Shown in pieces: positions 1 through 38,208 of a DNA stretch of 38,208 nucleotides. Made by a program: the position numbers and the translations under genes. The notes below the pieces were generated by a model. The model ran no database searches. It saw nothing but the letters and a program-made list of their open reading frames with translations, and was not told where the DNA came from. Within the stretch, counting starts at the first letter, position 1. The number at the start of each line of letters is the position of its first letter. Origin of the DNA: Candidatus Polarisedimenticolia bacterium (GTDB lineage Bacteria > Acidobacteriota > Polarisedimenticolia > Gp22-AA2 > AA152); assembly GCA_035764505.1 (NCBI GenBank), contig DASTZC010000149.1:1-38208 (forward strand). The letters run 5' to 3'.

Positions 1-1983
1 GTCGAAAACGGGAAGATCGCGATCCACGCCCCAGACCTTCTGCCGCAGCGTCGGCACCCAGCGCAGCGGCTCCGACTTGGTGCGCATGACGACGGCCAGC
101 TCCAACGGCCCCTTCTGGGACTCGGGGCGGTACATCTCCGCCCGAGGCGGATCCTCCAGGTTCTGGTGACGCACATCGGCGACCACGCCGATGATCCGCG
201 TCCAGGAGGCATCCGACGCCGCGCTGGCGGAGCGGAGTCCGCGGCCAATCGGGTCCTCGTTCGGCCAGAAGCGGCGCGCCATCGTTTCGTTGATCAACGC
301 CACGGAGCCGCTGTCGGCGCCGTCCTGTTCGTTGAAATCGCGGCCCCGCAGCAACGGGATGCCGAGCGTCCTGAAGTAATCGGTGCCGACGATCAGATAG
401 CCGACGCTGTTCTCATCGCCGCGGCCGGCGACCGGCCGCCCTTCGATGGCGAGGTCGGTCCAGGAATTCGATCCGCCAAGCGGCAGTGTCGAGACGACGC
501 TGGCCGACTGCACCCCGGGGATGGCGCGCACCTGCTCGAGTGCCTGGCGCCAGAAGGCGGAGCGCTGCGCCTGCTCCGGATAGCGCGACTCGGGCAGCGC
601 GATCCGGGCGGAGAGGAGGTTCTGCGTGCGGAATCCGGGATCGACGGAGAACATCGACTGGACGGAGCGGATCATGAGTCCCGCCGCCGCCAGCAGTACC
701 AGCGCCAGCGCCACCTCGGAGACGACCAGCGTCTTCAGGAGGCGGTGACGCGCGTGCCCGGAGGCGCCGCGGCCGCTCTCGCGCAGCGCTCCCATCAGGT
801 CGGAGCGCTTGCGCTGCAGGGCCGGGGCCAGGCCGAAGAGCAATCCGCTGCCCAGCGACAGCGCGAGCATGAAGAGCAGGGCGGTCGCGTCGACCCGGAC
901 CTCGTTGATCCTGGGGACGGTGTCGGGGGCGATGGCCTTGAGGACTTCGACGCCCCAGACCGCCACCAGGGTTCCCGCGATGCCGCCGCACAGCGACAGC
1001 AGAACCGTCTCGGTCAGGACCTGCCGGATCAAGCGGCCGCGCCCCGCGCCGAGGGCGCGGCGGATCGAGAGCTCGCGCTCGCGCGAAGCGGCTCGCGCCA
1101 GCAGCAGGTTGGCGACGTTGGCGCAGCCGATCAGCAGGACGAAGAGGACCGAGAGCTGGATGGTCATCAGCGCCCGGCGCATGTCGCTGCCGAAGACTTC
1201 CTCGTAGGCGTCATTCAGAATCACGCACCAGCCGGTGTTGGTATCGGGGTACTGCTTCTCCAGGCGGCTCGCGATCATGCTGACCTCGGTCAGGGCCTGG
1301 CTCCGCGTGACGCCGGCGCGCAGGCGGCCCGCCGCCAGGTAGCCGTGGTTGTCGCGATCCTGGGTGGCCGGATCGACGTCGAGGGTGGTCCAGATCTCCG
1401 CCGGCGTGTAGAGGAAGGTGAAGCCGCGCGGCATCACCCCGATGATCGTGTGGGTCTTGCCGTTCAGATCGATCTTCCGCCCCACGACCGCCGGGTCGGA
1501 TGCGAAGCGCCGCTCGAACAGGCCGTGGCTGATGATCGCCACCGGCTCGCGCCCGGGGCGATCCTCGCCGGGGAGGAAGCCGCGCCCGAGGGCAGGCTTC
1601 ACGTCGAGCACGTCGAGGAGGTTGGCGGTGCCGGTCATCCCCTCGACCCGCTCCGGATCCCCCTTGCCGGTCAGGGCATAGCTGTCGCGCGTGTAGAGCG
1701 CCAGCTCCTGGAACGATTTCGCCTGCGCCCTCCAGTCGGCGAAATTGCCCGGGGAGACGGAGGTGTTGTCCCATCCTTTCGAGGGGTTGGTCTCCCAGAT
1801 CTGCACGATGCGCTCGGGCGCGGGATACGGCAGGGGCTCCAGCAGCAGGACATGGATCATGCTGAAGACCGAGGTGTTGATGCCGATGCCCAGCGCCATC
1901 GTCAGGATCGCGATGGCGGTGAGGCCTGGCGCTTTCGCCATCATCCGGAAGCCGTACCGCACGTCCTGCAGCAAGGTTCCCAT
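1..1983 (-). CDS. ADOP/MacB-type ABC transporter permease (3' end beyond window)
   Basis: Inner-membrane permease of the MacB/FtsX type; 661 codons are visible and the C-terminus lies past the left edge. The start is the ATG at 1981-1983, preceded by a GGGAGAG ribosome binding site and 12 bases after the stop of the upstream permease. The order seen is a first transmembrane helix at about residues 18-40 (ending in the NTSVFSMIHVLLL type motif), a MacB-like periplasmic core with the usual Q/WxxNP and GF...P segments, an FtsX block at about 270-400 (FVLLIGCANVANLLLARA, then [18 protein letters not shown]), and a second periplasmic core. The final FtsX block is missing only because of the window edge. 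It is the third permease in one operon. The substrate cannot be read from sequence; the family exports lipophilic or peptide substrates or works as a mechanotransducer. Confidence 0.93.
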   Translation of the reverse strand, partial: MGTLLQDVRYGFRMMAKAPGLTAIAILTMALGIGINTSVFSMIHVLLLEPLPYPAPERIVQIWETNPSKGWDNTSVSPGNFADWRAQAKSFQELALYTRDSYALTGKGDPERVEGMTGTANLLDVLDVKPALGRGFLPGEDRPGREPVAIISHGLFERRFASDPAVVGRKIDLNGKTHTIIGVMPRGFTFLYTPAEIWTTLDVDPATQDRDNHGYLAAGRLRAGVTRSQALTEVSMIASRLEKQYPDTNTGWCVILNDAYEEVFGSDMRRALMTIQLSVLFVLLIGCANVANLLLARAASRERELSIRRALGAGRGRLIRQVLTETVLLSLCGGIAGTLVAVWGVEVLKAIAPDTVPRINEVRVDATALLFMLALSLGSGLLFGLAPALQRKRSDLMGALRESGRGASGHARHRLLKTLVVSEVALALVLLAAAGLMIRSVQSMFSVDPGFRTQNLLSARIALPESRYPEQAQRSAFWRQALEQVRAIPGVQSASVVSTLPLGGSNSWTDLAIEGRPVAGRGDENSVGYLIVGTDYFRTLGIPLLRGRDFNEQDGADSGSVALINETMARRFWPNEDPIGRGLRSASAASDASWTRIIGVVADVRHQNLEDPPRAEMYRPESQKGPLELAVVMRTKSEPLRWVPTLRQKVWGVDRDLPVFD

Positions 1984-1995
1984 CGAGGTCTCTCC

Positions 1996-4440
1996 CTATT
2001 CGTTGCGCAGCGCGACCACCGGGTCGATGCGCGCGGCCCGGCGGGCCGGCAGGTACGATGCGAGCATTGCCAGAGAGGCCAGGGCCAGAGGCACGGCCGC
2101 GAGAACCATCGGATCGAGCGGACTGACGCCGAAGAGCAGCCCCGCCAGGAGCCGCGTCCCGGCCAGCGCGATCACCAGCCCCACCGCAATGCCGACCAGA
2201 GCGAGCTTCATCCCCTGCCAGAGGACCGCCGCCACGACGTCGCGCCGCATCGCCCCGAGCGCCATGCGGATGCCGATCTCGCGGGTACGCTGCTGGGTGG
2301 CGAGCGCGATGACGCCGTACAGCCCGGTGGCGGCCAGCAGAGATCCCAGCGCTCCCAGACAGAGCGTCACCCAGCCGGCCAGACGCTGCGGCAGTAATCC
2401 GAGCCCCGCATACTCCTCCAGCGACTGCGCGCTGAGGATCGGAAGATAGGGATTCATCGAGCGCAGCAGCGTGCGGACCGCGGGGATCACGGCCTCCGGC
2501 TGCCGGCTCCGCAGGATGAGCGTCAGACGGCTGATGTAATTCTGCTTCAGGGGCACGAAGATGAAGCTGCGAGGCGCTTCGCCCAGGGTGCGGTACTTCT
2601 GATCGCGCGCCACGCCGACGACCTCGAGGACCCGAGGCGTCTCGCCGGAATCCGAATTCAGGAGCTTCTGTCCCAGCGCTTCCTTGCCGGGCCACAAGCG
2701 GCGGGCCAGCGTCTCGTTGACGATGGCGGCCACCGTCGCCGCGCCCGGACGATCGGCTTCCGAGAAGTCGCGTCCGCGCAGCAGCGGGATCCCCATGTTG
2801 GCGAAATAGCCGGGCGTGACGGCGTTCCAGTCGACTTCCTGCGTCAGCTCGGACCCCGCCGGCGCCCCTTCCGGCGCGAGGCCGCCGAAGCCGCCCCCGC
2901 CGTCATCCAGCGGGAGGTCCCAGGCCAGCGATGCCGACTCGACGCCGGGGAGGGCACGCACGCGCCCCAGCAGCTCGTCCGCGAAGGCGATTCCTTCAGG
3001 CTCTTTCATTCCGGACAGGGAGAGATCGAGCCCGATCACCTGGAGATTCGCCAGCTCGAAGCCGGGATCGACCCGCGCCGCGCGACTCAGGGAGCGGGCG
3101 AACAGCCCGGCGCACACCAGCAGGAGCAACGTCACCGCCATCTGTCCGGCGACCAGGCCGTTGCGCATCCGGTAGCGGCGCGTGCCGGAGGAGGGCTCCT
3201 CCTTCAGCACCACCATCGGGTCGGTCTGCGAGATGCGCAGCGCCGGGACCAGCGACGCCAGCATTCCGGCCGCGATGCTCAGCGCCACACCGAACGCCAG
3301 GACGCGCCCGTCCAGCGGCAGATCGATGCGCACCGGCACGGGGAGCTCCGGCAGGAAAGCCAGCAGCAGGTCGCGAATCCACACGGCGCTCAGCAGTCCG
3401 GCTGTGCATCCGATCAGCGACAGCAGCACCCCTTCCGCCAGCAGCGTCCGCGCCACGCGCCAGCGCGTCGCTCCCATCGAGACGCGCAGCGCCGCCTCCT
3501 TGCGGCGCAGCTCGGCGCGCGCCAGGAACATTCCGGTCACATTGAAGCAGGCTATTAATAGGATGAGCCCGGAGAAGCCCAGCAGCGCGCCGAAGAAGCC
3601 CACGGCCAGCGAGCGTGCCTCGCCGGGGAGCGGCCCGCTGGCCATTACCGCGATTCCCTGGCCGCGGTTGTCCTCGGGAAACTCGCGCTCCAGCATCGCC
3701 GCGAGGGCCCCGAGATCGGCGCGCGCCTGCGGCAGCGTTACTCCGGGCTTCAAGCGTCCTACGCCCAGCATGAAGACCGCCATGCGGCTGTCCAGGGGAT
3801 TGCCGTCGGGCCGGACCAGCGTCCAGGCATGCATCGGCAGCCACAGATCGGGAGCCAGCGGCGTGGTCCCGCGGAATCCTTCGGACGCCACGCCGACGAC
3901 GGTGACCGCCTGCCCGTTGATCCGGATCGAATTGCCGACGATGCCCGCGTCGCCCCGGAAACGGCGCTGCCAGAAGGCATGGCTCAGGACCGCCGCCGGC
4001 TCGGCGCCTGCGACGTCGTTCGCTTCCTCGAAGAACCGGCCCGCCGCCGGGTGTGTCTCGAGGATGGCGAAGTAGTTCCCGGTGACCATCTCGGCGTAGG
4101 CCCGCTCCGCCGAGCCGCTGCCGCCGATGCTCACCGCCTTCGGCTCGAAGACCCAGCCGGCCAGACCGCTCAAGGTACGGTTGCGGTCGCGCAGGTCGCG
4201 GTAGTTGGGGTAGGAGAAATTATCGAAGCCGCGGCCGTCCTGCGTCCGGCCGACGTCCACCAGCTTTTCGGGATGTCCGATGCCGGGCGCCGGGCGCAGG
4301 AAAGCCTCATTGATCAGAGTAAAGGCGGCCGAGCTCGCCCCGATCCCCAGGGCCAGGGTCGGCACGGCCAGCAGCGTGAAGCCGGGTGACTTGCGCAGCA
4401 TGCGCGCCGCGTACTTCAGGTCCTGCAAGAGGGGGGTCAT
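1996..4440 (-). CDS. ADOP/MacB-type ABC transporter permease, 814 aa
   Basis: Full-length duplicated permease: transmembrane helix at about residues 18-40, MacB-like periplasmic core, FtsX block at about 280-420 (GLILLIACFNVTGMFLARAE), a helix near 430-455, a second periplasmic core, and a last FtsX block from about 690 ending in PARRAARIDPVVALRNE, the typical C-terminus of this family. The start ATG at 4440 has GGAGA five bases upstream. It lies 84 bp after the 800-residue permease and 12 bp before the third one. Its N-terminal TPLLQDLKYAARMLRKSPGF is the usual ADOP leader. It probably forms a homo- or heterodimer with the neighbouring permeases, driven by the ATPase encoded at 6927-7631; which permeases pair with that ATPase is not visible. 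Confidence 0.95.
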   Translation of the reverse strand: MTPLLQDLKYAARMLRKSPGFTLLAVPTLALGIGASSAAFTLINEAFLRPAPGIGHPEKLVDVGRTQDGRGFDNFSYPNYRDLRDRNRTLSGLAGWVFEPKAVSIGGSGSAERAYAEMVTGNYFAILETHPAAGRFFEEANDVAGAEPAAVLSHAFWQRRFRGDAGIVGNSIRINGQAVTVVGVASEGFRGTTPLAPDLWLPMHAWTLVRPDGNPLDSRMAVFMLGVGRLKPGVTLPQARADLGALAAMLEREFPEDNRGQGIAVMASGPLPGEARSLAVGFFGALLGFSGLILLIACFNVTGMFLARAELRRKEAALRVSMGATRWRVARTLLAEGVLLSLIGCTAGLLSAVWIRDLLLAFLPELPVPVRIDLPLDGRVLAFGVALSIAAGMLASLVPALRISQTDPMVVLKEEPSSGTRRYRMRNGLVAGQMAVTLLLLVCAGLFARSLSRAARVDPGFELANLQVIGLDLSLSGMKEPEGIAFADELLGRVRALPGVESASLAWDLPLDDGGGGFGGLAPEGAPAGSELTQEVDWNAVTPGYFANMGIPLLRGRDFSEADRPGAATVAAIVNETLARRLWPGKEALGQKLLNSDSGETPRVLEVVGVARDQKYRTLGEAPRSFIFVPLKQNYISRLTLILRSRQPEAVIPAVRTLLRSMNPYLPILSAQSLEEYAGLGLLPQRLAGWVTLCLGALGSLLAATGLYGVIALATQQRTREIGIRMALGAMRRDVVAAVLWQGMKLALVGIAVGLVIALAGTRLLAGLLFGVSPLDPMVLAAVPLALASLAMLASYLPARRAARIDPVVALRNE

Positions 4441-4524
4441 TGCGTCTCCAGGCGCACGGATCGGGGGCCGCGAGATTCCCCGGAGCCTTGCGCTTCGGAG
4501 AATTCTGGGCGGCGAGGCATGGGT

Positions 4525-6927
4525 CTACTCGTAATGCAGCGCGGTGACGGGGTCGACGCTGGCGGCGCGCCGGGCCGGAAAGTAGCAGGCAATCAGGGCG
4601 ACGCCCATCAGCAGCAGCGAGGTGGTCGCATAAGTGAGCGCGTCGAGCGCGCCCACGCCGAACAGGAGCTTCGAGATCAGACGCGTCAGGGCGAAGGCCC
4701 CGCCCAGCCCCAGGACGATGCCGCCCAAAACCAGCATCATCCCCTGGCGCAGGACCATGTCGAGCACGTCACGGCGCTGTGCGCCCAGCGCCATGCGCAC
4801 CCCGATCTCCTGGGTGCGCGCGGCAACGGAGCAGGCCACCACGCCGTAGATCCCCACGGCGGCCAGGATCAGCGCCACCATCGCGAAGAAGCCGATCAGG
4901 GTGGTGGTGAAGCGGCGCGGGGCGGCGGAGGCGCGGATCAGGTCCTGCATCGTGCTGACGTCGGAGACCGGCTGGTCCTTGTCGAGCCCGAAGATCACCT
5001 GGCGCGCCGACGCCGTCAGCTGCGACGGGTCGCCGTCGGTCTTCAGAATGAAGGTATAGGTGTCCTGGGGGATCTGCGCGATCGGCTCGTACATCTGCAA
5101 GGTGTTCTTCGACTCGAGCCCGTAGTGCTTGACGTCCTTGACGACGCCGACGATCTCACGCACCGTGTCCGTGTCGTTCCCCATGCGCAGCTTTCGGCCG
5201 ATCGGGTCCACTCCGGGGAAGAGGCGCTTCACGAAGGTCTCGTTCACCACCGCCACTCGGACGGAAGTCCGATCATCGCGCTCGTTGAACAGGCGTCCCT
5301 TCACCAGCGGAATGCCGAGTACCTTGAAGTAATCGGGACTCACCGCGTACCAGTTCGCCGAAGGCTGGTCACCCGACTCCACCGAGCTTCCCTCGATGGC
5401 GATGGAGTAGATCGTGTCGTTGCCGCCGAAGGGGATGAGCGTGGTGGCCGCGGCCGCTTTCACGCCGGGCAGGACCTGCATCTTCTCGAGCGCCTGCCGC
5501 GCGAAGGTCCACTGGTTCTCGGGCTTGGGGTACTTCTTCTCCGGCAGCGACACGCCCAGCGTCATGACGCCGTCCGGCTGCAGGCCGGTCTCCTGCTGCA
5601 TGACGCGCACGAAGGAGCGCACCTGCAGCCCCGCGCCCACCAGCAGGACCAGGGAGATCGCCACCTGGGTCACCACCAGACCATTGCGCAGGCGGTGCCG
5701 GCCCGTCTCGGTGCCGCGACCTCCCTGCTTGAGGGTATCTTGAAGCCCGGTGTGCGAGATGAGGAAAGCAGGCGCCATCCCGAAGATAAGCCCCGAGAGC
5801 AGTGACAGCCCCAGGGTGAACAAGAAGACGGTCGTGTTGATCCCGACGTTCTGCATGCGAGGCAGATCGCCGGGCTGGAGCCATCGCAGCAACTCGACGC
5901 CCCATTGTCCGAGGAGGAGTCCGAGCCCGCCTCCCACCAGAGACAGGAGCAGGCTCTCGGTGAGGAGCTGGGCGATCAGCCGTCCTCTGCCCGCCCCGAG
6001 GGCGGCGCGCAGAGCGATCTCCTTCTGGCGGGCGGAGCCGCGCGCCAGCAGCAGATTGGTCACGTTGCCGCAGGCAATCAGCAGGACGAAGCCGACGGCG
6101 GCGAACAGCGACAGCAGCGCCGGACGGACGTCGCCGACGATCTCTTCATAAATGGGCACCACGTGGGCGCCCCAGTTCTTGCTCGAATCGGGGTACTGGA
6201 CGGCCTGCGCGTTCGCAATCGTGGCCATCTCGGAGTTGGCGGCCTGGAGAGTAGCTCCGGGCTTCAGCCTCGCCATGACTACCAGGAAGTGCCCGCCGCG
6301 CATCTGCCTTTCGTCGGGCGTGAAGACGAGCGGCATCATCAGATCGGCCCCGGTCGGCAGGCGGAAGCCCTCGGGCATGATTCCGATGACAGTGTAGCTT
6401 TCTCCCCCGAGGGTAATCGGCTGCCCGATGATCTCCTTCTTGCCGCCGAAGCGCCGCTTCCAGATTCCGTCGCTCAGGATGGCGACTTTCTCCTGTCCGG
6501 ATTCCCATTCCCCCGCCCGAAAGGCGCGTCCGATGACCGGCGGGACCCCGATGAGCTCGGAGATGCCGGCGGTGGGCTTCAACACCCCGATGCGCTCCGG
6601 CTCCCCCTCACCCGTCAGCACCATGGAGCTGCTCAGGAGGGCCACCATCGGGTCGAAGGACTTGCTCTGGGCTTGCCAGTCGATGAAGTGGGCCGGGGAA
6701 GCGGTGAACTTGGTCCACCCTTTGACGTGGTTGTGCTCCCAGATCATCATGACCCGGTCGGCGTCCTTGTACTGCAGCGGCTGCAGCAGCACGGCGTGGA
6801 CGACGGAGAAGATGGCGGTGTTGGCGCCGATGCCCAGCCCCAGCGTGAGGACCGCGACGGCGGTGAAGCCGGGATGCTGAAACAGCAGCCTCACTCCGTA
6901 GCGGAGGTCGCGCAGGAGCGAGCGCAT
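4525..6927 (-). CDS. ADOP/MacB-type ABC transporter permease, 800 aa
   Basis: First permease gene after the ATPase; its ATG overlaps the ATPase stop (TGATG), so the two are probably translationally coupled. It has the duplicated MacB core/FtsX layout: helix at about residues 18-40 ([20 protein letters not shown]), periplasmic core, FtsX block at about 270-400 ([20 protein letters not shown]), a helix near 425, a second core, and an FtsX block ending in [17 protein letters not shown]. Because it is the permease closest and coupled to the ATPase, it is the best candidate for the obligate partner of that ATPase. Substrate unknown. Confidence 0.95.
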
Positions 6928-7631
6928 CAGATCGCCTCGACCGTCGTCTCGTCGACGATCCGTCCGTCGAACAGGTGCACCGTGCGGTCGGCATGCCGGG
7001 CGAAGCGCGGGTCGTGGGTCACCATGCAGATAGTCGAGCCGGTGCGGTGCAATCCGCGCAGCATCTCCATCACCGCGTCGCCGTTCTTGGAGTCGAGGTT
7101 TCCGGTCGGCTCGTCGGCCAGGAGCATCAGGGGATCGCCCACCAGGGCGCGGGCTACGGCGACGCGCTGCTGCTGACCGCCCGAGAGCTGGCTCGGCAGA
7201 TGGCGGGCCCGGTGCCCCATGCCCACCTTTTCGAGCGCCTCATTGGCCTTCTTGGCGCGCTCCGGCGCCCGCATGCCGCGGTAGGTCAGCGGCAGCTCGA
7301 CGTTCTCGAACACCGTCAGGTCACCGATCAGGTTGAAGCTCTGGAAGATGAACCCGATCTCGCGGTTGCGGATGCGCGCCCGCTCGCCCAGGTTCAGGTC
7401 CTGCACGGGGCGCCCGTTGAGGACGTAAGCGCCGTCGGTCGGGGAGTCCAGCAACCCCAGGATCGACAGGAGCGTGGACTTGCCGCATCCCGAGGGGCCG
7501 CCGATGGCGACATATTCGCCGGACTTGATCTCGAGATGCACGCCGGAGAGGGCGTGCGTCTCCACCTCGTCGGTGGTGAACACCTTGGTCACCTTCTCCA
7601 GCCGGATTAGGGACTGGCCGTTTTCGCTCAT
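6927..7631 (-). CDS. MacB/LolD-type ABC transporter ATP-binding protein
   Basis: Cytoplasmic ATPase subunit, 234 residues, the normal length for a stand-alone LolD/MacB-type nucleotide-binding protein. Walker A is GPSGCGKS at residues 45-52, the Q-loop glutamine is near 97, the signature LSGGQQQR is at 149-156, Walker B LMLLADEP is at 168-175, and the H-loop histidine is near 206. It lies 34 bp downstream of the adaptor gene and overlaps the first permease by one base, which places it as the motor of the adaptor-ATPase-permease operon. All catalytic residues are present, so it looks functional. Confidence 0.96.
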
Positions 7632-7665
7632 TGCTGCTGCTCCTGTGTTGTAGGGATCTCGAGAG

Positions 7666-8898
7666 TCAGTTCAAACGCACGCGATCAAAAGCGTCCCAGG
7701 CCGACATGTCCGACAGGATGACCTGGTCGCCTTCCTTCAATCCGTCCAGGATTTCCACCGAGTTCACCGACGAACGGCCCATCTTCACCTGCACGCGGCT
7801 CGCCGACGATCCGCCCGGCTCGAGCTTGAACAGCCCGACCGTGCTCTGCTCCCCTCCGAACGCCGGGCGACCCACGAACAGGACGTCGGTCAGCCGCTCC
7901 AGCTCGATGGTTCCGTCCACCGTCAGATCGGGGCGCGCGCCTTTGGGCAGCGCTCCTTCGAGGGCGACGTCGACGGTGACGGTGCCGTTCTGCACCGACG
8001 GATCGATGCGCGAGACCTTGCCGGGGATGATGCCGTTGCGCGTGTCGATCGAGGCGACCTGGCCGATCTGGATGTCGCGCGCCTGCGTCTCGGCGATGCG
8101 GACTTCGGCTTTCAGGCGGCCCGGCTCCGCGACGCGCGCCAGGTTCGCCCCCGGCTGCACGCGCTGGCCGACCTCGACCGGAATCAATTGCAGGACGCCT
8201 TCGACGCCGGCGCGGACCTTCAGGGCACTGAGCTGATCCTGGCGGAGCTTGTAGGCGGCGCGGAAGCGATCGACGCGCGCCTGCTGCACCGCCAGCTGGG
8301 CCTCGGCCGCCCTGGCGCTCATCTCCAGGCGCGAGTCTTCGATCTCGGAGCGTCCCTTCAGCTCCTCGGCGCGCATGCGTGAGAGTTTTTGGGTGATGTC
8401 GGCCACCAGACCGTTTTTCGCCAGCTCGTCGTCGGCCTGGGCCTGCAGCGCCGCCTGCCGGTAGTCGGACTGGACGCCCGCGGCGGCGGCGCGCTGCGTG
8501 AGAAGCGCACTTTCCAGCTGCACCTTGAGGTTGGTCGCTTCCGCCTCCGCCGCATGCAGCTCGGAGGCGGCGTCGGTGGCGGCCACCTCCAGCTCGGGGT
8601 TGCTCAGCTCGAGGATGACGGTGTCGGTCTTCACGGCGGTTCCGGGCAGGACGACCCGGCGCTCCACCCGGCCCTCGGTCACTGCCGGGATCCAGCGGAT
8701 TTCCTCCGGGACCAGGGTGCCGGACCCTCGCACCTGGCGGAGCATCGGGCCGCGCTTGACGGTATCCATCCAGACGGTCCCCTTCTCGATGCTGGGGGCG
8801 GCCGGCTCCAACCGGGAGAGGCCGAAGGTTACGAGGGCGACCAGGACGGCGCCGCCGGCGCCAATCCAGATCCGGCGCTTGCGCTTGTTGGCGGCCAC
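7666..8898 (-). CDS. Efflux periplasmic adaptor (MacA/HlyD-type membrane fusion protein)
   Basis: First gene of the efflux operon. A basic N-terminus (KRKRRIW) leads into one membrane helix at about residues 10-30. A lipoyl/barrel half follows, then an alanine- and glutamine-rich coiled-coil hairpin at roughly 100-215, then the second lipoyl half (VEGVLQLIPVEVGQRVQPGA) and a beta-barrel with the membrane-proximal domain. In tripartite pumps such proteins bridge the permease to an outer-membrane channel; no TolC-like gene is in the window. The coordinate given uses the first canonical start, a GTG at 8898, but it has no ribosome binding site. A strong AGGAG lies at 8929-8933, six bases before an in-frame ATC at 8922-8920, which would give the N-terminus (M)DIARPTSVAANKRK. 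I think translation really begins at 8922. Confidence 0.93.
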   Translation of the reverse strand: MAANKRKRRIWIGAGGAVLVALVTFGLSRLEPAAPSIEKGTVWMDTVKRGPMLRQVRGSGTLVPEEIRWIPAVTEGRVERRVVLPGTAVKTDTVILELSNPELEVAATDAASELHAAEAEATNLKVQLESALLTQRAAAAGVQSDYRQAALQAQADDELAKNGLVADITQKLSRMRAEELKGRSEIEDSRLEMSARAAEAQLAVQQARVDRFRAAYKLRQDQLSALKVRAGVEGVLQLIPVEVGQRVQPGANLARVAEPGRLKAEVRIAETQARDIQIGQVASIDTRNGIIPGKVSRIDPSVQNGTVTVDVALEGALPKGARPDLTVDGTIELERLTDVLFVGRPAFGGEQSTVGLFKLEPGGSSASRVQVKMGRSSVNSVEILDGLKEGDQVILSDMSAWDAFDRVRLN

Positions 8899-8919
8899 GG
8901 AAGTCGGGCGGGCGATATC

Positions 8920-8933
8920 GATGACCTGCTCCT
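8920..8933 (-). promoter_or_regulatory. Ribosome binding site and probable non-canonical ATC start of the adaptor gene
   Basis: On the minus strand AGGAG (8933-8929) is followed after six bases by ATC (8922-8920), in frame with the adaptor. The next canonical start is the GTG at 8898, about 30 bases away from this Shine-Dalgarno sequence. From recollection of related adaptors, the N-terminus MDIxRP is common, and here it would read I-D-I-A-R-P. Either ATC is used as a start or this is a base error for ATG. Confidence 0.5.
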
Positions 8934-8968
8934 ATCTGATTTGAGATTCAGAGGACGCCTCGCCAAGG

Positions 8969-8983
8969 GCAAGCCGTGTGCCA
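8969..8983 (-). promoter_or_regulatory. Sigma-54 type -24/-12 promoter for the efflux operon
   Basis: The minus strand reads TGGCACACGGCTTGC, matching the sigma-54 consensus TGGCACG-N4-TTGC at all key positions: GG near -24 (8982-8981) and GC near -12 (8970-8969), with the correct spacing. Transcription would begin around 8957, leaving a short leader before the AGGAG at 8933-8929. Sigma-54 control implies an enhancer-binding activator, which is not encoded in this window. Confidence 0.6.
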
Positions 8984-9344
8984 GAGCCTGTCGCCGGAAC
9001 TAAGTGGATGGACGCGAGGAGGTTAGAAAAGGATGAAATGCGGTTCCGGATTTCCCGGCACGTCCGGTCCCGGTATTGGCCGTCCCATTTCCGAACGGTC
9101 CTTCGGACCCGTGGTCCCGCCTCGTGGCCCCGTAGTCCGGATACCTGAACGGTCCTCCCCGCCCGTCATCCGGACTTCCGAAACGCTCCGTAGACCCGCC
9201 GATCCCGACGTTCACCCCTGCCTCCAACGCGCTCTAAGCCATTTCCGGCCGGGCAGGCTCCCGCCGCCCGACATCTGCTAGGAACGGAGCCGGACCGGCC
9301 GGAGTTCTCGGGATTGTTTGATTCAGGGTAGGAAAGACTCGGGG
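8984..9344. other. Gene-poor, low-complexity spacer upstream of the efflux operon
   Basis: No recognisable gene. From about 9040 to 9200 the sequence is a degenerate series of TCCGGA, TTCCGAA and CGGTCC words. It includes the inverted repeat GGTCC-TTC-GGACC at 9097-9109 and an overlapping TCCGAA...TTCGGA pair at 9090-9107. These lie 100-130 bases upstream of the sigma-54 element, where activator sites are normally found. A plus-strand open frame at 9033-9281 (82 codons, Gly/Pro/Ser/Arg-rich) has a GAGGAGG sequence 10 bases before its ATG. An opposite minus-strand frame is glycine-rich and starts with TTG. The composition can explain both open frames, so I do not call either a gene. Confidence 0.5.
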
Positions 9345-9581
9345 TCAGGAGGACTTTTGGGTGCGGCCTCGTGCGGGCTTCGCAACGGGAGACGCATCTT
9401 TGCTGGAGCTTTCCGGCTGAGGCTCCATCGAACCGTCCGGCCTTCGAGCCTTCGCACGCTTCAGCTGCGCCACGCAATCGCGGACCCGTTCCGCCATACG
9501 CACTTTCTCCTCCCAGGTGAGGTCTTTCAGCGACTTCTGCCATTCCGCCTGACGCTTCAGGAGCTCCGCAATATCAGTCAT
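9345..9581 (-). CDS. Small charged protein paired with an AbiEii-like nucleotidyltransferase
   Basis: A 78-residue protein. Residues 1-45 look like charged amphipathic helices (IAELLKRQAEWQKSLKDLTW, EEKVRMAERVRDCVAQLKRA). The tail is Lys/Ser/Pro-rich and low in complexity. Its ATG lies inside the end of the nucleotidyltransferase gene (8 bp overlap), so the two are probably made together. I do not recognise a named domain. The layout, a nucleotidyltransferase followed by a small overlapping gene, resembles two-gene toxin-antitoxin or MNT/HEPN-like modules, but no HEPN motif (RxxxxH) is visible. The second nucleotidyltransferase copy at 19778-20278 has no such partner. Confidence 0.7.
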   Translation of the reverse strand: MTDIAELLKRQAEWQKSLKDLTWEEKVRMAERVRDCVAQLKRAKARRPDGSMEPQPESSSKDASPVAKPARGRTQKSS

Positions 9582-10083
9582 TCAGGAATTTCTCCTGGAA
9601 CCGCGCCCAGGCATCGCTCAAGTCATGTCGGCGCGCCAGGAGCCCGATGGAATCCCGCGTCACGCTCTTCGATTCCAGCAATGCCAGAATTCTGGCCACA
9701 TCCTTTGCCCGTCCTACACTCAGAGCGATGACGGCCAGATAATCGGCCCCAACAACCCGCAAGGGCACTCCCCCAAAGTCCGCTGTGGCCGCCTGCTCCA
9801 AGGCCTCTCTCGTGAGATTGCTGAAGGTTGGGATGAACTGGACCGGCCACGTTCCGATTCGCACCGATTCACCTTCCGCCGCATAGCCTCGCTCCGCGCA
9901 GAAGGCATAGATTGGCGACAACACATCCAGCCGATCGTCGGGCCGGATCCTGACCAGGACGTCGACGTCGAGTGTCGCGATCGGCTGCGTGTAACGCAGT
10001 TGGGCAATTGCGCCAAAGAGCGCGTAGTCGGTGATAGTCCCAGTCTGGACCATCTCTCCGAGCAGCCTGGCAATCTCTTTCAT
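9574..10083 (-). CDS. AbiEii-like nucleotidyltransferase, 169 aa
   Basis: A minimal nucleotidyltransferase-fold protein. Near the N-terminus YALFGAIAQLRYT followed by TLDVDVLV provides the Gly-containing loop and the DxD metal-binding pair at about residues 38-42. The C-terminal half has GADYLAVIALSVGRAKDVAR at about 110-130, the Lys-Asp segment typical of AbiEii-type and related proteins, then a helical end. The usual GS of the active loop is GA here. The start ATG at 10083 lies only seven bases after a TATACT hexamer, which suggests a leaderless message. A paralogue of similar sequence, aligning over its whole length, lies at 19778-20278. The target is unknown; abortive-infection or toxin activity is only inferred from the family. 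Confidence 0.8.
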   Translation of the reverse strand: MKEIARLLGEMVQTGTITDYALFGAIAQLRYTQPIATLDVDVLVRIRPDDRLDVLSPIYAFCAERGYAAEGESVRIGTWPVQFIPTFSNLTREALEQAATADFGGVPLRVVGADYLAVIALSVGRAKDVARILALLESKSVTRDSIGLLARRHDLSDAWARFQEKFLND

Positions 10084-10090
10084 GTGCGGG

Positions 10091-10096
10091 AGTATA
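10091..10096 (-). promoter_or_regulatory. Candidate -10 box for a leaderless nucleotidyltransferase message
   Basis: The minus strand reads TATACT seven bases before the ATG at 10083, so a transcript would start at or next to the start codon. The -35 position (10114-10119, TCATCC) is weak. The same spacing is kept before the paralogue at 20278. Confidence 0.4.
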
Positions 10097-10173
10097 GCCG
10101 ATACTCAGGCGGCGGATGATGCAGGTCAAACGCACACAGATGGCTCGATGAGAGGCTGTTCCAGGCGCAGATT

Positions 10174-11175
10174 TCAGTTTGCGACGCTTCCCGCCGCGGG
10201 CAAGACTGCCGGCAAACCCCATCGCTTAGCAGGGGCTTCATTAGCCCGGCCACGTAATTGATCGAACTTCGCCGGTATGACGAATTGCGCGTTCTTATCG
10301 ATCCACCCACGCTTCTTCCCATCTTTCACGAGAGCTAATCCATCGCCGAAGCTGGTAGCGAGGTCGTACTCGAGGGGGATTTCCAGCTGGCCTGACTTGT
10401 CTACATAGCCCCACTTGCCCGATTTCTGGACTCGAGCCATACCGTCTGAGAAGTCGTCTGCATCCTCGAATTGTGCCGGAATGACGATTTTTCCACTGGT
10501 ATTGATGAAGCCGTACTTTTCTCCGATCTTGACCCTGGCCATCCCCTCCGAAAATGGTCTCGCCACCCGGGATTCCGGCTCCATGACCCAGCGATAGCCG
10601 GGTTGAATAATGCCCCATTGGTCCCCAAACTTCACCGTGCCGATGGCGGATTTGTAGTCAATCTTCTCGGAGAATTGAGGCTCAATCAGGAACTCGCCAC
10701 GACGGTCGATGTATCCCTACTTCCCGGCGACGGCCGCTCGGCCGACGTCTCCTGAGAAGCTCTTGGCAGCATCGAACTTCGGAGGTATGACCTGCTCACC
10801 TTTCCTATCGATGTAACCCCACTTCTCTCCCACTCGGACCGCGATGAGATCCTGTTCGAGGGGAGAGCTCATGATCAGGTTGCGAACTCCCTCGAGCAGC
10901 GGATTGACGTTGGATGGCAGGGGCGGACCTTGTACCGGATCGATGCCATCGAATTGCTTCGGCACCACGACTTTTCCGGTCCGGTCGATCAGACCCCATT
11001 TGCGGTTTCCCAGGACTGGATACAGAAGGCCGTTTTCTTTGCCGGCGTCTGCCGGCTTGGCGGTCTCCGCGTCCGCGGTTGGTTTCGGTTCCTCCGTTGC
11101 GCCTGTCTGACCCTCCTGGGCCACGACCAAAGTCACGGCAGACACCATGAGCAGCCATGCGAAGAAGTGTTTCAT
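10174..11175 (-). pseudogene. WG-repeat secreted protein interrupted by an in-frame TAG
   Basis: Start ATG at 11175 with GAGAGGAG upstream; an N-terminal signal peptide (MKHFFAWLLMVSAVTLVVAQ) is followed by an Ala/Lys/Glu-rich linker and a run of WG repeats of the form K-W-G-x-I-D-x-x-G-x-x-V-I-P-x-x-F-D. The frame is broken once, by TAG at 10717-10719. The next codons read GYIDRRGEFLIEPQFSEKID in the same frame, so the stop stands exactly where the Trp (TGG) of a WG repeat is expected: one G-to-A change. The repeats then continue to a TGA at 10174-10176, with 333 codons in all. The last repeat has RG for WG and is followed by a non-repeat tail. It may be a recent pseudogene, a sequence error, or two expressed parts. 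It lies 19 bp after the subtilase gene. Confidence 0.8.
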
Positions 11176-11194
11176 CGCCTCTCCTCTCGCAGTT

Positions 11195-14100
11195 CTAGGG
11201 GCGGGGCTCGGTCGGATGGTTTTCTGCGGTTCTTTCCTTGCCACGCTTGAACCCAGGGGGGAGCTGGGTCGCGTCACGCGGGACGAAAACCGTCGATGTC
11301 GCGGTCGCGGCATTTCCAGCGGCATCCACCGATCGATACACAGCGGTATAGGTCCTTCCTTCACCGCGAGGATCCCGCTCCGCACGCAGGGAGAAGGTGA
11401 AGTCAGCCGTCCCGATACTCGCTCCCTGGATGTCGAACGTCAGGTCTCCTACTCCAGGAAGGTCGTCCGGCTCGCTGCTCGTGACCGTCAGCAGGGTCAC
11501 GCTGACCCCGCCACACGCATCACTGGACGAGACGTTCGCCGCAACTCCCTTCATTCTCCGGTCCACCGGCCAGAGAATCGTTCGATTGAGGGCCAGCGAA
11601 ATCACCGGCAGGGTTGTGTCGACGACGCTGACTGGGATGGTCACGGCGTCGGATTCGTTCAAGCTATCGGTCACGCGCAGCGTGACGATGTGATTACCGC
11701 GTGGGAGGGTCGCGTTCAGCTGTTCCCCCTGGCCCAGTGACGACTCGCTCGGGCTACCCGCGTCCAGAATCCAATCGAACCGGACGATGGCATCGTGCGT
11801 GCCCGGGGTAGAGTCTGGATCGCCAGAGGAAGTTCCATCCAAGTGAACCGACGCACCGGCAGCGGATTCGCATTCCACCGTCGCCGCCGCCGAAACGCGT
11901 GCAGCGGGAGGATTGTTGACCAGGAGCGTCGTCTCGCCATGGTAGACGAACTCCCGCTCCACGCTCACCGGAACCGTGCTCCCATCGGTTACTACAAGCT
12001 GCATACGATAGCTTTTGCCCGTCTCGAGAGAAGCAATGTTGCCGGTCGAAGGGGGCCAGGATGAGAAAGCGACTCTCACGATGGGGGTGGGGTGAGTCGG
12101 CGTAAGCTTCAGAAAGCTTTCACCAATCTCGACGATCTTCCAGTCGAACGAGGTACCCGGGGAGGCCATTCTCCGCACGCACAGGGGAGAGCCAACCGCC
12201 ATGCCGGACAGGTCCAGGAAGCTCTGGAAATCCGCCGTCGGGGAGGCACAGGTCCCAGGCGCCATCTCGAAATCGGGCATGCCATCGCCGCACCCCAGGG
12301 AGCTGTCCAGATCGAGGATTAGCGGATAGCCGACACTCTCGTTGACGAAGGCAATCCCTTCTCCCGGCACGCCGTCGGGGAGCAAGCCGTCGTCACACAA
12401 GAGACCTGAGATGGCGTCGTCTATTGTAATGAGCGCGGTCTCCGCCGGAAGGACCTCGAGCGATCCCGAAAGCGGATCGCCTTCCGGATCGCGAGCAATC
12501 GCCCTGATCCGCAGCGCATCGCCGCCCCCTGCGATGGTGGAAAGAGTCAGGATCGGCTGGCACAGGTCTCCCGAGCCATCGCCATTGGAATCCCGCTGAT
12601 CCGGGTCGGCGACCCGGGGACATGTGTCGCAGGCATCGCCGTAATGATCATGATCATTGTCGGCCTGCGCAGGATCGGGGACGGACGGACAAAGATCGCA
12701 CGCGTCTCCGACGCCATCGCCATCCTGGTCCGACTGCAGCGGGTTCGAGAGCAACGCGCAGTTGTCGCAGGCGTCCCCCCGTCCATCACCGTCGGCATCT
12801 TCCTGGCTCGGGTTTGTCGTCGCCGGGCAGTTGTCGGACGCAGCGCAGTGTCCGTCCTGGTCGGCATCGTTCTGAGGATCCGACGGACACGGATCGCAGG
12901 CATCGCCTACGGCGTCGCCATCCGAGTCGGTCTGGAGGGGATTGGCCTGTGCAGGGCAGTTGTCCAGCAGGCAGGTGTTCAGTGGAAACCCTGGATTCCC
13001 GGTACCGTCTCCATCGATGTCGGTGCAGGAGTCGCACGCGTCGCCTACCCCATCCCCGTCCACATCCGCCTGCGCAGGATTCGCAACCTCCCGGCAATTG
13101 TCCGGCCCGTCCGGAATGCCATCGTGGTCGAAATCGGAAAACAGCTCGACGGTCAACGGCACTTGCAGGAGTGGATGAGAGGGGTCGTTCGTCTGAATCC
13201 GGATCAGGTCGGTGTAGGTTCCCGTCAGGACGCCGCCTGTCAGGATCGTGGCCGAGACGTCCTGGGAACCTCCGGGAGGTACCGCTCCCGTTCTGGGATT
13301 CAACGCGAGGAAACCCTCTCCATGGATCCAGCGCGCGAAGCCGGTTCCCGACGAGTCGGTCAGGTAGATTCCGGCGACCGGATCGGGAAGGAAGGCCATG
13401 GGTCCGAGGCCGTTGAACGGATGGTTCACGAATCGCCATATGCCGCGGTCGATCGAATACCGGTGCAAAAGCCTCAGATTGCCTGCCGCCGGAATGAAGT
13501 ATTCCCTGGTGACGGGGTCGAGCGCGCCGCCTCCCGTCGTACCGACAGTCGGCGAGCTCAGTCGAGTCCAAATGCCCGTGGAGATGTCGAAGCGCGCGAC
13601 CGACGCACCGCTTCCCGCATGAGCGTAGAGAGTGCCCGCGTGATAGCGCAATCCTCCTGCGATGACGGCGAACGGCGGCGGGGGAAGGGCGACCCTTTCG
13701 TCCGTGACGGGATTCCATCGCACGAAGTTGTTGCCCATTGCGCTGTACAGGTAGGTCATGCCATCGCTTGCCGTGTTCCCGTCGAAGCCGGTGGGCTTGG
13801 CTCGCGACGACCAGGAACGGGCAGCGATGTCATAGACCCTGATGAAGGATGAATTGGAGATGTAAACCTTCCCGTTTAGCAGGGAGATTCCGCTGCAATC
13901 CCCGCTGGCCGGCAGGCTGGGAAGCGTCTCCCAGACGTCGGTATCCCCATGGTAAAGGTAGAATCCGTTCCCGTTGGAGGTATCGGCCGCATAGATGGAG
14001 AGGTGATCCGGATCCTCCGTGAGACAGCGCAGACGCGCCGGACTCGGGCTGAGGGTCCTGATTTCGCCAGGCACTCCTTGATCCATCGGAACGCTGTCCC

Positions 14101-17100
14101 CCGTCGAGCTCGCCGAAGAAGCCGAGTCGGGGAAAGCCGCCCACGCGCTCAGCGAGAATTGCAGATAGCTCCCGCCGGTGTTCAGGACCGTAAGGGTGCG
14201 GGTTTCAGTTTGCCCCAGGAGGACTCTCGACTGTATTGAGCCCGGCAGTACGGAAGCCACGGGAGGCGGGAAGGCCGTCCCCGACAGTGGAACGGTGACG
14301 CTCGGCTCATCGGGATCGTTTGAATCGAGGATCAGCCGTCCCAAAGCGCTCCCGGGATCAACCGGAGAGAAGAAAAGGGTGAACGGGAAGCTGCCTCCCG
14401 GCGGGACCGTCACCGGGGGCTCCAGGCCCGCCAGGGAGAACGGTCCCTCGCACCGGACTCCGGTAATCACCAGGGGCTGCCTGCCCGGATTGACCACGGA
14501 TGCAGAGAGAGAGCTCGTCTGGCCCGTGAAGGCCGAAGGGAACACGGGCGAAGCCGGCACGACGTTCAGCTCGGGAGCTTCGACGACCGTGAGAGGGGCG
14601 GGTAGGATGACCAGCGGCCGCTCCGGATCGTTGCTATAGAGATCGAGCTCGGCGGGATAGGTGCCTGCCGCAAAGGTGCCCGTGTCGAAAGCTATCGGAA
14701 CCGTCACCGTGCTGCCGGCCGAGACGGTGCCGCTCCATGAGCCGGCGCTCACGTAAGGGACGCCGGTGCGCAGCCGTCCCAATCCCATCGCGGAACCGCC
14801 CGGGAAGAAATAGAGGGTAGGAGCCGGGAAAGGGAGCCATGTGATGCTGCCGCTCCTGTTTCCATGAAACATAGTGATCTGGAGTCTTGTCCACCTGCCC
14901 TCGTCGATGGAGTAGGCCAGGATCTCCGGGAAGAAGGCATCTCCCCCGTAGGCGTAGTAGATGCGACCTCCTGGATCCAGCCCGGACTTTCCTGCTGAGA
15001 GAACGGGCAGGTTCGGCAGGATGGTCCAGCGATTGTTCTGAATGTCGTAACGCGCGAAGCTCGTGTCCGTGTGCGCGTAGAGAAAGCCATCCAGGTACTT
15101 CATCCCGCCGCCCTCGGTGAAAAAGTAGGGCGGCGGGGCGAGCTCGACCACTTCTCCGGTCATCCGGTTCCTGCGACGCAGCCTGGTGTTATACGTAGCG
15201 TAAATGTACGTGCCTCCGTCCCAGGCCATCGCCGCGCGATCGCCGAAGCTCTGGATAGCCTGCAGGGACCATGAATTCGAGGCGATGTCGTAGATGCCGA
15301 AGTTGACGCCGTAGGAATGTATCTTTCCATCGATGATGAGGCTGGGGCAGCCCGTGCCGAAGGGCGGGTCGGCGAGCCGCTCCCAGCGACCCGACTGCAC
15401 GCGATAGCGGTAGAAGCCTTCGAAAAAGGCCTGCCCGTAGATGATGGAGTTGGCCGGGTCATCGAGGATACACGTGAAGTAGCCGGGCGCGGGAGAGAGA
15501 TTCTCGAGGGTGCCCGGCGGCGACAGACCGGGAGGAATGGACCCCGGGCTTTGAGGGGGAAACGAAAGAGCCGGCGCCGGAAACCGTGTGGCCAGCGAAA
15601 AGGACAGGTCGGACCCACCGTCATTCGAGACGAGGAGATCGCGGATTCCAATATTGCCGTTATAGAACGTCGAGGCGAGCGAAGCAGGCTCGACGCGCAG
15701 ACGGGGTTTCGATTGCGCCAGCGCGGAAATCGGCAAGCTGGCGACGGGGGTCCGCGGATCGTCGGATTCCACTGTCAGAGCTCCGGAAAATGTGCCGGAG
15801 GCCGTGGGAGAAAACACGATCGTCACGACCCGCGATACGCCGATCGGAATACTGTCCGGAACTCCCGAGGCGCTGAATTCCGGAGGGAGCCCGACGCCGC
15901 GAATGTGCAGGACGTCGGTTCCCCGGTTCTTGATCTGCACCGGAAGGGAAACGGGCGTACCCGGCATCGTGGCGGGAAACTCGAGGCCGGCAGGCTCCAG
16001 GCGGATTTCGGGAGCCCCCAGCACCCGCACGGTCACCGGCACTTCCAGCAGGGGACGGACTGGATCATTGCTGCGAATCTCTGCCAGGGAGGAGTAGACC
16101 CCTCCGACCATCGAAGATGAGTCGATCGAAAGCTGCACTTCCCGGGTGCCGCCCGGAGGAACTGAGCCACTGGTGACGGTCGCCCCGAGGTACGCGGGTG
16201 CGGTTCGGACCCTGTAGAACCCTGTGTTGTCCGAGCTGGGGATGATGTAGATTCCAGGATTGGCGCCGGTCAGCCACGCGATGCCGCCCTGACCCATGCC
16301 TATTGGAAGCTGCGCGCTGCTCCAGGTTCCGGTGTCGATCGAATACCAATCCAGCGTGGAGTCCGGCCACTTAGATAGCGTGTAGAAGCGGCGCGTGCCC
16401 GGATCGATGGTATATCCGTGGGCCTCGTGGGGAAGGTACGGCAAGACAGTCCATCGGTTGCCGGCGAGATCGAAGCGCAGGAAGTTCTTCGCGGATGGAG
16501 CTGCGAAGAGCTGGCCCTCGAAGTACCGCAGTCCGGATCGCATGTCGAAATTGGTCGGCGGCGTGGGAAGGGAGCTCCTGGCGCCACTGACGGGATCGAA
16601 GCGGACCACCTCCGAATACTGGGCGAGGTAGAGAAAGCGCTCACCGTCGCTGGTGATGGCGACCGCATCGTCCCCGAGGGGACTCTCCAGGATCGACCAA
16701 GTGTCGGTTCCGATGTCGTAGACGCCCATCTGCCAGTCGTCCCACGTCATCGTATAGATCTTCCCATCGAGCACCGCCGCGCCGCACCAGTACATTCTCA
16801 CGGGTGCATCCGCCAGGCGGACCCAGCTGTCGTTGGCTGCCGAGTATCGCCAGAATTCCCGGTTCCCTTGCCACTGGCCATACAGCATCTGATTCTGAGA
16901 GTTCGCGACGATGCAGGTGAGCGGCACCGCGGTCGGCCGCAGCGTTTCGAAAGGTCCCGGAAGCTCGGATTGCGCCGTCGGAGTCGTCGCCGGCGCCGGT
17001 TCGGAAGCTTGCGGAGGATCTTCCAGGGCCGTCCCTGAGAGGCTCGTGGATCCGGTATCGAGAGCGCTGTCCGGTCGGAGACCGAGAGTGAAGAAGAGCG

Positions 17101-19027
17101 GTCCTGCTCCGGAGTTGCGGAGGACCAGCGTTCGTGTCGTGGATTCCCCGATAGGGACCTCGATCGAGATGGCAGCCGGGTCCACTTCAATCGAAGGAGC
17201 GGCTTCGGTATACACGTGACTCACGTTCGAAAGCGGTCCCGCGTTGGCGGCCTCGTCCCTGGCTTTCAGCGCGAAGTAGTAATCCGTGGAGAACTCGAGA
17301 TTCGGGACTGAGAGGTGTTCCGAGGTGCCCGCCGGCGAGGGGTCCGGCGGCGTCCAGACCCGGATCGCAGCGGAGAAGTTCGCCTCGGTGATGGGTGCGG
17401 TGGAATAGCGGACCTCGTAGAGAGCTGCTGTCCCGGAAGCACCGTCATCGCCCGTCGCCGTCCAGGTGAGAGTAACCGTGGCCCCAGTGGCACTGCCGGT
17501 CAGATCCTGGATGGCGCCCGGCGGAATCACGTCGAGAGTCGAAATCGGCCGGAAGGCGTTCAGCCTGCCTCCCGTGACCAGCCTTCCCGCCAGCGATGGA
17601 ATCGGATCGACCGAGCGCAAGAGGGCTTGTTTCAAACCGAGCACATCAATCGTGGGATGTGCCGCACGCACCAGGGCCGCGGCTCCGGCGACGTGCGGGG
17701 CCGCCATGGAGGTTCCGCTCAGGTATCCGTAGGCATTTCCCGGAAGAGTGCTCAGGATGGAGTAGCCCGGCGCTCCGAGATCGATGGTCGTCGGGCCATA
17801 GCTCGAAAAGGAGGCGAGACCGTCGTAATAGTCTGTGGCCGCCACCGCGACAATCGTCGGAAGATCGAAGGCGGGAGGGTAATCCGGCTCGACGTCGCTG
17901 TTGGAGGAAGCGTTGTCCGCTGCCGCGACGAAGAGCACTTCCGCGGCCCCCGCCCTTGCGATGGCGTCGTACAGGGACTGGGAGAAGTCAGGGCCGCCCC
18001 AGGAGGCATTGATAATCTTGGCCCCCATCGCCGCGGCGTAGTCAATCGCCGCGATGGCGTCTGCGTCCGTACCGTCCCCAGAGGCATTGAATGCTTTTAG
18101 CGGCATCAGGCTGACCTGCCAGCAGACTCCCGTCACACCAATACCGTTGTTCCCAGCGGCGCCAATGATTCCCGACACGTGAGTCCCGTGGCGCTGATCG
18201 TCGGAGGGATCGTTGTCGTGGTTGACGAAATCCCATCCATGGACGTCGTCGACATATCCGTTGCCGTCATCATCCAGGCCATTGCCCTCGATCTCTCCTT
18301 CGTTGGTCCAGAGGTTGTCCCGGAGATCGAGGTGGGACATATCCATGCCGCTGTCGATAACCGCCACGATGACGTCGCGACTCCCGGTGGTCAGATCCCA
18401 GGCACTCTCGGCCCGGATGTCTGCACCGGCGCGTCCTCTCTGCCCGGTATTGTTCAGGGCGTCCATTTCGGGGTAACGCGGATCGTTGGGAACGGCATCG
18501 ATTCGTCGAATGTAATTCGGCTCGACGTAGCGCACGTGCGGGTTCTTCCGCAGGCGCGCGATAGCCTCTCCGGTCGTCATGCCCTTGCCAAGCTTCCAGT
18601 GCTCCGCTCCGTTCCGAAAGCGCCGAACTTTCGCGGCGGAAACTTGGGCTTTGGCGCTGGCTTGTTCGGGGAGACCTGCTCCATCTTCAAAGCGAACAAT
18701 CACTTCCCCGGGAACGAAGCGTGCGCTACTCGACGACGCATGAGGTGGCGGGCCTTGGGAGGGGCCTTGAGAAGGGCTCTGGGATGCAGTCCCTGCGCTC
18801 AGGAGGATCAATAGAACGATTGGTGCGAGCAGGACCGAGCGGCCAGTTGAAGAGGTCAGCAGCACTTCAGCTCTCCGACGCCAGGCGAAATGTGAGCCGG
18901 GACCCATCAGGTCGCGAAGCATGTTCGTTTTCGCGCGCGTGGAAGGCGCAAAGCGTGTCCGCAGCGGGCGCGACCTGAATGCCTTGGCAATGGTCAATCT
19001 GATTGGCGCAGAGTCTACCATGGTCAT
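11195..19027 (-). CDS. Giant secreted subtilase (S8) with beta-propeller, Ig-like and thrombospondin type 3 repeats
   Basis: About 2610 residues. A membrane/signal segment lies at about 64-80, an inhibitor-like prodomain at about 100-175, and the S8 catalytic domain at about 195-480 with the triad Asp225 (VIDSG), His280 (HGTHVSG) and Ser440 (GTSMAAPH). A fibronectin III-like domain follows at about 500-605. Then come three large units, each a Kelch-like propeller (about 700-945, 1180-1430 and 1665-1910) set inside an Ig-like domain of the kind ending in IRSNDPxxPLLxVPVTV; separate ASH/HYDIN-like Ig domains follow the first and second. Thrombospondin type 3 calcium-binding repeats (DxDGDGxGDACD) occupy about 1965-2155, and PKD/Ig-like domains end the protein. 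No sorting tail is visible. The start is the ATG at 19027 with TGGAGGG just upstream; 18922 or 18907 would give a more usual signal peptide. The longer frame back to 19111 is supplied by repeat copy A and is rejected. It is probably a secreted or surface protease with binding modules. Confidence 0.9.
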
Positions 19028-19060
19028 CGACCCTCCAGAGCCAAGTGATTCTTCGAATTT

Positions 19061-19242
19061 GGGCCGCGGAGGCGCTCCCCATCCAGCGGTGGGAAGGAGC
19101 CGTCCGCCCACTACTCCCCAAAACGCCCCACGACCCTCGCCCCCGATCGAGTGTGATGACCCAAACGGGAGCGTGGCAAGTGTAGGAGTGGAGGCGCTGG
19201 CGATTAGTGATCGATCACGCCAACTTAGTGCTTCGACACGCC
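19061..19242 (+). repeat. Dispersed structured repeat, copy A
   Basis: One of three direct copies of an unnamed element. It opens with a 76-nt imperfect inverted repeat (19061-19136): outer arms GGGCCGCGGAGGCGC and CGCCCCACGACCC, inner arms AGCGGTGGG and CCCACTACT. The tail is conserved in the other copies: GGAGCGTGGCAAGTGTAGGA, then AGTGATCGATCACGCCAAC, ending TGCTTCGACACGCC. It sits just upstream of the subtilase start and supplies the false upstream extension of that frame. Confidence 0.8.
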
Positions 19243-19777
19243 TTGCGTTTGCGTTGGGACGACGTGTCGAGGACGCGAACAGCGGTCTTCTCGGCGCGAA
19301 TATTCAGACCCGGTCGCCTCAAGGGACCTTCCGGAATGTCGGACAAAGACGGTGCGTTGGAGCGCTGCCACTGAGCGGATTCGCATGAATGCTTCTGCAA
19401 GACAGGTGCCACTCGCGCGCATCGTCCCTTCTCCAAAGTGACTGATAGAGGAACCTGGAAAGTACCAACGCATGGGCTCATCAGTGGTGGGAGGAGCCGG
19501 AGGCCGATGAAGAGGCGTTCAGGACCGGCCGGCTCCTCGACGATGACGAGGACAAGGAGACCGCTTGGCACGCCGAACCGCATAATCTGCGAACCCTGGT
19601 TCCGAATCGGAAAACTTTGCGCTGGAAAGCCCCACGGATGCGCATGAACGTTCTCGGATTCTCCTGGCAGGCTGCTGTTGCTGCCAGTAAGCACGGAGCT
19701 CGGCAGATGACGAACAGCCTCGGTAGGCGGCGGGTCAGCCGGTGCGGCGGTGGGCGCGTGTCCTGATCCGGCTCCGA
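19243..19777. other. Gene-poor stretch with possible gene remnants
   Basis: No intact gene recognised. A plus-strand frame without a start codon runs from 19449 to a TGA at 19764-19766. Its first half is acidic and protein-like (WAHQWWEEPEADEEAFRTG, LLDDDEDKETAWHAEPHN), and it could be a decayed gene. At about 19735-19762 the sequence matches the 3' end of the AraC gene (20703-20730) at 25 of 28 positions, including the stop codon. Other open frames here look like chance. Confidence 0.4.
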
Positions 19778-20278
19778 TCAGTGCCTCGTGAATCCCGCCT
19801 CAAATCGTCGCCAGAAATCCTCAAGACCATGCCTGCGGGCGAGAGCTTTGATCGCCGATGGGGTGACGCTTTCCCATTCGATCAACGTCAGGATTGTGGC
19901 GAAGTCTTTGGGCCTGCCGATGCTCAGAGCGATAACCGCCAGATAATCGGCGCGGACCACCCGGAGATTGGTACCGTGAAGATCGACACTCTCAGCCTGT
20001 TGGATGGCTTCGCGCGTCAGCGGGGCAGATGCCGTCATGAAATGCAGCGGCCAATCCGCGACCCGAATCACTTCTTCCTCCGGAGGGTAGCCGCGCTCGG
20101 CGCAAAAGCGCGTTAGCACATCGAGCCTGTTGGTATGAGCCGGCATTACCAGAACGTCGGCATCAACGGTAGCGACGGGCGCCGTGTCACGCTTCTGGGC
20201 CATGGCACCGAACAGCGCATATTCGACGATGATCCCGGCCTGGGCCATGTCTCCAAGCAGCCTGGCAATCTCCTTCAT
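19778..20278 (-). CDS. Orphan AbiEii-like nucleotidyltransferase, 166 aa (second copy)
   Basis: Paralogue of the protein at 9574-10083: both begin MKEIARLLGxMxQxG, share YALFGAxAQ and TxDxDVLV (here TVDADVLV, about residues 37-44), CAERGYxxE, and RADYLAVIALSIGRPKDFA near 110-130, and align end to end. The DxD pair is intact. The start is the ATG at 20278; a longer frame back to 20524 exists only because repeat copy B is open in this frame. The start position relative to the -10 box is the same as in the first copy. No small partner gene follows: the 3' side holds only a possible araC tail remnant. The module may have lost its partner, or may act with the partner of the first copy. Confidence 0.8.
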   Translation of the reverse strand: MKEIARLLGDMAQAGIIVEYALFGAMAQKRDTAPVATVDADVLVMPAHTNRLDVLTRFCAERGYPPEEEVIRVADWPLHFMTASAPLTREAIQQAESVDLHGTNLRVVRADYLAVIALSIGRPKDFATILTLIEWESVTPSAIKALARRHGLEDFWRRFEAGFTRH

Positions 20279-20285
20279 GGGCGGG

Positions 20286-20314
20286 AGAATGTCCGATGCC
20301 ACGACGGGGAGCAA
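20286..20314 (-). promoter_or_regulatory. Promoter of the orphan nucleotidyltransferase
   Basis: The minus strand reads TTGCTC (20314-20309), a 17-base spacer, then CATTCT (20291-20286), seven bases before the ATG at 20278. Transcription would begin at the start codon, i.e. a leaderless message, as for the paralogue. Confidence 0.45.
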
Positions 20315-20474
20315 GGGACTCCCTAGCTGCCGCACCTTCTCAGCCGAGGACTCGGACTGGTACTTCCATACATCCCTACCTGACGGAGACATGGTCTCGC
20401 AGCCTCTTATTAGGGCGGGATGGCCTCCGTCATGGAGAAAAGCGTGCCACCCGCACCGAGGTTGAACCAAGTAC
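20315..20474. other. Intergenic stretch between the nucleotidyltransferase promoter and repeat copy B
   Basis: No gene supported. The minus-strand reading frame stays open here upstream of the nucleotidyltransferase start, but that extension lacks a ribosome binding site and has no counterpart in the paralogue. Confidence 0.4.
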
Positions 20475-20657
20475 GGGCCGCGGGGGCGCCCCCCATGGGC
20501 GGTGGGAAGGAGCCGTCGACCCACCGCTACCCATAACGCCCCCGCGACCCTGGCTCCCGATTCGGCAAGAGGAGGTCAATCAGGAGCGTGGCAAGTCTAG
20601 GAGGTGGGGCGCCAGGAATCAGTGATGGAATGCGTCAAGTTTGTGCTTCGAGACGCC
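20475..20657 (+). repeat. Dispersed structured repeat, copy B
   Basis: Second copy, same direction as A. The 76-nt hairpin (20475-20550) is the best paired of the three: outer arms GGGCCGCGGGGGCG with CGCCCCCGCGACCC, inner arms GCGGTGGG with CCCACCGC around a GAAGGAGCCGTCGA loop. The tail GGAGCGTGGCAAGTCTAGGA, then TCAGTGATGGAATGCGTCAA, ends TGCTTCGAGACGCC. It lies between the nucleotidyltransferase promoter and the araC stop. Confidence 0.85.
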
Positions 20658-20704
20658 ACGCTTCATGCCGGATGTGTCGACCGAACGTGTGAAAATCCGG
20701 CAGG

Positions 20705-21712
20705 TCAGCCGGCGCGGCGGTAGGCGCGCGGGGAAGTCCGGTGCCAGCGGCGGAAGGCGTGGTGGAACGAGGTTGGATCGGCGTAGCCGAGAAGGAACGC
20801 CACCTCGGAAGCGGCGATTCCTTTGCGATGCAACAAGGCGCCGGACATCCGGCGGCGCAGGTCCTCCAGGACCTGGCGGAATGAAGTTCCCTCTTCACTC
20901 AGAGAGCGCTGCAGCGTTCGGGGGCTGACCGACAGGATCGAGGCGATGTGCTCCAGCGAAGGCGCGCCGCTGCTGAGCTCGGTCCACAGGGCGCGGCTTA
21001 CGCGGCCGGTCCAGGTCCGCTCCTCCAGCTCGCGCAGCTTCTGCTCGGCCAGCCGGTCGAGGTAGCCGGCGAGCGTCTCGTCAGCCTGCAGCACCGGCAT
21101 CTCCATCTGCGCGGCGCGATAGCGCAGGGCTGCTTTGGGCTGACCGAAGCGTAGGGGCGCCGTGAAGAAGCGACGATGATGGGAGACGTCCTTCAGCTTC
21201 GGATAAGGGAGCTCCACTTCCACGGGCGACAGCGGGTTTCCCGAGAGCTGGCGCAGAAGGGCCACGATGTTCGCGAGTCGGAGATCGATCGGGTGGCGCA
21301 GCGTCTCGAAATGCGGGTCGGACTCCAGGACGATGCGGCATTGATCGTCGTCCGTCTCCACGTGGAGGCGGACGGTTTCGGCGACGATAGAGCTGTAGCG
21401 GGAGAGTCGGTGCAGGGCGCGCTTCAGCGTTCGGCTGTAGTAGAGCGAGTAGCTCACCAGTCCGAAAGGCGCGGCCGGACCCTTTCCCTCCATCAATGTC
21501 AGCCCAAGAGCCTCGTCGGGGATTTGCTGCGCCAGGGCGTGCCAGAGCTTCCATACCTTCTCGGACGGGATCCTGCCGTCGGGATCCTTCAGCTCCGCCG
21601 CCGTCAGGCCGGCTGCGGCCATCAGAGAACGTCGATCGGCGCCCAGACTTTGAGCCTGATCGAGCAGCACGAGGGGAACACGCGTGAGGGAACTGGGACC
21701 ATACGGCCGCAT
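20705..21712 (-). CDS. AraC-family transcriptional regulator, 335 aa
   Basis: DNA-binding regulator of the OruR/ArgR-like AraC type. An N-terminal arabinose-binding-like sensing domain (about residues 15-200, with RIPSEKVWKLWHALA and FGLVSYSLYYSRTLKRAL) is followed by a C-terminal double helix-turn-helix at about 235-333: SLEHIASILSVSPRTLQRSL, then ASEVAFLLGYADPTSFHHAF and a final SPRAYRR. Length is normal. The start ATG at 21712 has GGGAGAG upstream. It stands alone between repeat copies B and C, with no co-transcribed gene on its strand, so its targets and effector are unknown. Confidence 0.93.
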   Translation of the reverse strand: MRPYGPSSLTRVPLVLLDQAQSLGADRRSLMAAAGLTAAELKDPDGRIPSEKVWKLWHALAQQIPDEALGLTLMEGKGPAAPFGLVSYSLYYSRTLKRALHRLSRYSSIVAETVRLHVETDDDQCRIVLESDPHFETLRHPIDLRLANIVALLRQLSGNPLSPVEVELPYPKLKDVSHHRRFFTAPLRFGQPKAALRYRAAQMEMPVLQADETLAGYLDRLAEQKLRELEERTWTGRVSRALWTELSSGAPSLEHIASILSVSPRTLQRSLSEEGTSFRQVLEDLRRRMSGALLHRKGIAASEVAFLLGYADPTSFHHAFRRWHRTSPRAYRRAG

Positions 21713-21805
21713 GGGCTCTCCCGAGTCGGCTCATGCTACCAGAAAGAGGGATTTGCCCGCGGGTGGTGGGCCTGTTGGGACTTGGAGATGAAAAGCGGGA
21801 TTTTC

Positions 21806-21983
21806 GAGCCGCGGAGGCGCTTCCTCGTCCAGCCCGGGCAGGGCGGTCGGCGCCCTTCCAGGGCTCGCGCCCCCGCGGCCCAATCTCCCGATGGCGTGAG
21901 GGTCATCGGAAGTGTGCCAAGCCTAGGCCGTGCGACGCGCACCGTCAGTGATAGAACGCGCCATTTCCCTGCTACGACGCGCC
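21806..21983 (+). repeat. Dispersed structured repeat, copy C
   Basis: Third and most diverged copy, same direction. The 76-nt hairpin (21806-21881) keeps the outer arms GAGCCGCGGAGGCGC with GCGCCCCCGCGGCCC. It has different but paired inner arms (AGCCC with GGGCT, GGGCG with CGCCC), a sign that structure rather than sequence is conserved. The tail keeps CCCGAT, GGAAGTGTGCCAAGCCTAGG, then TCAGTGATAGAACGCGCCA and CTACGACGCGCC. It fills the gap between araC and the end of the nuo operon. Confidence 0.75.
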
Positions 21984-22002
21984 ACCGGTCCCGGTTGCGT
22001 GA

Positions 22003-23475
22003 CTACAGCAGCGAGCGGGTGAGGTTCAGGAACCAGACGGGGAGGATGCCCAGGAGGATGGTGGCGATGGCGGAGACGCCCAGCGACACCCCCTCAGCGG
22101 CGGTGAGCGGCGGGCCGGGGGTGGTGGTGTTGGGCTCCTTCATATACATGTTGACGATGACGCGCAAATAGTAGCAGGCGCCGATGACGGAGTTCAGGAG
22201 CCCCATGACCGCCAGCAGGTAGAACTTGCCGTCGACAGCGGCGCGGAACAGGAAGAACTTCCCGAGGAAGCCGGCCATCGGCGGGATGCCGGTGAGCGAC
22301 AGCATGAAGATCGCCATCATCGCCGCGATGACGGGACGGCGGCGCGCCAGGCCGGAGTAGCTGTACAGCGAGAAGGCCTCCTCCCCTTCCCCCCCGTCCT
22401 TACCCAGCAGCGAGGCGATGGCGAACGCCCCCAGATTCATGAAGGTGTAGCCGGCCAGGTAATAGAGGATGGCGGAGAGGGCCTCGGCGCGATCGGCCAC
22501 CGAAGAAGTGACGACGACTCCTACCAGCAGGTAGCCGGCGTGCGCCACCGACGAGTAGGCCAGCATCCTCTTGATGTTGGTCTGCGCCAGGGCCACGACG
22601 TTGCCGGCGGTCATGGTGGCGATGGCGAGCACGGTGAGCATCGCCACCCAGCTCGCCTGCGCCTGCGGTCCCTGAAAGCCGACGGTGAAGATGCGCAGGA
22701 CCATGGCCAGCGCCGCCGCCTTCGTGCCCGCCGCCATGAAGCCGGCCACCGGCGCGGGCGCCCCCTGGTAGACGTCGGGGATCCAGAAGTGGAACGGCGC
22801 CGCTCCCAACTTGAAGGCCAGGCCGATCAGGATCAACCCCATTCCCAGCATGGCGCGGCTGTCGATCGGCATGTCGGGAGGCAGCGCGAAGGCGCGCGTC
22901 ACGCCGCGCAGGTCGACGCTGCGGGTGACGCCGTAGATCAGCGCGATGCCGTACAGCAGGAACGAGGTGGCGAAGGCCCCGAGGAGAAAATACTTCAGCG
23001 AGGACTCCACCGATTTCTCATGGTCGCGCGTGAACCCGGCCAGGACGTAGAGAGAGATCGACAGGATCTCCAGACCCAGGAACAAGGTGAGGAGGTTCTC
23101 GCTCGCCGACATCAGCATCATGCCGATCGTGGCGCACATGACCAGGACGTGGTACTCCCCCAGCCCCTGGCCGTCCTTCTCCACCAGCGGGATGGAGGTG
23201 AGGACCGTGAGCCCCGCCGTCGCCAGAAAGAGCATCCAGAAGATCAGAGCGAAGCGGTCGACGATCATGGCGCCGGAGAAGAGCGTCACCGTCACGTTGT
23301 CCTGGATCAGCTTCATCAGCGGGATCGCGGCGAAAATGATGCAGCCGAAGGCAAGATAGCCTGCCTCGCTGCCCGAGCGCTTGAACAGAGAGACCAGCAG
23401 CAGCACTGCCGCGGTCCAGAGCTCCATGGCGAGAACGGGAGAGAGTGGAACGAGGGCGGCCGGAATCGACATCAT
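22003..23475 (-). CDS. nuoN: NADH-quinone oxidoreductase subunit N
   Basis: Antiporter-like proton-pumping membrane subunit of complex I, about 490 residues, mostly hydrophobic helices. NuoN features include LFLGLEILSISLYVLAGF, GLAFKLGAAPFHFWIPDVYQ and ALAQTNIKRMLAYSSVAHAG, which carry the conserved Glu and Lys residues of the half-channels. The ATG at 23475 overlaps the nuoL stop (ATGA). It is the last gene of the operon. It follows nuoL directly; the usual nuoM between them is missing. It is closer to NuoN than to NuoM by the motifs I can see. Confidence 0.94.
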   Translation of the reverse strand: MMSIPAALVPLSPVLAMELWTAAVLLLVSLFKRSGSEAGYLAFGCIIFAAIPLMKLIQDNVTVTLFSGAMIVDRFALIFWMLFLATAGLTVLTSIPLVEKDGQGLGEYHVLVMCATIGMMLMSASENLLTLFLGLEILSISLYVLAGFTRDHEKSVESSLKYFLLGAFATSFLLYGIALIYGVTRSVDLRGVTRAFALPPDMPIDSRAMLGMGLILIGLAFKLGAAPFHFWIPDVYQGAPAPVAGFMAAGTKAAALAMVLRIFTVGFQGPQAQASWVAMLTVLAIATMTAGNVVALAQTNIKRMLAYSSVAHAGYLLVGVVVTSSVADRAEALSAILYYLAGYTFMNLGAFAIASLLGKDGGEGEEAFSLYSYSGLARRRPVIAAMMAIFMLSLTGIPPMAGFLGKFFLFRAAVDGKFYLLAVMGLLNSVIGACYYLRVIVNMYMKEPNTTTPGPPLTAAEGVSLGVSAIATILLGILPVWFLNLTRSLL

Positions 23476-25481
23476 GCCAGATACCAAAGAACGGCGAGCA
23501 CGCCGAACATGAACCAGAGAGCGTAGCGCCGCACCTGGCCGGTGTGGAAGAGCTTCAAGAGCTGAGAGCAGACTTCAGTGAAGGCGCCGACGGCATTCAC
23601 CAGGCCATCCACGATGCGCCGGTCGAAGGCGGCGAGCAGATTGCACTTCCACCAGTAGGGCTTCACGATGATCCGGTCGTACAGCTCATCGACATAGAAC
23701 TTGTTGGCGAGCAGGTCGGCGAGGCGCGGGTACATCGCCGCCAGGCGCTGCGGGATCTCGGGGCGCGCGCGGTAGAAACGATAGGCGGTGAAGATGGACA
23801 CCGCCACGACACCCAGAGCGAGGAGCATCAGAAGGTACTCGAGCTGCGCCATCCCGGCATGCGATTCGGCGGCGGCTTTCATGGGCTCGCCCCCGGCCTC
23901 CACCGTGCCGGCCGGCTCGAAGACCGGGGCCAGGAAGCGCTCGAATGCGTTGAGGTCACGGCCGAAGCTGAGGCTGGCCGGAATGCCGACCAGGCCGCCG
24001 ACGGCCGAGAGCAGGGCCAGGATGATCAGAGGAATGGTCATCACTTTCGGCGACTCGTGCAGATGGTGCGCCGTCTCCTGGTCCATGCGCCCCTCGCCGT
24101 AAAAGCAGAGGAACACCAGGCGGAACATATAGAAGGTGGTCAGGGCGGCGGCGATCAGTCCGATGGCCCAGAAGATCGGCCCGCCCAGGCCGAGCGGGTT
24201 TCCGGCGCCGAACGCCTTCCAGAGGATCTCGTCCTTGCTGAAGTAGCCCGAGAGCGGCGGGATGCCGGCGATAGCCAAAGTGCCCACCAAAAATGTCGCG
24301 AAGGTGATGGGCAGCGTCTTCTTCAACCCGCCCATCTTCCTGAGGTCCTGCTCACCGCTCATGGCGTGAATGACGCTGCCGGAGCCCAGGAAGAGGAGCG
24401 CCTTGAAGAAGGCATGCGTCATCAGATGGAAGATGGCCGCGGTGAACGCGCCGACGCCCGCCGCCAGGAACATGTAGCCGAGCTGGCTCACCGTGGAATA
24501 GGCCAGCACCTTCTTGATGTCGTTCTGGCGCAGCGCCATGCTCGCCGCGAAGATCGCCGTGAGCGCCCCCACCGTGGCGACCACCATCAAAGCCTGCGGC
24601 CCCTGCAGGTAGATCGCCGAGCAGCGGCAGACCATGTAGACACCCGCCGTCACCATCGTTGCGGCATGGATCAGGGCGGACACCGGCGTGGGACCCGCCA
24701 TCGCATCGGGGAGCCAGACATAAAGCGGAATCTGCGCGCTCTTGCCGCAGGCGCCGAAGAACAGCAACACTCCGATAGCCGCCGCCACCACCGGCGTCAG
24801 ATGCGACGCCTGCGCCATCACCGAGGTGAAATCGAGCGTCCCCAGCGAGGCGAAGATCCAGGCCATCGCCAGGACGAATCCCATGTCGCCGACCCGGTTC
24901 ACCAGGAAGGCCTTCTTCCCCGCATCGGCCGCGCTGTCCTTCGGGTAGTCGAAGCCGATCAGCAGGTACGAGCACAACCCCACCCCTTCCCACCCCACGA
25001 ACATCACCGGGAAGCTGGAGCCCAGCACCAGCGTCAGCATCATCGCCATGAACAGGTTCAAATAGGCGAAGTAGCGCCAGTAACCTTCCTCGTGGGCCAT
25101 GTAGCCGACAGAGTAGACATGGATCAGGAAGCCGACTCCGGTCACCACCAGCAGCATGACCGCCGACAGGGGATCCAGCGTGAAGCCCCAGGGGATCGAG
25201 AACTCGGCCCCCTGCCTGCCGCGGCCGGCGTGCAGCCACTCGGCTGCCGTCAGCGTGACGCGCTTCGCGTCCTGGTCGACGTCCAGGCGTCCCGCGATCG
25301 GGGTGACCGATTCGAGATGGCCCAGCTGCATGACCGCGCCGAGCGACAGGAAGAAAGCCACGAGGACCGTTCCGCAGGCGATGATTCCCACCACCGGCTT
25401 GGACAGGCGCCGTCCCAGCAGGCCGTTGAGGACGAAGCCGGCCAGGGGAAGCAGCGGAATGAGATAGAGGGCTTTCAGCAC
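23472..25481 (-). CDS. nuoL: NADH-quinone oxidoreductase subunit L
   Basis: Largest antiporter-like subunit, 669 residues with a GTG start. The core contains VGWEGVGLCSYLLIGF, KSAQIPLYVWLPDAMAGPTP, ALIHAATMVTAGVYM, KKVLAYSTVSQLGYMFLAAG and THAFFKALLFLGSGSVIHAM, all diagnostic of NuoL. The C-terminus carries the long region that forms the lateral helix and final anchor (FYVDELYDRIIVKPYWWKC). It lies 13 bp after nuoK and overlaps nuoN. Key charged residues are present, so it should pump. Confidence 0.97.
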   Translation of the reverse strand: MLKALYLIPLLPLAGFVLNGLLGRRLSKPVVGIIACGTVLVAFFLSLGAVMQLGHLESVTPIAGRLDVDQDAKRVTLTAAEWLHAGRGRQGAEFSIPWGFTLDPLSAVMLLVVTGVGFLIHVYSVGYMAHEEGYWRYFAYLNLFMAMMLTLVLGSSFPVMFVGWEGVGLCSYLLIGFDYPKDSAADAGKKAFLVNRVGDMGFVLAMAWIFASLGTLDFTSVMAQASHLTPVVAAAIGVLLFFGACGKSAQIPLYVWLPDAMAGPTPVSALIHAATMVTAGVYMVCRCSAIYLQGPQALMVVATVGALTAIFAASMALRQNDIKKVLAYSTVSQLGYMFLAAGVGAFTAAIFHLMTHAFFKALLFLGSGSVIHAMSGEQDLRKMGGLKKTLPITFATFLVGTLAIAGIPPLSGYFSKDEILWKAFGAGNPLGLGGPIFWAIGLIAAALTTFYMFRLVFLCFYGEGRMDQETAHHLHESPKVMTIPLIILALLSAVGGLVGIPASLSFGRDLNAFERFLAPVFEPAGTVEAGGEPMKAAAESHAGMAQLEYLLMLLALGVVAVSIFTAYRFYRARPEIPQRLAAMYPRLADLLANKFYVDELYDRIIVKPYWWKCNLLAAFDRRIVDGLVNAVGAFTEVCSQLLKLFHTGQVRRYALWFMFGVLAVLWYLA

Positions 25482-25494
25482 GATGAACGCAGCC

Positions 25495-25794
25495 TCACCA
25501 CTTCATCAGGTTGACGTCGTCGACGTCGACGCTCTGACGCTTGCGGAACACGGCGATGACGATGCCTAGCCCGACGGCGGCTTCCGCCGCCGCCACGGTC
25601 ATCACGAAGAAGATGAAGATATGGCCCGCCATGGAGCGCAGCTCGTAGGCGTAGGCCGCGAAGGTCAGGTTCACGGCGTTGAGCATCAGCTCGATGCACA
25701 TCAGGATGACGATGGCGTTGCGGCGCACCAGGACGCCCACCACGCCGATGGTGAAGAGCACGGCGGCCACCAGGGGAAGGAAGGAGGTGATCAT
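25495..25794 (-). CDS. nuoK: NADH-quinone oxidoreductase subunit K
   Basis: Small three-helix membrane subunit, 99 residues. It has the two conserved membrane glutamates in [16 protein letters not shown] and [19 protein letters not shown]. The ATG overlaps the nuoJ stop (ATGA). Length and order are normal. Confidence 0.97.
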
Positions 25795-26303
25795 GTCTCC
25801 TTCCTGCGCGCCAGCATGACCGCGCCGATCATCGCCACCACCAGCAGGACCGAGGCTGCCTCGAACTGGAGCAGATAATCGGTGAACAGCAGCCGGCCGA
25901 TCTCCTCGGCGCCGCCGAAATCGCTCGAGAAGGACCCGGTGAAGGTCTCCACCGGTGCGCTGCGCCGCCACAGCGCCCGCCAGAGCACCGCCACCAACAG
26001 CGGCCCGCCCACGAAGGCGAGGGTCCGCTGGATCTTCCAGGTCGGCTTCGACACCTCCTCCTGGCGCAGATTCAGCAGCATCACCACGAAGACGAACAGC
26101 ACCATGATGGCGCCGGCGTAGACGATGATCTGGATGACGAACAGGAACTGCCCCTGCAGGATCAGGAAGAAGAGCGCGATGCAGACCAGGTTCACGATCA
26201 GGAAGACGACGCTGACCATCGGGTTGCGATGGAACACCACCATCAGCGCCGAGAAGATCGCCAGGAACGCGATCACGTTGACCAGGAGCATCTGCACGCT
26301 CAC
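25791..26303 (-). CDS. nuoJ: NADH-quinone oxidoreductase subunit J
   Basis: Membrane subunit of about 170 residues with five predicted helices; [20 protein letters not shown] is the characteristic third-helix region with the pi-bulge. The GTG start at 26303 overlaps the nuoH stop (GTGA) and has AAGGGG upstream. nuoI normally lies between nuoH and nuoJ; here the overlap leaves no space for it. Confidence 0.95.
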
Positions 26304-27337
26304 AGCCACCCCTTCAGGATGGCATAGGCGGTGACGAAGATCTGGAACAGCGCCAGGGGGAACAGCCCTTTCCAGCCCAGGTCCATGAGCTGGTCGAACC
26401 GGAAGCGGGGCAGCGTCCAGCGGACCCAGACGAAGAGGAACAGGAAGAAGGAGGTCTTCAGGAGGAACGCGAGGACCTGGAGCACGGAGACGGTCCAGGC
26501 GGGAAAGCCTGCCCCCGCCAGCCCCGGCACCTGCCAGCCGCCGAAATAGAGCGTCACCATCAACGCCGAGGCGGTGATCATGTTGGCGTACTCGGCCATC
26601 ATGAACATCGCGAATTTCATGCTGGAGTACTCGGTGTGGTACCCGGCCACCAGCTCCGACTCGCATTCGGGGAGATCGAACGGCGCGCGGTTGGTCTCGG
26701 CGAAGGCGGCCACCATGAAGATGAGGCAACCGAGCGGCTGGAAGAAGGCGTTCCAGTGGAAGCCCGACTGCGCCTCCACCACGTCGCTCAGACGCAGCGA
26801 GCCGGTGGCCATCAGGACGCCGATCACCGACAGCCCCATCGCCAGCTCGTAGCTGATCAGCTGCGCCGAGGAGCGCAATCCGCCCATCAGCGAGTACTTG
26901 TTGTTGGAAGACCACCCTGCCAGCGCGATGCCGTAGACCCCCATCGCCGACATGGCGAAGATGAACAGGATGCCGACATTCAGGTCGGTGACGCGCAGGT
27001 CGATATCGCGGCCGAAGAGGTGGATCTTGTTGCCGAAGGGGATCACCGCCGAGCCGAGAAGCGACGGGATGAAGATCAGCATCGGCGCCAGGATGTAGAA
27101 AGGCTTGTAGACGTGCGGCGGGACGACGTCCTCCTTGAAGAGGAACTTGATCCCGTCGGCAATCGGCTGGAGCAGCCCGGCGGGGCCGACGCGGTTGGGC
27201 CCGAGGCGATCCTGGATGATGCCGGCGACGCGCCGCTCCACCCAGGTCATATAGGTGACCGCCCCCATGACGAGCGCGATGACGAAGGCGACCTTCGCCA
27301 CCGACTCGACCAGGAAGGCCATCGTCTCGGAATCCAC
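26300..27337 (-). CDS. nuoH: NADH-quinone oxidoreductase subunit H
   Basis: Membrane subunit that forms the quinone chamber and joins the peripheral arm to the membrane arm, about 345 residues. It has the signatures [20 protein letters not shown] and [20 protein letters not shown] (the acidic loop) plus eight hydrophobic helices. I choose the GTG at 27337 because AGGAGA stands four bases before it; the ATG at 27322 would be too far from that site. It lies eight bases after nuoG. Confidence 0.95.
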
Positions 27338-27345
27338 CGTTTCTC

Positions 27346-28995
27346 CTAGCTCCGGCCTTCTATTGACGGGCCTCCCCGGCCCGTGAGCGCCGGCTCGATC
27401 GACACGCCGGCTTTGCCGAGCGCCGGGGTGTCCAGGCCGGAAAGGCCGGGGACCTGCGCCACCGCCCGGCGGAACGCCTCGCGGAAGCTCTTCGGGACCT
27501 CGAACGGCGCGCCCTCGAGACGCGCGGCGATCTCGTACAACGGCTTCCAGGCGGGATCTGCCTCGCCCGGCGGGCGCAGACCGGGGCGCAGCAGCTGCAT
27601 CCTCCCCTGGAAGTTGACCAGGCTGCCGTCCTGCTCGCCGTAGGCGGTCACCGGCAGCGCCAGATCCGCCGCCTGCGCGGTGCGCGTGGCACGCCAATCC
27701 AGAACCAGCAGGAAATCGAGCGCCTCGCGCATCTTCTTCCCGCGCTCTCCGAGTCCCTCGAGGACATCTTCCCGCAGGACCACCAGGGCGCGGATCTTGC
27801 CCGTCTCCACCGCCGCGATCAGATCCTCGAGCTTGATGTTGGCGCCCCCGACGAGGCGGGCGCCGGCGGAGTTGGCCGTCTTGTCCTTGCGCAGGAGAAG
27901 GTCGTCGTCCTCGCCGTGCTCGTGCACCGGCAGCGCGATGCGGGTCCCCCCGACGCGCTGGATCAGCTCGCGCAGGGCGTGCTGCTCCTCGACGGTGGCA
28001 TGGCCCGAGGTGATCGCGGCGACGGCGGCGCCGCCGTGCTGGCGGGCGATCTCGGCGAGCCGCGCCGCCGCCTGCTCCCAGGCCGACTCGGCCTGGAGGT
28101 CGCGTCCTCCTCCGGCCGCCTCCTCCGCGGCGGAGACGGCGCGCATCAGGCGATCGTCCACCTGGTAGCGCTGGTAGGAGAATCTCCCCTCGTCGCACAT
28201 CCAGCTGCCGTTCACCGCGTCGTTTTCGCGCGGCTTCATCCGCCAGATGCGGTTCTCGTCGATCCCGAGGTTGACGTTGCAGCCGCGGGCGCAGCCGGCG
28301 CAGATCGACGCGGTGTTCTTGAGGAACCAGACGCGCTTTTTGAAGCGGAACTCCTTCACCGTCAGGGCGCCCACCGGGCAGATGTCTGCCGTGCAGCCGG
28401 AATAAAGGTTGTCGAGGCTGCGTCCGGGGAAGGTGCCGATGATCGAATGATCGCCGCGGTTGAAATATCCCAGCTCGCTGGTGTGGGTCACCTCGTCGCA
28501 GAAGCGGATGCAGCGGGTGCACTTGATGCAGCGCTCGGCGTCGAAGACGATGTGCGGTCCCAGCAGCACCCCCTTCTCGCCGTGGACCTTCTCCCCCTCG
28601 AAGCGGCTGCCGCCGGTGCCGAAGCGGAAGGAGTAGTCCTGCAGGACGCACTCCCCGGCCTGATCGCAGATGGGGCAGTCGAGCGGATGGTTGATGAGCA
28701 GGAACTCCATCACCCCCTCGCGGGCTTTTATCGCCTTCTCGCTGCGGGTGCGCACGATCATCCCGGGGGCGACCTTGGTGGAGCAGGCAATCTGGTTCTT
28801 CGGGACCTTTTCGATGTCGACGAGGCACATCCGGCAGTTGCCGGCGATCGACAGGCGCGGGTGGTAGCAGAAGTGCGGGATCTCGACGCCAAGCTTGCGC
28901 GCCGCCTCGATCAGGTTCGTCCCGGGCGGGACGGTGACCTCCTGGCCGTCGATGTTGAGCGTGACCTGATCGGTGGGCTGGGGCTGATCGGGCAT
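27346..28995 (-). CDS. nuoG: NADH-quinone oxidoreductase subunit G (short form)
   Basis: Peripheral-arm iron-sulfur subunit, 549 residues, much shorter than the about 900-residue enterobacterial form. In order: the [2Fe-2S] ferredoxin domain with Cys in HFCYHP, GNCRMC and IAC (residues 1-80); the His-Cys cluster HPLDCPICDQAGEC; two [4Fe-4S] motifs (CIKCTRC and GCTADICPVG); and the fourth-cluster motif CAGCARGC...C with the final Cys in WMCDEGR (about 235-275). The C-terminal half is a degraded molybdopterin oxidoreductase-like domain. ATG at 28995, eight bases after nuoF. The C-terminal shortening is common outside proteobacteria. Confidence 0.95.
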   Translation of the reverse strand: MPDQPQPTDQVTLNIDGQEVTVPPGTNLIEAARKLGVEIPHFCYHPRLSIAGNCRMCLVDIEKVPKNQIACSTKVAPGMIVRTRSEKAIKAREGVMEFLLINHPLDCPICDQAGECVLQDYSFRFGTGGSRFEGEKVHGEKGVLLGPHIVFDAERCIKCTRCIRFCDEVTHTSELGYFNRGDHSIIGTFPGRSLDNLYSGCTADICPVGALTVKEFRFKKRVWFLKNTASICAGCARGCNVNLGIDENRIWRMKPRENDAVNGSWMCDEGRFSYQRYQVDDRLMRAVSAAEEAAGGGRDLQAESAWEQAAARLAEIARQHGGAAVAAITSGHATVEEQHALRELIQRVGGTRIALPVHEHGEDDDLLLRKDKTANSAGARLVGGANIKLEDLIAAVETGKIRALVVLREDVLEGLGERGKKMREALDFLLVLDWRATRTAQAADLALPVTAYGEQDGSLVNFQGRMQLLRPGLRPPGEADPAWKPLYEIAARLEGAPFEVPKSFREAFRRAVAQVPGLSGLDTPALGKAGVSIEPALTGRGGPSIEGRS

Positions 28996-29003
28996 GCTTT
29001 CCT

Positions 29004-30296
29004 TTACACCAGGACCGGCGACGGCTTCGCCAGGCACCGCTTGTTGTCGACGTGGTACTGGAACTCGTCGCGGAACGTCTTGACGTAGCTGCGCACCGGC
29101 ATCGCCACGGCGTCGCCCAGCGGGCAGATGGTGTTCCCCTGGATCCGATCGCTCAGGTCCACCAGCAGATCCAGGTCGGAGGATTTCCCCTCGCCGCGCT
29201 CCAGGCGCTCGAGAATCTGGACGTACCAGCCGGTCCCTTCGCGGCAGGGGGTGCACTGGCCGCACGACTCGTGGGCGTAGAAGCGCGCCAGATTCAGCAG
29301 CGCGTCGACGATGCAGACGGAGTCGTCCATGACGATGACGCCGGCCGAGCCGAGCATCGTCCCGGCGGCGGCCAGCGAATCGAAATCCATCAGGACGTCG
29401 ACCTTGTCGGCCGTCAGGATCGGCACCGACGAACCGCCCGGGATCACCGCCTTGAGCGGCAGGTCGCGCAGCATGCCGCCGCCATGCTCGTAGATCAGCT
29501 CCTTCAGCGGCACGCCCAACGGAAACTCGTAGACTCCCGGCTTGCGGACATGCCCCGACAGGCAATAGAGCTTCGGCCCGGAGTTCTTGGGGCGGCCGAT
29601 GGCGGCGTACCAGCTCGACCCCATCTCCACGATCATCGGGACGTTGGCCACCGTCTCGACGTTGTTCACCGAGGTCGGCTTGCCGTAGAGCCCCACCTGC
29701 GCCGGGAACGGCGGCTTGAGGCGCGGCATGCCGCGCTTGCCTTCGAGCGATTCGAGCAGCGCCGTCTCCTCGCCGCAGATGTAGGCCCCCGCGCCGCGGT
29801 AGACGGTGATCTCGCAGTCATAGCCGCTCCCGAAGAGGTTCTTGCCGATGAAGCCGGCGGCCCGCGCCTCCTCGATCGCCTTCATCAGGATCCGGTAGGG
29901 ATAGACGAACTCCCCCCGTATATAGATGTAGCCGTGCCGGCACCCGACCGCGTAGCAGCCGATGAGAAAACCCTCCAGGACCAGGTGCGGATCCCGCTCC
30001 ATCAGAAGGCGATCCTTGAAGGTTCCCGGCTCGCTTTCGTCGGCATTGAGGACCAGGTACTTCTCGCCCGGCCCTTTCGGCATGAAGCTCCACTTCATCC
30101 CCGTCGGAAATCCCGCGCCGCCGCGCCCGCGAAGTCCGGAAGCCTTCACTTCTTCGATGACCTGCTCGGGAGTCATCTCCTTCAGCGCCCGCTCCAGCGC
30201 GCGATAGCCGCCCGACTCGCGATAGGCCGCGAGACTGGCGGAGTCGGGACGGTGGATGTTCTTGAGCAGCAGCGGGCGGTAGGCTTCGGGGCTCAT
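29004..30296 (-). CDS. nuoF: NADH-quinone oxidoreductase subunit F
   Basis: NADH- and FMN-binding subunit, 430 residues. The FMN/NADH site motifs [16 protein letters not shown] and [20 protein letters not shown] are present, and the C-terminal N3 cluster [12 protein letters not shown]...C is complete. The ATG overlaps the nuoE stop (ATGA). Length and all cofactor ligands are normal. Confidence 0.97.
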
Positions 30297-30760
30297 TTCA
30301 TTCCCGCCAGCAAGGCGTCGACCCTCTCCAGGGTCAGGTTCTCGTGGAAATCGTCGTTGACCTGCATCATCGGCGCGGTGCCGCACGAGCCGAGGCACTC
30401 CACCCGGACGAGCGAGAAGCGGCCGTCGGGCGTCACCTGCCCTTCCTTGATTCCATGCTTCTTGTCGAGATGCTGCAGGATCTCCTCGCAGCCGCGCAGC
30501 CGGCAAGACAGCGTCTTGCAGACCTGCAGGTGATGGCGGCCCGGCGGGGTCAGGCGGAACATGGTGTAGAAGGTCACCACGCCGGCGACGTGCGCCACCG
30601 GCACGGAGAGCTTCTCGGCCGCCCAGACCTGGGCTTCTTCGCTGAGGTAGCCCTGGTCCTGCTGAATGAGGTGCAGGATCGCCAGCAGCGCCGATTCGGG
30701 ATGCGGGTACTCGGCGATCGCCGCGTCAATCTTGGCGAGCACTTCCTTGCTGGGCGTCAC
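30293..30760 (-). CDS. nuoE: NADH-quinone oxidoreductase subunit E
   Basis: Thioredoxin-like [2Fe-2S] subunit, 155 residues. Ligands are seen in [11 protein letters not shown] and [10 protein letters not shown] (two pairs of cysteines). The helical N-terminal half contains [14 protein letters not shown]. The start is a GTG at 30760 overlapping the nuoD stop (GTGA), with GGGGGAGG eight bases upstream. Partner of NuoF in the NADH dehydrogenase module. Confidence 0.96.
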
Positions 30761-31965
30761 CGGTCCACCTCCCCCATGACGGGATCGAGGCTGGCCACGA
30801 TCGCCACCAGATCCGAGATCATCATCCCCTTCGCCATCTCCGGGATGGCCTGCAGGCTGACGAACGATGGAGAGCGGATCTTCATCCGGTAGGGAGATTT
30901 CCCCTTTTCGCTCTTGATGTAGAAGCCCAGCTCTCCTTTGGGGGCTTCGATGGCCTGATAGACCTCGCCGGCCGGAGCCGGAAACCCTTCGGTGACGATG
31001 ATGAACTGGTGGATCAGCTCCTCCATGCTGGTGAGGACCTTGCGCTTGGTCGGAAGGACCACCTTGGGATCGTCGGCGTTGACCGGGCCGGAGGGCATGC
31101 TGGCCACCACCTGCTCCAGGATGCGGACGCTCTGGCGCATCTCCTCGATGCGCACCAGGTAGCGGTCGTAGCAATCCCCCGTCGTGCCGATCGGCACCTC
31201 GAAGCTGTACTGCTCGTAGCCGGAATAGGGGAACGCCTTGCGCACGTCGTATTCCACCCCCGAGGCGCGCAGGTTGGGGCCGGAAAGGCCCAGCGCGATG
31301 GCGTCGGTCGCGGAGATCTTGCCGATGTTCTCGGTGCGCTTCAGCCAGATGTTGTTGCGCGTCAGCAGGTCCTCGTATTCCTTGATCGTCGCCGGGAAGG
31401 ACTTCAGGAAGTCGTGCAACTGCGGCAGCAGCGCCGGCGGGATGTCGCGCGCCAGGCCCCCGACGCGCGGGTAGCTGGTGGTCAGCCGCGTGCCGGTGAT
31501 CATCTCGATGAAGTTGTACAGCGTCTCGCGCTCGCGGAAGGTGTGGAAGAAGACGGTGGCGGCGCCCAGGTCCAGCGCCCCGGTCCCCAGCCACAGCAGG
31601 TGCGCCGAGATGCGGGCGATCTCGCAGCACAGGACGCGGATGGCGCGGCAGCGCGGCGGCACCTCCAGCCCGATCAGCTTCTCCACCGCCAGGACGAACC
31701 CGACGTTGTTCGACAGCGGCGCCAGGTAGTCGAGCCGATCGGTATAGGGGATGAACTGGTGGTAGGTCATGCTCTCGGCGATCTTCTCCATGCCGCGATG
31801 CAGGTAGCCGACGTGCGGGATGACGCGGCGCACCACCTCCCCGTCCAGCTCCACCACCAGCCGCAGGACGCCATGCGTGCTGGGGTGCTGCGGCCCCATG
31901 TTGATGGTGACCGTCTCGGGAGAGAGGGGATCCGGGGGTCTCGGCTGCGGCTCGATCTCGTGCAT
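30757..31965 (-). CDS. nuoD: NADH-quinone oxidoreductase subunit D
   Basis: 49-kDa subunit that forms the quinone-reduction site together with NuoB, 402 residues. The quinone-site motif MGPQHPSTHGVLRLVVELDG and HVGYLHRGMEK are present, and the protein ends in [12 protein letters not shown]. The hydrogenase cysteines are absent, as expected for NuoD. It is separate from NuoC. Its usual structural partner NuoB is not encoded in this operon. Confidence 0.97.
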   Translation of the reverse strand: MHEIEPQPRPPDPLSPETVTINMGPQHPSTHGVLRLVVELDGEVVRRVIPHVGYLHRGMEKIAESMTYHQFIPYTDRLDYLAPLSNNVGFVLAVEKLIGLEVPPRCRAIRVLCCEIARISAHLLWLGTGALDLGAATVFFHTFRERETLYNFIEMITGTRLTTSYPRVGGLARDIPPALLPQLHDFLKSFPATIKEYEDLLTRNNIWLKRTENIGKISATDAIALGLSGPNLRASGVEYDVRKAFPYSGYEQYSFEVPIGTTGDCYDRYLVRIEEMRQSVRILEQVVASMPSGPVNADDPKVVLPTKRKVLTSMEELIHQFIIVTEGFPAPAGEVYQAIEAPKGELGFYIKSEKGKSPYRMKIRSPSFVSLQAIPEMAKGMMISDLVAIVASLDPVMGEVDR

Positions 31966-31973
31966 CGCCCGAC

Positions 31974-32429
31974 TCAGGCCTCCAGCGGGAAGTCTTTGCG
32001 CAAGGGGTGCCCGTCGAAGTCGTCGGGCATCAGGATGCGCCGCAGATCGGGATGGTTGTCGAAGCGGATGCCGACCAGGTCGAAAGCCTCGCGCTCGTGC
32101 CAGTCGGCGCCGCGCCAGACGCCGGTGACGCTGGCGATCTTCCCCTCCTCGCCCAGTCGCGTGCGCAGCCGCAGCCGCCGGCGGCGCGGCAGCGAGAGAA
32201 GGTGATAGACGACCTCGTAGCTGTAGACCCGCTCCAGGTAGTGGATCCCGGTGATATCGACCAGGAAGTCGAACCCCATCTCCGGGTCTTCCTTCAGAAA
32301 GCGGCAGATATCGACGATCTTTGCGGCATCGACGACCAGCGTGTCCTCGCCGCGGAAGTAGACGACTTCCTGAAGGGCCTCGCCGAAGCGCTCCCGGACT
32401 TTTTCGACCTCGCGCGGCTCCGAGCCCAT
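31974..32429 (-). CDS. nuoC: NADH-quinone oxidoreductase subunit C
   Basis: 30-kDa peripheral subunit, 151 residues. The C-terminal signature ADWHEREAFDLVGIRFDNHP followed by LRRILMPDDFDGHPLRKDFP is complete. The start is the ATG at 32429 (MGSEPREVEKV), with GAGG just upstream and four bases between it and the nuoA stop; the longer open frame upstream overlaps nuoA and is rejected. nuoB, normally between nuoA and nuoC, is absent. Confidence 0.95.
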   Translation of the reverse strand: MGSEPREVEKVRERFGEALQEVVYFRGEDTLVVDAAKIVDICRFLKEDPEMGFDFLVDITGIHYLERVYSYEVVYHLLSLPRRRRLRLRTRLGEEGKIASVTGVWRGADWHEREAFDLVGIRFDNHPDLRRILMPDDFDGHPLRKDFPLEA

Positions 32430-32433
32430 CGCC

Positions 32434-32799
32434 TCAGTCCCAGTCCAAAGCGCCGCGGCGCAGGATGTAGAGGTAGCCCAGCAGCAGCACGCCGATGAAG
32501 ACCGCCATCTCGTAGAAGGCGGGCTCGCCAAGCTGGCGGAAGACGGTGGCCCACGGGAAAAGGTAGGCCGCTTCGATGTCGAACAGGATGAAGAGCATCG
32601 CCACCAGGTAGAACTTCACCGAGAAGCGATTGCTCTGCGCATCCTGGAAGGGGGGCAGCCCGCACTCGTAGGGGGTCAGATCGGTGTGCCCGCGCTTCGA
32701 GGCGCGCCGTCCCAGCAGCCACGAAAGAAGGATCATCCCGCCGGCCATCGCGACCGCGATGGTGGCCTGCACGAGGATCGGGAAGAAGTGGTCGGACAC
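32434..32799 (-). CDS. nuoA: NADH-quinone oxidoreductase subunit A
   Basis: Three-helix membrane subunit, about 121 residues, and first gene of the operon. Motifs include YECGLPPFQDAQSNRFSVKF, YLVAMLFILFDIEAAYLFPW and the end RRGALDWD. I prefer the GTG at 32799 because GGGGAG lies ten bases upstream; an in-frame GTG at 32826 would add nine residues but lacks a ribosome binding site. The stop is four bases before nuoC. Confidence 0.95.
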   Translation of the reverse strand: MSDHFFPILVQATIAVAMAGGMILLSWLLGRRASKRGHTDLTPYECGLPPFQDAQSNRFSVKFYLVAMLFILFDIEAAYLFPWATVFRQLGEPAFYEMAVFIGVLLLGYLYILRRGALDWD

Positions 32800-32866
32800 C
32801 GGGAGGGCGCTCCCCGTGATGGCCACGAAGGCGTGGAAGTCGCAGATGGGGCTAAAGAACCGGCGG

Positions 32867-32896
32867 AGATTAACATCGGGAAGCGCCGCCTGTCAA
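32867..32896 (-). promoter_or_regulatory. Sigma-70 type promoter of the nuo operon
   Basis: The minus strand reads TTGACA (32896-32891), an 18-base spacer, then TAATCT (32872-32867). Transcription would start near 32860, about 60 bases before the preferred nuoA start. This is the best promoter match in the window. Confidence 0.65.
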
Positions 32897-33058
32897 CGAA
32901 CGCAGGGCTTATCTTGCTCGCTCATCAGAGGTTGTCACCTTCTCGCCTCCCCACGATTTGCTCGGCGGCCGCCCGGGGATCGGCATATACTGAATTCTCA
33001 ATTTCCCAAAGATGTCGAAGTGGGGTTCGGAGACAATCCGGGCCGGGAGGAGAATCCG
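32897..33058. other. Divergent intergenic region between nuoA and the secreted protein gene
   Basis: No gene. A TATACT hexamer at 32986-32991 (plus strand) could be a -10 box for the secreted protein gene, but no well-spaced -35 box is visible. The ribosome binding site GGGAGGAG lies just before 33059. Confidence 0.4.
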
Positions 33059-34546
33059 ATGCGCGAGCCGAAGAAGGTGCTGGCGTTCCGAGTAGGTGTC
33101 CTGTTCGTGTTAATGACCCTTTCGATTCGAACGACCTTTGCCACCTGCCCGATCATCGTCACCCCCTTCCACGGGTTATCCAGCTCTTTCGAGCAATGCG
33201 GTCCCAACGCTGTCGGCTTTGGCTGGTTTCATGGCCGGGCGGTTCAACGAATCATCGGGGCGTTCGATCAGGCGAATTCCGGGAATCAGGCTTCCGGCCA
33301 CGATAGCGGTCCCAACCAGACCATCGGGGACAACATGTTCCTGGACGGCCCGAACGGAGGCCCGGGAAACGGGTCTTATCTGGCCGATGCCGATTTCTAC
33401 GACCCCCGCTGGGACGGCTGCATCACCAACATCCCCGAGAATTCATCGGGCTGCAACGGTTCCGCCAACCTTGGGGTTCTGGATTTCGTTATCACCGGCG
33501 TGGATCCGGCAGTGCCAAACGTCGCGAGAATGGCCCTCCTTTCGGTCGATTTCAACGAGTACTTTCTGACACACATCCTGGACAATGCCGGCGCACCCGC
33601 CGTCGACGGCGATCCTTGCGGCGCCGACGCGCTCTCGTTTCTCACCTCTCCCGTGAATTGCACGCCGATTCCCGTTCCGGCAATCACCGGCGCGAGCCCG
33701 GCCTCCGGGGGCACCAATGTCCAGGTGTCGATCGGCTCGACCTCCGCCATCCCGCTCCTGGATGACTGCCTCATTGCGGAGGACAAAGCCAGCAACTGTC
33801 CCCGGAACCTGTATATCGGACGCGTTCTGATGTACCGGCACGGGGCATGCACGCCGGTGGCACCCGAGAGTATCGATCCCCGGGTATGGATTTACCCGGC
33901 ACCGCCAGCCTCCGGGACGCTGACCGTGGTCCCGAACTGGCGGGTCTACAGCGTCGAGGACGCCAACCTGAACGGCCTTCTGGATGCCGGAGAAGATGGT
34001 ATCCATGGCGGCACCGTGAACGGCGCCCTGGATCCTTTCATCATCCCCGGCACCGAAGTCACCAGCACCTCGATCTTCGTTCCGGCGGTCGCGGGCGCCT
34101 CCGACTGCATCTTTCTCGCCATGGCCATCGGGCTGGACAGCAACCATCTTTCGATCAATCCGCCGGCCGACACCCTTCTCGGCGAGATGGTGATCAGCCC
34201 TGAAGTGTCGTTCAACTCAACCCCCATCCCGGCTTCTTCGATCACGCCCGTGACCGACAAGGTCACCATGATCGGGACGAGCAAAATGCGCGGAGCGGTC
34301 ACCGTCGACTGGGAAACCAGCGTCGAGCTCGTGACTGCCGGCTTCAACCTCATCGTCGTGAAGAACAACGGAGCGGAGTGGAAGCTCAATGATGCGCTGA
34401 TCGCCGCCAAGGAAGGGACCTCCGGGCGCGGCGGCAGATACACCAGCTCCTACAACGCGGGCAGCCTGAAGGGAGCCCACGCCGTCTTCGTCGAACTCGT
34501 GAAGCTCGATGGCTCCAAGGAACGATTCGGACCTACGGACTGGTAG
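33059..34546 (+). CDS. Secreted protein of unknown function with C-terminal Ig-like domain
   Basis: The only convincing plus-strand gene, 495 residues. The start ATG at 33059 is preceded by GGGAGGAG at seven bases; the open frame further upstream overlaps nuoA and is ignored. A signal peptide spans about residues 1-29 (basic start, hydrophobic core VGVLFVLMTL, cleavage near TFA). The mature part has paired cysteines and many Asp/Asn/Gly turns. The last about 100 residues hold VTVDWETSVELVTAGFNLIV, a form of the WET-x-E-x-x-x-x-GF pattern found in Ig-like or anchor domains of secreted bacterial proteins. I recognise no enzyme domain. It is divergent from nuo and convergent with the truncated SulP gene. 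Confidence 0.85.
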   Translation: MREPKKVLAFRVGVLFVLMTLSIRTTFATCPIIVTPFHGLSSSFEQCGPNAVGFGWFHGRAVQRIIGAFDQANSGNQASGHDSGPNQTIGDNMFLDGPNGGPGNGSYLADADFYDPRWDGCITNIPENSSGCNGSANLGVLDFVITGVDPAVPNVARMALLSVDFNEYFLTHILDNAGAPAVDGDPCGADALSFLTSPVNCTPIPVPAITGASPASGGTNVQVSIGSTSAIPLLDDCLIAEDKASNCPRNLYIGRVLMYRHGACTPVAPESIDPRVWIYPAPPASGTLTVVPNWRVYSVEDANLNGLLDAGEDGIHGGTVNGALDPFIIPGTEVTSTSIFVPAVAGASDCIFLAMAIGLDSNHLSINPPADTLLGEMVISPEVSFNSTPIPASSITPVTDKVTMIGTSKMRGAVTVDWETSVELVTAGFNLIVVKNNGAEWKLNDALIAAKEGTSGRGGRYTSSYNAGSLKGAHAVFVELVKLDGSKERFGPTDW

Positions 34547-34563
34547 TCCAGCAGGATTTTCCC

Positions 34564-35217
<654 letters not shown>

Positions 35218-35268
35218 GGCGCGATCGAGCCGGTCGGCAGGAAGTGGGCGAGGTTCAGCGGCAGGGGC

Positions 35269-35414
35269 AAGCGCTCCCGGACTTTTTCGACCTCGCGCGG
35301 CTCCGAGCCCATCGCATTAGCCCCAATCCAGGGCGCCGCGGCGCAGGATATATAAGGTAGCCCAGCAGCGGCACGCCGATGAAGACCGCCATCTTCTGCG
35401 CATCCTGGAAGGGG
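35269..35414 (-). repeat. Decayed duplicate of the nuoC 5' end / nuoA 3' end
   Basis: Positions 35269-35394 match 32386-32510 with about ten differences and one inserted base, the first 43 bases being identical. Then 35395-35414 match 32634-32653, so 123 bases of nuoA are skipped. The copy keeps the direct nuoA-nuoC junction but has a frameshift and an altered stop, and cannot be functional. It lies exactly between the broken SulP gene and the NuoI-NuoB-like fusion gene. Confidence 0.9.
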
Positions 35415-35463
35415 AGTTGAGCCAGGTTTCTTTGTCGAGGGCGGTCACTTCAGGTTTCTCATC

Positions 35464-36234
35464 TCAGCGGGGGCTGTCTTCGATGCGTCCGAGCAGGCGC
35501 AGGAGTCCGTCGAGGAGCGTCAGGGGGTGCGGCGGGCAGCCGGGCACGAACAGGTCCACCGGCACGACGCTCTCGACCCCGTCGTGCACCGCGGAGAGGC
35601 CGCGGAAGGGACCTCCGCTGATGGCGCACGCCCCGACCGCGATGACGAGGCGAGGCGACGCGACTGCCTTCCAGGTCTTCTCGAGGGCCAGCCGCATGTT
35701 CTGCGTGACCGGTCCCGTGACCACCAGGCCATCGGCGTGGCGGGGGGAGGCGACGAACTGGACTCCGAATCGGGCGAGATCGAACACCACGTTGCCGAGC
35801 GCCTGAAGCTCGGCCGTGCAGGCGCTGCAGTCGCCAGCCGAGACGTGGCGCAGCTTGAGAGAGCGCCCGAGAAGCTTCAGCATCTTGCGCTCCAGCGCGG
35901 CGGCGAGCTTCACGCCCTCGGAGAGCGCCAGATCCTCCCGGGTGCGCGACGCCATGCGGTGGTCGCGACCGTAGGTGATGGCGCCCTCCGGACAGCCTTC
36001 CACGCAGTCCCGGCAGAAGACGCATCGTCCCAGATCGATGCGGGCGGAGCCGGGGCCCCCATCGACGAGGATCGCATCTGTCGGGCAGGCGTCGGCACAG
36101 GCCCGGCAGCCGTCGGGGCAGCGGCCCGTGTCGATCACCGGACGCCCGCGGACGTTTTCCGGCATCGCCATCCGCTTGTCGGGAAACCTCATGGTGCGGT
36201 GCCCCTGGTGCCAGCGGATGGTGGGCAGGCTCAC
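35464..36234 (-). CDS. Fused ferredoxin (NuoI/HycF-like) and small-subunit (NuoB/HycG-like) protein of an Ehr-like complex
   Basis: 256 residues. The N-terminal half is a two-cluster ferredoxin: CPDGCRACADACP (C-x3-C-x2-C-x3-C, one residue longer than usual in the first gap) and CVFCRDCVEGCP. After a helical linker the C-terminal half is a hydrogenase small-subunit/NuoB-like domain with DCSACTAEL, AVGACAISGGPFRG and VPGCPPHP, keeping the ligands for one [4Fe-4S] cluster. Such fusion joins what are separate HycF and HycG proteins. The GTG start at 36234 overlaps the stop of the large-subunit gene (GTGA). It would carry electrons from a soluble donor to the large subunit on the cytoplasmic face of the membrane. 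Confidence 0.88.
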   Translation of the reverse strand: MSLPTIRWHQGHRTMRFPDKRMAMPENVRGRPVIDTGRCPDGCRACADACPTDAILVDGGPGSARIDLGRCVFCRDCVEGCPEGAITYGRDHRMASRTREDLALSEGVKLAAALERKMLKLLGRSLKLRHVSAGDCSACTAELQALGNVVFDLARFGVQFVASPRHADGLVVTGPVTQNMRLALEKTWKAVASPRLVIAVGACAISGGPFRGLSAVHDGVESVVPVDLFVPGCPPHPLTLLDGLLRLLGRIEDSPR

Positions 36235-37676
36235 AGGTCGTGCCCCGCGTAGGAGAGGTTGAAGCTCTTGTTGCACAACGGAAAATCGCTGATCTGCGTG
36301 CCGCGCATGGCGAGCGTCAGGGCGGTCCAGTTCTGAAACGAGGGATCCTTGATTTTGTAGCGGGCGAAGCGCCCGTCCTCGCCGGTGAGAGCGACATGCG
36401 CGATCTCGCCGCGCCACCCCTCCACCAGCGAGACGGCGAGGCGCCCCGGAGCCGGCGGACCGCACGCCGCGCGAATCGCCCCGGCAGGCAAGGCGCGAAA
36501 GCCCTCGATCAAGTACTCCAGCGAGTGCTGGGTCTCCATCCAGCGCACGTGGGAGCGGGCGAAGACGTCGCCGGTCATCGCTATGGCCACCGGGATGGGC
36601 GGCGCCGACGCGCCGGGGGGCGGGTGGTCACGCCGCACGTCGCGCGGCGTGCCGCAGGCCCTGGCCGCCGGTCCCAACAGCGCCAGCGCATTGCACTCCT
36701 GGCGCGTCAGTACGCCGGTCCCCTCGATCCGGGAGCGCACCGAGGAGGTCTCGAAGAACAATCCGGCCACTTGCCGCAGCTCGTCGCGCGCCCGGCTCAG
36801 ACGCCGCGTGGCATCGTCGGCGAGCTGCGCCGGAACATCGCATAGCACGCCGCCCGGGCGAATCAGTCCCCTGCCGTAGCGATTGCCGCTCAGGGTCGCC
36901 AGCAGGTTGAGGAACTCGCCGCGCAGACGGCCGAACCAGGCGGCAGTGGGAAGAAACCCGATGTCGGCTCCCAGCGCGCCCAGATCCCCCACGTGATTCG
37001 CGACGCGCTCCAGCTCCAGGGCAATGGCGCGGATCGCCTGCGCCCGCGGCGGTGCGATGCTGCCGGAGAGGGCCTCCACCGCCAGCGCGTACGCCAGCGC
37101 GTGGCCGATCGTCGTGTCGCCCGCAGCGCACTCGGCCAGCAGCGCCGCGCGCTTGTCCGGCCCGTTCTCCAGCGCCTCCTCGACGCCGCGATGCTGGTAG
37201 CCGAGATGAATCTCCAGGCTGAGCACCTTCTCCCCGTGGCATTGCAGGCGGAAATGTCCGGGATCGATGAGGCCGGCGTGCACCGGGCCCACGGCGACCT
37301 CGTGGATTTCCTCCCCTTCCACCTGGAAAAACGAGTAGGGCGCCGCGTGACTGCGCAGCGGCTTGAGCCAGGGATGGCCTTCCATGTGCACGCCGTGCTG
37401 CTCGCAGATCTCACGCTCGAAGTTGTGGGCCTGGGGGCAGTCAGGCGTCAGGGAGAGGAAGCGATCGCCCACGTCGCTCGCCAGGGCGGCGAGCGTCCCG
37501 GCCGCATCGTCCGCCAGCACCGCATAGAGGCGCACCCCTTCCCCCAGCGGCCGGCCGAAGAAGGCGACGATCCTCCCCCCTTCGGCCCCGCGCAGGACGG
37601 CGCGGCGAAACTCCTCGGGCGGAAGCACGGGAAGGGCCCGCTCCTCGATCGAGGTGCCGTTGCGCAGCGCTTTCAC
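36231..37676 (-). CDS. Ehr-like/group 4 hydrogenase-like large subunit (NuoC-NuoD fusion) without [NiFe] ligands
   Basis: 481 residues, HycE/HyfG-like layout. The NuoC-like domain (about 1-130) ends in FEREICEQHGVHMEGHPWLK. The NuoD/hydrogenase-like domain starts with VAVGPVHAGLIDPGHFRLQC and LEIHLGYQHRGVEEAL. In [NiFe] enzymes an RxCGxC motif follows; here the same place reads AECAAGDTTIGHALAYAL, so only one Cys remains. The C-terminal DPCxxC is replaced by DFPLCNKSFNLSYAGHDL. It therefore should not bind the [NiFe] centre and belongs with the energy-converting-hydrogenase-related (Ehr) complexes of unknown reaction. The GTG start at 37676 overlaps the upstream stop. Confidence 0.88.
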   Translation of the reverse strand: MKALRNGTSIEERALPVLPPEEFRRAVLRGAEGGRIVAFFGRPLGEGVRLYAVLADDAAGTLAALASDVGDRFLSLTPDCPQAHNFEREICEQHGVHMEGHPWLKPLRSHAAPYSFFQVEGEEIHEVAVGPVHAGLIDPGHFRLQCHGEKVLSLEIHLGYQHRGVEEALENGPDKRAALLAECAAGDTTIGHALAYALAVEALSGSIAPPRAQAIRAIALELERVANHVGDLGALGADIGFLPTAAWFGRLRGEFLNLLATLSGNRYGRGLIRPGGVLCDVPAQLADDATRRLSRARDELRQVAGLFFETSSVRSRIEGTGVLTRQECNALALLGPAARACGTPRDVRRDHPPPGASAPPIPVAIAMTGDVFARSHVRWMETQHSLEYLIEGFRALPAGAIRAACGPPAPGRLAVSLVEGWRGEIAHVALTGEDGRFARYKIKDPSFQNWTALTLAMRGTQISDFPLCNKSFNLSYAGHDL

Positions 37677-38208
37677 GGCAGCATCTCCAGCGATTCGCCG
37701 GCGCGTGCCAGCAGGGCGCTCAGCGCGGGCGGCACGTAAATCCCGAGCACCAGGACCGTGGCCGCGAGAGCCAGGGGCGGGAGCACGGCCGAGATCTCCT
37801 CCCGCTTCCCCGTCCGGCGCGGCAGCAGCGCCGGCGTCTCGCCCGGCTGGGCCATGCGCAGCACGATGGCCAGCATGCCGATGAATATCACGGTCAGCAG
37901 GGCGAGGTAGATCACGGCCACCAGCGGATGCCCGCCGTCGAGGGCGGCCTTCAGGATCACCAGCTCGCTGAGAAACACTCCGAAAGGTGGCGAGCCGGTG
38001 ATGGCGAGAAATCCCGCGACCCACAAAACCCCCGACCACGGGATCACGCGCACCATGCCGCGGACTTCGAGCGCCGATTTGGTCCGGTAGGCGGCGAGCA
38101 CGTTGCCCGCCACCAGGAAGAGGCACGCCTTGGTCAGCGAGTGATTCACGGCGTGCAGCATCGCTCCGTAACGGCCGTCCCCGCCCAGTCCCACCCCCAG
38201 AGCGAGGA
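37673..38208 (-). CDS. Hydrogenase-4 subunit F-like (NuoL/M/N-like) membrane protein, 5' end beyond window
   Basis: C-terminal 177 residues of an antiporter-like membrane subunit. AMLHAVNHSLTKACLFLVAG holds the conserved Lys of the Mrp/NuoL family, and TGSPPFGVFLSELVILKAAL is typical of HyfF and NuoN-type proteins. Three or four helices follow, with a short charged loop between them. The stop overlaps the GTG of the large-subunit gene. The gene continues past the right edge, where further Ehr membrane subunits are expected. Confidence 0.9.
   Translation of the reverse strand, partial: LALGVGLGGDGRYGAMLHAVNHSLTKACLFLVAGNVLAAYRTKSALEVRGMVRVIPWSGVLWVAGFLAITGSPPFGVFLSELVILKAALDGGHPLVAVIYLALLTVIFIGMLAIVLRMAQPGETPALLPRRTGKREEISAVLPPLALAATVLVLGIYVPPALSALLARAGESLEMLP

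Follow-up and report, generated by a model that had tools for sequence, protein, structure and literature searches.

Analysis of a 38,208-nucleotide stretch of DNA from a Candidatus Polarisedimenticolia bacterium (the window) indicated a subtilase of 2610 amino acids, encoded on the minus strand (11195..19027), in which three Kelch-type propellers are nested inside Ig-like domains: the Ig halves flanking each propeller are parts of one domain, and the propellers are not strung between domains. In relatives the split site takes many types of insert besides Kelch propellers, a variety that is not visible from the window alone. Across 88 units in 22 proteins from Acidobacteriota, the inserts at this split fall into ten sequence classes, and because the split carries so many other kinds of domain, the rod of Ig domains looks like a rack for interchangeable parts. 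A split-Ig rod on a secreted protease, serving as a display rack for binding modules, is probably the best full explanation.

The reading frame starts on the minus strand from an ATG at 19027, with GGAGG a short way upstream, and its stop ends at 11195. A fervidolysin-type N-terminal prodomain (residues 96-171, 18515..18742, minus strand as are all features below; PF22148, E 1.3e-11) is followed by a Peptidase S8 domain at residues 217-473 (17609..18379; PF00082, E 9.8e-58, 196.2 bits against a cut-off of 21.8). The letters of the Asp, His and Ser motifs (VIDSG, HGTH and GTSMAAPH) were all found in the protein, and D225, H283 and S440 are presumably the catalytic residues, as judged from general knowledge of subtilases. 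Residues 505-602 (17222..17515) resemble a Fn3 domain (PF00041, E 0.0043), although the 17.7 bits fall short of the curated threshold of 25. The predicted thrombospondin type 3 repeats were found at approximately residues 1964-2155 (12563..13138), both by PF02412 (E 3.8e-23 over five stretches) and by a match to the solved structure of cartilage oligomeric matrix protein (3fby, residues 1991-2156). The C-terminal module (residues 2369-2592, 11252..11923) is shared with several further proteins encoded in the genome, for example G000:C220, C239, C6 and C193.

The original prediction was a subtilase with three units, in each of which an Ig-like domain is interrupted by a Kelch-like propeller of roughly 240 residues, and it was confirmed by Pfam, NCBIfam and alignment of the three units (A-C). 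Unit boundaries were placed by eye, and profile models of the N-half and C-half later agreed with them. Unit A consists of an Ig N-half (residues 610-648, 17084..17200), a propeller (693-943, 16199..16951) and an Ig C-half (944-1004, 16016..16198); the same parts lie at residues 1107-1146 (15590..15709), 1174-1422 (14762..15508) and 1423-1483 (14579..14761) in unit B, and at 1588-1627 (14147..14266), 1656-1903 (13319..14062) and 1904-1963 (13139..13318) in unit C. The halves are backed by the half models, in unit B together with a structure model; the propellers of A and C come from Pfam and the unit alignment, and that of B from the structure model. The propellers are about 250 residues long (277-295 with linkers), and Kelch_6 (E 6.7e-11, 42.2 bits) and Kelch_1 (E 1.5e-7, 31.2 bits) both exceed the curated cut-off. 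Separate ASH/HYDIN-like Ig domains had also been foreseen, and two intact spacer Igs are present: residues 1005-1106 (15710..16015; best PF22544 stretch 1008-1094) and 1484-1587 (14267..14578; ASH family PF15780 at 1498-1573), both of the spacer lineage in the tree described below. A HYDIN-type Ig was matched in the protein by Pfam (E 8.6e-17) and choice_anch_D by NCBIfam. The interruption pattern is not due to chance, as the class has 88 units interrupted in this way, spread over 22 proteins.

That the halves form one domain is based on a match of the joined halves to one Ig family, on homologues free of the insert and on superposition on a single ASH domain in a relative. When joined without the insert, the halves of all ten units tried (of the 88) matched PF22544 across the joint (E 0.1 or better, best 4.9e-10), and in unit A of the window the match covered residues 3-83 of 100 with 25.0 bits, just below the cut-off of 25.5. 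A profile of the joined halves also matched HYDIN across the joint in a search of solved structures. In uninterrupted homologues the halves are 3-9 residues apart (6-7 in the empty hosts of L033 and L036-L039), and the protein L138 has three empty and two filled hosts. The split site is near-constant, the N-half model ending at position 37-39 of 39 in 84 of the 88 class units (the other four lack a matching hit) and that of the C-half starting at 1-3 of 61 in 85 of 88, although this is partly circular because the half models were built from the same units. In the predicted model of a unit from relative L040 (insert MYD), ASH domain 6fvi superposes over 105 residues (2.1 Angstrom, Z 13.1) in the range 97..467, for which the first and last aligned residues only are reported, and the range spanning both halves superposes also on single PapD domains. 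The mean pLDDT of this model was 61.1 and its insert blocks (pLDDT 24-71) were too poor for naming a fold; the Ig parts alone were used. Its split falls between strands E131-139 and E410-413. In the model of window unit B the chain leaves the host after strand 139-146, the third of the host, and the same position, between strands C and D, is found in the host Igs of relatives.

It could be argued that the halves are separate small domains with the propellers strung like beads between them. Both joints of the window model lie at pLDDT below 50, and no Ig superposition of that model appeared among the 50 matches listed; the listed superpositions cover 168-422, which is the propeller, and with the list filled by propellers the Ig halves were barely sampled. 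This reading is nevertheless very improbable, and we reject it on account of the insert-free homologues, the Ig match spanning the joint and the superposition in the relative. In addition, each half alone would, judging from the window model, be without the strands needed for a sandwich. The original prediction had named halves that do not pack together as the observation that would count against it, and in the L040 model both appear to superpose on one ASH domain.

The model of window unit B (mean pLDDT 82.7, pTM 0.52) agrees with the halves forming one domain, though it is no direct test. It was built from 8 sequences and its confidence drops at the two joints (148-168 and 420-427), so that any orientation of the propeller read from it would be tentative. 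The propeller has 24 strands within 172-418, which we read as six blades of four and thus as a six-bladed propeller, and superposes on the NS1-BP Kelch domain over 241 residues (Z 24.2, 2.7 Angstrom). With Foldseek, the best 20 matches of the model were ciliary Ig arrays with low TM-scores (0.16-0.20 by query).

The 88 units remained from 103 pairings of halves after 13 were skipped (no N-half, or a gap below 30 or above 450), including five from L022, a protein that yielded no unit, and two double pairings were removed among the other 90. The site holds propellers, alpha/beta GATase-like, NIDO-like, LamG-like and MAM-like domains and several unnamed ones, and some sites are empty. Further split units with inserts were detected in Bacteroidota and Verrucomicrobiota in a wider survey, from which 10 C-halves without an N-half were excluded. 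None of 296 Actinomycetota genomes gave a match, in a survey run without a positive control; in the genome surveys only the 8 to 11 top-ranking candidates of each genome were scored, so that match counts may be too low. In a tree, host and spacer Igs are parted by a single branch with a support of 100; split host Igs and intact spacer Igs are two lineages. The near-alike hosts of L026 (66-90% identical) carry X44, YncE-like, MYD and YncE-like inserts, and it therefore seems that inserts are exchanged between hosts; such differing inserts in near-alike hosts are clear in this one protein only. Insert changes numbered 23 on one host tree and 25 on the other (without empty hosts), but the trees (100 columns) are poorly resolved and the counts depend on the MYD insert of L026 unit 46, labelled NIDO there, and we do not claim a number of exchanges. 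The separation of hosts from spacers is independent of this label. Comparison of the first host with later hosts in 15 proteins gave 5 insert changes on similarly poorly resolved host trees.

The suggestion that the propellers are internal duplications was not upheld. In pairwise comparison of the units, N-halves are 31-42% and C-halves 32-40% identical. Identity among the three propellers (34-37% over 240-244 residues) does not exceed that to their closest counterparts in other proteins (37-39%). The best propeller tree does not group the three either, leaving a recent internal duplication unsupported, although forcing them together was not rejected (p-AU 0.19). Residues 610-1963 had no match at E 1e-5 among 72,556 plasmid records. 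Eleven loci in viral contigs had weak Kelch-type similarity, with 21-42% in the best segments.

The closest known kind is the split Ig-like domain of RTX adhesins. AhLap of Aeromonas hydrophila, FrhA of Vibrio cholerae and MpIBP are described as chains of Ig-like extenders, some of which are discontinuous and bud out a ligand-binding domain with both its ends together (PMC12077191, PMC10865825). In both, an Ig-like domain is interrupted in sequence to accommodate a complete further domain, whereas split position, chain make-up and insert variety differ. The split domains of AhLap are located in its C-terminal ligand-binding region, and the chain of its RTX-type unit leaves the host after the first strand; the protein also carries RTX repeats and a signal for type I secretion (PMC12077191, PMC10865825). 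In contrast, the window protein begins with a subtilase prodomain and S8 domain, alternates split and intact Igs, is split after the third strand, had no RTX family among the 20 Pfam families matched at E up to 1 over the whole protein, and has relatives with a wide range of inserts. Lipin/Pah phosphatidic acid phosphatase has an Ig-like domain made of two regions 250-500 residues apart, but it has a single such domain, and the separating part is described as a linker (PMC7066176). The similarity to deseasin MCP-01 and other secreted S8 proteases lies in the catalytic domain (PDB 3vv3, E 2.7e-92); the matched chain is that domain alone (334 residues) and includes no split Ig array. HYDIN, CFAP and CEP192 are eukaryotic ciliary or centrosomal proteins, and their ASH arrays share the type of Ig, as joined halves and intact Igs match PF22544/ASH families and the top structural matches are to solved arrays from cilia. 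In a literature search that reached few subscription journals, split domains of the Ig type were described for RTX adhesins and for lipin, and none of the papers listed dealt with subtilases in which a split Ig holds propellers or a mixture of inserts. The architecture is unusual, as had been suggested, and its extracellular location is likely.

The protein is a subtilisin-like protease, likely secreted, with a C-terminal rod of Ig-like (ASH/PapD-like) domains, in which a host Ig, split between its third and fourth strands, alternates with an intact spacer Ig. Each host holds a six-bladed propeller tethered on its N-side by a Pro/Ser-rich linker, so that the three propellers could hang off the rod while the chain continues to the thrombospondin type 3 repeats, which are expected to bind calcium. 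The split would be a general docking site, empty in some relatives and filled with one of many other domains in others, and the simplest route for swapping inserts would be recombination in the host and spacer repeats that flank each of them. By binding ligands such as polymers, partner cells or substrates, the propellers most likely position the protease, which may act on what the inserts bind. An unlikely alternative is that inserts have no specific ligand and either support or protect the rod or simply accompany it when the array is duplicated; this fits with the very mixed insert types, with proteins that repeat one type in all units (for example L023, L025, L029 and L030, all NIDO-like) and with the strong divergence of the three window propellers. 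On the other hand, ligand binding is common among Kelch, NIDO, LamG-like and choice-of-anchor J domains. One insert of an RTX adhesin split domain binds fucosylated glycans, although two other AhLap inserts bound no erythrocytes (PMC12077191, PMC10865825). Less probable still is that inserts are enzymes or regulators, making up a multi-enzyme complex on a single chain. Enzyme-named Pfam families are indeed matched (SGL in 12, Arylesterase in 8 and ThuA in 4 of the 88 inserts, and ThuA in 9 of 70 in a further set), but propeller family names may reflect the fold, and for two GATase-like inserts of L010 no match to families of this kind is better than E 0.02.

A broader generalisation can be offered tentatively, at somewhat less than even odds: one loop of an Ig lineage may be a general insertion site in at least three bacterial phyla, in host/spacer rods with sites empty or holding at least ten insert classes (at least four without a Pfam match in the members tried), where recombination through the host halves swaps inserts in frame, giving a natural plug-in display, often on subtilases. 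Domain insertion is usually described case by case, but here one loop takes many domains and empty sites serve as controls, sometimes in the same protein as filled ones, and therefore the rules of tolerated insertion are directly testable. The host Ig is a candidate scaffold onto which domains could be grafted. Any domain occupying the split is a candidate binding domain, which provides a way to spot such domains in the giant proteins of uncultured bacteria.

The subtilase gene runs on the minus strand from 19027 to 11195, with GGAGG preceding its ATG and 2610 codons ahead of the stop. Pfam assigned to the product a fervidolysin-type prodomain, Peptidase_S8, HYDIN/ASH-type Ig domains, Kelch motifs and TSP3 repeats, NCBIfam added choice_anch_D, and the catalytic domain found its best match among solved structures in deseasin MCP-01. 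The original prediction of a subtilase with three propellers in Ig-like domains was right: units A, B and C each open with an Ig N-half (39-40 residues), continue through a linker into a propeller some 250 residues long and close with an Ig C-half of roughly 60, and complete spacer Igs, each about 100 residues, separate A from B and B from C. Parts of the C-terminal module (residues 2369-2592, window 11252-11923) recur at 40-51% identity in proteins elsewhere in the genome (C220, C239, C6, C193, C74 and C258), which would fit a surface module common to several proteins, but the protein of locus L011 has more than 100 residues beyond it. On the 3' side of the gene (1996-8898, minus strand) an HlyD-like adaptor, an ABC ATPase and two MacB/FtsX-like permeases form a possible export or efflux set, and on the 5' side there are an AraC-type regulator (20705-21712, minus strand) and several NADH-quinone oxidoreductase (complex I) genes within 20705-38126 (minus strand).

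Four lines of evidence indicate that the two halves of a split Ig make one domain. With the inserts removed, PF22544 (HYDIN-type Ig) matched the joined halves in all ten units tried out of 88 collected, the match in unit A scoring 25.0 bits (cut-off 25.5) and covering residues 3-83 of 100. A profile from ten joined units found HYDIN chains among solved structures at E 1.3e-17, a value that sums many weak matches along one long repetitive protein; the best single match spans profile positions 18-81, with the joint at about 39 inside. Empty hosts, with 6-7 residues separating the two half-model cores and 36-59 bits for each half, were found at five loci of relatives (L033, L036, L037, L038 and L039), and in L138, whose phylum is that of a Verrucomicrobia bacterium, a single protein combines three empty with two filled hosts. 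AlphaFold2 modelling of unit B with both spacers (588 residues, 8 sequences, mean pLDDT 82.7, pTM 0.52) bore out the propeller and the split position: the insert follows the host's third strand (139-146), and 172-418 contains 24 strands, taken to be six four-stranded blades. The modelled propeller matched the Kelch domain of human NS1-BP (Z 24.2, 2.7 Angstrom, 241 residues). The best 20 Foldseek rows for this model were Ig-rich ciliary arrays with low TM-scores (0.16-0.20 by query), and propellers took up the listing of the structural aligner, so that for the window protein the packing of the two halves against each other has indirect support. In a model of a related unit from L040 (Acidobacteria bacterium Prado002), built from 3 sequences, the insert was poor (mean pLDDT 61.1) and the Ig halves better; a single ASH domain of CEP192 (6fvi) superposed on it over 105 residues in the range 97..467 (2.1 Angstrom, Z 13.1), and other single ASH, MSP and PapD-like domains over 90-106 residues (1.9-3.7 Angstrom) in a near-identical range. 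The output gives the first and last aligned residue only; the N-half (97-139) supplies at most 43 of the superposed residues, and the range stops at the last residue of the C-half. Joined-half matches, empty hosts and the two models thus agree with the predicted nesting of the propellers in Ig-like domains.

The position of the split is nearly constant. In the Acidobacteriota class of the window genome, units were matched in 22 of 41 genomes at E 0.001, and 88 interrupted units from 22 proteins, the window protein included, were kept. Of these, 84 have the N-half model ending at 37-39 of 39 (the other four had no matching hit) and 85 have the C-half model beginning at 1-3 of 61, figures that are partly circular since the half models were built from the same 88 units. 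This does not apply to 70 Bacteroidota units: in 64 of them the N-half reaches 37-39, in six it stops at 29-32, and the C-half starts at 1-8. Insert lengths, linkers included, range from 194 to 308 residues for the class and from 164 to 307 for Bacteroidota.

The domains in the split are diverse. Two further split-Ig proteins of 3587 and 4216 residues, adjoining each other in the window genome, carry two kinds of alpha/beta domain with a GATase-like look, a YncE-like propeller, a NIDO-like domain and Kelch propellers. Among the 88 inserts we distinguished NIDO-like (38), YncE-like (12), Kelch (11), GAT1 (9), MYD (7, named for its MYDGGN motif), GAT2 (5), LAM (2), MAM (2), ROS3 (1) and X44 (1); GAT1, GAT2 and ROS3 possibly belong to a single superfamily. 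Pfam matched NIDO in 36 units, SGL in 12, Kelch_6 in nine, ThuA in four and Laminin_G_3 in two, the LamG match of LAM being slightly below its cut-off. The names GATase-like and MAM-like rest on reading by eye and on hits that part of the members have to ThuA and, in Bacteroidota, also to DUF4350 and MBTPS1_4th. Four insert classes gave no Pfam match at E 0.1 in the members searched, two inserts for MYD and one each for X44 and for two Bacteroidota classes of 21 and six members (L040:7996-8808, L028:8153-8950, L115:6898-7554, L026:9768-10400 and L117:6644-7426).

Hosts and spacers are separate lineages: in a tree of 93 host Igs (88 split and joined, five empty) and 43 spacer Igs, one branch divides them with SH-aLRT 100. 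Between neighbouring units, the distance from C-half to next N-half is 103-116 residues, one spacer, in 45 of 66 pairs, 223-228 (a spacer and about 120 residues) in 17 and 435-440 in four; the distance list covers 64 pairs, and its values -369, -328, 7 and 8 are artefacts of two double pairings, counted instead as two distances of 105. The extra residues, ahead of the spacer Ig, are apparently a second domain near its first strand. Their cysteines look conserved by eye; in the L040 frame from 1195, for example, they lie between the end of a Kelch unit at about residue 2008 and the Ig start at about residue 2125, and the stretch is also found in L010 and L011.

The clearest case of exchange is the 5454-residue frame of L026, where four consecutive host Igs share 74-90% (N-half) and 66-90% (C-half) protein identity and 84-93% DNA identity, and hold X44, YncE-like, MYD and YncE-like inserts. 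In forced alignments the inserts are 22-29% identical between classes, and the two YncE-like ones 76%; similarity breaks off close to where strand C ends and returns around strand D. Near-alike hosts with unlike inserts mean that hosts and inserts differ in recent history, and recombination through the repeated hosts and spacers would be the simplest route.

Using a profile of C-half, spacer and N-half at E 1e-30, we matched at least 15 of 347 genomes of the phylum, 14 of them in the window's class or nearer. L040 and L020 (genome G033, same class) share their first 17,209 bases, which places the class in Acidobacteriota. At least 25 of 395 genomes match around the Flammeovirgaceae locus L041; L041 and 19 regions from 15 of these gave the 70 Bacteroidota units, in 22 proteins, and one region from another Acidobacteriota class, taken alongside, had no unit. 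Nine of these inserts are GAT2-like, seven YncE-like, four NIDO-like and one Kelch. The other 49 lie in none of the Acidobacteriota classes, and 21 of them make up the largest set, an unnamed class; choice_anch_J matches seven of the 70. The GATase-like Pfam models MBTPS1_4th and IFT52_GIFT match four and three of the 70; MBTPS1 is site-1 protease, a subtilase. At least three of 288 genomes match in the phylum of the Verrucomicrobia locus L043, and none of 296 in that of the Solirubrobacteraceae locus L042, in a survey without positive control. At L042:1185-2027 an insert-like Kelch domain stands free near a protein N end, without an Ig host.

The window's own propellers, 34-37% identical to each other when the units were compared pairwise as had been proposed, were taken in the original prediction for internal duplications. 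All three are on long branches in a tree of 13 propellers, and the best tree joins A and B weakly (81/61) and places C elsewhere; constraining the three together was not rejected (p-AU 0.19), so that duplication may or may not be their origin.

As to function, we infer a protease, probably secreted, that would be lengthened by a rod of Igs, with propellers hanging sideways and perhaps binding something, by analogy with RTX adhesins. Passages of PMC12077191 and PMC10865825 describe split-domain inserts of these adhesins as binding ligands and use the split domain as a marker for ligand-binding domains; in AhLap, as described there, one of three inserts bound cells and the other two did not bind erythrocytes. 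As far as these passages go, the window protein shares the split-domain principle, but lacks the RTX repeats and differs in the place of the split and in the make-up of the chain. Lipin, as a passage of PMC7066176 presents it, is a second precedent of a split Ig. The main interest is the insertion site, beyond the three propellers themselves: one Ig lineage has a common slot that takes interchangeable domains and occurs in three or more phyla. Computation supports the architecture well, and the function is a proposal built on it.
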